Source: Candidatus Planktophila sp. (lineage in GTDB: Bacteria; Actinomycetota; Actinomycetes; Nanopelagicales; Nanopelagicaceae). From it: a DNA stretch of 64,000 bases. The stretch's first letter is position 1; the number at the start of each line of letters is the position of its first letter. The notes beneath the pieces were generated by a model. The model saw nothing but the letters and a program-made list of their open reading frames with translations. It made no database searches and was not told the origin of the DNA. The position numbers and the translations under genes were made by a program. The stretch lies in the NCBI GenBank assembly GCA_030649935.1, contig JAUSFN010000026.1, positions 1 through 64,000 on the forward strand. The letters run 5' to 3'. Positions 1 to 64,000 of this stretch are shown piece by piece.

Positions 1-3000
1 AGTCGGTGTTGGAGTCGGTGTTGGGGCCACTGCGGCCCACACTGCAAAAAGAGTTAATGATGAAGGAGGGGTGTAGGGACTGCTCACAGCCGACCCCGAT
101 GTAGAGGTAGACCAACCTTCGAAAGTAAATCCTGATCTCACTAACGTGCCAATGCTTGGCAACGTAAGTGCGGTGCCCCCCACAGTAAATGTGGATGCAG
201 AAGGTGCGGATCCCCCCGTATTCGAATTTCCATTATAGGAAACGGTATAAGTGGTCGCCGCCGTCCATTGGGCATAGAGCGTAATTGCACCAGCGCTAAA
301 CGGATAGCTTGCGCTATTTGCATTGGATGTTCCACTGCCACCAGAGGATGTATTCCAACTGGCAAATGTGAAGTTGGTTCGAGTAAATGTATTTGCCGTT
401 AAGTTCGTCGCCACTCTTGCAACTTGGGTGTAATCAGATCCCGTGCCAGCATTGGCATTAAACGTAACGGTCGAATTCCATGCTGCATAAACTTTCGCGC
501 TCGAAGTTGGTGAATAGCTAGCACCCCCGGCACCAAGAGATGTTGTTAAACCAGTCTCTGAAAACCAACCTGCAAACGTATAACCAGTTTTCGTTGGAGT
601 TGGCAATGTAATTGGAGTGCCACCTGTAATGAAATTAGATGAAACTGTTGAATTATCAGAGGTCGCACCGTTGTAATCATAAGTCGTGGTGTATGTAACC
701 CCAGTCCATTGTGCATATAGCGTAGAAGCTCCGGCATTAAATGGATAGCTGGCACCATTGGCATAGGAGACTGATGCCGAACCTGCGGTTATCGACCAAC
801 CTGCAAATGTGTAATTAGATCTGCTAAAACTATTAGATGTTAGTGCCGTGGCTTTATCTGCAGTCTGTGTGTAATCTGAACCCGTTGCACCATTTGCGTT
901 AAAAGTAATAGTGGCGTTCCACTGTGCATAGAAGGCAATTGCGGAAGTGACAGTTAAAGTATCTCCTGCGGAATAATAAGTTCCTGATCCATTTGCCGCC
1001 GTATTCCATCGTGAAAATGTATAACTAGTTTTAGAGATTCCTGAACCACTTGAGAGAGTAAAAGTTGCACCACTATTTACAGTACTTGTATCCGGGACTG
1101 AGCCGCCAGAAGAACCATTTCCATTATATGAAACACTATAAGTAGGTAGGGTCCACTGTGCATACAAAGTAGTAGCTCCACCAGTAAATGGGTAACTAGC
1201 ACCATCAGCATAGGCAACCGAAGCAGATCCGGACGTAGTGGACCAACCTGCAAATGTGTAGTTTGTTTTTGTGAAACCGTTAGAAGTTAAAACCGTGGAA
1301 GTATCTGCAGTCTGTGCAGCTGTTGAACCGCCTGTCGAAGTATTACCATCAAAGGTGACGGTTGAATTCCACCGGGCATAGAGCGTGACCGAGGAAGTAA
1401 ATGCATAACTTGCAGCATTTGCATATGAGGTTCCAGAACCACTAGCAGATGTGTTCCAGTTTGCAAATGTATATCCAGTTCTAGTAAAGCCATTCGATGT
1501 CAGCGCTGTCACTGTATTAGCACTCTGTGCAGCTGTTGAACCGCCAGTAAAACCATTACCATCAAAAGTAACGGTAAAAGTACTCGCATTTACAGTGAAG
1601 GATCGAAGTACTTGCTCGGCAGGACTAAAAGTTGAATTTCCAGGTTGATCCGCCGCTAATGTGCACGTCCCCGCTGCCAGAATTGTGATAACAAAGCCGG
1701 AAACCGTACACACGCTTGTCGTGCTACTTGTTACCGAAACAGTTAATGCGCTACCGGAGGTGAACGGCGCGATTATCGGAGCCGCTGAGCCCACTGAGAT
1801 GTCTGCAATTTCATCAAAAGTAATTGTCTGAGCCGTATAAGTACCAAAGGTGAAACTTCTGATTGTTGATGCTGTAGTAATCGCTCCACCAGTAACAGCG
1901 ACGGTTCGGGCTCTATAGTAAACCGTATTTCCATTAACAATAAATGTAGTTAGTGCGGATCCACTCATTAGGTGACTAAGGGTTGAGCCCGAACTAATTG
2001 TGAGTTGTGGAAAAACAGCAGATGAACTTGAAAATACACTGTCGTCGTTAACTCCCGAAGCCCAGTCTGTCGTCGGATCGTCGATTAATCGGACGATTGT
2101 GACACCCGAATCGAGGGCAGAACTCGAGCTGACTTCATATTCAACATACACCGCAGTTTGGTTTGGATCTACAGTTGAATTTAGAGTAGCAGTTGTTGGT
2201 GTGATTGATGTTGCCAGATCCGTAGTGACTGTGGGAGTTGCTACTGGTTCAGTAGTAGTAAATGAAAGTATTTCACCGTAGACCGTACCGATTCTAGCCC
2301 TATAAAAATATGTAGTTCCACTTGTAAGACCGGTTAGTGCAGTGTTCACACCATATGACTCCGTGGCAGTAGTCGTGGTAGTACCAAGCGTGACAGTTGT
2401 AAATGTTGCTAAAGTCGAACTTGTTCCATATTCGAAGACAACACTTAATCCAGATGTGCCGTTTGGGTCGATAGTGGCGGGCAATGTCGCCGTTGTATTC
2501 GAACTAAAAACGGAGCCAGACGAAATGGCAGGAAGTGTCACCACTTCAACCGGGAGAGTTGGAGTGGTGACAGTGACTACCGTTGTAGCAGTACCGCAAG
2601 TTCCGGCAGAGCTTACATTTGAATAAGTCGATGCGGTGGCACCGATTACGATAGTTCCAATTTTCGCAACGGCACTGTTAGCATAAACAAAACCTGCACT
2701 TGTTGAACAGGCGACGGTCTCCTCCATTGTATAGGTCAGCAAAACAGAGGTGCTAGCCGCAACGGTAATCGGCTGGCTAAAAATCAATTTGTTTGATGAA
2801 TTTAGCAAAGGCTCTGCAGTCGTGGCACCAGCAAGCCTGACGCTACTTGCGACATATGTTAATCCTGACGCTGGAGTGTCTATCACGTTGTCGAAAGTAA
2901 CCGGTGCTGATCCACTATTTGTTAGGGTAATCGTGTAAGAGAACTGCGTTTTATTAGATCCTGGTCGAGTTGTTGTGGTGCTAGCATTTTTCGTCATGCT

Positions 3001-3966
3001 CGTGCTAATTGTGACCGTATTTGAACTTACTGTGGCCACGGGTAGTGAACCTACATCTGTATGCTTGACTTGAGTTCCACTTGTAATCTGCGCAATTGGC
3101 ACAACCGTTGGTGCGGTAGCGGACTTACCAATAATTTTAAAAGTGTATGTGGCTTCATAACAAAGTTTTGTATTGTAACTACTCAAACTTGTAATTTGGA
3201 GTTCATTTACAATTGTTGCCTGTAGCCCGCTATTGCATTGGAGTTGAGAGTAAAGAGCGACTGACGTAGAGACAAGCCTCAAAGCGCTAGTCGGCCACGA
3301 AGATTTCGAGACAGGAGATATCCACATCATGTTTGGATCAGATGAAGGGCCCGCCCCAATAGTTCCTGTCTGGCCCTTCACAAAAATAGTCATTGTGCCG
3401 CCAAGAACATAAGTGGTTGTAGAAGGTGTGATGGTTAAGACTTTATTGGCCGCCGCTTTAATTGTCTCTGAGACTTTATTAAATGAATAAGTACAACTGT
3501 ACAGTTCGGTGGACCCTGTTAACCCAGGCTGCCCGCTATAGACTCGAAGTGTGTGTGCTTGAGCAGAGAGAGTAGAACTCTTGGCCTTTAAAAGAAAGAA
3601 TGAAGTTTGAGAGCTGCCAGTTGAAATATCTCCCACTGGCAAACTGGCATCGTTTGGATTTGCAAGTGAAACTACTCCACCTGTAAAGGTGTCCAACTTT
3701 GCCTATACGTTTGTTTTTGTAGAATTCGCAGTAATTTTGTAAGCAACGTACTCCGCATCAACGTTTTGACTCTGCCCTGTATCAACATAAAATATTTTTC
3801 CATGTTTTGGTGCGACAGTAATTCCGTTTTGATCGGTAACGCCGGCATCACAAGCGACTGCCGCGCTTGCTGGGATTATCGTTGCAACGGTTATTCCTGA
3901 AAGTAGGGATGCGAAAAGAACGGCTACCAAAATGGCATGAATTTTTTTACGCAATCTTGAATCCAT
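1..3966 (-). pseudogene. Large secreted/surface protein: signal peptide, N-terminal domain, DUF11/FN3-like segments, ~7 InlB/Flg_new-type repeats, PT-rich linker; runs off left edge; in-frame TAG at 3703-3705
   Basis: Minus-strand frame reads MDSRLRKKIHAILVAVLFASLLSGITVATIIPASAA... then TAG, then continues in the same frame without another stop seen to position 1 (AKLDTFTGGVVSLANPNDASLPVGDISTGSSQTSFF...; repeats such as FTRTGYTFANWNTSASGSGTSYANAASYAFTSSVTLYARW). The TGG/cca frame was checked at several repeat positions (265, 478, 706, 919, 1153, 1369, 1456, all congruent 1 mod 3). GGAG 5 nt upstream of the ATG at 3966. Confidence 0.8.
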
Positions 3967-4085
3967 TTCTCCGCAACCTACTTGCCAGTATTTTAGGGCT
4001 CGAAAGACCATAGCGCCTAATAATTTCAATTTTTCCCCGTTAGCGAATTGAGTAATTAACTCAATTCATGGCCTCACAAGAAGAA

Positions 4086-4116
4086 AAGCCCCCGGTGGGA
4101 AAGGCACCGAGGGCTT
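4086..4116 (-). terminator. Rho-independent terminator-like hairpin, T-rich tract on minus strand
   Basis: aagcccccggtg-ggaaagg-caccgagggctt: 12-bp stem with one mismatch, 7-nt loop; minus-strand downstream sequence TTTTCTTCTTG; lies 7 nt from the 3' end of the tRNA fragment at 4123. Confidence 0.7.
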
Positions 4117-4119
4117 AAC

Positions 4120-4168
4120 TTGTGCGCGCGGAGGGGTTCGAACTGCCAACCCTCACGCCCGAAGACAA
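4120..4168 (-). repeat. tRNA-Arg(UCG) 3'-end fragment (degenerate beyond the T-arm), candidate distal attachment site
   Basis: 24-bp perfect match ttgtgcgcgcggaggggttcgaac (4120-4143) to 5617-5640 at the 3' end of the intact tRNA, followed by weaker similarity (gccaaccctcacgcccgaag vs cccaaccttctgatccgaag). Confidence 0.7.
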
Positions 4169-4435
4169 GGCACGCAGGAATCTCTAGTGTGCTGGAATCT
4201 GCTCAGTCAGTCACTGCAAAGTTAAGTCGTTTTTGCCGTCATATACAGTGTCATGAGATATGTGCAGCTTGTGACCCGCGTGTGACCCCGAGCAGGACTG
4301 CAAAACTGGCTCAGATCGAATGGGAACCTATTCCTCACACCTTAGAAGTCAACCAAGCCTGAGGCAGACCCTTGCAAGACCATGAATTTGAGAGTAATTT
4401 GACATGTATTAGGGGTGAATTGAGGAGTACCCACT

Positions 4436-5467
4436 ATGGCGGTACTGGCGAGAAAGTATCGAACGATCATTATTGTCACTGCGCTTATTGCGTTGGCAAG
4501 TCCATCAATGATTTTGAGTGCATCAGCTGTCCCAACGTACCGCTCTGGTCATCCACCGGTTATCATCTCCGCGGTTATTGATTCGCAGCGAAGACTTGAA
4601 GTTGTGTACAGGGCCGACGATGGTCTTACCTATGGCGGAAAGGTTTATTTTGATAATAACCCTTTGAACGCTGAGCCCCCCGCTTATGTAGACACTAAGT
4701 ACGGGAATTTTATGTACTGTAATAACAAATCTAACTGTTTGGCCCGATGGTCATTACCAGTTACGCCGGATGTTGGACCCTTTACATTTCTCTCTGAGCC
4801 ACTAGATCCAATCAGATTTCCTAACGGAACGTATTATGTACAGATTGAGAGCTTCAATGAGGACCCCTTCCCAAGTACGCGATACTGGGAAAATTCGGCC
4901 GTCTCCGTTGTGCTTCTCACCACTGTCTCAAGTTCTGCATCCATAAGTGTCGAGAAACTCGACGCGTTGAAGTTGCCCATCGATAACGGATCAGAACGAT
5001 GCTCTCAACTTCGCCAACGACTAACTCTTGGAAATCGCCTTGCTACTGCCATAAATGCGAATGTCAAAAGGTGGAACACTGCCCTTGAAAAAGTAAAAAA
5101 TCCGCCGGCAAATCTCAAAGCTGGATTAGAAGCGATATCGGAATGGATTGTTGGAGTTTCGGCTTTGCGAGAAAAGGATAGAGCGGATGCTGATGCAGTT
5201 TGTGGAACCGCTCCAGAATTAGTCGGATTGAATGGAAACTTCACCCCGATACCCGTACCTCCATCAAATGGTAAGTCGGCCTGCACGAAAATTCGAAACC
5301 AGTTGAATTATCTCAATCAAGAGTTACAGAAGGTCGTTGGCAACATTACTATGACGAATCTGAACCAAGTGGTGCGTATCAGGCAATTAAGGACTCGATT
5401 TGGACAATTATCTACGAGTTTGGTGCAGGCTTGGCCGACCGCTCTTAAGGCGTGTGCTCCTATTTGA
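4436..5467 (+). CDS. Secreted protein of unknown function
   Basis: 343-aa ORF with N-terminal signal peptide (MAVLARKYRTIIIVTALIALASPSMILSASA); GAGGAG upstream; no family recognised. Confidence 0.7.
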   Translation: MAVLARKYRTIIIVTALIALASPSMILSASAVPTYRSGHPPVIISAVIDSQRRLEVVYRADDGLTYGGKVYFDNNPLNAEPPAYVDTKYGNFMYCNNKSNCLARWSLPVTPDVGPFTFLSEPLDPIRFPNGTYYVQIESFNEDPFPSTRYWENSAVSVVLLTTVSSSASISVEKLDALKLPIDNGSERCSQLRQRLTLGNRLATAINANVKRWNTALEKVKNPPANLKAGLEAISEWIVGVSALREKDRADADAVCGTAPELVGLNGNFTPIPVPPSNGKSACTKIRNQLNYLNQELQKVVGNITMTNLNQVVRIRQLRTRFGQLSTSLVQAWPTALKACAPI

Positions 5468-5619
5468 TATTCAAGTCTCTTCAAAGTGTTTTAATAGTTG
5501 CAAGGCGGCTGAAGTACTTGAATTAGTTGGCGCGCGTGTAAAACTCCACCCTTGGAAAAGTTCGCCGAAGTTGTTGCAACGACCGGCTGAAACCAAGTCC
5601 GGAGTAATACAACACATTG

Positions 5620-5692
5620 TGCGCGCGGAGGGGTTCGAACCCCCAACCTTCTGATCCGAAGTCAGATGCTCTATCCGTTGAGCTACGCGCGC
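5620..5692 (-). tRNA. tRNA-Arg (anticodon UCG)
   Basis: Minus strand GCGCGCGTAGCTCAACGGATAGAGCATCTGACTTCGGATCAGAAGGTTGGGGGTTCGAACCCCTCCGCGCGCA; full cloverleaf, anticodon loop CTTCGGA. Confidence 0.95.
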
Positions 5693-5960
5693 TGGGTTGC
5701 TAAGAATACACATTGTTGGAACTCAGGCGTTATGTTTATGTGCCAGTTCAATCGCTTCGCGAAATGGATCGAATGCACCCGAATGAAGGGTTCCTCCCAT
5801 AACCCAATCAAAAAACGTCCTGAACCAATTGCCATTAACCCTGCTTCGCAGGACGAGTTTTTTGTGATGGTTGTACCTTCGGGCTCACTATGGATAGAAT
5901 CATTGAACTTAGTTCAACAAGTTTTTGTCCTTGACCCATTTCCTTATAAACGGAGGTCCG

Positions 5961-7055
5961 ATGGATCAATCCGATTCCGTCGTTCAACTGCTCGATAGTA
6001 ATGGCTCATTCACCAACGATTCACTTTTCACCTCCACATTAAAAGAATCAGAGTTAATTGATTTTTACCGAGACATGGTTTTAGTTCGTGCCATCGATGA
6101 GCAAGCGACTGCTTTACAGCGGCAAGGTGAACTTGGTTTGTGGGCGCCTTTACTTGGGCAAGAGGCGGCGCAAATTGGTTCTGCCCGCGCTATGAAAAAA
6201 CAGGATTTTGCTTTTTCAACATATCGTGAACATGGAGTTGCATGGTGCCGTGGTGTAGATCCAGTTGACATGCTTAGTTTTTGGCGGGGAACAAAGCATC
6301 AAGGATGGGATGCAAATCAATATCGGTCTTATGGTTACCAAATTATTATTGGCGCCCACGCATTACATGCAACTGGTTATGCCATGGGAGCTTACCTCTC
6401 CAGGAACACTGAAACAGGCGATGCAGGAATAGATCAAGCTGTAATGGCCTACTTTGGTGATGGCGCCATGAGTGAAGGCGATGTAAATGAGGCATTTGTC
6501 TTTGCCGCTTCTTACCAAGCTCCGGTTGTATTTTTCTGTCAAAATAATCAGTGGGCAATCTCTGAACCAACAAAGCGTCAAAGTCGAGTGCCCCTTGCAT
6601 ACCGTGCCGCAGGTTTCGGAATTCCTGGCATACGAGTAGATGGAAACGATGTCATTGCTTGCTATGAAGTTACTCGGCAGGCATTAGATCGTGCACGTTC
6701 AGGCCAAGGTCCGACTTTAATTGAAGCAATTACTTATCGAATGGGCGCACATACAACATCAGATGACCCCACCAAATATCAGGTTTTTAGCGAAGTTGAA
6801 CTTTGGAGAGATAGAGATCCAATCGAGAGATTAAAGGTCTACCTGCGCGCTAAGGGCGTTCTCAATAATGAGTTAGAGAGTGAAATATCTAATGAAGCTG
6901 CCACATTAAGCGAAAGGATGCGCGATGAGTGTCGAAAGCTTCCAGATCCAAATCCACTTTCGATGTTCGACCATGTTTATTCTGAGAGCGATCTGAATAT
7001 CGATGAGCAAAAGAGAGAAGTCGAAACAATTCTCTCTAGATCGCAGGATAATTAA
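5961..7055 (+). CDS. 2-oxoacid (branched-chain/pyruvate) dehydrogenase E1 component, alpha subunit
   Basis: TPP-binding GDGAMSEGDVNEAFVFAASYQAPVVFFCQNNQWAIS; ggagg upstream of ATG 5961 (ORF track start is 5925). Confidence 0.9.
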   Translation: MDQSDSVVQLLDSNGSFTNDSLFTSTLKESELIDFYRDMVLVRAIDEQATALQRQGELGLWAPLLGQEAAQIGSARAMKKQDFAFSTYREHGVAWCRGVDPVDMLSFWRGTKHQGWDANQYRSYGYQIIIGAHALHATGYAMGAYLSRNTETGDAGIDQAVMAYFGDGAMSEGDVNEAFVFAASYQAPVVFFCQNNQWAISEPTKRQSRVPLAYRAAGFGIPGIRVDGNDVIACYEVTRQALDRARSGQGPTLIEAITYRMGAHTTSDDPTKYQVFSEVELWRDRDPIERLKVYLRAKGVLNNELESEISNEAATLSERMRDECRKLPDPNPLSMFDHVYSESDLNIDEQKREVETILSRSQDN

Positions 7056-7056
7056 A

Positions 7057-8040
7057 ATGCCCCAACTCAGTATCGTTCATGCCCTTAATCAAGGTCTACA
7101 CCGCGCAATGGATGCTGATTCCAAGGTACTCCTCATGGGAGAAGACATTGGCAAGCTAGGCGGGGTATTTCGAGTAACCGAAGGGCTTCAAAAATCTTTT
7201 GGGGACGAGCGCGTGATCGATTCTCCATTAGCTGAATCTGGAATTGTAGGTACGGCTATCGGCCTAGCGCTCTACGGATTTCGCCCCGTTGTCGAAATTC
7301 AATTTGATGGCTTTGTCTTCCCCGCTTTCGACCAGATCGTTGTTCAACTCGCCCGAATGCGCTTTCGCTCGGCCGGTGCATTGAGCCTTCCCATCACTAT
7401 AAGAATGCCTTATGGGGGTGGAATTGGCTCCGTTGAACATCACAGTGAATCTCCAGAAGGGTATTTTGCGGCAACCCCTGGATTAAGAGTTGTTACATGT
7501 TCTAATTCGCATGATGCTTACTGGATGATCCAACAATCTATTGCAAGTGATGACCCGGTTATTTTTCTAGAACCAAAAAGGCGATATTGGCAAAAGAGTG
7601 AGGTCAACACTGATTCACATCTCAACAATATATCGGCGTTGCATGAAGCAAGGGTTTTAACTGAAGGTTCAGATTGCACAATTATTGGTTACGGCCCGAC
7701 CATTGCGACATGTTTGCAATCTGCTCGGCTTGCAGCCGAAGATGGAGTCTCTCTTGAAGTAATTGATCTGCGCTCTTTAAGTCCAATAGACATGCCTGTG
7801 TTAATTAAATCTGCTAATAAAACTGGTCGCGTGGTCATAGTTCACGAGGCTTCTCGCAGCGGAGGAGTTGGAGCAGAAATAGCTACACGCCTGACCCAAG
7901 AGTGCTTTTATAAACTAGAAGCACCTGTGATGAGAGTGACGGGTTATGACGTTCCATATCCTCCGAGTCGAATAGAGGATGATTACTTGCCAGATGCCGA
8001 GAGAATTCTCGATGCAGTTGAAAAGTGCATGGGTTATTAA
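7057..8040 (+). CDS. 2-oxoacid dehydrogenase E1 component, beta subunit
   Basis: ORF in operon after E1 alpha; GEDIGKLGGVFRVTEGLQ, PLAESGIVGTAIGLALYGFRPVVEIQF typical of E1 beta. Confidence 0.9.
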   Translation: MPQLSIVHALNQGLHRAMDADSKVLLMGEDIGKLGGVFRVTEGLQKSFGDERVIDSPLAESGIVGTAIGLALYGFRPVVEIQFDGFVFPAFDQIVVQLARMRFRSAGALSLPITIRMPYGGGIGSVEHHSESPEGYFAATPGLRVVTCSNSHDAYWMIQQSIASDDPVIFLEPKRRYWQKSEVNTDSHLNNISALHEARVLTEGSDCTIIGYGPTIATCLQSARLAAEDGVSLEVIDLRSLSPIDMPVLIKSANKTGRVVIVHEASRSGGVGAEIATRLTQECFYKLEAPVMRVTGYDVPYPPSRIEDDYLPDAERILDAVEKCMGY

Positions 8041-8044
8041 GATT

Positions 8045-9400
8045 ATGGAAACCTCTGGTTCAGAATTTGAGTTTCGACTTCCTGATGTGGGTGAAGGACT
8101 AGAAGATGCCGAAATTATTGAATGGAAAGTATCTGCTGGAGAAAGAATTCAGGTCAATCAACTAATTGTTGAGATCGAAACAGCTAAAGCTTTGGTTGAA
8201 CTTCCAACTCCTTTTGCCGGCACGGTGCTTGAACTTCTGGTCCACGAGGGCCAAGTTGTTCATGTAGGAACGCCCATCATTCGCATCTTGATAGAGGCGG
8301 AAAAGACGTCTGTCGCACCAACCACCGAGTTGAAATCTGAGCGCACCGAAATCTTGGTTGGTTCTGGACCTCGAAATGAGGAAACCTCGCACCGGAAACG
8401 TGCTACTCGAAACTATGGAACCAGAGTAGGTGCAGTTCGCTCCGATGCTCCAAAACCTCAGATGCCAAAACCTCCGATACTTAGTGTGCCTGAACCACGA
8501 TTTGAAGCTCCAGCTTCAATAAATAGCCGAATAATTGCTTTAGCAAAACCTCCTGTGCGCAGACTTGCTAGAGATTGTGGAGTGGATTTACTCTCCTTAA
8601 CAGGCAGTGGTCCCGAAGGTTCAATTACACATGAAGATGTTTTGGCCGCTGCCAACCGATTAAAAAATGAGACTAATCCAAAAAATAATAGCGTTGATGA
8701 ATTTAGAGAAACTCGCACTCCAATTCACGGAGTCCGACGTGTTATGGCTGAAGCAACGGTCGCTAGCGCCTTTACCGCACCTCACGTAACCGAATTCGTT
8801 ACAGTTGATGTGACTAGTGCGATTGAATTGTTAGATCGACTTCGAGCCCTACCTGAGTTTTCTGGAGTTCGACTCTCCATCTTGTCACTGCTGGCACGGG
8901 CAATGTGTATTGCAATGCCCAATACCCCTGAGGTAAACAGTTTTTGGGATGTGCAATCACAAGAGGTAGTTACTAAACACTACATCAATCTCGGCGTTGC
9001 AACTGCAACCGATCGCGGATTATTAGTGCCCAACGTTAAAAACGCAGAACAATTAAATTTTAAGAATCTTGCAAAGGCAATAGAAGAAGTGGTTGACGCT
9101 GCTCGTACAAAGAAAGCATCGTTAAGCCAGTTAACAGGTGGCACTATGTCTATTACTAATATCGGCGTCTTTGGAGTTGAAACTGGAACTCCAATCTTGC
9201 CACCTGGTGAATCGGCGATAGTCTGCTTAGGTGCAATCGTCACACGGCCTTGGGTTGTTGATTCTGAGATTGTAGCGCGGCACGTATGCACACTCTCTTT
9301 ATCATTTGATCATCGCTTAGTTGATGGGGCGCAAGGTTCAAAATTTTTAACCGACATCGCAAAATTATTACAAGAGCCTTCAGAACTTATTGCGCCTTAA
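8045..9400 (+). CDS. Dihydrolipoamide acyltransferase (E2)
   Basis: N-terminal lipoyl domain (VEIETAKALVELPTPFAGTV), E3/E1-binding domain (PPVRRLARDCGVDL), catalytic SLSFDHRLVDGAQGSKFL. Confidence 0.9.
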   Translation: METSGSEFEFRLPDVGEGLEDAEIIEWKVSAGERIQVNQLIVEIETAKALVELPTPFAGTVLELLVHEGQVVHVGTPIIRILIEAEKTSVAPTTELKSERTEILVGSGPRNEETSHRKRATRNYGTRVGAVRSDAPKPQMPKPPILSVPEPRFEAPASINSRIIALAKPPVRRLARDCGVDLLSLTGSGPEGSITHEDVLAAANRLKNETNPKNNSVDEFRETRTPIHGVRRVMAEATVASAFTAPHVTEFVTVDVTSAIELLDRLRALPEFSGVRLSILSLLARAMCIAMPNTPEVNSFWDVQSQEVVTKHYINLGVATATDRGLLVPNVKNAEQLNFKNLAKAIEEVVDAARTKKASLSQLTGGTMSITNIGVFGVETGTPILPPGESAIVCLGAIVTRPWVVDSEIVARHVCTLSLSFDHRLVDGAQGSKFLTDIAKLLQEPSELIAP

Positions 9401-9411
9401 TTGAAATCGTT

Positions 9412-10170
9412 TTAGTGACCAAGCCATTTGGGCACTCTTTTCTCTTTAAATGCTCGTGGTCCCTCTTGGGCATCCGCACTTTTATAAACCGGTTCCCAAA
9501 TTTCATTGGCCCGTATGCGTCCAGCTCCAAGAGTTGATTCGATAGTATTTCGAACCATAGCTTTACCTGCGGCTACAGAAAGCGGGGCATTGGCGGCGAT
9601 TTGAACTGCCATATCTCGAGCAGTTTCCATAAGAGCCTTTGAGGCAACCACTTTATTAACCAAACCTATTTCCAGAGCCCTTGAGGCCGAAATTGGCTGG
9701 GCAGTTAGGAGAAGTTCCAGTGCAACTCGTGGTGCAATTAATAAGGGTAAATGTGCTGCCCAAGGTGCGCCTCGCCCATGTCTTGCCTCTGTAATTCCAA
9801 AAGTGGCATGCTCGGCAGCAATAACCAAGTCGGCCTGCTGAACTAAATAAAAACCTCCACCAAATGCCAGACCGTTTACCGCTGCAATAACAGGTTTTGG
9901 AGTTTTTAAATCGGAGATGAAATCATCCTCAGGAACTTCAAGTCGCTGCTCAGACATTTCTTTTAAATCCGCCCCTGCACTAAAAGCAATATCTCCAGCC
10001 CCAGTAATTATTAAAACTCTAGCATTCTCATCATGAGTAAAGAGTTCAAGGGATTCTCGAATTCCGTTTCGTACTGCTGCGTTGAGGGCATTGCGAGCTT
10101 CAGCTCTGTTTATTGTTATCGTCGCAATTGAATCGGAGACTTCATAAAGAAGTTGGCTATTAGAAGTCAT
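9412..10170 (-). CDS. Enoyl-CoA hydratase/isomerase family (likely methylglutaconyl-CoA hydratase by context)
   Basis: NRAEARNALNAAV, AFSAGADLKEM, AVNGLAFGGGFYLVQQADLVIA crotonase motifs. Confidence 0.85.
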   Translation of the reverse strand: MTSNSQLLYEVSDSIATITINRAEARNALNAAVRNGIRESLELFTHDENARVLIITGAGDIAFSAGADLKEMSEQRLEVPEDDFISDLKTPKPVIAAVNGLAFGGGFYLVQQADLVIAAEHATFGITEARHGRGAPWAAHLPLLIAPRVALELLLTAQPISASRALEIGLVNKVVASKALMETARDMAVQIAANAPLSVAAGKAMVRNTIESTLGAGRIRANEIWEPVYKSADAQEGPRAFKEKRVPKWLGH

Positions 10171-11333
10171 TCGGCTCTCAAGCCAAGATCTCGGGCAATC
10201 AAAATCTTCTGTACTTCGCTCGTACCTTCTCCGATCTCTAAAATTTTTGAATCGCGGTAGTGTCGTGCAACTGAATACTCATTCATAAAACCATAGCCGC
10301 CAAAAATTTGTGTCGCTTGGCGTGCATTATCCATCGCCGCTTCACTTCCAACTAGTTTGGCAATAGATGCCTGAGCTTTAAACTCTTTTCCGGAGTCCAT
10401 AAGAGCAGCCGCGTGATAGTAAGCGAGCCGTGCAATATGTGTTCGTGCCTGCATTTCAGCTATTTTAAATGCGATTGATTGGTGTTGGCCTATGGGTTTT
10501 CCAAAAGCTTTACGCTCCTTGGCATACTTCACTGACTCATCAAGACAGCCTTGTGCCGCTCCTACCGATAACGCCGCAATTGCGATGCGGCCTTCATCTA
10601 AACTCTGCAGAAAATTGGCATATCCCCGTCCACGCTCTCCTAAGAGATTGCCGGCGGGAACTCTCACATTATTAAATGAGAGTGGGTGGGTATCGGAGGC
10701 ATGCCAACCAACTTTGCTATATGAGGGTTCAACGGTAAAACCTGGGGTTCCAGTTGGCACGATTATCGTGCTGAACTCCTTTGATCCATCGTTCTTTACG
10801 CCAGTAACACATGCGACAATCACTAAAGATGTAATCGATGTGCCTGAGTTGGTGATGAACGTCTTAGCTCCATCGATTACCCACTCATCGTTTTCCAACC
10901 TTGCCGTTGTACGCAGACCACTCGCATCGCTTCCAGAGTCGGGTTCGGTAAGCCCGAATGCACCTAGTGATTGGCCGCTAATGAGTGGTTTTAAATACTT
11001 TTCTTTCTGTTCCTCGGTTCCCATCCGATAAATTGGCATAGCGCCGAGACCAACTGCAGCATCCAGTGTGATAGCAACACTTTGGTCAATCTTTGCTAAC
11101 TCTTCAATTGCAAGGCAGAGCGATAGATAATCACCACCCATCCCTCCAATTTCTTCTGGAAATGGCAGAGCGAACAGACCCATTTCCGCCATTCCCTTTA
11201 CGACTTCATAAGGGAAAGACTGCTCTTGGTCATGAAGTGCGGCTACAGGTGCAACAACTTCATTGGCAAAAGCTCGCACTGTTTCTGCTAGTAATTGATG
11301 CTCCGACGATAACTGCTTAAGGACTGAATCCAT
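10167..11333 (-). CDS. Acyl-CoA dehydrogenase (likely isovaleryl-CoA dehydrogenase by context)
   Basis: GAFGLTEPDSGSDASGLRTTA, QIFGGYGFMNEYSVARHYRDSKILEIGEGTSEVQ. Confidence 0.88.
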   Translation of the reverse strand: MDSVLKQLSSEHQLLAETVRAFANEVVAPVAALHDQEQSFPYEVVKGMAEMGLFALPFPEEIGGMGGDYLSLCLAIEELAKIDQSVAITLDAAVGLGAMPIYRMGTEEQKEKYLKPLISGQSLGAFGLTEPDSGSDASGLRTTARLENDEWVIDGAKTFITNSGTSITSLVIVACVTGVKNDGSKEFSTIIVPTGTPGFTVEPSYSKVGWHASDTHPLSFNNVRVPAGNLLGERGRGYANFLQSLDEGRIAIAALSVGAAQGCLDESVKYAKERKAFGKPIGQHQSIAFKIAEMQARTHIARLAYYHAAALMDSGKEFKAQASIAKLVGSEAAMDNARQATQIFGGYGFMNEYSVARHYRDSKILEIGEGTSEVQKILIARDLGLRAE

Positions 11334-12274
11334 TAACTCTCCACCAATCTACTGTTACCAACTAGGGCTATTGCACTCTTAGATCTAATCTTTAATCCAC
11401 TTTTTTCACTCAGCCAATTACTTGTCGCTAATAATTCATCGAAATTGATTCCAGTCGAAATCCCAAGTCCATGTAGTTGCCATACAAGATCTTCAGTGGC
11501 CAAGTTTCCCGTGGCACTCTTGGCAAATGGACATCCACCAAGTCCGCCGATTGACGAGTCAATAGTTGTGATTCCCTCCAACATCGCTGTTAACGTATTT
11601 GATAGCGCTTGGCCATAGGTATCGTGAAAATGGACAGCAAGGAGCGAGCGCGAAATTCCGCGAGAATCCAATGCGTTTAATAGCTCTATAACCTCACCTG
11701 GGGTAGCGGTGCCGATGGTGTCTCCAAGTGAAATCTCCGTTACTCCATCTGCAAGTAGCCTCTCCGCGACGTCGACTACTTTTCCGGCTGCAACTGTGCC
11801 TTCCCATGGATCACGAAAGCACATAGATATGTATCCACGAACGCGAAGACCTGCATCAACGGCAGTTTTAATAACATGGCTGTATATTTCAAGTGAGCCT
11901 GCGACACTGTTATTTAAATTCGCTTTGGCAAAAGATTCTGTGGCGCTGGCAAATACGGCTACTTCACGCATGCCTGCGTGTAGTGCACGATCTAGCCCGC
12001 GTTGATTTGGAACTAGAGCGCTCATTCGATGCGAGGATAACAATGGCGATAACTGCGTTAATAGTTCGTCGGCATCGGCTAACGCCGGCACAGTGTCAGG
12101 TCGAACAAAACTTGCTACCTCAACCGCTGGGATACCAGAGTTAATCAGCCGTCTTACTAGCTCAGCCTTTATGTCAGTCGATAAGGTCAGAGCTTCGTTT
12201 TGCAGTCCATCGCGCGGTCCCACTTCATAAATGGTGACGGCCTTAGGTAAACCACTTCGATCAAACATCTCCAA
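11333..12274 (-). CDS. Hydroxymethylglutaryl-CoA lyase
   Basis: YEVGPRDGLQNE, AVEVASFV, GLGGCPFAKSATGNLATEDLV. Confidence 0.9.
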   Translation of the reverse strand: MEMFDRSGLPKAVTIYEVGPRDGLQNEALTLSTDIKAELVRRLINSGIPAVEVASFVRPDTVPALADADELLTQLSPLLSSHRMSALVPNQRGLDRALHAGMREVAVFASATESFAKANLNNSVAGSLEIYSHVIKTAVDAGLRVRGYISMCFRDPWEGTVAAGKVVDVAERLLADGVTEISLGDTIGTATPGEVIELLNALDSRGISRSLLAVHFHDTYGQALSNTLTAMLEGITTIDSSIGGLGGCPFAKSATGNLATEDLVWQLHGLGISTGINFDELLATSNWLSEKSGLKIRSKSAIALVGNSRLVES

Positions 12275-14111
12275 CCACCTCTACTAATACCTGTCCCACA
12301 CGCACTTTAGACCCACTGGAGACATTGCATTTAACAACGCGTCCTGGACGTTTTGCACGCACTATGTGCTCCATTTTCATTGCTTCTATGACGACAAGTG
12401 GATCACCGATTTTTACTTGATCTCCATCTGAGACATTGATGGCAATAACCATCCCCGGCATTGGGCTGACTATTCCTTCACCCAACGAATCACTCAAGCC
12501 TCTTCTCTCATTCACCTGTTTTATTAGCCAAGTACCAAAAGATCGATGGTGAAGCCAGAAATCGGCATCATCAAGATATGCATTCACTTCTACCGTTGAA
12601 TTACTCTCTACAGGAACGCCATAGCGCACTCCATCGATATAGGCCGAAATCGTCGAGGTTGGCGAGCCGTGAATCCTCCACCCATCCGAGCGCCAAGATC
12701 CATGTACTGATGCCGACGTAGCAATTGCTGAGTACGCTGCCAAGATCTCGTTTGGCGGATTGATTCGTTTAAACTCATGTGACTCTAGATAATTAGTGTT
12801 GTATTGAAAATCTTTAATCTCTATGCGATTCAATAGATCGATCAGAAAGTCAATGTTAGTTGTTACACCTAACACCACAGTTTTTGACAGAGCATTGTGT
12901 AACTTAAGTAGGGCAGATGTTCTATCATCACCCCAGCATGCGATTTTAGCAAGCATCGGATCAAATGAAGAAGAAACTACCGTTCCTTTGATGATTGCAG
13001 AGTCGATAATTACACCAGATGTATCAGGAGTTTTATACTCTCCAATAATTCCACCAGTTGGAAGAAAGCCGTTGTAAGCATCTTCAGCATATATGCGTGC
13101 TTCTATGGCGTGCCCTTGTAAAACTCTTTGTGGAATTACATCTTTTAATATCTCACCTGCGGCAAGACGCAGTTGGCACTCGACCAAATCTAAACCAGTA
13201 ATCAATTCAGTTACTCGATGCTCGACCTGCAAGCGAGTATTCATCTCCATAAAGTAGAAAACCTCAGGTGAATCAGCATCGACCAGAAATTCAATCGTCC
13301 CGAGATTCTGATATCCAATTGCACAGGTCAGCGCCAACGCAGCTTCACTCATAGTTTTACGGCTCTCATTTGACAACTCTGGAGCCGGTGCCTCTTCTAT
13401 TACTTTTTGATGACGACGTTGTAGTGAACACTCACGCTCGCCCAAGTGCATATAGTTTCCGTGGCTATCGCCAACAACTTGAAACTCAATATGACGTGCA
13501 TTCACAATATATTTTTCAACCAGCAGGTTGTCATCACCGAATGCGTTCTTTGCCTCACGGCGGGCTATTGGAAGTAGCCCTCGTAACTCATCAATATCTT
13601 TTGCAACATGCAGACCTTTGCCGCCGCCGCCAGCTGCAGGTTTTACAAGCAAAGGGAAAACTAAATCCCTGCAGGCCTCGAGCAACTCTTCATTTCCCAT
13701 ACCTGAACTTCCTGCACCAGGCACAACTGGAACACCTGCGTCAATCGCGTAATGTCGAGCTGAAATCTTCTCGCCCATCGCTTCCATGGCAGATGCTGGT
13801 GGGCCGATGAATACCAAATTGGCATCTTTACATGCTTGAGCAAATCCTGCATTTTCAGCCAAGAATCCATATCCAGGATGTATCGCCTCTGCGCCACTCT
13901 GCAACGCCGCTGTAATTATCGCCTCACTATTTAAATAACCACCTCCATGTAAATCATCAAGTAAGTAGCTATGTGAAATTCGTTGAACATGAAGAGAGTT
14001 CCGATCACCAGGTACAAAAACTCCAACTGATTCAAGCCCGAGTTTATCTAACGTTGAATGAATTCGAAGTGCAACTTCTCCTCGGTTGGCAATGAGAACT
14101 TTTGAAAACAC
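12261..14111 (-). CDS. Acyl-CoA carboxylase alpha subunit (biotin carboxylase + biotin carboxyl carrier; likely methylcrotonyl-CoA carboxylase)
   Basis: SKVLIANRGEVALRI, FPLLVKPAAGGGGKGLHVA, FMEMNTRLQVEHRVTE, C-terminal VIEAMKMEHIV biotinylation motif. Confidence 0.92.
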   Translation of the reverse strand: MFSKVLIANRGEVALRIHSTLDKLGLESVGVFVPGDRNSLHVQRISHSYLLDDLHGGGYLNSEAIITAALQSGAEAIHPGYGFLAENAGFAQACKDANLVFIGPPASAMEAMGEKISARHYAIDAGVPVVPGAGSSGMGNEELLEACRDLVFPLLVKPAAGGGGKGLHVAKDIDELRGLLPIARREAKNAFGDDNLLVEKYIVNARHIEFQVVGDSHGNYMHLGERECSLQRRHQKVIEEAPAPELSNESRKTMSEAALALTCAIGYQNLGTIEFLVDADSPEVFYFMEMNTRLQVEHRVTELITGLDLVECQLRLAAGEILKDVIPQRVLQGHAIEARIYAEDAYNGFLPTGGIIGEYKTPDTSGVIIDSAIIKGTVVSSSFDPMLAKIACWGDDRTSALLKLHNALSKTVVLGVTTNIDFLIDLLNRIEIKDFQYNTNYLESHEFKRINPPNEILAAYSAIATSASVHGSWRSDGWRIHGSPTSTISAYIDGVRYGVPVESNSTVEVNAYLDDADFWLHHRSFGTWLIKQVNERRGLSDSLGEGIVSPMPGMVIAINVSDGDQVKIGDPLVVIEAMKMEHIVRAKRPGRVVKCNVSSGSKVRVGQVLVEVVGDV

Positions 14112-14113
14112 CG

Positions 14114-15727
14114 TTACATCCGAAAAATTCCGAAAGAGGTCTCAGGCAAAGGTGAAAGCCCAGAGATTGAAAGCGCTAATGATAAAACCCGTCGAGTATC
14201 TTGAGGATGAATTATTCCATCATCCCAAATTCGCGCAGTTGAGAAATAAGCACTTCCCTCGCTTTCGTACTTATCACGAATTGGCGCTTTGAACTCATCA
14301 ATCTCTGCCGTACTCCACTCTTGACCGCGTGCGGCTAGTTGATCGCCCTTCACTGTCGCTAAAACCGAGGCGGCTTGTTCTCCACCCATAACCGAAATAC
14401 GCGCATTCGGCCACATCCAGAGAAAACGGGGATCATATGCGCGACCACACATCGAATAGTTTCCAGCACCAAATGAACCACCGACAATTACCGTGAACTT
14501 CGGCACTCGTGTACAGGCCACTGCATTAACCATCTTGGCGCCGTGTTTGGCAATTCCGCCAGTCTCATATTCGCGACCAACCATAAATCCTGAAATATTT
14601 TGTAGAAATATCAATGGTATTTTTCGCTGATCACAGATTTCAATAAAATGCGCACCTTTCTGCGCAGATTCACTAAAGAGAACTCCGTTGTTGGCAATAA
14701 TTCCCACTTGGTAGCCATCGATATGAGCAAAGCCGGTCACTAGAGTCTCCCCGAATTCGGCTTTAAATTCTAAGAAACGGCTGCCATCAACGATTCTGGC
14801 AATGACTTCACGAATATCGTAAGTTGTTCGTGTATCGGTTGGCACAATTCCAAGAATCTCTTCACCATCGTATAAAGGTGGTTCAATTTCCTCATTAGGT
14901 ATCAACCAACTTGCCGTCTTAGGTACGGTAGAAATGATTGAGCGAACCGTCATTAACGCTTGCCCTTCACTCTCTGCCAAGTGATCGGTTACCCCAGAAA
15001 TCCGTGAGTGCATTGCGCCTCCACCTAAATCTTCAGCGCTAACTTCTTCCCCCGTTGCCGCTTTAACCAACGGTGGACCTGCGAGAAATATATGACCTTG
15101 ACCTGCAACGATTACATTTTCATCACTCATAGCCGGAACATAAGCACCGCCTGCCGTACATGCTCCAAGAACGGCAGAGATTTGTGGAATTCCTGCCGCG
15201 CTAAGACGTGCTTGATTAAAAAAAATTCGGCCAAAGTGATCGCGATCTGGAAAGACTTCATGTTGCATCGGTAGAAATGCCCCGCCTGAATCGACCAAAT
15301 ATATGCAGGGCAATCTATTTGCAAAGGCAATCTCCTGGGCGCGCAAATGTTTTTTCACGGTCATTGGATAATACGTTCCACCTTTAACCGTTGCATCATT
15401 GGCAATTATCATTACCGCACGTTCACTAACCATTCCAATACCAGTTATTAAACCCGCACCAGGTGCTTCATTTTCATACATTCCATGAGCTGCAAGTGAT
15501 GAGAGCTCTAGAAAAGGTGAACCTGCATCGAGCAGTTGATTAACGCGATCTCGAGGAAGAAGTTTTCCCCGCGCTTCATGGCGAGTGCGAACCTCTTCCG
15601 GCCCACCCAATGCCGCTTTTGACATATGCTCTGTAAATTCATTGATGACCGCTTGAAATGCCGCACTCTTTTCACGGAAGCCAGAATCGTGCGTATCAAT
15701 CGTGCTAACTATCCGTGGAAAACTCAT
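14114..15727 (-). CDS. Acyl-CoA carboxylase carboxyltransferase (beta) subunit (likely methylcrotonyl-CoA carboxylase)
   Basis: [76 protein letters not shown]. Confidence 0.92.
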
Positions 15728-15789
15728 ACGCCTCCGCTTTTGTAAGGCTTTCTAATATTAATAGGATAGCGGTTTTCTTGCTGTAATTG

Positions 15790-15842
15790 GAGGGCTTTAG
15801 CCCTCAGTTTTAAGATGGGTAAGACTTCTAGCTCTTAAAACT
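15790..15842. promoter_or_regulatory. Back-to-back inverted repeats in the intergenic region (candidate structured leader or operator)
   Basis: GAGGGC-ttta-GCCCTC (15790-15805) immediately followed by AGTTTTAAGA-17nt-TCTTAAAACT (15806-15842), both perfect stems. Confidence 0.5.
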
Positions 15843-15915
15843 ACACTCTTGGCAAGTCTTTGAATTGGGATTACCTTTATGGATGTCCAGTTCATTGAAT
15901 TAACGAAGGAGAGAT

Positions 15916-16272
15916 ATGGACGAGAATTCGCAAGTAACTGCATCAATTATTAGAGAATTTAATAGCGCTTTTAATAACCATGACATCGATGCCGTGATGG
16001 CCTTAATGACAGATGATTGTATTTTTGAAAATACTTTTCCAGCACCGGACGGAACGCGACATGTAGGTAACACTCAAGTTCGATTGGAACTTGGGAACTT
16101 TCTAAAGAGTTCACCCCTGGCCAGTTTTGAAGAGGAGGAGTTGATTGCTTGCGATGACCGCTGTGTTGTTCGTTGGAGGTATTCATGGGGAGAGGGTCAC
16201 GTTAGAGGAGTTGATGTGATGCGCGTACAGGGAGGGAAAGTGAGCGAAAAACTCTCCTACGTTAAAGGTTAA
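15916..16272 (+). CDS. NTF2-like / SnoaL-type protein
   Basis: IIREFNSAFNNHDIDAVMALMTDDCIFENTFPAPDG, VRWRYSWGEGHVRGVDVMRVQGGKVSEKLSYVKG typical of the fold. Confidence 0.75.
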   Translation: MDENSQVTASIIREFNSAFNNHDIDAVMALMTDDCIFENTFPAPDGTRHVGNTQVRLELGNFLKSSPLASFEEEELIACDDRCVVRWRYSWGEGHVRGVDVMRVQGGKVSEKLSYVKG

Positions 16273-16410
16273 GTATTTGGTTTAGTCTGAATTTGATTGA
16301 GTTTTCTAAAAAAGTCTTTCTCTTTCGTCGAATCAACACCTAAGCACAGGATTGAAAACACCTATTCTAAAGATTTAGTAGTCCTGGAAGTCGACCCGTT
16401 AAATCGGAGA

Positions 16411-17433
16411 CTAATTGAGCGTGTTGACCAGTCGATTAAATACGTGTGGCATTACTTGTGCAGCAGGAACTATTACTGGTCGAACCATTCGGTTAGAGGA
16501 TGCCCAAAGCAATCCGCCTGTAAGCCAGCGATACGAACGGGTGATTCTTTGCCACTCGGCTTCATATCCACTTAAGTCATCGGCTACAACGGCACTGACA
16601 GCAGCTTGAGCCTCAGCGAAGCCCACCTGCAACCCTTCCCCAGTAAGTGCATCGACGTAACCCGCTGCATCTCCAACCAAAAGTACCCGACCTACTGATC
16701 TAGCACGTACACGTTGCCGAAGAGGACCAGCTCCCCGAAGTTTGCTGACAGATTCCGCTCTTTCTAAAAGTTGTGTGAGCGCCGGAATATGCGAAACAAC
16801 TTCATTGAAGTTAACTCTGCTCTTGCCAAGCACCACAATACCCACTGTTTGGGAATTTGTCGGCGTCACATAAATTTCAGCATTCTTCACCCAATACACC
16901 TCAACTAAATCAGACCACGGCGCGATATGAAAATGTTGTCGAAGGCCAAAACGTGAATTGGGGGTGCTTTCGTTTGGTATTCCTAACTTTAATTGCTCCC
17001 TTACGGTCGAGTGCAATCCATCTGCACCTACTAAGTAACGACTCCGAATTCCCCCTGCTTCAACCCAAAACTGCTTCTGTTCTATCGTGTCGACTTTTCC
17101 ATTGATAAATTTTATTTTCTCCGCCCTTGCAAGTTCATGGAGAGATACATGCAATGTTGTTCGACGCACACCTCTTCCACTGCCATGTGAAAAAAGCGCC
17201 TCTGCCTTTCGATTACCGGAAATATATCGAATGCCATGAAAATCCATCCCGGGCGGATCTATTCCAAGAGCAGCTAAGTGTCTTACTGCTTCAGGCATTA
17301 AGCCTTCGCCACATGCTTTATCGATGTCACCAGTACGTGGTTCAATGACCGATACTTCTAGCCCCGCCCTAGCGGCATGAATTGCGGTGACAAGCCCGAC
17401 TGGACCACCGCCCACAACTAGTAAATCAATCAT
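16411..17433 (-). CDS. FAD-dependent oxidoreductase (geranylgeranyl-reductase-like)
   Basis: MIDLLVVGGGPVGLVTAIHAARAGLEVSVIEPR, LVGADGLHSTVRE, VGRVLLVGDAAGYVDALTGEGLQVGF. Likely start 17433 overlaps the upstream stop (ORF track start is 17532). Confidence 0.85.
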   Translation of the reverse strand: MIDLLVVGGGPVGLVTAIHAARAGLEVSVIEPRTGDIDKACGEGLMPEAVRHLAALGIDPPGMDFHGIRYISGNRKAEALFSHGSGRGVRRTTLHVSLHELARAEKIKFINGKVDTIEQKQFWVEAGGIRSRYLVGADGLHSTVREQLKLGIPNESTPNSRFGLRQHFHIAPWSDLVEVYWVKNAEIYVTPTNSQTVGIVVLGKSRVNFNEVVSHIPALTQLLERAESVSKLRGAGPLRQRVRARSVGRVLLVGDAAGYVDALTGEGLQVGFAEAQAAVSAVVADDLSGYEAEWQRITRSYRWLTGGLLWASSNRMVRPVIVPAAQVMPHVFNRLVNTLN

Positions 17434-17957
17434 GAATTGCGGGGCAAAGTTGCTAGAGCAGCATTCTCGGTTCGGATACGGACATAAAGAACAAAGACAT
17501 TTAGTAGTGAAAATGCGAGCGCAGTTCTCCATGCAAACCCCACCATCGGCAACGCGAAACCTTCGATAACAACGGCCACATAATTAGGGTGTTTAAACCA
17601 ACGATACGGTCCGGCTTCAATCAAAGACTTGCCAGGAATAATCACGACCAAGGTATTCCAACGTTTCCCGAGCGAGAAAATGCACCACCATCTGAGTGCT
17701 TGGGATGCGAGGGCCAAGATGAGCATTGCCCAACTTACGAATGGAAGGAAAGTGGGCCGAAAGAGCCAAACTTCTACCGGCGAACCTCCAAGTAGAAAGA
17801 CATGGAGTGCAACCATATATTTGTAATGACTTCGCCCGAATTCAATTCCACCCTGATCAAAACTCCATCGTAGGTTTCGTTTCGAGATGATTAGCTCAAA
17901 TACCCGTTCCACCGCCACGAGAAAAATTAAGACCGTAAAGGCGATGTATCCCATCAT
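17430..17957 (-). CDS. Isoprenylcysteine carboxylmethyltransferase-like membrane protein (YpbQ/BpsB-type)
   Basis: Multi-TM protein; ERVFELIISKRNLRW, WNTLVVIIPGKSLIEAGPYRWFKHPNYVAVVIEG; directly downstream of the type III PKS. Confidence 0.78.
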   Translation of the reverse strand: MMGYIAFTVLIFLVAVERVFELIISKRNLRWSFDQGGIEFGRSHYKYMVALHVFLLGGSPVEVWLFRPTFLPFVSWAMLILALASQALRWWCIFSLGKRWNTLVVIIPGKSLIEAGPYRWFKHPNYVAVVIEGFALPMVGFAWRTALAFSLLNVFVLYVRIRTENAALATLPRNS

Positions 17958-17960
17958 TAT

Positions 17961-19034
17961 TTACCACTCCAACAGTACGAATTCGGAACAAAATCCAGGA
18001 CCCATTGCCAACATTAACCCGAATGTTCCTGGTATCGGTTTCTCTACTCCATGTCCTGCCAGAATATCTCGCAAAATGTGTAAAACGGAGGCCGAAGATA
18101 AATTGCCATATTCTGCCAACGAGAGCCAAGAGATTTCGAGTTGTCCATCATTCAATTCCAAACTTTCTTCAATTGCGCGTAATACCTTTGGACCACCCGT
18201 ATGGCTAACCCACTGCGAAATGTTTGATGTTGTTAGACCATGATCTGCAAGGAACTCTCGTACCTCACCACCAATATTTTCAGAGACGATATCGCTTACT
18301 GAGGAGGTGAGAACAATGTGGAAACCACTACCACCAATATTCCAGGCCATTGTCTCTTCTGTATCTGGATAAATCTTGCTCCTTGAGTCAATCACCCGCG
18401 GACCCTGAATGCCCATTCGTTTCGCGCGCCGATTTCCAACCATAACCACGGCAGCGGCTCCGTCGCCAAATAAACCTGACGAGACAATATTTGCCATTGA
18501 CATATCGTCGGCCTGCAAAGTGAGCGAGCAAAGCTCAACGGAGAGAAGAACTGCCACATCATCTGGATGACCAAGTAAATAGTCATGAACACGAGCGATT
18601 CCAGCTGCACCGGCCACACATCCCAATCCGAATATCGGCACTCTCTTCACGTCGGAACGGAATCCCACAATTGAAACAAGTCGTGCCTCAAGTGATGGAG
18701 TGGCCAAGCCTGTAACAGATGTCGCCATGATGTAGTCGACTTCTTCTGCGTTGATACCTACTTCATGAAGAGCGGATTCAATAGCTTTTGCGCCAAGTTC
18801 CAAAGCGATTCGAATAAAGGCATCATTTGCCTCACCAAAACCATTGAGTTCGATGTACTCCTCCGCAGGCAGGGCAAGGTTACGAAATTTGACTTCAGTG
18901 GCTTTGTGAATGCGTTCAATTAATGCAAAATCATTTCCTTGTGGCGAGACAATTTTTGCAAAGATATTTGTAATTTCATCTTGCGAATACCTGTGAGATC
19001 CCAGGACCCCATGCACTGATGCAACTACTGACAT
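17961..19034 (-). CDS. Type III polyketide synthase (chalcone/stilbene synthase family)
   Basis: FGLGCVAGAAGIARVHDYL (catalytic Cys region), WVSHTGGPKVLRAIEESL, LAMGPGFCSEFVLLEW C-terminus. Confidence 0.9.
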   Translation of the reverse strand: MSVVASVHGVLGSHRYSQDEITNIFAKIVSPQGNDFALIERIHKATEVKFRNLALPAEEYIELNGFGEANDAFIRIALELGAKAIESALHEVGINAEEVDYIMATSVTGLATPSLEARLVSIVGFRSDVKRVPIFGLGCVAGAAGIARVHDYLLGHPDDVAVLLSVELCSLTLQADDMSMANIVSSGLFGDGAAAVVMVGNRRAKRMGIQGPRVIDSRSKIYPDTEETMAWNIGGSGFHIVLTSSVSDIVSENIGGEVREFLADHGLTTSNISQWVSHTGGPKVLRAIEESLELNDGQLEISWLSLAEYGNLSSASVLHILRDILAGHGVEKPIPGTFGLMLAMGPGFCSEFVLLEW

Positions 19035-19079
19035 CCCACGAGTCTAGAGGGATATCAAGAATTGAGACAGTAAAAGATC

Positions 19080-19529
19080 CTACTTAAGCGAACCCATCAC
19101 GGCGCCATCTGGAAAGGCTTCAGTATGTACCATAAGCGAATATTTGTTGGGTTGCTCTACCATATCCATCAAAATATTTGAATCTACATTCATGCAACTT
19201 TCATTCATCATATTCATATTGGCAATGTCAAATACGACAACATCCTCTTCAGAAGCAGTCACTTGAATGTGCGCTTCAGTCATTCCTGTCATACGTTTTG
19301 TCATAATCGAATAGCAAATTTCTTTGAAATTCTCGTTCACCGTAAAATTTCCGGTGGCAGAGCCATCCGCTAACCCGGTCACCATGCCATCGGTTCCCAT
19401 AGGCATATTTTCTCCAGAGGCATCAACTGAAAGATCATGAAAGTTTTGAGTGGAAGAAGTCGAACAGGCGGATAATACGCTAGCAATAATTACGAAAGTG
19501 ATTGCTAGAACAATTTTACTGTGTTTCAT
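19080..19529 (-). CDS. CHRD-domain lipoprotein
   Basis: Lipobox-like IIASVLSACSTSS; CHRD-like TGNFTVNENFKEICYSIMTKRMTGMTEAHIQV...SLMVHTEAFPDGAVMGSLK. Confidence 0.7.
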   Translation of the reverse strand: MKHSKIVLAITFVIIASVLSACSTSSTQNFHDLSVDASGENMPMGTDGMVTGLADGSATGNFTVNENFKEICYSIMTKRMTGMTEAHIQVTASEEDVVVFDIANMNMMNESCMNVDSNILMDMVEQPNKYSLMVHTEAFPDGAVMGSLK

Positions 19530-20272
19530 CTACTCTTCCCTCTGGTGCGGCTAATTACTGCAATGGTGTAAAAGTTACTTCTGAAAGCCTATCTCTTTAC
19601 GTGGGTACTCAATCATCTCAAGACGAGAATGAAGCATTTATTATTATTATTAAAGGTCAAACAATGTTAGAAATAAGTAGATGCACGCTCGGAATTAATT
19701 TCGTCCAGTTTCGAAAGAAGTATTTCTATTGTAATGGGAGAAGAAGTGCGGTCTAATGAAAGTAACAGAAAGTTGGTCTCATGATTACTTTAGGAATCGT
19801 GCTTTTGATTTTGAGTTTAGTAACCGAAGTTTTAATTTTGAAAAGCTTGGGAATCATACTGATTTTCGTTGGGGTCATCTTTGTTTTATTGGGTAAATCT
19901 GGGCGCTCAGTTGGTGGTCGCAATCACTATTGGTGAGTGCAATGAGACTCGCCTGAATTGTAATAACCAACGGAATGAATGCGTATGACAAAAGGTAAAT
20001 CTTTACTATGATTATTAGAAACTACTTCTTCGTTCACCCGAAGAATTTGAGAAAAGGTCGCAAATATGGGTTGTGGCCTACCATCAAGCCACCACAACAC
20101 AATAGATATAAATGGGTTTTATTATAAAATCACTTTTCGGCTTATAGTAGGTACTGCCCCACCCATAAATTAACGCCCGTTGCACTCCCTGCACATCAGA
20201 TGAAGAGCAACTTGAGGTTCAGGAGCAAATGTTAGACACTTAATTACGAGAAACTAGACGGAGGAAAACGAA

Positions 20273-20716
20273 ATGATCAAGAAAACTATTATTCTCCTTA
20301 CCGCGGCGACACTGACTATTGGATTGGCACCGGGGGCGCAAGCCAAAGAGATCACAAAACTTGCTGTCACTGCTATAGGTGCCAATCACGTGGGCGGAAC
20401 TGGTGCGATGAATGGTTCAGCTAAAGGTACTTTTATTCTCAACTTAAAAAAATCTAGCCTCTGTGCAAACGTCAAGACTAAGGACTTAACCGACGTGAAA
20501 GCAGCACACATCCATAAAGGTGCAAAGGGTGTAGATGGTCCACCATTTATTACCTTCGACATATTGAAATTCAATAGCACTTCACAGAATTGTGTCAACG
20601 TTGATAAAGCGCTCTTATCAGATATTTCAAAGTCCCCAAGCATGTATTACTTCAACGTACACACAAAGGATTATTTTGCAGGCGCAGTTCGTGGACAGTT
20701 GGGGAAGAAGAAGTAA
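20273..20716 (+). CDS. Secreted CHRD-domain protein
   Basis: Signal peptide MIKKTIILLTAATLTIGLAPGAQA; AAHIHKGAKGVDGPPFITFDI, YYFNVHTKDYFAGAVRGQLG. Confidence 0.8.
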   Translation: MIKKTIILLTAATLTIGLAPGAQAKEITKLAVTAIGANHVGGTGAMNGSAKGTFILNLKKSSLCANVKTKDLTDVKAAHIHKGAKGVDGPPFITFDILKFNSTSQNCVNVDKALLSDISKSPSMYYFNVHTKDYFAGAVRGQLGKKK

Positions 20717-21039
20717 CTCATGAAAATTTAATAATTGATTACTTGGTTCTAAATTCCTGGTCTGACGCCGACAATACTTACGAACAGGAATAACGCTGTG
20801 TCTAGAACACCAATCATTAATAATACTTTTTGCAACTTACTTAGTTTTCTTGGGCCCGAATTTTCACCATAATAGGGTTTAACTGATTGTCCATCCAAAA
20901 TCAGAAATGATATCTGTTGAAATATTGATCGGAATTGCAAGTCTAAAAACTAATAAAACTACTCGCACTACTCGTCCTTAGTTCGGATAAGCTTTAAGCT
21001 GATGAAGTAGGCCAAAGTTGTAAATGAAGTGTGAATTTG

Positions 21040-21091
21040 TGCGCGCGAAGGGATTCGAACCCCCAACCTTCTGATCCGTAGATACGCGCGC
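21040..21091 (-). pseudogene. D-arm-less tRNA-Arg(ACG) remnant at the distal attachment site
   Basis: Minus strand GCGCGCGTA-T-CTACGGATCAGAAGGTTGGGGGTTCGAATCCCTTCGCGCGCA; compared with the intact gene it lacks GCTCAACGGATAGAGCATCTGA but keeps the 5' acceptor strand. Confidence 0.75.
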
Positions 21092-21177
21092 CGTGACAAA
21101 TACCCACTTAGAAGTGGTTTTCACGCTCTAATTGTACCAAGAGTTGTGTCATGTTGTTTCCATGTATTCCAGACTCG

Positions 21178-21197
21178 TAACTCACTGCGTTACTCAC
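21178..21197 (+). repeat. Left copy of a 20-bp subterminal repeat (candidate integrase/excisionase arm site)
   Basis: taactcactgcgttactcac; 18/20 identical to 28395-28414 (taactcaccgcgtaactcac), same orientation. Confidence 0.6.
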
Positions 21198-21269
21198 CAA
21201 CTGCTTATCACCTCCAGAAACTTCATAAACTAATTCTGCTCAGTTCAAGTAGCAGTCGAAGTAAATTAC

Positions 21270-23006
21270 CTATTTTGCATCATTATTAGCCTCATCCATT
21301 TCAACCAGTTGCATTAGATCTTTTAAAGAATTTGCAATGAAATCAAGTTTTCCCCACGCCTCTGTATATCCATCAAATTTTCCGACCGCGGCACTAGGGC
21401 TAAATATTGCCCCTCGTTTCTTTAACGCTTCAAGAATGCTAATCTCCCAATTCCTTGCAAGAAGCCCATCCATTGGTCCTCGTAAATCCTTTACTTCCCA
21501 ACCTCTATTCTGATGTAACTTCACACGCTTATTTGGAAAATTTGTGATTCCAATTTGATACAACTGCCATTCCGAATGTTCGAGGAAATAGAGCCACGCC
21601 TTCGAATTAGGATCAAAGCCAGAGGAAGCACAGGTTGGACATCCACTCGGTCGGGTTCTGATACTTACGGCCGATGTCCATTGATGATCTTCCGAGCATT
21701 TCCAAGCCATTTTCTTATCACTTCCAGCCATCAATTTAGTCGGATCCCAGCCATCGGCTTCGCTCGCAATTATGGGGTGAGTAGTCTTGAGGTCGTTGTA
21801 ACCGACCAAAATTTTGTCGTTACCGCAAATAGGACACCCCGCACTTTTTGACCGAGTTCGACTAGCAATTGACGATTCCCAAATATGCCCAAAATCGCAG
21901 ATCCACTCTGCTCTATTTCTTCCCCCGCCCCCGATAATGTTTCTTGGATCCCAACCATGTGCTTGTTGGGCGATTTTTGGAAAAAGCGTTTCAAGATCGT
22001 TGTAGCCAATTAATAATTCTTGATTGGCACAGATCGCACATCCATTGCCATGCCGAGTTTTACTATAGACACGGCTAGAAGTCACATGCCCAATGGGGCA
22101 TTCCCATCGCATCTTCTTTGTACTACCTGCGACAACGGTTTTTGGATCCCAGCCATGGGCATGAATAGCAATTTCTGGGTGGGTAGTTGCTAGGTCATTG
22201 AAACCAATTAAAACTTGTTGACCCGAACAAACAGGGCACCCACCACCTTTTGTTCTGTTGCCAATTGTGGCATCCCAGTGGTGTCCCAATGTGCAAAGCC
22301 ATGAAACCTTTTTCCCACTATGGGCTCTAAATTTTGTTAGATCCCAGCCATGGGCTTCTTTTGCTAACTCCGGATGGGTCGTCGCCAGATCGTTATAGCC
22401 CTGAAGTACGGTGAAATTTCCACAAGTGGGACAGCCATTTTTCATGCGAGTGCTCACCACCGCTTCCCAATGGTGGCCTTCCTTACAAATCCATTTCTTG
22501 CTTTTTATCGAGCCTAAGGTGACGGTAGATGGATCCCATTCGAATGCTTCTGCGGCCAATTCCGGCTTCAATGTTGCAAGATCATTGAAACCAATAAGAA
22601 CTCGACGACCAGAGCAAGTTGGACAACCTGAGCCCCTCGTCCTATTTCCAACTACTGCTAACCACTCATGACCTTTGTCGCACTTCCATTTCAGTTTGGC
22701 ATTGTTACTGGCTGAAATGAGCATTGGATTCCAACCAACAGCCTCTTTCGCCAAAGCAGGGAACAAATATCCAACCGACGAGCAAACAGGACAGGATGTG
22801 CGGGAACCCCTAACTCCAGTTCTATTTCTTACTTCAGCGATCCACTCATGTCCTACGGTACATTTCCAAGGGAGTTTTTTGGCACTTCCTACTGCAACTT
22901 TGGTTGGATCCCAACCGAATGCTTCTCTCGCCAACTCTGGATGTGTATCGGAAAGTACGCGTACCAAGGATCTTTTACTCCTCTCTTGCATCCGAAGGAT
23001 ATTCAA
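21270..23006 (-). CDS. Protein with seven tandem zinc-ribbon/treble-clef-like units and a GIY-YIG-like C-terminal domain
   Basis: Seven units of HPELA.EA.GWDP..........W.C..GH.W...V..RT...GCP.C; C-terminus AWLYFLEHSEWQLYQIGITNFPNKRVKLHQNRGWEV resembles the GIY-YIG core. Confidence 0.75.
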   Translation of the reverse strand: MNILRMQERSKRSLVRVLSDTHPELAREAFGWDPTKVAVGSAKKLPWKCTVGHEWIAEVRNRTGVRGSRTSCPVCSSVGYLFPALAKEAVGWNPMLISASNNAKLKWKCDKGHEWLAVVGNRTRGSGCPTCSGRRVLIGFNDLATLKPELAAEAFEWDPSTVTLGSIKSKKWICKEGHHWEAVVSTRMKNGCPTCGNFTVLQGYNDLATTHPELAKEAHGWDLTKFRAHSGKKVSWLCTLGHHWDATIGNRTKGGGCPVCSGQQVLIGFNDLATTHPEIAIHAHGWDPKTVVAGSTKKMRWECPIGHVTSSRVYSKTRHGNGCAICANQELLIGYNDLETLFPKIAQQAHGWDPRNIIGGGGRNRAEWICDFGHIWESSIASRTRSKSAGCPICGNDKILVGYNDLKTTHPIIASEADGWDPTKLMAGSDKKMAWKCSEDHQWTSAVSIRTRPSGCPTCASSGFDPNSKAWLYFLEHSEWQLYQIGITNFPNKRVKLHQNRGWEVKDLRGPMDGLLARNWEISILEALKKRGAIFSPSAAVGKFDGYTEAWGKLDFIANSLKDLMQLVEMDEANNDAK

Positions 23007-23025
23007 ATTAATTACATAAGTTTTA

Positions 23026-23706
23026 CTATCTCTTGGTAATAAATGCCAGGAATTCTTTACCCAATGAAGTCGTTACACTGCTTCGCAAACCACTTCCTGA
23101 CATCGTAACATTTAGAGACTCTATTGAGACTAATCCCGAATTTCGAAGAAGTCTTAAAAGTTGGTTTGAGAACTCCGATGTCCATTGGGGGAAAAGGATT
23201 TGAAGTAGAGATGAAATACCCCCCATCATAAAATCGGGCCATTCTTGATCAAGTTTTTCGAAGAAAAGTGGGGGATTATCAAGAAAATCTAGCAATTGGA
23301 TGTGAGATACCGTCAAATCAGAGACATATTGCATAAACATGTTCAGTTTGTCTGAATCCATAGAGGGTTGTATGGCGGCATTAAGAACGGCGTTCCCGAG
23401 AAGAGCAATTTTTTCTTTATCGTGTGTGCGGACGGCACTTTGAGTAGCAGAAGCGACGGCATCAAGGAATATTTCATTGCGGGAGAGATCATCAAGATTA
23501 AGATTGTCCACTTTATTCAATAAGTCTTCTACCCTTGCTGCCAATTCTTCCAGCCATGCGTCCCTTCTTTTCCCATAAGCAACACCCAGCATTTCCTGAA
23601 GGACAATTGAAAATGGTCCTCCTACGATTGGCACAACGCTTACCGCTGCAACTGCCAAAACCTCTGAAACTCCGCGCTTGCTATCCTTTTTCGGTAGTTT
23701 TTCCAC
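23026..23706 (-). CDS. Hypothetical protein (possible C-terminal winged-helix-like segment)
   Basis: 226-aa ORF from GTG at 23706; GVSEVLAVAAVSVVPIVGGPFSIVLQEMLG; no family named with confidence. Confidence 0.65.
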   Translation of the reverse strand: MEKLPKKDSKRGVSEVLAVAAVSVVPIVGGPFSIVLQEMLGVAYGKRRDAWLEELAARVEDLLNKVDNLNLDDLSRNEIFLDAVASATQSAVRTHDKEKIALLGNAVLNAAIQPSMDSDKLNMFMQYVSDLTVSHIQLLDFLDNPPLFFEKLDQEWPDFMMGGISSLLQILFPQWTSEFSNQLLRLLRNSGLVSIESLNVTMSGSGLRSSVTTSLGKEFLAFITKR

Positions 23707-23708
23707 AT

Positions 23709-23786
23709 TTATCTCACGATCGCAACAGGGTAATTTGGATAAGTAAATCCTAGGATAAATCCAAGATTAAATAGTCTTTTCCTCAT
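23709..23786 (-). CDS. Candidate 25-aa leader/upstream ORF
   Basis: MRKRLFNLGFILGFTYPNYPVAIVR* starts at the ATG of the duplicated leader and stops 2 nt before the GTG of 23706; below the ORF track cutoff. Confidence 0.3.
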   Translation of the reverse strand: MRKRLFNLGFILGFTYPNYPVAIVR

Positions 23787-23855
23787 CACAATAAACTACC
23801 CCTTATCACCTCCATAAACTCCACTTATTCAAATCCCCGACTTCGGATCTTGTCA
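23783..23855 (-). repeat. Duplicated 5' leader, copy A
   Basis: 73 bp aligning to 24922-25003 with 2 substitutions and one 9-bp indel; contains GGAGGTGATAAGGGG and a start codon on the minus strand. Confidence 0.8.
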
Positions 23856-23893
23856 TTCTTTACCACTTCAAACCCACCTTCTCGTTGGAATTA

Positions 23894-24925
23894 TTAATTT
23901 ATTTCGGAGAGAACTCTTTTAATGAACGCGTAGGCTGTCGATGCTAATCTGCCCGATTCACCAACTTCATCAAGGCGACTCTTTTTGAAGGCGTGTGCAC
24001 ATGTACTTTTTGCCTCATAGGAATAGTCTTTCACTCTGTCCAAAAGATCATCAAAATAGATGGAGTCGCTAAAGATTGGTCTTAGGACTCCGTATGAATC
24101 TTGAAGTACAGAACATGCGTACTCCATGGCAGCGGCTGTCTTAACTCCCTCAATAAATCCCGCATAACTATACAAATAGGAATTAAGTGTTGCTGAAAAT
24201 GACTTAAGAGTTCGTATTTCACTTTGCGTAAAACCACCATTGGCCATGTTCCGTGATGCTTCCATGGCTGCCTCATCATTTGCAATTGAATTCGCTTCCT
24301 CTAATTGCTTCTGACTGGCTTCAAATTGCTTCAGATTCTCTTCGGCTTGCTTTCGATTCTCTTCTTCGACTTTCTTCTTTTCTTCTAATTGCTGCTTCTC
24401 CAATGCTGCCCGCGCCGCTATGGCGATTAATTTCTCACTCGCGATTGTTGCCTCCTTCTCCGCCTGAACTACTGAAGCCTCGTATCTAATTTTTGCGGAA
24501 GGATCTATCTTCCATCTTAGAGCAGCACCTGAAGGCTCAAGCATCCCAATCAAAACCGTGATTAATAAAATTGCCCCGCCAATACTTAGTCCCCTTGACA
24601 TACCCTTTTTCAACTTATTGCTCTTCATTGTCAAATTTCGGACTACTCTATAAAAGCGGATTGCGGTGAGGGTCAGGCTGATGAGGACTAGAAATGTGCC
24701 TACTGCCTCAAGATTTGAAATCGGTTTAGCATCCTCAGTTGCAACATTATGAGTCGTAAAGGTAAATCCAAATACAAGCCCAGTAGCAAGAAGCCACCAA
24801 GGAGTTCGCTCAAGTCTCTTTAATAGTCTTTTTAGTGGGCCACTCTGCTCCGGTAAATTTTCATTTTCCGCTGCTGAATTGTTTTCCGCTGCTGAACTTC
24901 CGCCGAACATTTTGCTTTTGCTCAT
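23894..24925 (-). CDS. Membrane protein with two N-terminal TM segments and a long coiled coil
   Basis: WWLLATGLVFGFTF and GLSIGGAILLITVLIGML hydrophobic segments followed by KEATIASEKLIAIAARAALEKQQLEEKKKVEEENRKQAEENLKQFEASQKQLEEA. Confidence 0.7.
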   Translation of the reverse strand: MSKSKMFGGSSAAENNSAAENENLPEQSGPLKRLLKRLERTPWWLLATGLVFGFTFTTHNVATEDAKPISNLEAVGTFLVLISLTLTAIRFYRVVRNLTMKSNKLKKGMSRGLSIGGAILLITVLIGMLEPSGAALRWKIDPSAKIRYEASVVQAEKEATIASEKLIAIAARAALEKQQLEEKKKVEEENRKQAEENLKQFEASQKQLEEANSIANDEAAMEASRNMANGGFTQSEIRTLKSFSATLNSYLYSYAGFIEGVKTAAAMEYACSVLQDSYGVLRPIFSDSIYFDDLLDRVKDYSYEAKSTCAHAFKKSRLDEVGESGRLASTAYAFIKRVLSEIN

Positions 24926-25003
24926 CACAATAAAGTACCCCTTATCACCTCCATAAACTACAGAAACTCCACTTATTCAAATCCCCGACTTCGGGTCTTG
25001 TCA
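24922..25003 (-). repeat. Duplicated 5' leader, copy B
   Basis: See copy A; this copy abuts the start codon of the 23894-24925 gene. Confidence 0.8.
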
Positions 25004-25067
25004 CTGTAAGCGCAGAACTTTCCGAAGGCTTTATTGATTTTCGAAGGCATAGCGCCATACTTCTTGT

Positions 25068-25676
25068 ATGGCCAAACCGTACAATCTCACAGGAATCTCT
25101 TGGCATATAGATAATAATGTGCTGACCAAATCCAGCGCCGAAACCCTTAGAGGATTGTTTGAGCATGGATGGGTGTTGCTCACTATCTCCTCGATAATTG
25201 AAGTAGAGCATTTGGATGCCACAAGTAAACAGGATGCTGCCAGACTTGAAGAAAGTCGCGCTCCCTTCTTTACCTCTTTTGCCCCCCTTGTCCTAGATCA
25301 CTCGATTCTGGGCAAATCTGTTCTCGCAGCAGACATTGATGAAGAGAGAATAGTTAAAGTGCACAAGGCAATATGGCCTGCATCCAATTTGGAGTCCGAT
25401 CGTATGAGTCCAAATCGTAGGTCAATGGGGAGGTCGCGATTTAGAGATTCACTTATCGTGGCTCACGCAATAAGAGATATTGCCTCTGCACTAGTTACGG
25501 ATGATCTGAGGGTTCTTTCTGCTAATGAGAGAATTCGAATGGAATTCCCCAATTTCAAAGTAATTTCGATCAAGGCGGCAACCGACCTAGCCCTTGCGAG
25601 AGTAGAAAAGGTTAGAAGATTAGCGAAAGGTGATTCCAAATCTCGGAGTGGAACCAGACTTCCGGACTGGCCATAA
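25068..25676 (+). CDS. PIN-like domain protein (putative ribonuclease)
   Basis: ISWHIDNNVLTKSS, ISSIIEVEHLDA, GRSRFRDSLIVAHAIRDIASALVTDDLRVLS show spaced acidic residues typical of PIN folds. Confidence 0.6.
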   Translation: MAKPYNLTGISWHIDNNVLTKSSAETLRGLFEHGWVLLTISSIIEVEHLDATSKQDAARLEESRAPFFTSFAPLVLDHSILGKSVLAADIDEERIVKVHKAIWPASNLESDRMSPNRRSMGRSRFRDSLIVAHAIRDIASALVTDDLRVLSANERIRMEFPNFKVISIKAATDLALARVEKVRRLAKGDSKSRSGTRLPDWP

Positions 25677-25896
25677 TGCCAAAGATTCACTCCTTTAATC
25701 GTGGACCTGTAGTTACTTTTTCAGTGCTCAAATTCACCCATTTCTTCTAAATTCACCCACTCGTTGCAAAGCATTCCCAAACTTCTAAAAACTTTTTTCA
25801 TTGTATTTAATCGATCTAGGTTTCCATTCTCAGGTTCCGCCTTGAGGGAACTAGAAAATCCTGTCAAATACCTGCTATTCGCAGTATTCTTTAAAA

Positions 25897-26469
25897 ATGA
25901 ACATTCTCTACTTTAAGCGCAAGGTAGGTCTTATCGGCATCGTTGCAATTTTTGTGTCTCTCAACCTGATTTCGGTTGAATCTGCTTCTGCTGCGACCAA
26001 TTGTCGACAAGTAATGCGCGATTTGCAGGTGGAAGTTATCGGTGTAAAAGCAGATATTAATGCAGATGCTACAACAGAAGAAATAGCAAGAATTAGCAAA
26101 ATTATAGAGAACAGATCCATTGAGTATCCAGAATGCAAATCCGAATTCTTGGTCTGGTGGGAATGGAATCAAGATGCAAATCCTCTTACACCATTTCCAT
26201 TCGGGAAGTCAGACGATCCACGAGTTTATCCTTTAGGTCCAATAAGTTGGTGGTGGGATCTTATTTACATTGATCTGTTTGGGCGTAACATTTTATTGAT
26301 GTTCCTCTTTGGGTGGGAAATTTTTTTAGGGGGGATATGGTTCGCGGGTTTAATCCCTCTAATGCTTTTGAGTGCAATCATTCCTTCACTTGGAACACTT
26401 CTCTCGAGGCCGATGAGAGTCTTGCGCCGAAGAGAGAATAAGAACAAAGATGAGTTCCCAGAAAACTGA
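25897..26469 (+). CDS. Predicted membrane protein with signal sequence
   Basis: KVGLIGIVAIFVSLNLISVESASA signal; C-terminal hydrophobic segments ILLMFLFGWEIFLGGIWFAGLIPLMLLSAIIPSLG. Confidence 0.55.
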   Translation: MNILYFKRKVGLIGIVAIFVSLNLISVESASAATNCRQVMRDLQVEVIGVKADINADATTEEIARISKIIENRSIEYPECKSEFLVWWEWNQDANPLTPFPFGKSDDPRVYPLGPISWWWDLIYIDLFGRNILLMFLFGWEIFLGGIWFAGLIPLMLLSAIIPSLGTLLSRPMRVLRRRENKNKDEFPEN

Positions 26470-26767
26470 ATCCACTTCTATTGATCTCGTTGAATAAATA
26501 GATATTCCTGAGAACTCTGCAAAATTTGATCTTCTGAGGCGACCCATGGCAGGAACATTGCCTACGAATTTGATGCGATTATTTTGGCAAGTTTGATTTG
26601 GATTGTATAACATGCTTTTCCGTAAGAATTTGATTCAGGATTCGTGCCGGCTCATCGGTATTGCCCACCGCATCTGAATCTTTCTCGTCCATTGAACTTT
26701 CACCATAGACTTCATTTTTCTTCGCTTCAATAAACTACCCCCTATCGAGTCAAGAAACATCAGAAAA

Positions 26768-26794
26768 TGTAGAAACTGTAGAAACTGTAGAAAT
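26768..26794. repeat. 3 x 9-bp tandem repeat (tgtagaaac)
   Basis: tgtagaaac tgtagaaac tgtagaaat just beyond the 3' end of the integrase gene. Confidence 0.6.
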
Positions 26795-26811
26795 TCAACC
26801 AGCCTTCTCTT

Positions 26812-28029
26812 TCATGGACGGATGGTTGCTTTCCCTAATCGGGGTTTAATTCCGTAAGACTTAATGTGAGTTTCTAAGCCAAGTACAGCGCGATCAGATC
26901 CTGCCTGCACATGGCCAACATAAATGTCTTTGGTCATCTGGATACTCGCATGACCAAGCATGTCCTGTACATCATTGATTGCCACTCCAGCCTCAATCGC
27001 AAGAAAGCCTGCTGTATGGCGTAAATCATGAAGACGAATATGCCTAATTCCATCTCTTGAAAGAGCAAGGTTAAGACCTTTCCGAACATTGTTCGCCGCG
27101 TATGGCGTTCCATTCTTTGTGACAAACACATAGCCCTCCGGATTCCACTGGGATCCAAACGGCATTCGAATTTTTGCCTGCTCTCTACGATGCCGTTCAA
27201 AAAAGGCTTTGAAGTCATCGGTTAAGTGCAATTTGCGTTTTCGATTGCTTTTGGTGGATCCATTAACTCGCTCTGAAACCCAAGTACCGTCACCAACCAA
27301 AGTTGGTATGTGTGCCTCAGTCTGCGTAACCCACAAGGCTAGATTTTCAATGTCAATCTGTTCCCACTTCAGTGCAATAACCTCTCCAATTCGCATTCCC
27401 AAAAACACCATGCACCTAAATAATCCCTCGAGGTGAGAGTCTTTTAATGCAGTAAGTGCCTGACCCACTTCCTCTGTGGTGTAAGACTTCTGGACTGCGC
27501 TCTTTTCATCCTCTGGCTTTTTAACTGAACTTGATCGAGTGACCGGATTTTTGCCTATTAGGTCCTCTTCTACCGCGCTTTCAAGCATGTTGTGGAGAAT
27601 TGAACGAGCACGGCGGATTGTATTCGTACTCAGTTTCTGCGCTTTTAAACTATTTATCATCTCAAGTACATCCTGAGATCGAAGGGAGTTTAAGCGTTTA
27701 TTACCTAATAGTGGCAAAATATAATATTGGCACATCTGTTGATAATTGCTTAGGGAAGATGGTTTCAGGCCCCTGAGAGGCAATATATTCTTATACCAAT
27801 AATCAGAATATGCCTTAATCGTGGTTGTAGACGAGAGTGTTAGGTTATGTTGCTTTTTCATGATTTGCATCTCCAAAAGTTTCCGGCCTGCTTCAGCCTT
27901 TGTCTTCGCTGTTTTACGAACCACCTTCGGCTTTCCATTTGAATAGCGTCCTACGACCACTGCGACCATCCATCCGCCAGTTCTCTTGTTTGGGTAAACA
28001 GAACCTTCACCATTTGCTCTACGCGCCAT
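26812..28029 (-). CDS. Tyrosine recombinase/phage-type integrase
   Basis: N-terminal SAM-like region; catalytic GMRIGEVIALKWEQID ... RLHDLRHTAGFLAIEAGVAINDVQDMLGHASIQMTKDIYVGH (R..H-x-x-R..H..Y). Confidence 0.95.
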   Translation of the reverse strand: MARRANGEGSVYPNKRTGGWMVAVVVGRYSNGKPKVVRKTAKTKAEAGRKLLEMQIMKKQHNLTLSSTTTIKAYSDYWYKNILPLRGLKPSSLSNYQQMCQYYILPLLGNKRLNSLRSQDVLEMINSLKAQKLSTNTIRRARSILHNMLESAVEEDLIGKNPVTRSSSVKKPEDEKSAVQKSYTTEEVGQALTALKDSHLEGLFRCMVFLGMRIGEVIALKWEQIDIENLALWVTQTEAHIPTLVGDGTWVSERVNGSTKSNRKRKLHLTDDFKAFFERHRREQAKIRMPFGSQWNPEGYVFVTKNGTPYAANNVRKGLNLALSRDGIRHIRLHDLRHTAGFLAIEAGVAINDVQDMLGHASIQMTKDIYVGHVQAGSDRAVLGLETHIKSYGIKPRLGKATIRP

Positions 28030-28230
28030 CTAATGCCTCCTCAAGTCCGTTAGAAGTGTCTCTTTGGTTTGAGAGTCGATAAATTTCTGTAAAGCGGGTG
28101 CAGGAATTCGACGAAGTGAACCGATCTTCAGTGAACGAATTTGATTTGCTTTGACAAGGCGATACATAGATGACCTTGAAATTCCAAGTAGAGAACAAGC
28201 CTCTGGAATCGTATAAAGAAGTTTCGTCAT
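28030..28230 (-). CDS. Excisionase/HTH DNA-binding protein
   Basis: LYTIPEACSLLGISRSSMYRLVKANQIRSLKIGSLRRIPAPALQKFI, typical excisionase-family HTH; directly upstream of int. Confidence 0.85.
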   Translation of the reverse strand: MTKLLYTIPEACSLLGISRSSMYRLVKANQIRSLKIGSLRRIPAPALQKFIDSQTKETLLTDLRRH

Positions 28231-28394
28231 CGGCATCCACCTTCACCAAATTCAGATCTTGGTGTGAAGCACCGAAGATCAGCCTGACTCTTAGTGAGTC
28301 GTGCTGATATGAAATTATGAACATCAACCACGGTTGATTACAAGACGCGCCACGCATTACTCCACAAATATTTTTTGAGTTACTTTTGCTTTCA

Positions 28395-28414
28395 TAACTC
28401 ACCGCGTAACTCAC
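28395..28414 (+). repeat. Right copy of the 20-bp subterminal repeat
   Basis: taactcaccgcgtaactcac, 18/20 to 21178-21197. Confidence 0.6.
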
Positions 28415-28488
28415 TTGAATTGAATTTAAACCATGGTTTACAAGTAATAACTCATCGAAATATGAGGATTGGCGGGCATTTTGTCTGG

Positions 28489-28561
28489 TGCGCGCGAAGG
28501 GATTCGAACCCCCAACCTTCTGATCCGTAGTCAGATGCTCTATCCGTTGAGCTACGCGCGC
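28489..28561 (-). tRNA. tRNA-Arg (anticodon ACG)
   Basis: GCGCGCGTAGCTCAACGGATAGAGCATCTGACTACGGATCAGAAGGTTGGGGGTTCGAATCCCTTCGCGCGCA; full cloverleaf, loop CTACGGA. Confidence 0.95.
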
Positions 28562-28640
28562 TTATTTAGTTTTATTGAACCTGCGCATCCTACCTTCTTT
28601 TCAAGCCCTTCCAAAATGTGAAAACTAAGCGTAAATAATG

Positions 28641-28676
28641 CACAAAGGGCACTGGAATAATCCAGCGCCCTTTGTG
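28641..28676 (-). terminator. Terminator hairpin downstream of the nucleotidase gene
   Basis: cacaaagggc-a-ctgga-ataa-tccag-c-gccctttgtg, 10+5 bp stem, 13 nt past the gene's stop. Confidence 0.7.
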
Positions 28677-28688
28677 ATTGTTATTTAA

Positions 28689-30707
28689 TTAACCAACTTT
28701 TTTTACACGTCCATCAAGTACAGGAACTTGTGTAACTTTGCCGGCCGCCATATCTGCCTTTAACGCCTCTACAAATACATCAAGTAGTGCACCTTTGACT
28801 TTTGCTTTTGCAGGTGAGAACACATTCAGATATCCATCTCCACCATAAATGATGAAGTCAAGGGTTGTGAGTGTGTACTCAGTACTGTCTTTTGCAATCG
28901 GCGTTCCATCATTCTTCGTGACGGTAACAATGCGAGAACCGAGTGGCTTGGAAGCATCGAATGTGAACTTGAATCCAGAAATCTGTGGGAAACGTCCATC
29001 ACCTGGATAGTTTCCACCAACACCATTTTCAAGTGCCGCCCAGAGATTTGTTCCCGTTACAACCGTTGTCGCAACTTGGTTGCCAAATGGATAGACCGTA
29101 AGTGCATCCCCAAGTGTCACATCGAGTGGACCAGCACCTGTTCTGACGAGAGCGGTATTGGCTGGAATGTAAGTCTTTGCAGGGAATGTGTCACGGATTC
29201 CTCCACCGTTAGTGATTGCAAAATCCGTCTTGTACTTTGTACGGAGGAGATCTGCAATGTAATCACCCATTGGATTTTCGCCAGAGCGCTCTACTGCAGG
29301 AGTTCCACCTCGTGGGAATACTCCTGATACTGAACCAATTTTGACATCAAGTTTTCCAGTCAACTGATCCTTGTATTTCTTTACGAGTGCTGCGGCAGTT
29401 GCATCTTGTGTTGTAACGGTGCTAACTACTCCAGTATTAATTGTCGATGCGGCAGACTTCAATACATGCTGAAGAGAAGATCCGACGATTTTGCCATTCC
29501 TGATGCAGATTTGGCTACGTGTATATTCAACACCTGAATTACGGACCTGACCGAGAAGTACCGGTGCCTGCCCGCGAGCTGACGAAGGAATCAGAGTAGA
29601 GAAAGTTTGATGACTATGGCCACCATAAATAGCCGCAGCTCCTTTAATTTGAGCAGAAAGGCTATTGAATAAGCCTTTTGCAACGCCATCAGAATTCTCA
29701 GTCCATCCTTGGTGTATCACAACGACGACAATCTCAGCCCCTGCCTCCTTGGCATCGGCGATAGATTTATTGATTCCAACTACTCCCGGATCGATTTCAA
29801 TTGTTGCTTTTTTACCGGATGCATCGGTGTAATCAAGGTTTCCTGGAAATACTTGCTCAATAGTCTCTGGGGTGTTAGCTCCAACGACACCAATCTTGAA
29901 TCCGCCTCGGTTGATGATTGTGTAAGGCTTTGCAGCTTTTTCTCCCGACTTTAACGCCGCTAGAGATGCAGCTGGATAATTCGCCACAACCCATTGGAAA
30001 TCAGATGCACCTATGATTTTTTGTAGGTGAGTAAGGCTTCGATCGTGTTCATGGTTACCAAATGATGAAGCATCAACCTTCATCAGATTCATAGATTCAA
30101 TAGTTGGCAGCTCTTCAAATTCAGTTGAAATTGGTGGTGCAGCGCCGATGTTATCTCCTGATGCCACGGTAAATGTGGCGGCAGCTGCGGCTCGATCTGC
30201 GGCGAAGTTAGGTACAAAGAGTGAAGTGCCAAATGAATTCCCAGTCTCTATTGCGCCGTGAAAATCACTAAACTGCAAAATCTGCACTGATCTATTACTG
30301 GGTGAAGCAACAGTTGATAATTGAGCGGCAGTAAAACTTTGCTTAGATGTTCCAGGCTTTGAGAAGCCGTAGGCATTGATTGCCTGAACAGTGGGAGTTC
30401 CTGCAGGTTGTCCAACAACTACAGGCATTGTTACGACTGAGTGATTCTGAGCACGCACATAGACTGGACATGAGCCCGCGCCTGCAGATACAACATAACC
30501 ACTTACTTCTGGAGTTACATTTTTTGCAGTTGTCCACTTAACTAATACTCCGCGATCTCCGATATAAGAATTGACATTAGTTGGTGCACCAGGCAACGAA
30601 TAAACATTTGCCTGTGCAGTTGGAATTAATAGTGCAGTCAAGAGTGCGGTGGCTGTGGCAAGTGCGCCCCAGCCTGGGAATTTGCGTGATGTGAAGGTTT
30701 GTTTCAT
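28689..30707 (-). CDS. Secreted 5'-nucleotidase / 2',3'-cyclic phosphodiesterase family protein (UshA-like)
   Basis: Signal peptide; LQFSDFHGAIE, SFGNHEHDRS, YGGHSHQTF, ITNGGGIRDTFPAKTYIPANTALVRTGAGPLDVTLGDALTVYPFGN. Confidence 0.88.
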   Translation of the reverse strand: MKQTFTSRKFPGWGALATATALLTALLIPTAQANVYSLPGAPTNVNSYIGDRGVLVKWTTAKNVTPEVSGYVVSAGAGSCPVYVRAQNHSVVTMPVVVGQPAGTPTVQAINAYGFSKPGTSKQSFTAAQLSTVASPSNRSVQILQFSDFHGAIETGNSFGTSLFVPNFAADRAAAAATFTVASGDNIGAAPPISTEFEELPTIESMNLMKVDASSFGNHEHDRSLTHLQKIIGASDFQWVVANYPAASLAALKSGEKAAKPYTIINRGGFKIGVVGANTPETIEQVFPGNLDYTDASGKKATIEIDPGVVGINKSIADAKEAGAEIVVVVIHQGWTENSDGVAKGLFNSLSAQIKGAAAIYGGHSHQTFSTLIPSSARGQAPVLLGQVRNSGVEYTRSQICIRNGKIVGSSLQHVLKSAASTINTGVVSTVTTQDATAAALVKKYKDQLTGKLDVKIGSVSGVFPRGGTPAVERSGENPMGDYIADLLRTKYKTDFAITNGGGIRDTFPAKTYIPANTALVRTGAGPLDVTLGDALTVYPFGNQVATTVVTGTNLWAALENGVGGNYPGDGRFPQISGFKFTFDASKPLGSRIVTVTKNDGTPIAKDSTEYTLTTLDFIIYGGDGYLNVFSPAKAKVKGALLDVFVEALKADMAAGKVTQVPVLDGRVKKVG

Positions 30708-30783
30708 TCCTGAATCTAATCAGAGGAAACGTACCTTTACTAAACACGCATGTTAAGAAATGGTTTCGAAAGAGTGAGTTAAG

Positions 30784-32052
30784 TTACAAACCAGCCAACT
30801 TCAAAAGTTCATGGCGGTCAACACTCTTAACTCGGGGTTTACCCTTCGGCTCACCAGCTGCTGTCTCTGCTTCATTAATGCGTTGCCAACTCAGCTGGTC
30901 AACTACTACATGAGTGGTCAATAGGTTTTCAATACCAATCTCATTTTTCGGTTCACTTAAATCAGAAATAAGTAAGTCAATTACTGCCGCGGCATCTGAT
31001 TTATTAGTACCGATAACTCCTGAAGGTCCCCGCTTTGCCCAACCAACGACATAAATATTCTCTTTTACACGGCCATCAATATTTACAACCTTGCCATTTT
31101 CATAGGGCACGCCATTAATAGTTGCTGCTTGATAACCGATAGCAGTAATAACCAATCCGCATTTAATTGTGACCTCGCCGGTTGGGGTCGAATACACAAT
31201 GCCTTCAACTCGATTAGCGCCAAGAATCTCTTTCGGTGTGTGCTGAAATAGGAAGTGCATCGTTCGTTCGTGTTCAGATTTTTGTGAATCTGCAATTAAC
31301 ACCATCGCATCTAAATTACTCTTCACATCTTTTTCTGGCGCTTCTCCTGCGCGCACGATTGCCGCATCGATGTCGTGGCGCGTGATGACCACATTAGTGT
31401 GCTCAAGTTTTGGAAGCTCCCGAAGCTCGGGAGATGTAAAGGCTGCATGTTCTGGTCCTCGGCGAGCGCTGATGTAAACATCTCGAACCTCGCTTTTCTT
31501 CAAAGCATCTATCGCATGATCTGCCGTGTCGGTTGGATCTAATTCAGTTGGTTCAAGGGCCAAAATACGCGCAACATCCATTGCTACGTTCCCTGCGCCA
31601 ATCACTACAGCGCTTTCACAATCAAGTGGAACATCTAGATCTGCAAAATCAGGGTGAGCGTTATACCAAGGTACAAAATCGGCTGCAGAGATTGAGCCGT
31701 ATAAATCCTCGCCGGGAATTCCAAGTTTTTTACCGATTGAAGAGCCGGTAGCAATGATAACCGCATCATACTTTTCAGCTAACTGAGCAACTGTTATATC
31801 TGTACCTATTTCAACGTTAGCAAAAAGACGGAAATTTGGATCCGCAGCTATTTTCTCAAAAACTTTTGAAACAGTTTTGATCTTAGGGTGATCGGGTGCA
31901 ACCCCGCTTCGAACTAAACCCCATGGTGTTGGAAGCCGCTCGATCATATCGATTGAAAATGTACGTTCATCATTTTGTAAATTGTGCAGAGCCTGCGCTG
32001 CAAAATAGCCAGCCGGACCAGCACCGATGATTGCTACTTTGTAATGCAGCAT
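30784..32052 (-). CDS. Ferredoxin/adrenodoxin-type NADP+ reductase (FprA-like)
   Basis: VAIIGAGPAGYFAAQAL, TPWGLVRSGVAPDHPKIK, VVIGAGNVAMDVARIL, GWAKRGPSGVIGTNKSDA. Confidence 0.92.
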   Translation of the reverse strand: MLHYKVAIIGAGPAGYFAAQALHNLQNDERTFSIDMIERLPTPWGLVRSGVAPDHPKIKTVSKVFEKIAADPNFRLFANVEIGTDITVAQLAEKYDAVIIATGSSIGKKLGIPGEDLYGSISAADFVPWYNAHPDFADLDVPLDCESAVVIGAGNVAMDVARILALEPTELDPTDTADHAIDALKKSEVRDVYISARRGPEHAAFTSPELRELPKLEHTNVVITRHDIDAAIVRAGEAPEKDVKSNLDAMVLIADSQKSEHERTMHFLFQHTPKEILGANRVEGIVYSTPTGEVTIKCGLVITAIGYQAATINGVPYENGKVVNIDGRVKENIYVVGWAKRGPSGVIGTNKSDAAAVIDLLISDLSEPKNEIGIENLLTTHVVVDQLSWQRINEAETAAGEPKGKPRVKSVDRHELLKLAGL

Positions 32053-32168
32053 TTCGGCTCCTTACATTTGTAGAAAGTGCGGAGATGTCCCAACCATAGA
32101 ACAACACTAAGTTGTGAAAGGTTCCACGTAAAGAAACAACCGCTTCTTATCTCTAATCTACTCCTGTT

Positions 32169-33308
32169 TCATGGACTTAGTGCCATTGCCACCCTGGTGC
32201 TTTCCCTTAGCCACTTCTTTGGCTCATCAAGGGATGACTGCAAGCTCCCTGACAACTGGCTCATAGAAATAAAATGTACTCTCCGTCTAAGTGGCTCTTC
32301 ATTTATTATTACCCCAGCAATTACTAAACAATCCTTGCCCGTGTCTTCACATTCTTTAATAATTTCACCTGTGATCTTGCCCATCATTGACTGGCTATCA
32401 AACTGTCCTTCTGTAGTAATAATCAGATCCGCTTTTTGAATCGCAGATTTTAGACCCAAACGATGCATGAACCATTCTGAACCAGAAATAATCTCTGACT
32501 TAAACAGGCTACATAACGCCAATGGAACCCCACCTGCTGCTCCTAATCCTTTTATCATTGATGCATCGAAATTTGTTTCTTTCCTTAGTAGGTCCATCCA
32601 AGCCTTCATTGCGTTGTCCGCACTAACCAATTCTTCTTCTTTTAATCCTTTCTGCGGTCCATAAACAAAAGCTGCTCCAAGCGGGCCAATTAAAGGGTTA
32701 TCTACGTCAACCAAAACGGTTACTTTGATTCCTCGTCGAATATCTTCTATCTCTTTAAAATCAACTGTATCTAGGTGCATCAAGCCGAATAAATCTGGAG
32801 TAACTTCTTGCCCCTTGGAATCGAAACCCTTGGCACCTAGCGCACACAAGAATCCAAATCCGCCATCTATGGACGCGCTACCTCCCAACGAAAAAGTGAC
32901 CTCTTTCGCTCCATTTCCGACAGCCACTTTAAGTGCTTCACCTAACCCGTAACTTGATGCTCGAAGTGGATCTAGAGGTTCTTTCCCAAGGAGTGCGATT
33001 CCACAAATTTCGGCTAGTTCTATGAATGCATGATCCTGATGAATACCAATTCTGCGGTTTCCGACTTTCCCTAGGGCACCCTGGCAGGTTACTGAGACTG
33101 CCTGAAAATCACTCCCTAACAACGCAATTAGTGAACCGTCACCGCCATCAGCCACGGGAATAACTTCCAGATCCCAATTTTCGGTTTCTTCAAGAATGGC
33201 TTTAGAGATGGTCTCGCCGACCTCAACTGCACTTAAGCTCCCTTTGAACTTATCGGGTAGAACAAGAACTTTGAGAGGCTTATTTACATCGTAACTCTTC
33301 ATTCTCAT
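32169..33308 (-). CDS. Glycerate kinase
   Basis: LVLPDKFKGSLSAVEVGETI, PVADGGDGSL, GGSASIDGGFGFLCALGAK, TTEGQFDSQSMMGKITGEI. Confidence 0.9.
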   Translation of the reverse strand: MRMKSYDVNKPLKVLVLPDKFKGSLSAVEVGETISKAILEETENWDLEVIPVADGGDGSLIALLGSDFQAVSVTCQGALGKVGNRRIGIHQDHAFIELAEICGIALLGKEPLDPLRASSYGLGEALKVAVGNGAKEVTFSLGGSASIDGGFGFLCALGAKGFDSKGQEVTPDLFGLMHLDTVDFKEIEDIRRGIKVTVLVDVDNPLIGPLGAAFVYGPQKGLKEEELVSADNAMKAWMDLLRKETNFDASMIKGLGAAGGVPLALCSLFKSEIISGSEWFMHRLGLKSAIQKADLIITTEGQFDSQSMMGKITGEIIKECEDTGKDCLVIAGVIINEEPLRRRVHFISMSQLSGSLQSSLDEPKKWLRESTRVAMALSP

Positions 33309-34816
33309 TACGAAGTGGTCGAGAGTTTAAAATATATTCCATTCCACTTTATTTGATCCTGAAAGGATTGTGAAACAGTTGTGTCAGAAATGTGTAAGTG
33401 TTCAATATTTAGAATATTGGCAAAGTCATTGAGAGTTTCTATCTCCAATGAGGTACTGAGTACAGTGTGATGAGATCCTCCAGCAAAAATCCATGATTCC
33501 GCTGACAAAGCAAGTGAGGGTTTAGGCTTCCAGACGGCTGAGGCAACCGGAAGCTTCTTTAACTCTTTATCTGGTTTAACCACTTCAATATCATTTGAAA
33601 GTATTCGAAAACGGCCGCCCAGATCCATTAATCCAACGACGCAACCATGTGCCGGTGTTGCATTGAAGACTAGACGTACTGGATCATCTTTTCCACCAAT
33701 ACCGAGTGGGTGTATTTCGCATTTTGGTCTTTGGTCTGTAATTGTTGGGCAAACTTCTAACATGTGAGCACCCAACACTTTAGGCTCGCCGGGGCCAAAG
33801 TGGTATGTATAGTCCTCCATAAATGAACTTCCGCCAACTAATCCCTGAGTCATGCTTTTAATAATTCGAAGTAGTGCAGAAGTCTTCCAATCTCCCTCAC
33901 CACCGAAACCATAGCCTTTTGCCATTAAGCGCTGTACCGCTAAACCCGGGAGCTGCTTCAAATTACCCAAATCCTCAAAATTGGTCGTAAATGCGCTGAA
34001 TCCCCCATCAATCAAAAATTTCTCGAGCGCAATCTCAATAGCCGCTTGGTAACGTAGCGAGCTATGCCTTGCTCCTCCTTTTACTAGTTCCGAAGAAACT
34101 TCATAGAGCTCCTCATACTCGGCGACTAATGCTGTAATTGAATCTTCGGCGACACGATCAACTGCTGCACACAGTTCATTTATTCCATAAGCTTCAATGG
34201 AAACCCCTAATGTAATTTGTGCACTCGTCTTATCTCCATCAGTGACCGCGACGTAACGCATATTGTCTCCAAAACGCGCAAGTTTAAGGTTCTGGGCTTC
34301 ATTCCAACCTACGGCTGCCCGTATCCAATTACCAATGCGAGACATAACTTGCGGATCTGATTCATGACCAGCGATAATTTTCCGAGGCAAATTTAATCGA
34401 GCTTGAATATGCCCATGCTCTCGATCGCCATGGGCTGCTTGATTAAGGTTCATAAAATCCATATCCAAACTTTCCCATGGAAGTTCGGAATTTATTTGTG
34501 TGTGGAAATGCAAAAGAGGAACTTGGAGCGCATTTAAACCAGCAATCCACATTTTTGCTGGAGAGAATGTGTGCATCCATGTTATAACTCCAATACAGTT
34601 TGGATTACTGGATGCCTCCATACATGTTTTCTTAATATCCTCTGCAGTAGTAAGGACAGGCTTCCAGACAATACGAATCGAAGTGCTAGGAGATTCATTC
34701 ATGCTATTGACAACATTTTGAGATTGTTTGGCGACTTGTAATAAAACTTCCTCACCATAAAGCGATTGACTTCCCGTTAAGAACCAGATCTCAAGTTGAT
34801 TTTGCTTGTCTAGCAT
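33308..34816 (-). CDS. araA: L-arabinose isomerase
   Basis: IWFLTGSQSLYGEEVL, WMHTFSPAKMWIAGL, GYGFGGEGDWKTSALLRI. Start M at 34816 preferred over 34870. Confidence 0.93.
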   Translation of the reverse strand: MLDKQNQLEIWFLTGSQSLYGEEVLLQVAKQSQNVVNSMNESPSTSIRIVWKPVLTTAEDIKKTCMEASSNPNCIGVITWMHTFSPAKMWIAGLNALQVPLLHFHTQINSELPWESLDMDFMNLNQAAHGDREHGHIQARLNLPRKIIAGHESDPQVMSRIGNWIRAAVGWNEAQNLKLARFGDNMRYVAVTDGDKTSAQITLGVSIEAYGINELCAAVDRVAEDSITALVAEYEELYEVSSELVKGGARHSSLRYQAAIEIALEKFLIDGGFSAFTTNFEDLGNLKQLPGLAVQRLMAKGYGFGGEGDWKTSALLRIIKSMTQGLVGGSSFMEDYTYHFGPGEPKVLGAHMLEVCPTITDQRPKCEIHPLGIGGKDDPVRLVFNATPAHGCVVGLMDLGGRFRILSNDIEVVKPDKELKKLPVASAVWKPKPSLALSAESWIFAGGSHHTVLSTSLEIETLNDFANILNIEHLHISDTTVSQSFQDQIKWNGIYFKLSTTS

Positions 34817-34817
34817 T

Positions 34818-35477
34818 TCAAATCTCCTTTTGCCCATAGACGTTGTGGTAACGGTCGTATAGATAGTCAATATTCTTCTGTGAAATAGGAACTACCACTC
34901 CTAGTTGAGATGCTAACCAAATAGTTTTTGCAACATCTTCACACATTACTGCAGACTTCACTGACGCATTAGAATCTCGTCCTATTGTGAATACTCCGTG
35001 GTTAGCCATTAAGACTGCGCTAGAACGACTACCTCTTAACGTCTCTACAACTCCCCGCCCAATATCATCATTGCCAATTAAAGCAAAAGGACCCACAGGT
35101 ATTTCGCCACCGAATTCATCTGCCATCGCCGTTAGTGCACACGGAATAGCCTTTCCAACTGCCGCCCAGGCACTTGCATATTGTGAATGTGTGTGAGTTA
35201 TCCCACCGACTTCTGGCATGTGTTTGTAAATATATGCATGAGCGGCAGTATCGCTTGAAGATTTCATTGTTCCCTCAATTACATTTCCTTCTAAATCACA
35301 CAACACCATCTGACTCGGTGTTAGCAGTGAATACGGAACACCGCTTGGCTTAATATAGAATCCTGTTCGATCCGGAAGACATTCGGAAACATTGCCAGAA
35401 GTCCCTTTAACTAACCCTTCCGAAACCAAATTCAAATTCATGGTGCACAAATTCTCGCGCAAGTTTCTATTACTCAT
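34818..35477 (-). CDS. araD: L-ribulose-5-phosphate 4-epimerase
   Basis: Class II aldolase-like SGNVSECLPDRTGFYIKPSGVPY, HTHSQYASAWAAVGK; between araA and araB. Confidence 0.9.
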   Translation of the reverse strand: MSNRNLRENLCTMNLNLVSEGLVKGTSGNVSECLPDRTGFYIKPSGVPYSLLTPSQMVLCDLEGNVIEGTMKSSSDTAAHAYIYKHMPEVGGITHTHSQYASAWAAVGKAIPCALTAMADEFGGEIPVGPFALIGNDDIGRGVVETLRGSRSSAVLMANHGVFTIGRDSNASVKSAVMCEDVAKTIWLASQLGVVVPISQKNIDYLYDRYHNVYGQKEI

Positions 35478-37173
35478 AATCTTTATTCACCCTTGCAGCG
35501 TTACGTATATCGCGCAGTGCATGCATCTTTTCGCCAGTTCCAAATAGATCATATAAGTAAACATACTGACTATATAGCTGGTCATATACCTGCGTGGTGG
35601 TTGAATCCGGCAGGAATTTTGCTATTTTTCTTCCTCCCATTTTCGAAGCTGCTTCTTCAATATTCTCATACGCTCCTGCCGCAACTGCGGCATGAATGGC
35701 TGAGCCAAGCGCAGAGCCCTGCTCTGAACTTATTACATCTATTGGTCGGTTTAAGATATTCGCGTAAATTTGCATTACGAAGTCACTTTTCGCTAACCCC
35801 CCAGCTGCTATGAATGTTTTTACCGGTACGCCACTTTGTGTAAAAGCTTCAATAATTCTCCTTGTTCCAAATGCCGTTGATTCAACAAGTGCTTGGTAAA
35901 TTTCCTCTGGTTTAGTTGCAAGAGTAAGTCCCATAATCAATCCGGAAAGTGTATGGTCAATGAGTGTTGACCGATTCCCGCTTTGCCAATCTAGAGCTAT
36001 TAATCCATGAGATCCCACTGGACTAAGTTGGGCCAATTGCGCCAAATAATCGTGAATATCTAGACCAGCTGTATGGGCATTTTTCTCATAATCAGCTGGA
36101 ACAAATGTTCGCGTGAACCAAGCAAAAATATCTCCAACTCCACTTTGTCCCGCTTCATATCCCCATTTGCCGGGGACAATTCCTCCCATTACGGCCCCGC
36201 ACATGCCTTCAACGGTCGAAAGCTCTGTACCAACCATGACATGACATGTTGATGTGCCCATAATTGCAACAAACTCTCCGGCCTGTGTTGCATTTGCTGC
36301 TGCTGCAGTCACATGGGCATCCACATTTCCGACTGCCACGACAATGCCCGCGTTAAGTCCAGTCCAATGAGCGGCTTCTTCAGTTAGTAAGCCAGCAACG
36401 TCTCCTAATTGACCGAGTTTTTGACGAACTTTTGTTTCTACGAAATCTTCAAATTTAGGATTTAGCGCTTTCAAAAACTCTCTGCTTGGATATTCATCGT
36501 CCTGCAATATCGCTTTATAACCCGTCGCACATATATTGCGAACATATGTGCCACAAAGTTGCCAAACTATCCAATCTGACGCTTCAACCCAATGATTCAT
36601 TGTTAAATATATTTCTGGATCGTCTTCAAGAACTTGAAGGCCTTTAGCAAACTCCCATTCAGAGGAAATTTTCCCTCCATATCGATAAATCCAAGACTCA
36701 CCACGTGCATGTGCCTGTTCATTTATGCGGTCCGCATGCTTTTGTGCAGCATGATGCTTCCACAGTTTTGCGTAGGCATGCGGGCGGGCTTTGAAACGGT
36801 CAAGCTCGCACAACGGAGTCCCATCACTCAAAGTTGGCAAAACAGTGCAAGCCGTAAAATCAGTAGCTATACCAATCACATGATCTTTAGAAACCCCTGA
36901 CTCCTTCAATATTCTAGGAATCGTTTCTTGAAGGACTTCTATGTAATCATGTGGGACTTGTAGAGCCCAATCTGGTTGAAGAGTTGTAGTGAAGTCCGGT
37001 AGGTAATGCTCCAATACTCCATTCCTATATGAGTGGGCAGCAGTAGCAACTTCGACACCATCAGAGACCCGCACTAAAAGTGCGCGTCCTGAAAGTGTGC
37101 CGTAATCGACACCAATTACATACTGCTCGTCCGTCTCCTCTGCTTCCATGGAATTTACTTTATTCTGCTTCAT
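35470..37173 (-). CDS. araB: Ribulokinase
   Basis: IGVDYGTLSGRALLVRVSDG, FGTRRIIEAFTQSGVPVKTFIAAGGLAKSDFVMQIYANIL. Confidence 0.93.
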   Translation of the reverse strand: MKQNKVNSMEAEETDEQYVIGVDYGTLSGRALLVRVSDGVEVATAAHSYRNGVLEHYLPDFTTTLQPDWALQVPHDYIEVLQETIPRILKESGVSKDHVIGIATDFTACTVLPTLSDGTPLCELDRFKARPHAYAKLWKHHAAQKHADRINEQAHARGESWIYRYGGKISSEWEFAKGLQVLEDDPEIYLTMNHWVEASDWIVWQLCGTYVRNICATGYKAILQDDEYPSREFLKALNPKFEDFVETKVRQKLGQLGDVAGLLTEEAAHWTGLNAGIVVAVGNVDAHVTAAAANATQAGEFVAIMGTSTCHVMVGTELSTVEGMCGAVMGGIVPGKWGYEAGQSGVGDIFAWFTRTFVPADYEKNAHTAGLDIHDYLAQLAQLSPVGSHGLIALDWQSGNRSTLIDHTLSGLIMGLTLATKPEEIYQALVESTAFGTRRIIEAFTQSGVPVKTFIAAGGLAKSDFVMQIYANILNRPIDVISSEQGSALGSAIHAAVAAGAYENIEEAASKMGGRKIAKFLPDSTTTQVYDQLYSQYVYLYDLFGTGEKMHALRDIRNAARVNKDYE

Positions 37174-37798
37174 CCAGTATTTGCTTACCCGTCATAACTC
37201 TTCCAATTTTTGGAAAAATCCAGCGTTCTGCATAAGACTGTTCTTCTTCTGTATCGGTTGCAGTGCAATCGCTCGCCACAATGACTCGGTAACCTTTGTC
37301 ATACGCTGAACGTGCGCTTGACTCAACGCACCAATTTGTATGAAATCCGCTAAAGACTACGTGTTCAATTTCATTGGCACGTAACATGTAGTCGAGCGCT
37401 GTTGAATGGAAAGCATCCAAAGTCTTCTTTCCTTCAATCACGATGTCGCCTGGCTTGGGAGTCAACGGTGTAACAATTTCAGGTCCGGGTGTTCCCTTGA
37501 GCCAAGCACCTGTTCCCCAGTCTGCTTCCATATCCATTTCAATTCCTCGAAGTCCTGTAGCGCCTGGTCCAGAGCGGGGGAGTTCAGGGAATCCCTCTTC
37601 AAACGGATGGAAAGGAACATACATAATTTTGATTCCTTTTTTGCGAGCGCCTTCAAGTAAATCGGCTATATGTTTAATTGTGTCTCGCTCTCTAAGTTGA
37701 TCTGCAATATGGGCATACATAGTTCCGCCAGCCGATAAAAAATCGTTTTGCGGTTCTATTAGTACAATCGCTGTCTTCTTTATTGGAAGTGTCATCAT
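37160..37798 (-). CDS. Isochorismatase-like cysteine hydrolase
   Basis: VLIEPQNDFLSAGGTM, VFSGFHTNWCVESSARSAYDKGYRVIVASDCTA. Confidence 0.85.
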   Translation of the reverse strand: MMTLPIKKTAIVLIEPQNDFLSAGGTMYAHIADQLRERDTIKHIADLLEGARKKGIKIMYVPFHPFEEGFPELPRSGPGATGLRGIEMDMEADWGTGAWLKGTPGPEIVTPLTPKPGDIVIEGKKTLDAFHSTALDYMLRANEIEHVVFSGFHTNWCVESSARSAYDKGYRVIVASDCTATDTEEEQSYAERWIFPKIGRVMTGKQILDEAE

Positions 37799-37815
37799 TT
37801 TCCTATTCTTGTCGG

Positions 37816-39756
37816 TTACTTGGTGTCTTCATGAAATGGAATCCAAACACGCATCGTCGAAAAACCTCTATTTGACCATGCGTAATAGGGAATTAGTTCG
37901 ATGCTTGTCTTAACTGTTGACCTGGTCTGTTTATTTTCGACATATGGCCAGTTTTCATCGCGCTCCTCGGCTAGAACTTTCCCCGAAACTCGAATTACCT
38001 TCGAGACGTCACTGAGGCCTCCTATGCTGACTTCTTGCATTTCTTCTTTAAGATTTAATATAAAATTATCTAAGTCAACTTTGCTCGAGCTGCTCTCTAA
38101 CTCTTCTGCACAAAATAGAAGTGGGCCACGCTCAATTGCGACGGTATCTCGAATTGCATTAATCCTTGAATCTGGCTCTAACACTCTAATTTTCATCTCC
38201 AAATCTAAAATGACAGTGTCTCCCGCCTGAAAATTACGTTTTATTTCGCCATACCCTGGTGCAACTGGTTGTGTGTCACCATTAAAACTAAGGGTCGATC
38301 CAGTTGCCCAATTTGGAACTCTAAGAGCAAGGTTGATATCTCCAGGAGAGTTTTTAAAAGTAACTTTTATTGCTCCATCCCATGGGTAATTTGTTTCTAT
38401 GGCAAGTTCGATCAACTTTCCGTCTTCAGTTGTTGTGGTTATGTCACCGGTAAAGAATTGGTGAATTCTGATCTCAGATTCTCTGGTTGTGGCCATATAT
38501 CCGGAAAGGCTTGCCATTAGTCGTACATAGTTTGTTGGGCAACAAGAAACCCAAAACCATTCGGCACGAAGCGTATCTTTTCTAAATGGAGCTTCACCTG
38601 GTTGAGCATAAATTCCTGGCTCTCTTTTTTGAAGAGGATTGGCATAAAAGAATCTATCCCCCTCTGCAGAAGGATGCGTGGCAATCATGTTATAAAGCAG
38701 TCGTTCTATTGCATCCCCATAATGCGAATCATTTGTTGCTAGGAGTAGACGCCATGCAACCATGATGGCGGCAACAGCGCCGCATGTTTCTGTATATGCA
38801 CGTTCTGGAGAAAGTTCAAAATCTTCACCAAAAGATTCACCTAGATGACGAGCCCCCATACCGCCTGTGATGTATGTTCGCTTCGCCCATGTATTAGCCC
38901 ACTGCAACTCTAATGCTTGGAGTAACTCTGAATCTTCCGTTTCTACTGCTAAATCGACCACACCCGCTGCAAAATACAATGCTCGAACAACGTGACCTCT
39001 AAAAATCGTGGCTTCTCTCGCTGGCATATCGTCGCTGTAATATTCAAATCCAATTGCGTGTTGCTCAAAAGTCTTATATCCACGGCTATCTATAAATCTT
39101 TTAGCTTGATTTAAATAGTTCCTATCACCTGTGGCTCTAAAGAGTTCCATTAGTGCCACCTCTATCTCAGGGTGGCCATCAGAACCTTCAATTCCTCCCG
39201 GGCCGAAATCTTCACAGATGCGATTAGCGAAGCGGATGGCAGTTTGAGTCAATAAATCATCGTGCCCACTTCTAATTCGAGCAACTGCTGCTTGAAAGAA
39301 ATGTCCGCCGCAGTAAAGCTCGTGTCCATGTGCAACATCAGAGTAGCGAAATTCTCTTCCCTTGATACCAAAAAATGAATTTATATATCCATCATCTTCT
39401 TGGGCATCCGCAATTATTTGTGATATTTCTAAGATCCGAGCTTCTCTGGTGGCATCTGGTCTAGCTGCAACTTCCCAAATCATTGCTTCCAATGTTTTAT
39501 AAACGTCGGCATCGGTAAAAAGTTTGCCTTGTAGGGGTCTCTTTGGACTGCCACCAGCGGCGGCAATAAAGGCGTCATACCAACCCAACTTCTCTATCCA
39601 GCTGTCAGCATGATCCAGGACTATTTCGGTATTTTGTTTTTGTCTCGTGTACCAAAATCCACCGGTCAGTTCTACATCACGAATATCGAGAGGGCGCAAC
39701 TTATACATAGATGGTGATACTGGAATTACATTGTTTGGCTTTGGTTCGTTTATCAT
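37816..39756 (-). CDS. GH127-type beta-L-arabinofuranosidase (DUF1680)
   Basis: RDVELTGGFWYTRQKQNTE, YITGGMGARHLGESFGEDFELSPERAYTETCGAVAAIMVAWRLL, WFWVSCCPTNYVRLMASL. Start ATG at 39756 preferred. Confidence 0.85.
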   Translation of the reverse strand: MINEPKPNNVIPVSPSMYKLRPLDIRDVELTGGFWYTRQKQNTEIVLDHADSWIEKLGWYDAFIAAAGGSPKRPLQGKLFTDADVYKTLEAMIWEVAARPDATREARILEISQIIADAQEDDGYINSFFGIKGREFRYSDVAHGHELYCGGHFFQAAVARIRSGHDDLLTQTAIRFANRICEDFGPGGIEGSDGHPEIEVALMELFRATGDRNYLNQAKRFIDSRGYKTFEQHAIGFEYYSDDMPAREATIFRGHVVRALYFAAGVVDLAVETEDSELLQALELQWANTWAKRTYITGGMGARHLGESFGEDFELSPERAYTETCGAVAAIMVAWRLLLATNDSHYGDAIERLLYNMIATHPSAEGDRFFYANPLQKREPGIYAQPGEAPFRKDTLRAEWFWVSCCPTNYVRLMASLSGYMATTRESEIRIHQFFTGDITTTTEDGKLIELAIETNYPWDGAIKVTFKNSPGDINLALRVPNWATGSTLSFNGDTQPVAPGYGEIKRNFQAGDTVILDLEMKIRVLEPDSRINAIRDTVAIERGPLLFCAEELESSSSKVDLDNFILNLKEEMQEVSIGGLSDVSKVIRVSGKVLAEERDENWPYVENKQTRSTVKTSIELIPYYAWSNRGFSTMRVWIPFHEDTK

Positions 39757-39781
39757 TACTTTTTGTTCTCCCTTATCATCA

Positions 39782-40576
39782 TTAACCCTTGATTGCGCCT
39801 GCTGAAAAACCGCCCACAAAATATCTTTGCAATATGAAGAAGAGTGCAACACATGGTGCTGCGGAAATAACAATCCCTGCTTGCAGTGCTCCGAAGTCAA
39901 CAGAACCGAAATCGCCTCTAACCAAGTTGACAAGCATCAGAGGAATTGTGAATTTGCTGCCATCGTTAAGCAAAATGAGTGCGGTGATAAATTCATTCCA
40001 GGCAGCAAGAAATGCAAAAAGGCCGACTGTAATTATACCTGGTCGAACAGCGGGCATTAAAACTTTGAAAATAATTCCCAGCCTGCTGCATCCATCAATC
40101 ATCGCCGCTTCATCTAATTCTTTTGGGACAGATTCAAATGAATTACGCATCATGAACACTGAAAACGGCAATTGGTACATAATCATCACGAAACTAAGCC
40201 CAATCAAACTATTCCCTAGATGTAATTTATTCAGCCAAATGAATAGTGGAATGAGTAAGCTTGCATGAGGCACCATTAAAATTGATAAAATTCCAATAAA
40301 TAACAGTTTGCTGCCCTTAAATTTAATACGATCTAAGGCGTAACCGGCAAAGAGGGAGACTATTACTGATCCCGTTACGGTTATTATTACGACTATTAAT
40401 GTATTTCGTATATATGTTGATATACCTTCGCCATAGATGAATAAACTTGAAAAATTTTGGAAACTAAAACTGGCGTCGCCGTATCTTACGGATCCCCAAA
40501 GAACCCATAAAATTGGGCCAAGAAAGAATATTGCCAGAAGAATTGATATAGCCATTTTTATACTAGAACGTATCAC
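39782..40576 (-). CDS. Carbohydrate ABC transporter permease (MalG-type)
   Basis: EAAMIDGCSRLGIIFKVLMPAVRPGI EAA motif; multi-TM. Confidence 0.92.
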   Translation of the reverse strand: MIRSSIKMAISILLAIFFLGPILWVLWGSVRYGDASFSFQNFSSLFIYGEGISTYIRNTLIVVIITVTGSVIVSLFAGYALDRIKFKGSKLLFIGILSILMVPHASLLIPLFIWLNKLHLGNSLIGLSFVMIMYQLPFSVFMMRNSFESVPKELDEAAMIDGCSRLGIIFKVLMPAVRPGIITVGLFAFLAAWNEFITALILLNDGSKFTIPLMLVNLVRGDFGSVDFGALQAGIVISAAPCVALFFILQRYFVGGFSAGAIKG

Positions 40577-41514
40577 CTGGTGTCCCCAGACTCATCTTTG
40601 CGCACTAAGCGCAGTTGCAAGATATTCATCATTACGAGAGCAATAAGGAGAACTACTGACATTGCTGCAGCAGATCCCATTTCAAATTGACTAAAAGCTT
40701 CGCGGAAGATGGTCATAACTATCGTGACGGTTGAATTATCTGGTCCTCCTCCAGTCAAAATATAGAATTGCTCGAAAGCGACCATGCCGCCTGTTAATAT
40801 CAGAATCAAGCAGAGTGAAAATGTTGACTTCATTAAAGGAGCAGTAATATATCTAAAAGTATTTATCCGATTGGCCCCATCAACAGCAGCCGATTCATAA
40901 ATGTCTCGAGGAATTGCTTGAAGTCCTGAAAGCATGATCACCATATAAAATCCTGCAAATCGCCAAGTCATCATTAAAACGGTACTTGTAAGTGCGAGAT
41001 TGGGAGTTCCTAGCCAGTCAGGATCCATACCGAATAAATTGAGTATTCTTGTCATGGGTCCAATAGTTGGATTGAGAAAGCCTAGAAAGAGTAAAGCGGC
41101 AGTACTAAGACCTGTAACTACAGGAAGAAAGTAAATCGTCCTCAGTATTCCACTTGCGCGCTGTTTCCCTTCCTGCACAAGAAGGGCAAGTCCGAGGCTC
41201 AAAGAGATTAAGATAACGGAAATGATGGCCGTGTATTTAACTGTGAAGAATAGAGAGTTTAAGAAAAGTTCATTTTCCGAAATTTGAGTGTAGTTCGTTG
41301 GAAAATTTGTTGGGTAATCTGGGCCTAGAAGTGGCCAATCTTTCGTGGACATTACAACTGAATAGCCAAGTGGAACAATAAAAAAGAAGAGAAGAACCAC
41401 CACTGCTGGAGCTGAAAATAGCCATCCAATCCCTGTAGACCTAAACCCTCGTTTCGGTCTACTTGGGCGCATTGAGTTTTTGCGACTCAATACATTTGGA
41501 TTAGCAGTAGCCAC
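40573..41514 (-). CDS. Carbohydrate ABC transporter permease (MalF-type)
   Basis: YESAAVDGANRINTFRYITAPLMKSTF EAA motif; multi-TM. Confidence 0.92.
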   Translation of the reverse strand: MATANPNVLSRKNSMRPSRPKRGFRSTGIGWLFSAPAVVVLLFFFIVPLGYSVVMSTKDWPLLGPDYPTNFPTNYTQISENELFLNSLFFTVKYTAIISVILISLSLGLALLVQEGKQRASGILRTIYFLPVVTGLSTAALLFLGFLNPTIGPMTRILNLFGMDPDWLGTPNLALTSTVLMMTWRFAGFYMVIMLSGLQAIPRDIYESAAVDGANRINTFRYITAPLMKSTFSLCLILILTGGMVAFEQFYILTGGGPDNSTVTIVMTIFREAFSQFEMGSAAAMSVVLLIALVMMNILQLRLVRKDESGDTR

Positions 41515-41581
41515 AATGTGATGGTTCCTCTCTGTCTATTTTTATCTATTTTTAGTTTGAGATATCTATTACTGACCTAAA

Positions 41582-42844
41582 TTAACCCGCTAACGAAGCA
41601 TTCAATTTCGCTAGCAGTTCATTTGAGACTCCGTTTCCAAAGATTGCTTCGCGGATGAAAAGGATCCATGGTCCATTTGCATCGTTGAAAGTTTGGAAGA
41701 AGCGAGGAGCGTATGGGCTTTGTCCATTAACTAGGAGCTTATTCAAAAGAACCATACGTGGATCTGCGAGAGCAAATTTATTCTCCGATAGATCGCGACG
41801 TGATGTCATGAAATTTTTGGAAGCGTAGATATCAATCTGTTGCTTGTCTTCCAATGTCCACTGAAGGAAATCCCAAGCTGCATCAGGGTTCTTAGAAGTT
41901 GAAGAGATACCGATCGTGTCTCCTCCAACGAATGTTGAAGTCCCACCATCAGGTCCGCTCAAAGCGACAAGACCAATTTTCAACTTGTCACTCTCCTTGA
42001 TTGTTCCAAGAGCCTTTGAGCCAAGCAAGGCAAAGCCTGCATTTCCGGATTGAAATACGGCGTTTTGTGTGGCACCTGCTTCATTCTTTGATCCTGCAGC
42101 CATAGTTCCGGCTTTCCACATCTTGGAGTAAACATTAAAGACTTTTTTAGCTTTTACTGACCCGAGAAATGAACCATCTCCATTAATTTTTAAAACTCTT
42201 GATCCCTGTGCCCAAATTGATGGGAATAAAGTAAATGCCAAGCATCCTCCGCAATTGCCTGGAAAGTACAAACCATCGACTCCGCCACCTAATGCGCTTA
42301 TCTTCGCGGCCATGGTTGCCATTTGGTTAAGTGTCGTAGGTGGCTTATTTGGATCTAAGCCAGCCTTCTCAAATAGCACTTTGTTATAGTAAATTGAACT
42401 CGCATCAACTACATGTGGGACTGCATAATATTTACGCTGATATAAAGCTGATGCCATATGGCCAGTTGCAAGCTCATCCCAATATGGAAGCTTCTTAATT
42501 CGCTTATCAATGTTCAACCAAAGTCCACTGCGAGTGTAATTAGGTCCGTCGATAACATTGGCTGCAAGAATATCTGGTAAATTTTTTGCTGCAGCTGCTG
42601 CAGACACTTTAGCGAGATATTCAGTAAATGGAACAACCGTTAATTTTATTTCAACTTTTCCTTTATTGGCTAAGTTGTAAGCATTAACCATGTCTTGTGA
42701 CTGGACGGCAGTGACCGAACGAGTCCACATGGTTAAGGTAATTGGGTCTGCCGCATTTGCTGGTGCTGTCGCCAGTAACCCGCCGACTAGCAACATAGCA
42801 ACACCTGAAGCAGTTAAGCGCCTCATTTTGCTGGTTCTATTCAT
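41582..42844 (-). CDS. Extracellular sugar-binding protein
   Basis: Signal peptide; ITLTMWTRSVTAVQSQDMVNAYNLANKGKVEIKLTVVPFTEYLAKVSAAAAAKNLPDIL. Confidence 0.92.
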   Translation of the reverse strand: MNRTSKMRRLTASGVAMLLVGGLLATAPANAADPITLTMWTRSVTAVQSQDMVNAYNLANKGKVEIKLTVVPFTEYLAKVSAAAAAKNLPDILAANVIDGPNYTRSGLWLNIDKRIKKLPYWDELATGHMASALYQRKYYAVPHVVDASSIYYNKVLFEKAGLDPNKPPTTLNQMATMAAKISALGGGVDGLYFPGNCGGCLAFTLFPSIWAQGSRVLKINGDGSFLGSVKAKKVFNVYSKMWKAGTMAAGSKNEAGATQNAVFQSGNAGFALLGSKALGTIKESDKLKIGLVALSGPDGGTSTFVGGDTIGISSTSKNPDAAWDFLQWTLEDKQQIDIYASKNFMTSRRDLSENKFALADPRMVLLNKLLVNGQSPYAPRFFQTFNDANGPWILFIREAIFGNGVSNELLAKLNASLAG

Positions 42845-42934
42845 CTATTACTCCTTGTGTCGCGTTCGCGTCACTCGTCCTAACAAACCCTTTGATTAGT
42901 TAGTGCCGATGTTGAGAGCACTGGCACTTGGGTA

Positions 42935-42950
42935 TTGTTATCGATAACAA
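42935..42950. promoter_or_regulatory. Perfect 16-bp palindrome, candidate LacI-family operator
   Basis: TTGTTATCGATAACAA, followed by a half-site-like TTATCGATAG; between divergent binding-protein and LacI genes. Confidence 0.7.
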
Positions 42951-43047
42951 TTATCGATAGGCTTATTTAAAGCCACTACCGTGAGAAAGTCAATAAGCTT
43001 TGGCGGTGGCGTGTTGTTATGGAATTGTTATGGAAGGAGCGTAGATA

Positions 43048-44067
43048 ATGAAAAAACGGCCTATTTCAATGTTGGATGTTGCCGCCTATAGCCAAGTTTC
43101 ACACCAAACCGTCTCGAGAGTCCTTAATAACCATAAAAATGTAAGCGTCAAAACCCGATCAAAGGTTTTGGCGGCTATGAAAGAGCTCGGTTACGCTCCA
43201 AACTTGGCCGCTCGAGCGTTGTCTAATGGCAAAACTACGACTATTGGGGTTTTGAGTTATAACTCCATTCTTTTTGGCCCTGCCTCCATGCTCCATGCCG
43301 TTCAGAATGCTGCTCGAGAGATTGGATATACCGTTACTTTGGCAACAACTAAAGGGGTTGATGAGTCGGCCATATCTACCGGTATCCGAGAGTTGGTTCA
43401 AAGTGGTGTTGATGGAATCATATTAATTACTCCACTAACAAAGGGAAGTCAGATAAAAGAAGATGTTTTATCTGGAACCCCTTGCGTGATCGTAGAAGGA
43501 GAAGGCTGGAAGGAAATGCCTTCTGTAAATGTTGATCAGTTCGTTGGCGCACAAAAGGCTGTTGAGTATTTGATAGCCCTCGGTCATACAGTTATAGCGC
43601 ACATTTCTGGCCCCAGCACTTGGTATGAGGCTAGTAAGCGCCGCGAGGGTTGGAAAAAAGCACTTAGAAATGCTCGCCTTGAGTTGGGTCCACTCAAATA
43701 TGGCGATTGGTCGGCAAATTCTGGTTACCATGCAATCAGAGAGTTAATAAAAGAAAGTAATGCGACCGCTGTATTTGTTGCAAACGATGCAATGGCCCTT
43801 GGAGTATTAAAGGCATTGAATGAACTTAAGGTAAAGGTGCCGAAAGATATAAGTGTGGTTGGTTTTGATGATATTCCTGAGTCGGAATTTTTGATTCCTG
43901 GTTTAACAACAATCCGACAGGATTTCAATTCCGTGGGAAACTTGGCTCTTGAGCTTCTCATGGACCGTATAGGGAAAAAGAAACGGGACTCTTTTCATAT
44001 TGCTATCCAGCCAGAATTGATAATCCGAAAAAGTACATCACCGATTGCAAGTATGCAGCAAGTTTAG
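43048..44067 (+). CDS. LacI-family transcriptional regulator
   Basis: SMLDVAAYSQVSHQTVSRVLNNHKNVSVKTRSKVLAAMKELGYAPNLAARALSNG; VGFDDIPESEFLIPGLTTIRQ. Confidence 0.95.
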   Translation: MKKRPISMLDVAAYSQVSHQTVSRVLNNHKNVSVKTRSKVLAAMKELGYAPNLAARALSNGKTTTIGVLSYNSILFGPASMLHAVQNAAREIGYTVTLATTKGVDESAISTGIRELVQSGVDGIILITPLTKGSQIKEDVLSGTPCVIVEGEGWKEMPSVNVDQFVGAQKAVEYLIALGHTVIAHISGPSTWYEASKRREGWKKALRNARLELGPLKYGDWSANSGYHAIRELIKESNATAVFVANDAMALGVLKALNELKVKVPKDISVVGFDDIPESEFLIPGLTTIRQDFNSVGNLALELLMDRIGKKKRDSFHIAIQPELIIRKSTSPIASMQQV

Positions 44068-44357
44068 GTAACATTCGAGGGATCTGTTCGAGTTTTTGAT
44101 GGCAATCTTAAGTTCGTTATTTCTTAAATTGTGTAGAAATCGTGCGGCAAAAATCCTGGGGGCAGTTGTTGCGTCGCAAATCTACTTGCTACATCTAATG
44201 GATGTGCGTAATTACTTAATTAGTGCAACTCCAGTTTCTGCTGCAACTTCTCTGACAGTTCCTGGAAATACAAACTGGAAAGGAAAATATTTCACCTAGG
44301 GGACCTATTGCCAGCGTGAAGTCTGCGCCTAGTATTAATCCCAGAGAGGAGAAATAA

Positions 44358-45755
44358 ATGGCATCAACTGATTCACCCAATGCAAGCCTCACGCCTTCGA
44401 TAACACATTGGCGCGAGGCGATGAGTTCACTTCGCGCAGGTGTTGCCCAGCGAGAGTTCACCCCAAAGGTCGGAATCGCTTCAGGTATCTGGGGGGCGTC
44501 TAAGAAATCTCGCTCAGAGAGCATTCATATAGGTCTCTTCTTAACCGCGATTGCTCGCGAGGGTAATGATGGTCGCAAAAGTTTCATCGTTGGAATTGAT
44601 CTCTGCGTACTAGGTTGTGCCGAATGTGCCGACGATTTGCTCGAGGAGATTGCTAAAGGAGTTGGCGTAAGCCGCGATCAAATTCTTTTCTCATCCAGCC
44701 ATACACATGCTGTGCCGATGCCCTGCATCCATAGACCAAAGAAAGATGGCTCGGAGTTTGTTCCGGAATTTAGAGAGTTGATTATAAAGAATACGATTGA
44801 TGCTTGTATCGAAGCGGGATCAAAGATTGCCGATGTTGATATCACTTGGGGATATGGCCATTGTGATCTCGCGGTAAATAGAGATCTTCCTTGTGGCGAA
44901 GTCGAGGTGGTGGCATTTAATCCAGAGATAATCGCTGATGACACACTCACTGTCGGGCGAATCTCAACGCGCGATGGAAAGATAATTGCGACGATTGCAA
45001 ACTATGCCTGCCACCCAACGACTCTTGCCTGGGACAATATGGCTATTTCACCCGATTACGTGGGTATGGCACGAATTATTGTAGAAGCAGAGACTAAAGC
45101 GCCGATGCTATTTCTGCAGGGAGCATCGGGTGAACTATCACCGCGCAATCAATACAGTGGTGATACCGCACTTGCCGATCGCAATGGTGCGATTTTAGGA
45201 CATGCGATTCTCTCCACCCTAAAGGCTATGCAATCACCTGGCTGCGGTTTGAGATGGAATGGCATCGTGGAATCTGGCGCACTTCTTGGTGAATGGAACG
45301 AAGAGAAAGTCACTGGCTCAAGCAATGCAAAAGAATTTCGCGTTGATGTTCCGGTGCGCGTCAAAGAGTGGAAGAGCATTGAGCAATTACTTGAAGAGTG
45401 GGCGGGAATTGATCCCGATGCACTTGAAGAACGTATTGAGCGTGCAAAGCGACTTCGGATTGGATATGAATCTGGCGCTGAAGTAACCCATCCGGTCTGG
45501 ATTTGGCAGTGGGGCGAGGCAATATTTGTTGCCCAACCTGGTGAGGCTTACTCCTATATTCAAACAGAGTTGCGTAAGCGTAACCCGGGACGAATTATCT
45601 TTGTTGTAAATCTCACCAATGCGCCGGGGCTTTTCTACTTACCAATTCGTTCGGCATATAACGCGCCTGCTTATCAAGCTTGGCAGACTTTATTAGCGCC
45701 AGGATGTATTGAGGCCGTGACTGATTATGTTGACAAAGAGTTAAAGAAAATCTAA
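44358..45755 (+). CDS. Neutral/alkaline ceramidase-like hydrolase, paralog 1
   Basis: SSSHTHAVP, NYACHPTTLAWDN, LFLQGASGELSPR, QPGEAYSYIQTELRKRNPG. Confidence 0.75.
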   Translation: MASTDSPNASLTPSITHWREAMSSLRAGVAQREFTPKVGIASGIWGASKKSRSESIHIGLFLTAIAREGNDGRKSFIVGIDLCVLGCAECADDLLEEIAKGVGVSRDQILFSSSHTHAVPMPCIHRPKKDGSEFVPEFRELIIKNTIDACIEAGSKIADVDITWGYGHCDLAVNRDLPCGEVEVVAFNPEIIADDTLTVGRISTRDGKIIATIANYACHPTTLAWDNMAISPDYVGMARIIVEAETKAPMLFLQGASGELSPRNQYSGDTALADRNGAILGHAILSTLKAMQSPGCGLRWNGIVESGALLGEWNEEKVTGSSNAKEFRVDVPVRVKEWKSIEQLLEEWAGIDPDALEERIERAKRLRIGYESGAEVTHPVWIWQWGEAIFVAQPGEAYSYIQTELRKRNPGRIIFVVNLTNAPGLFYLPIRSAYNAPAYQAWQTLLAPGCIEAVTDYVDKELKKI

Positions 45756-45773
45756 TGAGAGGCAGAAAGGGCT

Positions 45774-47201
45774 GTGAGTAAATCAAAGGTTCTACCAAAG
45801 ACAAGTAGTACGGATCTGCCTCCAATTGAGAAACAATTCCACTATCCATTTAGCGCATCTCTCAAAGCCGGCGTTGCCCAACGCAATATCAATCCACCTA
45901 TAGGAATCAGGGCCGCAAGTTGGGGGGCTGCAAAGTCACACGTTGCAACTGGACTTCATCGCGATATAACCACAACGGCTCTGGCAGTACTGCATGGATC
46001 AACTCCGCTATATCTCGTAACAATTGACTGGGGTTGGTGGCAGGGAGTTAAGGATGATTTGAATATCCGCGGCAAAGTTATTGCTGGCCTTGGAATCAAA
46101 GAAGATCAACTCCAGTTACACCTTACCCATACACATGCTGGTCCAAATACTGCTTGCGATGTTGCTCATCTAGAAGGTGGCGAAATGCTTGAGCCGTATC
46201 ATCAATTTGCGGTCGAAGCGATAATTAGCGCCTGTAAAGAAGCTAAAGATGGAGCGATTGCCGCAACTATTACCTGGGCATATGGGAAATGTGATCTCGC
46301 GGTTAATCGCGAACTTCCCTGCGGCGAAGTAGATATCGTCGGCTTTAATCCCGATGTAGCTGCAGATGACACACTCACGGTTGGGCGTGTAAGTGATGCT
46401 TCTGGAAAAATTATCGCAACCATCGTTAACTACGCATGTCATCCAACAACTCTCGCTTGGCAAAATACAGATATCTCACCAGACTTTGTCGGCGCTACTC
46501 GTGACTTGGTTGAGCAAAAGACTGGTGCGCCAATGCTATTTCTTCAAGGCGCATCCGGAGATCTAGCGCCACGTGATGGATATGTTGGAGATCATGAGAT
46601 CGCCGATAAGAATGGACGAATTCTTGGATACGCATCTCTTGCAGTATTAGAGAAGATGATTCCATCAGGTAAAGCGATGCGCTTTAAGCGTCGAGTGGAA
46701 TCTGGTGCACTCCTTGGTGAATGGGAAGATTTTAAATTTGATAGTTCTACGTTCACAGATGCAATTAGGCTAGATATTGATGTACCACTGCAAGATCTTC
46801 CAACCTTTGAAGAGTTAGAAGAACGCTGGAAAGATATCGATGCTGGTGCGCGCGAAACTCGTTTAGCGCGAGCGAGAAAATTGCGAACTGGTTACGTGCT
46901 AGAAAATCAGAGAGCTAAGCATCCGGTCTGGATCTGGGCTTGGGGCGATGCCATCATCGTTGGGCAACCTGGTGAGGCTTACTCATATTTCCAAATGGAG
47001 TTAAGACGCAGGCATCCAGATCGAGTTATCTTCGTACTCAATTGCACCAATGGACCGGGTTATGTGTACATCCCAACACCTGATGCTTACACGCGTTTTC
47101 GTTATCAATCTTGGCAAACACTCCTTGAAGTCGGCGCTCTTGAATTGATTACTGATGAAGTTTCAACGGCCATTGCGCGAATACCGAAAGTTGAAAAGTA
47201 G
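45774..47201 (+). CDS. Neutral/alkaline ceramidase-like hydrolase, paralog 2
   Basis: THTHAGPNTACD, NYACHPTTLAWQN, LFLQGASGDLAPR, QPGEAYSYFQMELRRRHPD. Confidence 0.75.
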   Translation: MSKSKVLPKTSSTDLPPIEKQFHYPFSASLKAGVAQRNINPPIGIRAASWGAAKSHVATGLHRDITTTALAVLHGSTPLYLVTIDWGWWQGVKDDLNIRGKVIAGLGIKEDQLQLHLTHTHAGPNTACDVAHLEGGEMLEPYHQFAVEAIISACKEAKDGAIAATITWAYGKCDLAVNRELPCGEVDIVGFNPDVAADDTLTVGRVSDASGKIIATIVNYACHPTTLAWQNTDISPDFVGATRDLVEQKTGAPMLFLQGASGDLAPRDGYVGDHEIADKNGRILGYASLAVLEKMIPSGKAMRFKRRVESGALLGEWEDFKFDSSTFTDAIRLDIDVPLQDLPTFEELEERWKDIDAGARETRLARARKLRTGYVLENQRAKHPVWIWAWGDAIIVGQPGEAYSYFQMELRRRHPDRVIFVLNCTNGPGYVYIPTPDAYTRFRYQSWQTLLEVGALELITDEVSTAIARIPKVEK

Positions 47202-48605
47202 ATGAACAAGGCAAGACCTGCGATAGTTCGTGAGAGTTCATATCTCTCACGCCTGCAAATCGGAGTAGCAACTGCCGACATCACGCCCCCAGTTGGGATC
47301 TCAGCAAATCCTTGGGGAAAGAGCAAGAGCGCGATCTCACGTGGTGTCCATAAACCGATGGAGGCAACTGTCGCTGCAATTAGCAGTGATGGCGATAAAG
47401 AGCTCTCGTTAATTTTCGGCTTAGATCTTGGGTGGATTGGTTGTCATCAATGTGATGTCGTTAATTTTCGATCTCGTTTAGCGCGCGAATTAAACCTTGA
47501 TATCGATTCAATTCTGGTTAATCTCAGTCAGACACATAAAGGTCCCCCTTTCTGCATCCACGAACCGGCCCGCGAAGGTGGCGAGTTAGTGGCGGGTTAT
47601 ATCGAAAAGACAATTGCAGATTTGATTTCGGCTGGAAAGCGCGCGATCCAGTCTCGCCAGGAAGCTGATTTAACTTGGGCTTATGGCAAATGCGCACTCG
47701 GTACAGTCCGTGATCTAGTAGTAACTGATGGCGATTTAACCCAGACGGTAGTTGGTTATAACCCCGAATTAGAGCCAGATGAGACTTTGGTAGTTGGCAG
47801 GGTTACGGATCAGAGCGGGAAAATAATTCTCACGATTGTTAATTATGGATGCCATCCCACATCAGTTGGTTGGGAGAGCGATTTAATCAGCCCTGATTAT
47901 GTTGGTAGAGCAAGAGAATTGGTGGAAGAAGCTACAGGTGCGCCGATGTTATTCCTGCTTGGTGCCTGTGGAAATGTTGCACCGAAAGAACAGTACTCCG
48001 GCGATGTTTCTGTTGCAGATCGCAATGGCGAGATGTTGGGCTATTCGACCTTAGCAACTTTAGCCAGCATGCTTGCGCCATCGTGCGAGCTCCGCTTTGA
48101 CCAAGTAATTACTTCAGGTTCAAACCTTGCCTCGTGGCTGCCTACAAAAATTGACCCTAATGAACTCTTTGATCGCAAGAAGATTTTTGTAGAGATGCCT
48201 CATAAAGAACTTCTCACAGATGAGCAGATGAAAACAGCGTGGGCACCCCTGACAGCTACTGAAGTATTTTTAAATTTTCGGATTAGAAAGCAGCACGAAA
48301 TTCGAATTGATTACGTCACCGGCGATGGAACGGTGAAGCACCCGGTCTGGATTTGGCAACTTGGAGATGCAATCGTAATTGCGCACGGAGGTGAAGCTTA
48401 TTTGGAGTTGGCTCGAGATTTAAGACGGAGAAATGCAGATCGTATGATTGTCTTCCTAGATATGACCAATGGTCCGGGTTATCTCTACCTGCCTACAAAA
48501 ATTGCCTATGAACAAAATAACTACCAATCACAACAGAGCATCGTTGCGTCAGGCGGTCTTGAGAAGATGCTTGAAGTTCTCGATCAAGCAATCAAATCTC
48601 TGTAA
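47202..48605 (+). CDS. Neutral/alkaline ceramidase-like protein, paralog 3 (diverged motifs)
   Basis: SQTHKGPPFC (SHTH to SQTH), NYGCHPTSVGWES, LFLLGACGNVAPK, HGGEAYLELARDLRRR. Confidence 0.7.
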   Translation: MNKARPAIVRESSYLSRLQIGVATADITPPVGISANPWGKSKSAISRGVHKPMEATVAAISSDGDKELSLIFGLDLGWIGCHQCDVVNFRSRLARELNLDIDSILVNLSQTHKGPPFCIHEPAREGGELVAGYIEKTIADLISAGKRAIQSRQEADLTWAYGKCALGTVRDLVVTDGDLTQTVVGYNPELEPDETLVVGRVTDQSGKIILTIVNYGCHPTSVGWESDLISPDYVGRARELVEEATGAPMLFLLGACGNVAPKEQYSGDVSVADRNGEMLGYSTLATLASMLAPSCELRFDQVITSGSNLASWLPTKIDPNELFDRKKIFVEMPHKELLTDEQMKTAWAPLTATEVFLNFRIRKQHEIRIDYVTGDGTVKHPVWIWQLGDAIVIAHGGEAYLELARDLRRRNADRMIVFLDMTNGPGYLYLPTKIAYEQNNYQSQQSIVASGGLEKMLEVLDQAIKSL

Positions 48606-48614
48606 ATAGGAGAG

Positions 48615-49445
48615 CTAACTTACAAATCTAAGGGATACGATTCCCGCAACCGCGATCACCGCGGCAATAATCGTAGATCGATCGGGAATGCTCTTGGAAG
48701 TAATTGACTCAAAGAGCAGAACCCATAACGAGACAGTAGCAAGTATCGAAACCATCAAGATGATTTCCCCACCTTGCAGAGCATAAACAGAGGCAATCGA
48801 TCCGACCGAAATGAGCGATGTTCTTTGCATTAATTTCAATAGATCGCTCTTGGTTAAGCCCCTTGGTGGAAAAATCACGATGTAGAAAAGACCGGCAAGT
48901 ACTTGTCTGACGATGAAAGTCTCAGAAATATTTACGCCTTCTGCTCCAAGTACGGCGACATTTACAGATACGAAACCGGCGGCAAGAGCCGCAGAGAGAG
49001 TAAAGAAGATTGTCACTCCCAAACGCAAGCCTGGAATGCTTGATCGAATTGGGAAGAGAGTTGCGGCAATGAGAGCGATGACGGCAAGAACCTGCAGTGA
49101 TGACACACTTGTTCCGAGCCAAATTGGTGCGAGTACCAAAGCAACAGCTGGTGACAGGGTGCTGGATATCGAAGATATTGATGCCGAACTGCGCACGATG
49201 ATTACAAAGATGAAATAACCCGCGATGATGCTAGCGATGGCTGCACTTACATGGAGTGCGAGAATTTTTGGTTCAAATACAATCCAGTCTCGCTGAACCA
49301 ATGCAATCGGCAAGGTGAAGAAACAATTAAGAAGAAAAAGTGGGCCGAGTGTCTTAAGGAATGAGATTTGTGTTGTTATACCCTTTGTAAGAAATGTTCC
49401 GAGACCCATTGTAAATGCAGCAAAAATGGCCACTATTTCAAACAC
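48615..49445 (-). CDS. EamA/DMT-type membrane transporter
   Basis: Roughly ten hydrophobic segments; FTMGLGTFLTKG start, SSISSTLSPAVALVLAPIWLGTSVSSLQVLAVIALIAATL. Confidence 0.7.
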   Translation of the reverse strand: MFEIVAIFAAFTMGLGTFLTKGITTQISFLKTLGPLFLLNCFFTLPIALVQRDWIVFEPKILALHVSAAIASIIAGYFIFVIIVRSSASISSISSTLSPAVALVLAPIWLGTSVSSLQVLAVIALIAATLFPIRSSIPGLRLGVTIFFTLSAALAAGFVSVNVAVLGAEGVNISETFIVRQVLAGLFYIVIFPPRGLTKSDLLKLMQRTSLISVGSIASVYALQGGEIILMVSILATVSLWVLLFESITSKSIPDRSTIIAAVIAVAGIVSLRFVS

Positions 49446-49523
49446 GTCGCAACGCTATCAATTGCAACTACATAAATAAATGGTTTTTAATGGCAGAATT
49501 GTACTCTAAGCCAAGGAGCGGTT

Positions 49524-50318
49524 ATGAATTCAGTAGATCAACTCTTAGGAATTAAAGGTCGCCTAGCGATGATTGTTGGCGCTGCTGGTGGTTATGGACG
49601 CCAATGTGCACTGACACTAGCTGAGAATGGTGCAAACGTTGCTCTGATTGATCGCAATCAAGATGAATTAGAGAAGACTCAAGCAATGGTTCTTGCTGGA
49701 AATCCTGGCGCATTTACTGCAATTTTCAACGCTGATATCTCTTCAGTTGATAACTGTGACCAGCTAATTAAAGATGTTTATCAAAAGTTTAATCGCATAG
49801 ATATTTTGGTTCACACAGCTGCGGTATTGCAGAATGTCCTGCCGGAAGACGTTGATGAAGAACATTGGAATACAACGCTTAACGTCAATCTGCGTAGCCA
49901 ATTCTTTATCTCGCGCGGCGCAGCAAAGGTGATGCGTGAGGGAAAATGGGGAAGAATCACTAACTTCATCTCTACTGCCGGGCTCTCTGGAGGACTTCCT
50001 GGCTCAATTGTGTATGGAATATCAAAATCTGGTGCTGTTGCAATGACCAAGAACTTAGCCAGAGCCAATGGTCGCGATGGAGTTTTAGTTAACGCGCTCT
50101 CCCCTGCCACTTTAGATACACCGCTCTTTCGTCGCGGAATGAAAGATGATGTGCTCGCCGATTTGAAGAAGGAGCATTTGAGGATCAATGCATTCGGAAG
50201 ATGGACGCGACCTGAAGAAGTTGCCGCTGCAGTTTTATTTCTTTCCAGCGAAATGTCGAGCACTGTTACAGGTCACGTTCTACGGGCTGACTCCGGTGCG
50301 GAATTAGCTGGTCTTTAA
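49524..50318 (+). CDS. Short-chain dehydrogenase/reductase
   Basis: AMIVGAAGGYGRQCALTLAENGANVALIDRN, VYGISKSGAVAMTKNLA. Confidence 0.9.
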   Translation: MNSVDQLLGIKGRLAMIVGAAGGYGRQCALTLAENGANVALIDRNQDELEKTQAMVLAGNPGAFTAIFNADISSVDNCDQLIKDVYQKFNRIDILVHTAAVLQNVLPEDVDEEHWNTTLNVNLRSQFFISRGAAKVMREGKWGRITNFISTAGLSGGLPGSIVYGISKSGAVAMTKNLARANGRDGVLVNALSPATLDTPLFRRGMKDDVLADLKKEHLRINAFGRWTRPEEVAAAVLFLSSEMSSTVTGHVLRADSGAELAGL

Positions 50319-52288
50319 AAAACCCTCCGCGAACGCTTCGTTGAAAAGCTCTTTCTAAAGTACTCGTCGCCGTTTACGGTGGCGACAATCTCTACCTGAT
50401 GCCAGATCTCCAACGGATCACTTGCCGTGGTGCAATCCGCCTCAATCCGAATCTGATGCGATCCATTCTCTTCGGTATAAATTGAACGGGCAGTTATCTC
50501 CGCATAACCTGGCTCAATTGAATTAACTTTCAATTGCCCGGCGTTAGCGAATACCGATTTACTCTCGAATTGATAGCCAATCTCACTATTTATCAGATCT
50601 TCTGTAAGGCGATACGAGACAGCAGGTAACTCTGGTGCTTCACCTCCAACCAATACTTTAATCGTTGCTCCATCATCATTTGCCGGTAGCGATAGATATG
50701 GAATGGTGATTGTTGATGGATATTTCGCAGAGCTGTGAAGTGTCAATACAAATGGATGAGCTGCAGGCCACGACATCTGGAAATCTGCTGAACCAATCTT
50801 TATCCCTATGCGATGTCTAGGATCTAATTGATACGCCAGGGCTACTAACTCGAGATCTACTTGATAAATCTTTTCTGGTGTCAGCGCGGCTGGAGTTTGG
50901 CTTGGATAACCGGCGTAGGAAATATTGATAAATCCTCGAGAAAGTAGGGATTGCAAACCATCTGGTGCTTGATCAATCAGAGATACAGATAATTGGCCAA
51001 TATCGCTATCGCTAGATAAGTAGATCCGGGCTCTTGGATTTCCTACAATTATAACTTTCTCTTCGGTAATTGCACCCAGAAGAGTAATCGAACGCTCAGA
51101 TTCTAAGTTTTGATCTAATGGCTTCAATACGTTGTAGCGAAATGGTCCACCTCCGACTTTCCCAGAGAAAGTACCGGCCTTAGGCGAATAAGGAATTGAA
51201 ATTTTGCTTTTCAGTTCTTGGGATTGCAGATCTTTTTCATTTCGGTCGAGGCTCATCTCGTTAAGGTTTAATGAGTATGTCTGCTCTTTACTATCTTCAA
51301 TCGGCCATTGCGATCCGGTAATAAAGTACCCAGGAGAATCCCTAATAAAATTACTTGGTTTGCGATATTTCTCTACATAGATTGTAAGTGGTGCACCAAG
51401 ATCAATATCTTCATCTTTTAGCCAACGATCCCACCAGCGCAGCGCTTCGCTATGCCAATCAATTCGCGGGCCTGGCAAAGCGTTATTTGGCCATTGATGG
51501 CCCCAAGGTCCAATTAAGGCGCGCTTTTCACCTTTTAATTGGGCAAAAATCCGGAGCATCGGATTTGAATACCAATCAGACCATCCCTCCACTACAAAGA
51601 CTGGGCAGATGATCTGATCTAACTCACCGCGAGCTGCTCGATTGCGCCAAAATTGTGAGTCCTCAATCTCGTTAAGAAAAGAGATTCCCCAAGGTGTGTT
51701 TCCTTCTAACCGTTCGCGCCAAATCTCACGCCACTTTTTTCCCCAAAGAGTTGCGCTAGGTGGTGCAAAGTTACGAGCACTCATAAATGGCGAGTAAGAC
51801 TCGTAGATGTAGTTACGTGGCGTACCACCAATATTTGTCCACTCTGCAAATGGATCATCACTTCCAGAACGAGCGATGATTGCTTTCAGCGCCAATGGTG
51901 CTTTCGCCGCCATCTGCAATGCGATTATTGCTCCGTAAGAAATTCCCCAGAGACCTACTTTCCCATCAGACCAACTCTGCTTTGATGCCCAATTAATCAT
52001 AAATAAGCCATCGCTTCGTTCTCCATCGCTATAGACAGAGTCCGAGATACCTGATGAATCTCCTGTACCGCGAACATCAAAGATGACCGTGGCGTATCCA
52101 TACTTTGCAAACTCCAAGAGATCGACACCACCAAGTCCGGTGCTTACGCGATAAGGGGTATAAGTCATTAAGACTGGAAACTTCTCATTACTATTCGGCC
52201 GCTTAATGAGCAGTGCAAGTGAGACGCCATCTTCCGTGGTTACGAAGATCTGCTCCTCGATAATATTTTTGTAAATAATTCGGTTCAT
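50315..52288 (-). CDS. CocE/NonD-family (X-Pro dipeptidyl-peptidase S15-like) hydrolase
   Basis: VIFDVRGTGDSSG, GKVGLWGISYGAIIALQMAA, PVFVVEGWSDWYSNPMLRIF, IGPWGHQWP. Confidence 0.88.
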   Translation of the reverse strand: MNRIIYKNIIEEQIFVTTEDGVSLALLIKRPNSNEKFPVLMTYTPYRVSTGLGGVDLLEFAKYGYATVIFDVRGTGDSSGISDSVYSDGERSDGLFMINWASKQSWSDGKVGLWGISYGAIIALQMAAKAPLALKAIIARSGSDDPFAEWTNIGGTPRNYIYESYSPFMSARNFAPPSATLWGKKWREIWRERLEGNTPWGISFLNEIEDSQFWRNRAARGELDQIICPVFVVEGWSDWYSNPMLRIFAQLKGEKRALIGPWGHQWPNNALPGPRIDWHSEALRWWDRWLKDEDIDLGAPLTIYVEKYRKPSNFIRDSPGYFITGSQWPIEDSKEQTYSLNLNEMSLDRNEKDLQSQELKSKISIPYSPKAGTFSGKVGGGPFRYNVLKPLDQNLESERSITLLGAITEEKVIIVGNPRARIYLSSDSDIGQLSVSLIDQAPDGLQSLLSRGFINISYAGYPSQTPAALTPEKIYQVDLELVALAYQLDPRHRIGIKIGSADFQMSWPAAHPFVLTLHSSAKYPSTITIPYLSLPANDDGATIKVLVGGEAPELPAVSYRLTEDLINSEIGYQFESKSVFANAGQLKVNSIEPGYAEITARSIYTEENGSHQIRIEADCTTASDPLEIWHQVEIVATVNGDEYFRKSFSTKRSRRVF

Positions 52289-52371
52289 TGCCGTCCTACT
52301 CTTTGGTAAGCGAGTACGATCACTTTTTATGAAGCCTTCCTCGAGAATAACGTGGGAGTGAAATTAGCATA

Positions 52372-53601
52372 ATGCTCTTCTCTGCCTTAAAGAATAGTAA
52401 CTATAGAAAATTTTATATAGCCACTTTGATTTCAACTTTTGGAACTTTCACGCAGCGAGTTGCGCAAGATTGGTTAACCCTTGATCTAACTTCGAGTGCG
52501 AAGAGCTTAGGTTTAGTGGTTGCAGCGCAATTTCTTCCAGGAGTCGTATTTGCAATCTACGGAGGCGTGCTTGCTGATCGTTATGATCAGAGACGTATCC
52601 TTTTTTGGTTGAACTTTGCTGGATTTTTAATTGCTACATCAACTGGCATCTTGGTCGCAACTGGCCACATAACTTTTCAGATTCTTTTGATTTCGGCCTT
52701 CCTGCTTGGTATCTTCACCGGCATCGATGGACCAGTCCGACAGAGTTACTACGTTCTTCTAGTTGGCGATAAAAACCTGCCGAATGCGCTGAGCTGGAAT
52801 CAGATTAATCTCAACATTGGACGACTCATCGGCCCTGTGACCGCTGGGCTTCTGATTGAACATTTCGGTACCAGTCCTGGGTTCATAATCAATGGCGGCA
52901 CTTATTTATTCGCCACCATTTTCATAACGACGATCAATGTTGCTCTTTATTTTCCAGCTCACGAACTGGAGGCTTCAGAGAATAAAGTTACCCTCTTTGA
53001 TTCACTAAGATATTTGAGAGAGAACCGAACTGTATTAATCCCAATAGTAGCGGTCTGTGCCATTGCAATGGTTGGTCAAGATATGCAGATGACTTCTACG
53101 CTAATGGCTAGAAAGGTCTTTGACGTTAGTCCAATTTCATTTGGCCTTTTAGTCTCAATACTTGCCGTCGGTGCTATCGCCGGATCACTAGCCGTGGCTC
53201 GCACAAGCGCGGAAATCGATATCGCATTTTTGGGTCGAAATGTTTTGTATATGGCGCTCACTTGGTTTCTGGTTGCATCTGCACCGAATTATTTCACTTA
53301 TGCAATCACCCTCTTCTTCGCTGGTTTCTTCGCAATGGGTATAAACATTTCGGGCAATATGTCGATCCGTAAGTTTGTAGATCCCCGACATTACGGTCGG
53401 ATTTGGGGAATCTATATCTCGTTATGGGTAGGTGCGCTAGCTATTGGCGGTCCACTGCTGGGATGGATAAGTGAGTCAATCTCAGTGAGAATTTCAATTT
53501 ACTTTGGTGCAGTTGTTACGTTGATGATTGCGCTAATAATGCATATATACATCAAGCGCACTTCGCCTAACGCGGCAAAAGGTTCGCTCTCAAGTAATTA
53601 A
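52372..53601 (+). CDS. MFS transporter
   Basis: FGTFTQRVAQDWLTLDLTSSAKSLGLVVAAQFLPGVVFAIYGGVLADRYDQRRIL; ~12 TM. Confidence 0.9.
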   Translation: MLFSALKNSNYRKFYIATLISTFGTFTQRVAQDWLTLDLTSSAKSLGLVVAAQFLPGVVFAIYGGVLADRYDQRRILFWLNFAGFLIATSTGILVATGHITFQILLISAFLLGIFTGIDGPVRQSYYVLLVGDKNLPNALSWNQINLNIGRLIGPVTAGLLIEHFGTSPGFIINGGTYLFATIFITTINVALYFPAHELEASENKVTLFDSLRYLRENRTVLIPIVAVCAIAMVGQDMQMTSTLMARKVFDVSPISFGLLVSILAVGAIAGSLAVARTSAEIDIAFLGRNVLYMALTWFLVASAPNYFTYAITLFFAGFFAMGINISGNMSIRKFVDPRHYGRIWGIYISLWVGALAIGGPLLGWISESISVRISIYFGAVVTLMIALIMHIYIKRTSPNAAKGSLSSN

Positions 53602-54445
53602 TTGCTTGCTCTGCAACATCAATCTCGTTTAAACCAACTCCAAGATTTGAGAGCTCTATCGCAATTGGGCCATCAAATCCCCGTTGAATAAGGCGATTTA
53701 CGCGTTTGACTATATTAATCTTTCCTGTTCCAAAGTTAACGGTTGGCCACCATCCAATTGGTGCGCCTTGTACGTTATCTGGCATTTGATCTATCTCTTT
53801 TGCTTGAATCATAAAAATACGTGAAGTATCAATATCCTCCATCAATAGGTCTATATCATCGCCGGCTCGAAAGGAATTGCCGAGATCTAGACAAAGGCCA
53901 AGGTATTGATCATCAATGCCGTTGATCATTTCTAAGAGGACTGGCACGTTAAAGTCAGCGTGATTTTCAACTGAGAGACGCACCCCTAATTGGCGAGCGC
54001 GCTGCACGAGAACTTCTAATTGATCGCCGATTCGCTCCATCCGGATACGTGGAGCTTCATCAAAGTTAAAGTGATTACCGAAGACGATCCGCATCTGTTC
54101 TAACTCGAAATCGGCAGATTGCTCCAGCCACTCAGCTGCGCTCTTACAGGCGTTCTCGTTCTTGCCACCATCAAAACCATTTGGATGTCCCCAGGTAAAG
54201 GCGAGGTAATTTCCTTCACCACTCTTCCAGCGTTTTAGCTCATCGCGGGTTTGGCTATCGCTTAAATCTAGATATGCAGTCTGGAGAGTAATGAGATCGA
54301 TGTCGTGCCCGCGTACAAAGTCGATGAAATCTTTGGTGTGCCACTTGATTTCAGCTGGTACTTCCCATTTGGAGTTCTCACCAAAGAAGCGATGGAACGA
54401 GAAACTATCGATGCCAAATCTGACATCGGTCATCGTGACAACCAT
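53567..54445 (-). CDS. Sugar phosphate isomerase/epimerase (xylose-isomerase-like TIM barrel)
   Basis: RLSVENHADFNVPVLLEMI, LGLCLDLGNSFRAGDDIDLLMEDI, GPIAIELSNLGVGL. Confidence 0.85.
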   Translation of the reverse strand: MVVTMTDVRFGIDSFSFHRFFGENSKWEVPAEIKWHTKDFIDFVRGHDIDLITLQTAYLDLSDSQTRDELKRWKSGEGNYLAFTWGHPNGFDGGKNENACKSAAEWLEQSADFELEQMRIVFGNHFNFDEAPRIRMERIGDQLEVLVQRARQLGVRLSVENHADFNVPVLLEMINGIDDQYLGLCLDLGNSFRAGDDIDLLMEDIDTSRIFMIQAKEIDQMPDNVQGAPIGWWPTVNFGTGKINIVKRVNRLIQRGFDGPIAIELSNLGVGLNEIDVAEQAINYLRANLLPR

Positions 54446-55215
54446 CCGCCATCAACCGGCAATATCACGCCATGCATATAGTCGGATGCCTCTGATGCTA
54501 AAAATAAAGTAGGTCCAACCATGTCTTCTGGTTTACCCCAACGCTCAGAAGTGAGGCGGTTAATAATCTGCTCATTACGCACTGGGTCAGTCCAGATGTG
54601 GCGATTGAGTTTGGTCTTGATGTATCCAGGAGCGATCGCATTGACATTTACTCCAGATTTCGCCCATTCGTTGGAAAGCGCTTTCGTCATCTGGCCCACG
54701 CCACCTTTAGCTGCCGCATAGGTTGAGGCATTTAAACCGCCCTGAAAAGTAAGCATTGATGCAAAGGTGATTATCTTGCCGCTGCCTCTTTCGATCATTT
54801 CGCCCGCCGCCGCTTTGGCTAATTGAAAGTAGGAACTTAGGTTTATCTGGATCTGCTGCAGCCAAATTTCATCGCTTGTTTCAATCGCCGGTCCGGGCTT
54901 TACGCCACCGTGCGCTATAACCAATACATCAATTCCACCTAAAGTTGTTTTCGCCTGATCAATAAAAACTCCACATTGTTTTGGGTCGGCAAAATCTGCT
55001 ACGACAAAGTGAAGTTTTGTAGTGGGGGAGTTATTTGCGATGAGAAATTCTTTGAGCTCATCAAATTGCACAGCATCTCTTGCTGAAACAAGGACTTCTA
55101 ATCCAGCATCAATAAAACCTTTTACGAGAGCGCTTCCGATACCACCAGTGCCACCAGTGATTACTACGCGGTTTCCCTTGATCTTGAAGCTACTCATCGG
55201 CGCTCTCGCAATCAC
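54430..55215 (-). CDS. Short-chain dehydrogenase/reductase
   Basis: VVITGGTGGIGSALVKGFIDAGLEVLVSARD, STYAAAKGGVGQMTKALSNEWAKSGVNVNAIAPGYIKT. Confidence 0.9.
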   Translation of the reverse strand: MIARAPMSSFKIKGNRVVITGGTGGIGSALVKGFIDAGLEVLVSARDAVQFDELKEFLIANNSPTTKLHFVVADFADPKQCGVFIDQAKTTLGGIDVLVIAHGGVKPGPAIETSDEIWLQQIQINLSSYFQLAKAAAGEMIERGSGKIITFASMLTFQGGLNASTYAAAKGGVGQMTKALSNEWAKSGVNVNAIAPGYIKTKLNRHIWTDPVRNEQIINRLTSERWGKPEDMVGPTLFLASEASDYMHGVILPVDGGWLSR

Positions 55216-55311
55216 AATTGTTAGTTAATTTATCGTTGATTTTAATTGGTTATCTTCCTATTCTTCTTTCATTGGGTCAAGGAAATTCTTAGAGAATAGA
55301 GAAATAGATAG

Positions 55312-56082
55312 ATGGCAATTTCTTGGGATAGTCGTAGCGGATTAGTTGGTAATTGCGTCGTTGTTACTGGAGCAGCCGGTGGAATTGGCGCACCTATTGC
55401 CCGCGGATTCGCAGAAGCTGGAGCCAAGGTTCTCTTAGTTGATCGCCCAGGAACCGCACTCGATGAGGTTCACGAATCACTTGCCGGAGATGGCCATCAG
55501 ATTTTTGCAGCCGATGTTACAAAAATTGCAGAGCATCACCTGATCTTTGAAGCAGCTGAGGCGATCGCTCCCTTTGTTGCGATGGTGCACTGCGCGGCGG
55601 TCCTGCGTCGTCGGGCGACTGTTGATGAAGTTACAGAAGAAGATTGGGATTTACAGATTGATGTAAATCTCAAATCAACTTTCTTTCTCAACCGAACTGC
55701 ACGTGATGCCTTCCGTGCCAAAAATAGAAAGGGTTCGATTGTTAACTTCTCTTCACAAGGTTGGTGGAGTGGTGGCTTTGGTGGATCAGTTGTCTACGCT
55801 GCAAGTAAAGGTGGCGTGGTTTCAATGACTAAAGGTCTGGCCCGCTCATTTGCCAAAGATGGGGTCCGAGTTAACTCTCTATCACCAGGTGGTGTTGATA
55901 CGCCGATGATGTGGAGTGATACCAGCCAAGAGGCAATGGCTAAGTTTGTTGAGATGATCCCGCTGGGTCGTCTAGCTGATCCAAATGAAATGGTTGGTGG
56001 CGCAATATTTCTCGCCTCTGATGCTTCAAGTTATATGACAGGGACTGTATTAAATATCTCCGGCGGACAGTTAATGTATTAA
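55312..56082 (+). CDS. Short-chain dehydrogenase/reductase
   Basis: VVTGAAGGIGAPIARGFAEAGAKVLLVDR, VYAASKGGVVSMTKGLARSFAKDGVRVNSLSPGGVDTPM. Confidence 0.9.
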   Translation: MAISWDSRSGLVGNCVVVTGAAGGIGAPIARGFAEAGAKVLLVDRPGTALDEVHESLAGDGHQIFAADVTKIAEHHLIFEAAEAIAPFVAMVHCAAVLRRRATVDEVTEEDWDLQIDVNLKSTFFLNRTARDAFRAKNRKGSIVNFSSQGWWSGGFGGSVVYAASKGGVVSMTKGLARSFAKDGVRVNSLSPGGVDTPMMWSDTSQEAMAKFVEMIPLGRLADPNEMVGGAIFLASDASSYMTGTVLNISGGQLMY

Positions 56083-56130
56083 GAAAAAACTACCAAAGTA
56101 AATCGAGCATCTAAAGATTGTGAGAGTGAT

Positions 56131-57591
56131 ATGACGACCGCCCCAATGGATAGCAAACTCCTTGATGAATCTCCGGCTGGAGTTTTAGATTCAAATCTGA
56201 TCGACCAACCTCACGAGGCCCGCGCAGAGATCGGCGTCTCCAGACGAGATATAACTCCCCCATTTGGAATCTACGGACCGGTCTGGGGATTTTCAACTCA
56301 CGATGGAAGTTCACGCGGTACCCATAAGCCAATCTACGCAACCGCTCTTTCAATAACAGCCCAACCCGGAGGCAAACCAACAGTTATCGTCGCACTTGAT
56401 CTTGGCACAAGTGGTGATTTAACTGGAATGGAAGATGAATGGATTAGAGAAAGCGTCGTTAAAGATTTAGGAATCCCGATTTCAAATCTAATGCTCGCCT
56501 CTTCACATACCCATGGCGCTCCTTGGCCATATCGCAGCCGTAGTGAATTTCCAGGCGGTGATTTAATCGAAGGCTATTTAGAGTCGATGAAGAGCGCGAT
56601 CCTAGAAGCATCTCGCGAAGCGATCGAGACCGCCGAAGATTGCATCATTACCTTTAAAGATGGGCGCTGCGATCTGGCGAAGAACCGTAACTTAGCTGAC
56701 CCAGCAAATCCAACGCGTTATCTCACTGGCTACAACCCAAGTAATAAATCGATTACCGATGACACGGTAATGGTGGGAAGAGTTACGCGAGTGAGCGACA
56801 ACTCAATTAAAGCAACTGTAGTTAATTACGCTTGCCATCCGACAACTCTTGGTGGAGATAATCGCCTGGTATCACCAGACTTTATCGGCGGTATGCGCGA
56901 TGTAATGGAGGCAAATACCGATGGAGCGATCTGCCTCTTCTTACAAGGTGCATCTGGAGATCTAGCACCGGCTTACCAATATGTTGCAGATACATCAGTG
57001 GCTGATCGTTATGGACATCAATTAGGACATGCTTCCTATTCCACATTGCTGGGAATGTATCCAGCGGGACATCGACTCGAATATATAAAGCCGATTGAAT
57101 CGGGTGCCCCACTTGCTTACTGGGAACCCCGTCCATATAAAATTTCAAATGAGAGCGGAATCGATTTCGAAACCGTGGGACTTCCTTCAAAGGATTGGCC
57201 AGGGGTCGAAGAGCTAGATAAACAGCTCGCTGCCGAAAGTGATTTTAGAATTAAAGAGCGCTTACTTCGCAAGAAGACAATCGCTAACTTCACGCAAGGC
57301 AAAGGTGCGATACCTACGCAAATCTTTGCTTGGCGCTTTGGAAACCTAATCTTTGTCGGAATCTCCTGCGAGATCGATGTTGCTTGGCAACAAGAAGTTA
57401 GAGCAGCATTTCCAGGGTATGGCGTCGTTGCGATAACCGATGTGAATTATTCAGCAATTGGTTACATAGTTCGTGAAGAGTTGTGCGATCACAATCTTTA
57501 TCAAGCCTGGCAGCCACCTTACGGAAAAGGTTCATTTACTTCTATCGTAGAGCACTGCGTGCGCCTGATGAAGAAATCGCTTAAGGGTTGA
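56131..57591 (+). CDS. Neutral/alkaline ceramidase-like hydrolase, paralog 4
   Basis: ASSHTHGAPWPYRS, NYACHPTTLGGDN, LFLQGASGDLAPAYQY, SCEIDVAWQQEVRAAFPG. Confidence 0.72.
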   Translation: MTTAPMDSKLLDESPAGVLDSNLIDQPHEARAEIGVSRRDITPPFGIYGPVWGFSTHDGSSRGTHKPIYATALSITAQPGGKPTVIVALDLGTSGDLTGMEDEWIRESVVKDLGIPISNLMLASSHTHGAPWPYRSRSEFPGGDLIEGYLESMKSAILEASREAIETAEDCIITFKDGRCDLAKNRNLADPANPTRYLTGYNPSNKSITDDTVMVGRVTRVSDNSIKATVVNYACHPTTLGGDNRLVSPDFIGGMRDVMEANTDGAICLFLQGASGDLAPAYQYVADTSVADRYGHQLGHASYSTLLGMYPAGHRLEYIKPIESGAPLAYWEPRPYKISNESGIDFETVGLPSKDWPGVEELDKQLAAESDFRIKERLLRKKTIANFTQGKGAIPTQIFAWRFGNLIFVGISCEIDVAWQQEVRAAFPGYGVVAITDVNYSAIGYIVREELCDHNLYQAWQPPYGKGSFTSIVEHCVRLMKKSLKG

Positions 57592-57610
57592 TTCTTTAAT
57601 AACCCTTTAA

Positions 57611-58741
57611 CTAACCCTGATCTTTATGCGGAGCAGGGTTTCTAATTCCAGGACGTTTCCCATCGATTCGAAATGGCAATCCCGGAATCTTCTTCACTTG
57701 TGAAGTTGGATCGGGATAGTCAACGAGAATATCTAGCGCTGCCGCTTGCGGATCGCTTAAAAGATCTTCCGGAAGTGCCAGGTAATCTGCAGGCACGCCA
57801 CTTGCTGCCAAGATTTCTACCCAATGTTTAGAGCTCTTTCCCACAAGAACGCGCTTTATCTCAGCTTCTAACTGAGCGTTATTTTTTACCCGATCTACAT
57901 TCTCTTTATACTTCTCATTCTCAATTAAATCTTCGCGATTAATTACCGTGCACAGGCGCGCAAAGATGACATTGTTTCCAACACCGATCATGATTTCACC
58001 ATCGCTGGTTTTAAATAATCCATAAGGAGCAAAAGCGGGATGTCCACTTCCAGAACGGATTGAGGGCGCGTTCGTTACTTGAAAGGCAGATAGGTGGTAG
58101 CTAACCCAGGACACTCCAGTTTCGTAAAGTGATGTTTCGATAACGCTTCCTATGCCGCTCTTTTCTCGCTTTATTAGCGCTGCCAGGATTCCAAGTGCGA
58201 GCCAAGTTCCTCCACCTACATCTAGAACGGATATTCCAGTTCGAACTGGTTCACCACTTCGTTCTCCAGTTACTTGCATAATTCCAGTTCTGGCCTGGAC
58301 TGTTGCGTCATAGCCCGGAAAATGTCTGGAGGGTCCTTCAGAACCATACGAGGAGAGGTTTCCAATAATTAGTCCCGGACGCTTTGTCATCAACTCATCT
58401 GGAGTCAGGTGATATTCAGCTAACTTCTCTGGCAGGAAGTTGGTTAGTAAAACATCGGCAGAATCCAGCAAATTATCCAGGAACAAACGTCCTGCCTCAG
58501 ATTTCAAATCTATTGTGACCGCTGATTTATTTCGATTTACTACATGAAAATATGCCGAACGATCACCTTCAACTGGAGACATAGTCCTCGCCGCATCTGT
58601 AGCTGGGGTCTCAATCTTTATAACTCGCGCGCCGAGATCACCGAGGATCGCCCCGCCAAATGGCCCGGCGATATTTGAAGTTGCATCAAGAACTGTAATC
58701 CCGGCCAGCGGTAAATCCGACGGTGCCTGATCTTTGCTCAC
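57611..58741 (-). CDS. CaiB/BaiF (family III) CoA-transferase
   Basis: PLAGITVLDATSNIAGPFGGAILGDLGARVIKIETPATDAAR, VNRNKSAVTIDLKSEAGR, GYDATVQARTGIMQVTG. Confidence 0.92.
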   Translation of the reverse strand: MSKDQAPSDLPLAGITVLDATSNIAGPFGGAILGDLGARVIKIETPATDAARTMSPVEGDRSAYFHVVNRNKSAVTIDLKSEAGRLFLDNLLDSADVLLTNFLPEKLAEYHLTPDELMTKRPGLIIGNLSSYGSEGPSRHFPGYDATVQARTGIMQVTGERSGEPVRTGISVLDVGGGTWLALGILAALIKREKSGIGSVIETSLYETGVSWVSYHLSAFQVTNAPSIRSGSGHPAFAPYGLFKTSDGEIMIGVGNNVIFARLCTVINREDLIENEKYKENVDRVKNNAQLEAEIKRVLVGKSSKHWVEILAASGVPADYLALPEDLLSDPQAAALDILVDYPDPTSQVKKIPGLPFRIDGKRPGIRNPAPHKDQG

Positions 58742-58782
58742 TGAATACTCGCTCTCGCATATTGAAATTACATCTATAAACG

Positions 58783-58811
58783 TTGACTTACGATTGATAC
58801 CCCCATACTAT
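58783..58811 (+). promoter_or_regulatory. Candidate sigma70-type promoter for the E1b-E1a-lipoyl operon
   Basis: TTGACT - 17 nt - TACTAT, about 50 nt upstream of ATG 58861 (preceded by ggaggt). Confidence 0.5.
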
Positions 58812-58860
58812 AGCAATCGTTTCCAGTAGTGATTTATAACGACTTTTCGGAGGTGGCGCA

Positions 58861-59865
58861 ATGCCAGCAATGCGCGTAAGACAAGCAATTGCAACTGCTC
58901 TCGCTGATGAGATGCGCACTGATCCAACAGTGATCGTCTTTGGCGAAGATATTGCAGCAGCTGAAGGACCTTTTAAGACGACTGAAGGTCTCTTAGAAGA
59001 GTTTGGGCCTATTCGTGTTCGAGATACACCAATCTCAGAAATGGCATTTACCGGTGCGGCAGTTGGCGCTGCAACTATGGGTATGAAACCTGTTATTGAA
59101 ATCATGTTTATGGAATTTCTCGGCGTCGCACTTGATCAACTCGTGACTGAAGGCGCAAAGATGCGTTACTTAAGTAATGGCAAACTCTCAGTTCCGATGG
59201 TGGTTCGTGCATCTGTCGGAGGTGGGCTTGGTTTCGGTGGACAGCATTCACAAACTCTTGAAAATTGGGTTGCGGCTACTCCTGGACTTAAAGTTTTATC
59301 ACCAAGTGATGCACAGAGCGCGTACAGTCTGCTGCGCGCTGCGATTCAGGATCCAGATCTGGTGATGTTCCTCGAGCCACGAGTTACTTACGCAGAACGT
59401 GGCGAAGTTGATACAAATCTTAAAATGGAGATCGGCAAAGCCAGAGTAGCTAAGCCTGGTAAAGATCTCACCATTGTCGCCCTTGGGCAGATGACAAATA
59501 TCGCACGCCAGGCCGCTGCGACAAGTAGCACAGATATTGAAGTAATTGATCTCTGCACCATTGTTCCTTGGGATAAGAAAACTGTATTTGAATCTGTAAA
59601 GAAGACTGGTCGCTTAGTTGTTGTGGAAGAGCAGCCAGAAAGTGGTGGTTGGGGATCTGAGATTGTTGCAGCGGTAAGCGCTGAGTTCTTTGGCGAACTT
59701 AAGGCCGCCCCTATTCGAATTACCTGCCCAAATGTCCCGGTTCCTTATAACGGCGGCCTGGAAGCGCGCTTCCTGCCGAATCCAACTGAAGTTAATTATC
59801 AGATCGATCAATTGATGGCCACCGGTAAAGCACCGCAACCTTGGTGGATACGGGAGGGTTTCTAA
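58861..59865 (+). CDS. Acetoin/pyruvate-dehydrogenase-like E1 beta subunit
   Basis: VIVFGEDIAAAEGPFKTTEGLLEEFGPIRVRDTPISEMAFTGAAVGAATMGMKPVIEIMF. Confidence 0.92.
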   Translation: MPAMRVRQAIATALADEMRTDPTVIVFGEDIAAAEGPFKTTEGLLEEFGPIRVRDTPISEMAFTGAAVGAATMGMKPVIEIMFMEFLGVALDQLVTEGAKMRYLSNGKLSVPMVVRASVGGGLGFGGQHSQTLENWVAATPGLKVLSPSDAQSAYSLLRAAIQDPDLVMFLEPRVTYAERGEVDTNLKMEIGKARVAKPGKDLTIVALGQMTNIARQAAATSSTDIEVIDLCTIVPWDKKTVFESVKKTGRLVVVEEQPESGGWGSEIVAAVSAEFFGELKAAPIRITCPNVPVPYNGGLEARFLPNPTEVNYQIDQLMATGKAPQPWWIREGF

Positions 59866-59866
59866 G

Positions 59867-60862
59867 ATGAGTAAGGGTTTAGAGCGACGTAAAGCGATTC
59901 TTAGCGATCCAATTGCTCAGTTTGAACGCGCAGTTGAGATCCGTGAATTTGAAAATCAGATCAATGCGCTCTTTGCGTCTGGAACTATCAGAGGAACAAC
60001 TCACCTTTGCCTTGGGCAAGAAGCGTTAGCAATTGGTCTAGCCAGCGTGCTTCGCACCGATGATCCAGTCTCTGCAACTTATCGAAGCCACGGAATCGCA
60101 CTTGCACTTGGCTTAACACCAGAGTCTGCAATGGCCGAGATTATGGGTAAGGCAACTGGCTGTTGCGGTGGCCTTGGTGGATCAATGCACTTGTGTGATC
60201 TTGAGTTAGGTCTATTGCCAACTTCTGCAATTATCGGTGGTGGTATGCCAATTGCCGCCGGTGCCGCTCTTGCATTCCAGGTCCAAGGTAATGATCGCGT
60301 TGCAGTTGCGGTCTTCGGTGATGGCGCAACAAATATTGGCGCCTTTCACGAGACTTTAAACCTGGCAGCTATCTGGAAACTCCCTGTGGTCTTTATCTGC
60401 GATAACAATGTTTATGCAGAATATAGCCGTATCAATCTGACTACTCCGATTGAAGATCTACACATCCGCGCCGAAAGTTATGCGATGCCACATTACGCAC
60501 TCGATGGAATGGATATCGATGTAGTACGCGAAGGAATTCAAAGTGCAGTTGATCGGGCGCGCTCTGGTGGCGGACCAACTCTTATCGAAGCGAAGACTTA
60601 TCGCTTTGCGGGCCACTCACGCGCCGATCAAGCACTTTATCGTCCTGAAGGTGAACTCGATTCTTGGAAATCTCGGGATCCACTGCTTCTTTTGGAAGAG
60701 CGGGCGAAGAAGATCGGAAAGATGAGTGAGAGCGATGTCGCTGATATGAAAGCTCGAAAAACAAAAGAAATTGAGGCAACTGTCGCCTTATGTCAGGCAG
60801 CCCCTGAACCTTCGCCAAAGACCATGTTCGAAAATATCTGGAGCAGAAAGGTTAATCAGTAA
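59867..60862 (+). CDS. Acetoin/pyruvate-dehydrogenase-like E1 alpha subunit
   Basis: HLCLGQEALAIGLASVLRTDD, GGLGGSMHLCD, GDGATNIGAFHETLNLAAIWKLPVVFICDNN. Confidence 0.93.
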   Translation: MSKGLERRKAILSDPIAQFERAVEIREFENQINALFASGTIRGTTHLCLGQEALAIGLASVLRTDDPVSATYRSHGIALALGLTPESAMAEIMGKATGCCGGLGGSMHLCDLELGLLPTSAIIGGGMPIAAGAALAFQVQGNDRVAVAVFGDGATNIGAFHETLNLAAIWKLPVVFICDNNVYAEYSRINLTTPIEDLHIRAESYAMPHYALDGMDIDVVREGIQSAVDRARSGGGPTLIEAKTYRFAGHSRADQALYRPEGELDSWKSRDPLLLLEERAKKIGKMSESDVADMKARKTKEIEATVALCQAAPEPSPKTMFENIWSRKVNQ

Positions 60863-61096
60863 ATGAGTATCGAGATAACCATGCCACGAGTTGCTGAAAC
60901 TGTTGATTCGGTTTATTTAGTCTCTTGGCTTAAAGCTGTTGGGGATATGGTCAATGAAGGGGAAGATCTCTTGGAGGTTGAAACTGATAAAGCACAATTA
61001 ACAGTCCCCTCCCCTGCTTCTGGAAAGATCACCGAATTAAGATTTGCGATCGATGCAGAGATAACCACAGGCGATGTAATCGCCGTCCTTGAATAA
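60863..61096 (+). CDS. Stand-alone lipoyl (biotinyl/lipoyl attachment) domain protein, 77 aa
   Basis: MSIEITMPRVAETVDSVYLVSWLKAVGDMVNEGEDLLEVETDKAQLTVPSPASGKI; lipoylation motif ETDKA; stop TAA at 61094-61096 after the domain. Confidence 0.9.
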   Translation: MSIEITMPRVAETVDSVYLVSWLKAVGDMVNEGEDLLEVETDKAQLTVPSPASGKITELRFAIDAEITTGDVIAVLE

Positions 61097-61107
61097 GGCC
61101 TCGTAAT

Positions 61108-62226
61108 ATGGCCAAAATAGAACGAATTGAGACGATCCCGCTTCGCGTCCCCCTTAAGCATATTTACAAGGGCTCGTATTACAAGATGCGAAATCGTTGC
61201 ACCATCATCACCAGAATACATACTTCAGATGGTGTCATCGGCCAGAGCTATAACGCTGATACTGATGAAGAGCAGGATCAAGTTCTGGCGATAATCCATG
61301 ATGAAATTACGCCGTTAATTACTGGAATGGATATCCGCCAAGTCGAAAAGATTTGGCATGCGATGATTCCAGTGACACTTGATCAACTTCGCAATCGCGC
61401 ACTTCCGATGCAGGCGATAGCTTGTATCGATAGTGCCGTCTGGGATGGTTTTGCCAAGATCGCTGGCCAACCACTCTGGCGCCTGTGGGGTGGATATAGA
61501 GATCGAATTCCGATGATTGGTATCGGTGGTTATTACGGCTCCAGTGAAGCAGATTTAGAGCGAGAGCTAGCTTTCTTTAAAGATGAAATTGGCATGGTCG
61601 GCATGAAGTTTAAGATCGGTGCCAAACCGCCAGAGGAAGATGCAGCACGTCTAAAACTTGCTAAATTTATTGTTGGCGATGACTTCCTCTTTGTTGTCGA
61701 CGCAAATCAAGGTTATACAGTTGCGGAAGCACTTAACTTTCTCTCACTCATTGAAGGTGAAGTGAAGTTACGTTGGTTTGAAGAACCTACGAGATGGCAT
61801 GCTGATTGGCGCGGTCTGAAGGATGTAAGGTTGCGAGGCAATGTAAATGTTGCGGCGGGTCAAAGTGAGATTCACAGAGTCGGCATGCGCGAGATGATCC
61901 TAAATGGCGCTATAGATGTCTGTAACTTTGATGCTTCATGGGGCGGCGGGCCTACTGAGTGGCGACGGATAGCAGCCATTGCACTTGCCTTCGACGTTCA
62001 ACTTGGCCATCACGAAGAAGCACAAGTTGCATCGCACCTGCTTGCATCAGTTCCTAACGGAACTTATGTTGAATCATTCTCCCCGACCAGAGATCCGATC
62101 TTCTGGGAACTTCTTGATAATCGACCAAAGTTAGTTAAAGGAGATTTCATTCTTCCAACTGAGCCAGGTTTTGGCTGGAAATTAAATGAAGATTTCATTT
62201 CGCAATATCGAGTCGATAAAAATTAG
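61108..62226 (+). CDS. Mandelate racemase/muconate-lactonizing (enolase superfamily) enzyme
   Basis: IACIDSAVWDGFAKIAGQPLWRLWGGYRDRIP, MKFKIG, VVDANQGYTVAEALNF, WFEEPTRW. Confidence 0.9.
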   Translation: MAKIERIETIPLRVPLKHIYKGSYYKMRNRCTIITRIHTSDGVIGQSYNADTDEEQDQVLAIIHDEITPLITGMDIRQVEKIWHAMIPVTLDQLRNRALPMQAIACIDSAVWDGFAKIAGQPLWRLWGGYRDRIPMIGIGGYYGSSEADLERELAFFKDEIGMVGMKFKIGAKPPEEDAARLKLAKFIVGDDFLFVVDANQGYTVAEALNFLSLIEGEVKLRWFEEPTRWHADWRGLKDVRLRGNVNVAAGQSEIHRVGMREMILNGAIDVCNFDASWGGGPTEWRRIAAIALAFDVQLGHHEEAQVASHLLASVPNGTYVESFSPTRDPIFWELLDNRPKLVKGDFILPTEPGFGWKLNEDFISQYRVDKN

Positions 62227-62263
62227 TGTTCTCTAGATTGATCAGAATTCTCTAGGAGGAGAA

Positions 62264-63250
62264 ATGGCTTCAGTTGCGATCTATGGCGTTGGCCAACTTG
62301 GCCAAGCGGTTGCAGCAGGCCTGCGTGTACGAGGAAATCATCGCGTCTCGGGCCCTTTTCGACGAGAAGATCGCGAACTTGCCCTTAACTCTGGCGCAGA
62401 TGTAGTTCTGATTGCCACAACAACGCTCTTTAAAGATGTCGCCGATTACATTAGAGATGCCGTTAACGCGGGTTCCAATGTATTGGTCTCTGCTGAAGAG
62501 TGTGCCTATCCATGGGCAGTTGATAAAAAATTGGCAGATGAGCTAGATAAATTAGCCAAAGCAAAACGCGTCAGCATTGCCGGCGCCGGTGTAAATCCAG
62601 GTTTGATCTTCGATGCGCTAGTTGCAACTCTGCTTGGTCCAACGCCTTCTGCATTTAATAGCGATGGATCACCAAAGACAACAATTGTGGTGCGACGTAC
62701 GGTAAATATTTCTGGTTTTGGTGCGACAGTTCTGCGTCGTATCGGAGTCGGCGCAACGGCTAAAGAGTTTAAAGAGAAGGTCGAGCGCGGTGAGATTCTG
62801 GGCCACGCAGGGTTTCCACAATCAATGAACGTCGTGGCCGATGCGCTCGGTTTAGAAATCGAGCGGATCGATAAGGAGTTACTGCCAGTTCTAACTGATC
62901 GCGAGATAGATCTGCCAGAGAGATTTATTATCAAACCAGGCTATAGCGCCGGTGTTAATCAGACCTATACCGCAATCGTTAAGGGTAGGCCTTGGTTCTC
63001 ATCTCACTTCTTTGGCCACGTAGACCTTGCTGGAATAGAGAAAGTCGCCAAAGATGAGATCGAGATCAATATCGATCAAAAGGTGCATCAAACAATCTCG
63101 CTCAACCCAGGGATTGGTGCACAGATGGGCTCGCAGAATATGGTCATAAACTCGATTGAACGGATCATTCAAGCGCAACCAGGTTGGGTAACTGTCGCTG
63201 AAATTGCACCCGCACTTGCCCGAAGTAATGAAAGTTTTTCTAGAAAGTAA
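62264..63250 (+). CDS. NAD(P)-binding dehydrogenase, DapB / 2,4-diaminopentanoate-dehydrogenase-like
   Basis: VAIYGVGQLGQAVAAGL, GADVVLIATTTLFKDVADYIRDAVNAGSNVLVSAEECAYPW, GAGVNPGLIFDALVATLLG. Confidence 0.75.
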   Translation: MASVAIYGVGQLGQAVAAGLRVRGNHRVSGPFRREDRELALNSGADVVLIATTTLFKDVADYIRDAVNAGSNVLVSAEECAYPWAVDKKLADELDKLAKAKRVSIAGAGVNPGLIFDALVATLLGPTPSAFNSDGSPKTTIVVRRTVNISGFGATVLRRIGVGATAKEFKEKVERGEILGHAGFPQSMNVVADALGLEIERIDKELLPVLTDREIDLPERFIIKPGYSAGVNQTYTAIVKGRPWFSSHFFGHVDLAGIEKVAKDEIEINIDQKVHQTISLNPGIGAQMGSQNMVINSIERIIQAQPGWVTVAEIAPALARSNESFSRK

Positions 63251-63312
63251 TGTAAGAAGATTAAAGATGAAAACCAATAGAACTAGTTATAACCAAGTAA
63301 AAGGAGCGAAAG

Positions 63313-64000
63313 ATGTCGGTAAGGATAAGTAAGGTCGAGGCCTTTCCAGTGAAATACCAGGAGCCAAATGATTCAATGGCTTGGCGTTATCTCACCTTTG
63401 TTCGAATCACCGCCTCTGATGGAACTACTGGATGGGGCGAGGCGATTACGCAATTCCCTGGAAGCACTAAGGGAACCGCGGCGATTATCGAAGATTTAGC
63501 AGATGTGATTATTGGGAAAGACCCACTTCAGAATATAGGTATTTGGCGCGATATTCGTAAACAGACTTGGTGGTACACCTATCGCGGCGGACTCGGTCAC
63601 TTCGCACTTTCTGCAATTGATATCGCGCTCTGGGATCTGCGTGGAAAAGTTACCGGGCAATCACTAATTGAGATGATCGGTAAGCGCGATAGCCAAGAAG
63701 TAACTGAGATTCCGGTTCTTGCATCAACCCACGTCTTCAATGCAAATCTCGATGTTGAGGTAGAGCGCCATGCGCGCTACGTTAAAGAGGGTTATATAGG
63801 TTTCAAAATTGGAATGGGCAAGCGCGGTGATGCCCGAGTTGGTTATGAGTTAGAACGCGATATTAACTTTGTCCGCGATCTTCGCCAAGCAGCTGGACCA
63901 GATGCTTGGATCATGATGGATCGTGGCCAATCACTTAATTGGACCTTTGAAGACGCTGTTAAGCGCGTTAGCGCTTGGGAAGAGTATGGACTTAAGTGGG
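63313..64000 (+). CDS. Mandelate racemase/enolase superfamily enzyme, partial (runs off right edge; not in ORF track)
   Basis: Own translation: MSVRISKVEAFPVKYQEPNDSMAWRYLTFVRITASDGTTGWGEAITQFPG...SAIDIALWDLRGKVTGQSLIEMIGKRD...GFKIGMGKRGD...WIMMDRGQSLNWTFEDAVKR. Confidence 0.88.
   Translation, partial: MSVRISKVEAFPVKYQEPNDSMAWRYLTFVRITASDGTTGWGEAITQFPGSTKGTAAIIEDLADVIIGKDPLQNIGIWRDIRKQTWWYTYRGGLGHFALSAIDIALWDLRGKVTGQSLIEMIGKRDSQEVTEIPVLASTHVFNANLDVEVERHARYVKEGYIGFKIGMGKRGDARVGYELERDINFVRDLRQAAGPDAWIMMDRGQSLNWTFEDAVKRVSAWEEYGLKW

What the first reader, a model, noticed from the sequence alone, without database searches (positions are those of the whole stretch)
21039..28530. Small integrative element at tRNA-Arg(ACG) with exact 43-bp boundaries
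The 43-bp direct repeat, a tyrosine integrase and an excisionase-like HTH next to the tRNA define a ~7.5-kb element. It carries no recognised replication, packaging or conjugation genes, so it is a satellite or defence-island-like cargo carrier.
Basis: partly seen in the sequence, partly recalled or inferred. Interest (0 to 1): 0.68.

Follow-up and report, generated by a model that had tools for sequence, protein, structure and literature searches.

The report
Small mobile island beside tRNA-Arg gene
A 7.4-kb mobile DNA island has inserted itself into the end of a bacterium's only tRNA-Arg(ACG) gene, carrying its own integration enzymes and a zinc-finger-array nuclease of a kind that turns up again and again on otherwise unrelated islands in related bacteria; the island type is known, the recurring nuclease is the part worth testing.

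Summary
An exact 43-bp repeat (21039-21081, 28488-28530) brackets 7,449 bp. The right copy is the 3' part of the intact tRNA-Arg(ACG), which is single-copy in this genome. Integrase and excisionase sit next to the restored tRNA. Related genomes carry the tRNA without the element, so it is a true integrative element. The same tRNA 3' end is a hotspot: 12 other same-genus genomes hold a second core copy flanking different DNA.

The cargo is not a recognised defence system, satellite or conjugative module. Its best-defined gene encodes seven treble-clef zinc-finger (DUF4379) repeats plus a GIY-YIG/T5orf172-type nuclease domain. Relatives of this protein recur on at least five other repeat-bounded 6-8 kb islands at tRNA-Arg, -Leu, -Val and elsewhere, with divergent integrases. 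I read it as a DNA-targeting interference nuclease; that function is inferred, not shown. Similar tRNA direct-repeat islands are already described in streamlined aquatic bacteria, so this is a new member of a known kind. The recurrent nuclease cargo is the interesting lead. "Satellite" is not supported; "defence-like cargo carrier" is plausible but unproven.

The parts
21039..21081 (-). attL core: 43-bp copy of the tRNA-Arg(ACG) 3' part, chromosome-side junction
   Evidence: exact repeat of 28488-28530; with the next 10 nt it scores as a mini-tRNA, 21040-21091
21175..21197 (+). left arm-type site pair (TCGTAACTCACTGCGTTACTCAC)
   Evidence: 20/23 identical to the right pair; 0 of 300 dinucleotide shuffles as good
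21204..21231 (-). block B1, repeated intergenic sequence at the left end
   Evidence: 89% identical over 28 nt to block B3
21270..23006 (-). cargo 1: seven DUF4379 treble-clef repeats plus C-terminal GIY-YIG/T5orf172-type nuclease domain (578 aa)
   Evidence: PF14311 E=6e-72 with 7 stretches, GIY-YIG weak (15.5 bits, cut-off 22.6); PHROG_681 endonuclease 4e-50; conserved Y, GI-N, R, H, E, E-W in relatives; structure model pLDDT 84 matching phage T5orf172/treble-clef proteins
23026..23706 (-). cargo 2: 226-aa protein of unknown function
   Evidence: PHROG_26838 E=1.5e-8; weak relatives in two actinobacterial genomes and one Pseudomonas phage
23776..23855 (-). block B2: repeated leader upstream of cargo 2
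   Evidence: 86.5% identical to B3 over 89 columns, E=1.8e-26
23894..24928 (-). cargo 3: protein with hydrophobic N-terminal part and Glu/Lys-rich coiled-coil-like stretch (344 aa), unknown function
   Evidence: open frame; only composition-type matches in Pfam
24915..25003 (-). block B3: repeated leader ending at the start of cargo 3
   Evidence: not found in 100 other genomes of the genus
25068..25676 (+). cargo 4: PIN-like protein (202 aa), assignment by motif only
   Evidence: D-x-N, E, RD...A, VTxD spacing partly conserved in a Streptomyces plasmid relative, 28-31%; no Pfam hit; single-sequence model useless
25897..26469 (+). cargo 5: small protein with signal/transmembrane-like segments (190 aa)
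   Evidence: open frame; no family match
26715..26768 (-). block B4: diverged copy of the repeated block, next to the integrase stop
   Evidence: 71% to B2 over 48 nt
26812..28029 (-). tyrosine integrase (405 aa)
   Evidence: catalytic motifs present; nearest full-length relatives only about 25-34% identical
28030..28236 (-). excisionase-like helix-turn-helix protein (68 aa)
   Evidence: TIGR01764 50 bits vs cut-off 28.8; HTH_17 E=1e-12
28392..28414 (+). right arm-type site pair (TCATAACTCACCGCGTAACTCAC)
28486..28561 (-). intact tRNA-Arg(ACG), integration target restored by the element; attR core 28488-28530

Best explanation
This is a self-integrating genomic island (about 7.45 kb). Its tyrosine integrase recombines a 43-bp attP core, identical to the 3' part of tRNA-Arg(ACG), with the chromosomal gene. 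Integration leaves a partial copy at the far end and rebuilds an intact tRNA next to int/xis. Paired arm-type sites inside both ends are the likely integrase/excisionase binding sites that set the direction of recombination. The island occupies one of several tRNA hotspots used by unrelated small islands in this bacterial family. Its main cargo, a treble-clef repeat array fused to a GIY-YIG-type nuclease, most likely binds and cuts incoming DNA (phage or competing element) and so gives the host a benefit that keeps the island. Shown by sequence: boundaries, target, recombination module, empty sites, and recurrence of the nuclease on other islands. Inferred: that excision occurs, that the nuclease is active, and that its target is invading DNA. 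How the island moves between cells is unknown; packaging by a helper phage or uptake of naked DNA are both possible.
For: Exact repeat, intact target tRNA, int, xis and arm sites. Empty sites: in G068 (L050) one 417-bp match (window 28488-28904) runs through the core and into the tRNA's other flank, and a 49-bp match adds six bases of left flank. About 20 other fetched genomes have a single full tRNA, and complete genomes G080 (occupied) and G150 (empty) form a clean pair for another insert at this site. In five occupied relatives the chromosome-type tRNA 3' flank lies beyond the distal partial copy, showing the direction of insertion. PF14311 occurs in only 18 of 296 family genomes; 8 of 19 of those stretches contain an element-type tyrosine integrase, against 0 of 18 control stretches of larger total length (Fisher p=0.002). 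Exact repeats bound other nuclease-bearing islands: L078 52 bp/6.3 kb tRNA-Arg, L134 54 bp/7.35 kb and L136 49 bp/7.9 kb tRNA-Leu(TAA), L133 32 bp/7.45 kb tRNA-Val(TAC), L131 21 bp/6.6 kb. The nuclease domain is conserved at 37-58% identity with invariant catalytic-type residues, and its model matches phage T5orf172/treble-clef proteins. A relative lies beside McrC.
Against: PADLOC recognises no defence gene. The window's own GIY-YIG match is below Pfam's cut-off, and the best PDB fold match is weak (E=0.42). The same domain type in phages is often annotated as homing or HNH endonuclease, so a purely selfish role is possible. No second genome carries this exact island, so transfer of this particular copy is not seen.
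Confidence: 0.55

Rival explanations
1. Phage satellite: the island is induced by a helper phage, packaged in its particles, and the nuclease is its weapon against the helper.
For: Size range and tRNA integration fit. A related island class in three genera (L131/L139/L140) carries a weak match to a filamentous-phage replication protein (below cut-off), and HTH_36 proteins lie beside int in L134/L136. Tycheposons and PICMIs are treated as satellites in the literature (PMC11389934).
Against: The window island has no terminase, capsid, portal, replication or Stl-type gene by Pfam, PHROGs or NCBIfam. Scans of viral contigs found no relative of four of its proteins, though those scans reach close relatives only.
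Confidence: 0.2
2. Purely selfish island: the treble-clef/GIY-YIG protein is a homing-type endonuclease that cuts empty sites or rival islands, with no host benefit.
For: Phage relatives are annotated as HNH/homing endonucleases. The protein sits at the end of the island next to attL, and different islands compete for the same tRNA.
Against: The relatives sit at several different tRNA targets yet keep similar nuclease domains, which does not suit a site-specific homing enzyme for a single attB. The repeat arrays vary from 3 to 9 units.
Confidence: 0.25
3. A decayed, immobile island: fixed remnant whose cargo has no present role.
For: No close relative of this exact island in 296 family genomes; GC similar to host; short ORF debris around 26470-26700.
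Against: int, xis, both arm pairs and the 43-bp cores are intact and the cores identical; the cargo frames are open and the nuclease residues conserved.
Confidence: 0.12

Closest known systems
tRNA-direct-repeat cassettes of additive flexible genomic islands (Ca. Actinomarinales, PMC7771536; Ca. Methylopumilus fGI-2, PMC10872708)
   Different: The passages read there describe the repeats and cargo, not a dedicated int/xis/arm-site module or a recurrent treble-clef/GIY-YIG nuclease.
Tycheposons (Prochlorococcus, Methylophilaceae)
   Same: Tyrosine recombinase next to a tRNA, cargo-carrying, in streamlined plankton.
   Different: Host phylum and tRNA differ; size here is 7.4 kb, near the low end of the 4-200 kb given in PMC10872708; kinship of the recombinases was not tested.
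Phage satellites (PICI, PLE, PICMI)
   Same: Compact, tRNA-targeting or site-specific integration, int/xis, possible anti-phage nuclease.
   Different: None of the satellite packaging, capsid or replication genes was found in the window island.
Phage T5orf172/GIY-YIG free-standing endonucleases with zinc-finger repeats (PHROG_681, PHROG_559)
   Same: Domain make-up and predicted fold of cargo 1.
   Different: Here the gene is island cargo in bacterial chromosomes, with repeat arrays of up to nine units.

Membership tests
tRNA-targeted integrative element / genomic island | integrase gene next to the intact tRNA | tested here: met
tRNA-targeted integrative element / genomic island | direct repeat of the tRNA 3' end at the far boundary | tested here: met
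   43/43 identical
tRNA-targeted integrative element / genomic island | empty target site in relatives | tested here: met
   L050 and many single-copy sites; in the nearest species G116 the left flank is rearranged, so the join there is not exact
tRNA-targeted integrative element / genomic island | excision as a circle | not testable with these tools
   no reads available
Tycheposon | tyrosine recombinase plus tRNA boundary plus cargo | tested here: met
   the definition used is that quoted in PMC10872708
Tycheposon | recombinase related to the Prochlorococcus tycheposon recombinases | not tested
   no reference sequence was compared
Phage satellite (PICI/PLE/PICMI) | capsid-remodelling, terminase, replication or Stl-type regulator genes | tested here: not met
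   no such match in Pfam, PHROGs, NCBIfam
Integrative conjugative or mobilisable element | relaxase or conjugation genes | tested here: not met
   none in Pfam or NCBIfam; oriT not testable
Known anti-phage defence system | match to a PADLOC system | tested here: not met
   only low-complexity or HTH-level matches
GIY-YIG/T5orf172 nuclease (cargo 1) | profile match above curated cut-off | tested here: inconclusive
   window protein below cut-off (15.5-18.8 of 22.6); relative L078 above the T5orf172 cut-off (20.8 of 20)
GIY-YIG/T5orf172 nuclease (cargo 1) | catalytic-type Tyr, Gly, Arg and Glu positions conserved | tested here: met
   invariant Y25, G38, R46, E73, E101 in 17 sequences
PIN-domain ribonuclease (cargo 4) | PIN profile or fold match | tested here: inconclusive
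   no Pfam hit, unusable model, motif spacing only

The most novel reading that the evidence does not exclude
The treble-clef-array/GIY-YIG proteins are a so far undescribed, exchangeable interference nuclease that unrelated tRNA-targeting islands have acquired repeatedly, with the number and make-up of the roughly 65-residue zinc-finger units setting which DNA is cut.
Probability: 0.13. Interest if true: 0.75.

Novelty: new member of a known kind. Interest (0 to 1): 0.42.

Why it matters
Small self-contained integrative elements show how bacteria with very small genomes still gain and lose genes. The recurrence of one unusual nuclease on islands with different integrases and different tRNA targets suggests a shared function, probably interference with foreign DNA, that can be tested directly. 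The hotspot itself (13 of 102 genomes counting this one, several island lineages) is a good natural system for gene exchange in this group.

Tried and rejected
Search for a close relative of the integrase in GTDB genome contigs, viral contigs, phages and 296 family genomes: only distant relatives, about 25-34% over the full length. Viral-contig scans with three cargo proteins: nothing. Structure of the PIN-like protein from a single sequence: unusable. PDB sequence searches for cargo 1 and 4: nothing meaningful. Foreign base composition: absent. I considered that the four repeated blocks (B1-B4) might be recombination sites for cargo cassettes. They are in the same orientation and lie between cargo modules, but B2 and B3 look like 5' leaders, and other islands have leaders of the same layout but different sequence, so I treat them as leaders or homology tracts rather than att sites. 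A first count of 9 of 19 nuclease loci with integrase included one locus outside the set; the corrected count is 8 of 19.
Full report
Observation. The 43-bp direct repeat is exact at 21039-21081 and 28488-28530. The right copy is the 3' part of an intact tRNA-Arg(ACG) at 28486-28561 on the minus strand. The core sequence occurs nowhere else in the 1.82-Mb genome, so the gene is single-copy and must be rebuilt by any insertion. The left copy is a fragment. With the following ATACGCGCGC it can be read as a tRNA lacking its D arm, and Rfam scores it just above threshold. The window begins at base 1 of a 277-kb contig, so no assembly break touches the element.

Recombination module. The 405-aa protein at 26812-28029 is a tyrosine integrase with the catalytic motifs present. 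The 68-aa protein at 28030-28236 scores 50 bits against the excisionase model, whose cut-off is 28.8. Each end carries two copies of a short sequence in tandem, RTAACTCAC/GTTACTCAC. Comparing the two ends gives TCrTAACTCACyGCGTwACTCAC at 20 of 23 positions, better than all 300 dinucleotide-shuffled comparisons. This is the layout expected of integrase or excisionase arm sites; that reading is inference from the lambda-type systems.

Empty sites. In genus relative G068 (93% in the neighbouring nucleotidase) one match runs from the core through the tRNA into the flank (window 28488-28904), and a second, 49-bp, match covers window 21033-21081, the core plus six bases of left flank. There is no element between them. 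In G116 (95%) the left-flank genes are collinear up to 20734, but 2.2 kb of unrelated DNA with a decayed tRNA fragment lies between them and the single tRNA, so the exact left join is lost there. Across the genus, the fetched single-core sites all show a full tRNA. In occupied relatives such as L062, L069, L070, L072 and L073 the normal chromosomal tRNA 3' flank (GGCACCGAGAGCTTAACTT and variants) sits beyond the distal partial copy, and a different, element-type sequence adjoins the intact tRNA. Complete genomes G080 (3.0-kb insert) and G150 (none) form a clean pair.

Hotspot. Of 102 same-genus genomes with the core, 13 including this one carry two or more copies on one contig, 0.65-7.6 kb apart. 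Several have other integrases: a compact 250-260 aa type (L069, L078, and in shortened form L070) and a 379-aa type (L075). Others carry none (L062, L072, L073 and more), and some of these share end sequences with the integrase-bearing ones, which suggests mobilisation in trans. The compact integrase is found in 11 of 135 genus genomes but not in the window's genome. The window's genome has only four tyrosine-recombinase genes in all.

Cargo. The largest cargo gene (21270-23006) encodes seven DUF4379 treble-clef repeats (PF14311, E=6e-72) and a C-terminal domain with a weak GIY-YIG match. PF14311 proteins occur in eight genera of the family. The C-terminal domains of 16 relatives are 37-58% identical to the window's, with invariant Y, G-I-N, R, H, E and E-W positions; 11 of 17 members match GIY-YIG and 5 match T5orf172. 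A model built from this alignment (pLDDT 84) matches phage treble-clef, CapR-domain and T5orf172 proteins; the PDB match is weak. I take it as a GIY-YIG-superfamily nuclease of the T5orf172 branch, with the caveat that activity is not shown. The other cargo is poorly understood: a 226-aa protein of PHROG_26838, a probable membrane/coiled-coil protein, a PIN-like protein identified by motif and one Streptomyces plasmid relative, and a small membrane-like protein. PADLOC finds no defence system.

Recurrence of the nuclease. PF14311 is rare in the family (18 of 296 genomes). Of 19 fetched stretches around it, 8 contain an element-type tyrosine integrase, against none of 18 control stretches of larger total length (209 kb versus 261 kb; p=0.002). 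The control stretches were chosen near tRNA-Arg and three are very short, so this is a rough comparison. Exact repeats bound five further islands with the gene: L078 (tRNA-Arg), L134 and L136 (tRNA-Leu), L133 (tRNA-Val) and L131. L131, L139 and L140 are collinear over 4.3 kb at 71-76% identity in three genera. L138 and L143, from two genera, share 1,618 bp at 99.75% with different sequence upstream: either very recent transfer or a misbinned contig. One relative is next to McrC.

Repeated blocks. B1-B4 lie at the boundaries of the cargo modules, all in one orientation; B2 and B3 are 86.5% identical over 89 columns and lead into the start regions of cargo 2 and 3. They are not found elsewhere in 100 genus genomes. 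Islands L062 and L078 also have 65-90-bp repeated leaders ahead of their cargo genes, of other sequence. Repeated leaders could serve co-regulation or cargo exchange by homologous recombination; I cannot decide which.

Comparison with the known. tRNA-direct-repeat cassettes and additive islands are described in streamlined marine actinobacteria and freshwater methylotrophs (PMC7771536, PMC10872708), and tycheposons share the plan of tyrosine recombinase, tRNA and cargo. The element is therefore a new member of a known kind.

Verdict. The island is real and well delimited (about 0.95). Its most likely role, a carrier of a DNA-interference nuclease, stands at about 0.45-0.5; the combined statement is scored 0.55.

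Noticed in passing
L062 (13446, 15582, 14455), L078 (3128, 4502), oriented coordinates: Cargo genes of other tRNA-Arg islands sit behind repeated 65-90-bp leaders; L062 and L078 leaders share a core close to CCCGGTTGTTAAAT. Several secreted cargo proteins share the C-terminal motif ITCTKGKVTKKVTAVxPKCPxGYKKK.
   Followed up: partly
L138:3114-4731 and L143:7410-9026: 1,618 bp 99.75% identical between two genera, including the DUF4379-GIY-YIG gene, with different sequence upstream: recent transfer or misbinning.
   Followed up: partly
window 21040-21091: Left att copy forms a D-arm-less mini-tRNA (Rfam 29.9 bits); could be an old tRNA copy with a roughly 22-nt deletion.
   Followed up: no
L049 16994-17025 (oriented): Decayed tRNA-Arg 3' fragment in relative G116, a likely scar of an older island at the same site.
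   Followed up: partly
L075 (oriented 2264-9904): A 7.6-kb island at the same tRNA in G148 with a different integrase and, by eye, an ATPase/helicase-like gene; possible replicating satellite.
   Followed up: no
window 28236-28487: Two perfect palindromes (ATCAACCACGGTTGAT, TAAACCATGGTTTA) upstream of xis, possible operators.
   Followed up: no
L130:3957-7360: McrC (PF10117, E=1e-53) directly beside a nine-repeat DUF4379 protein, near tRNA-Ser and tRNA-Arg.
   Followed up: no
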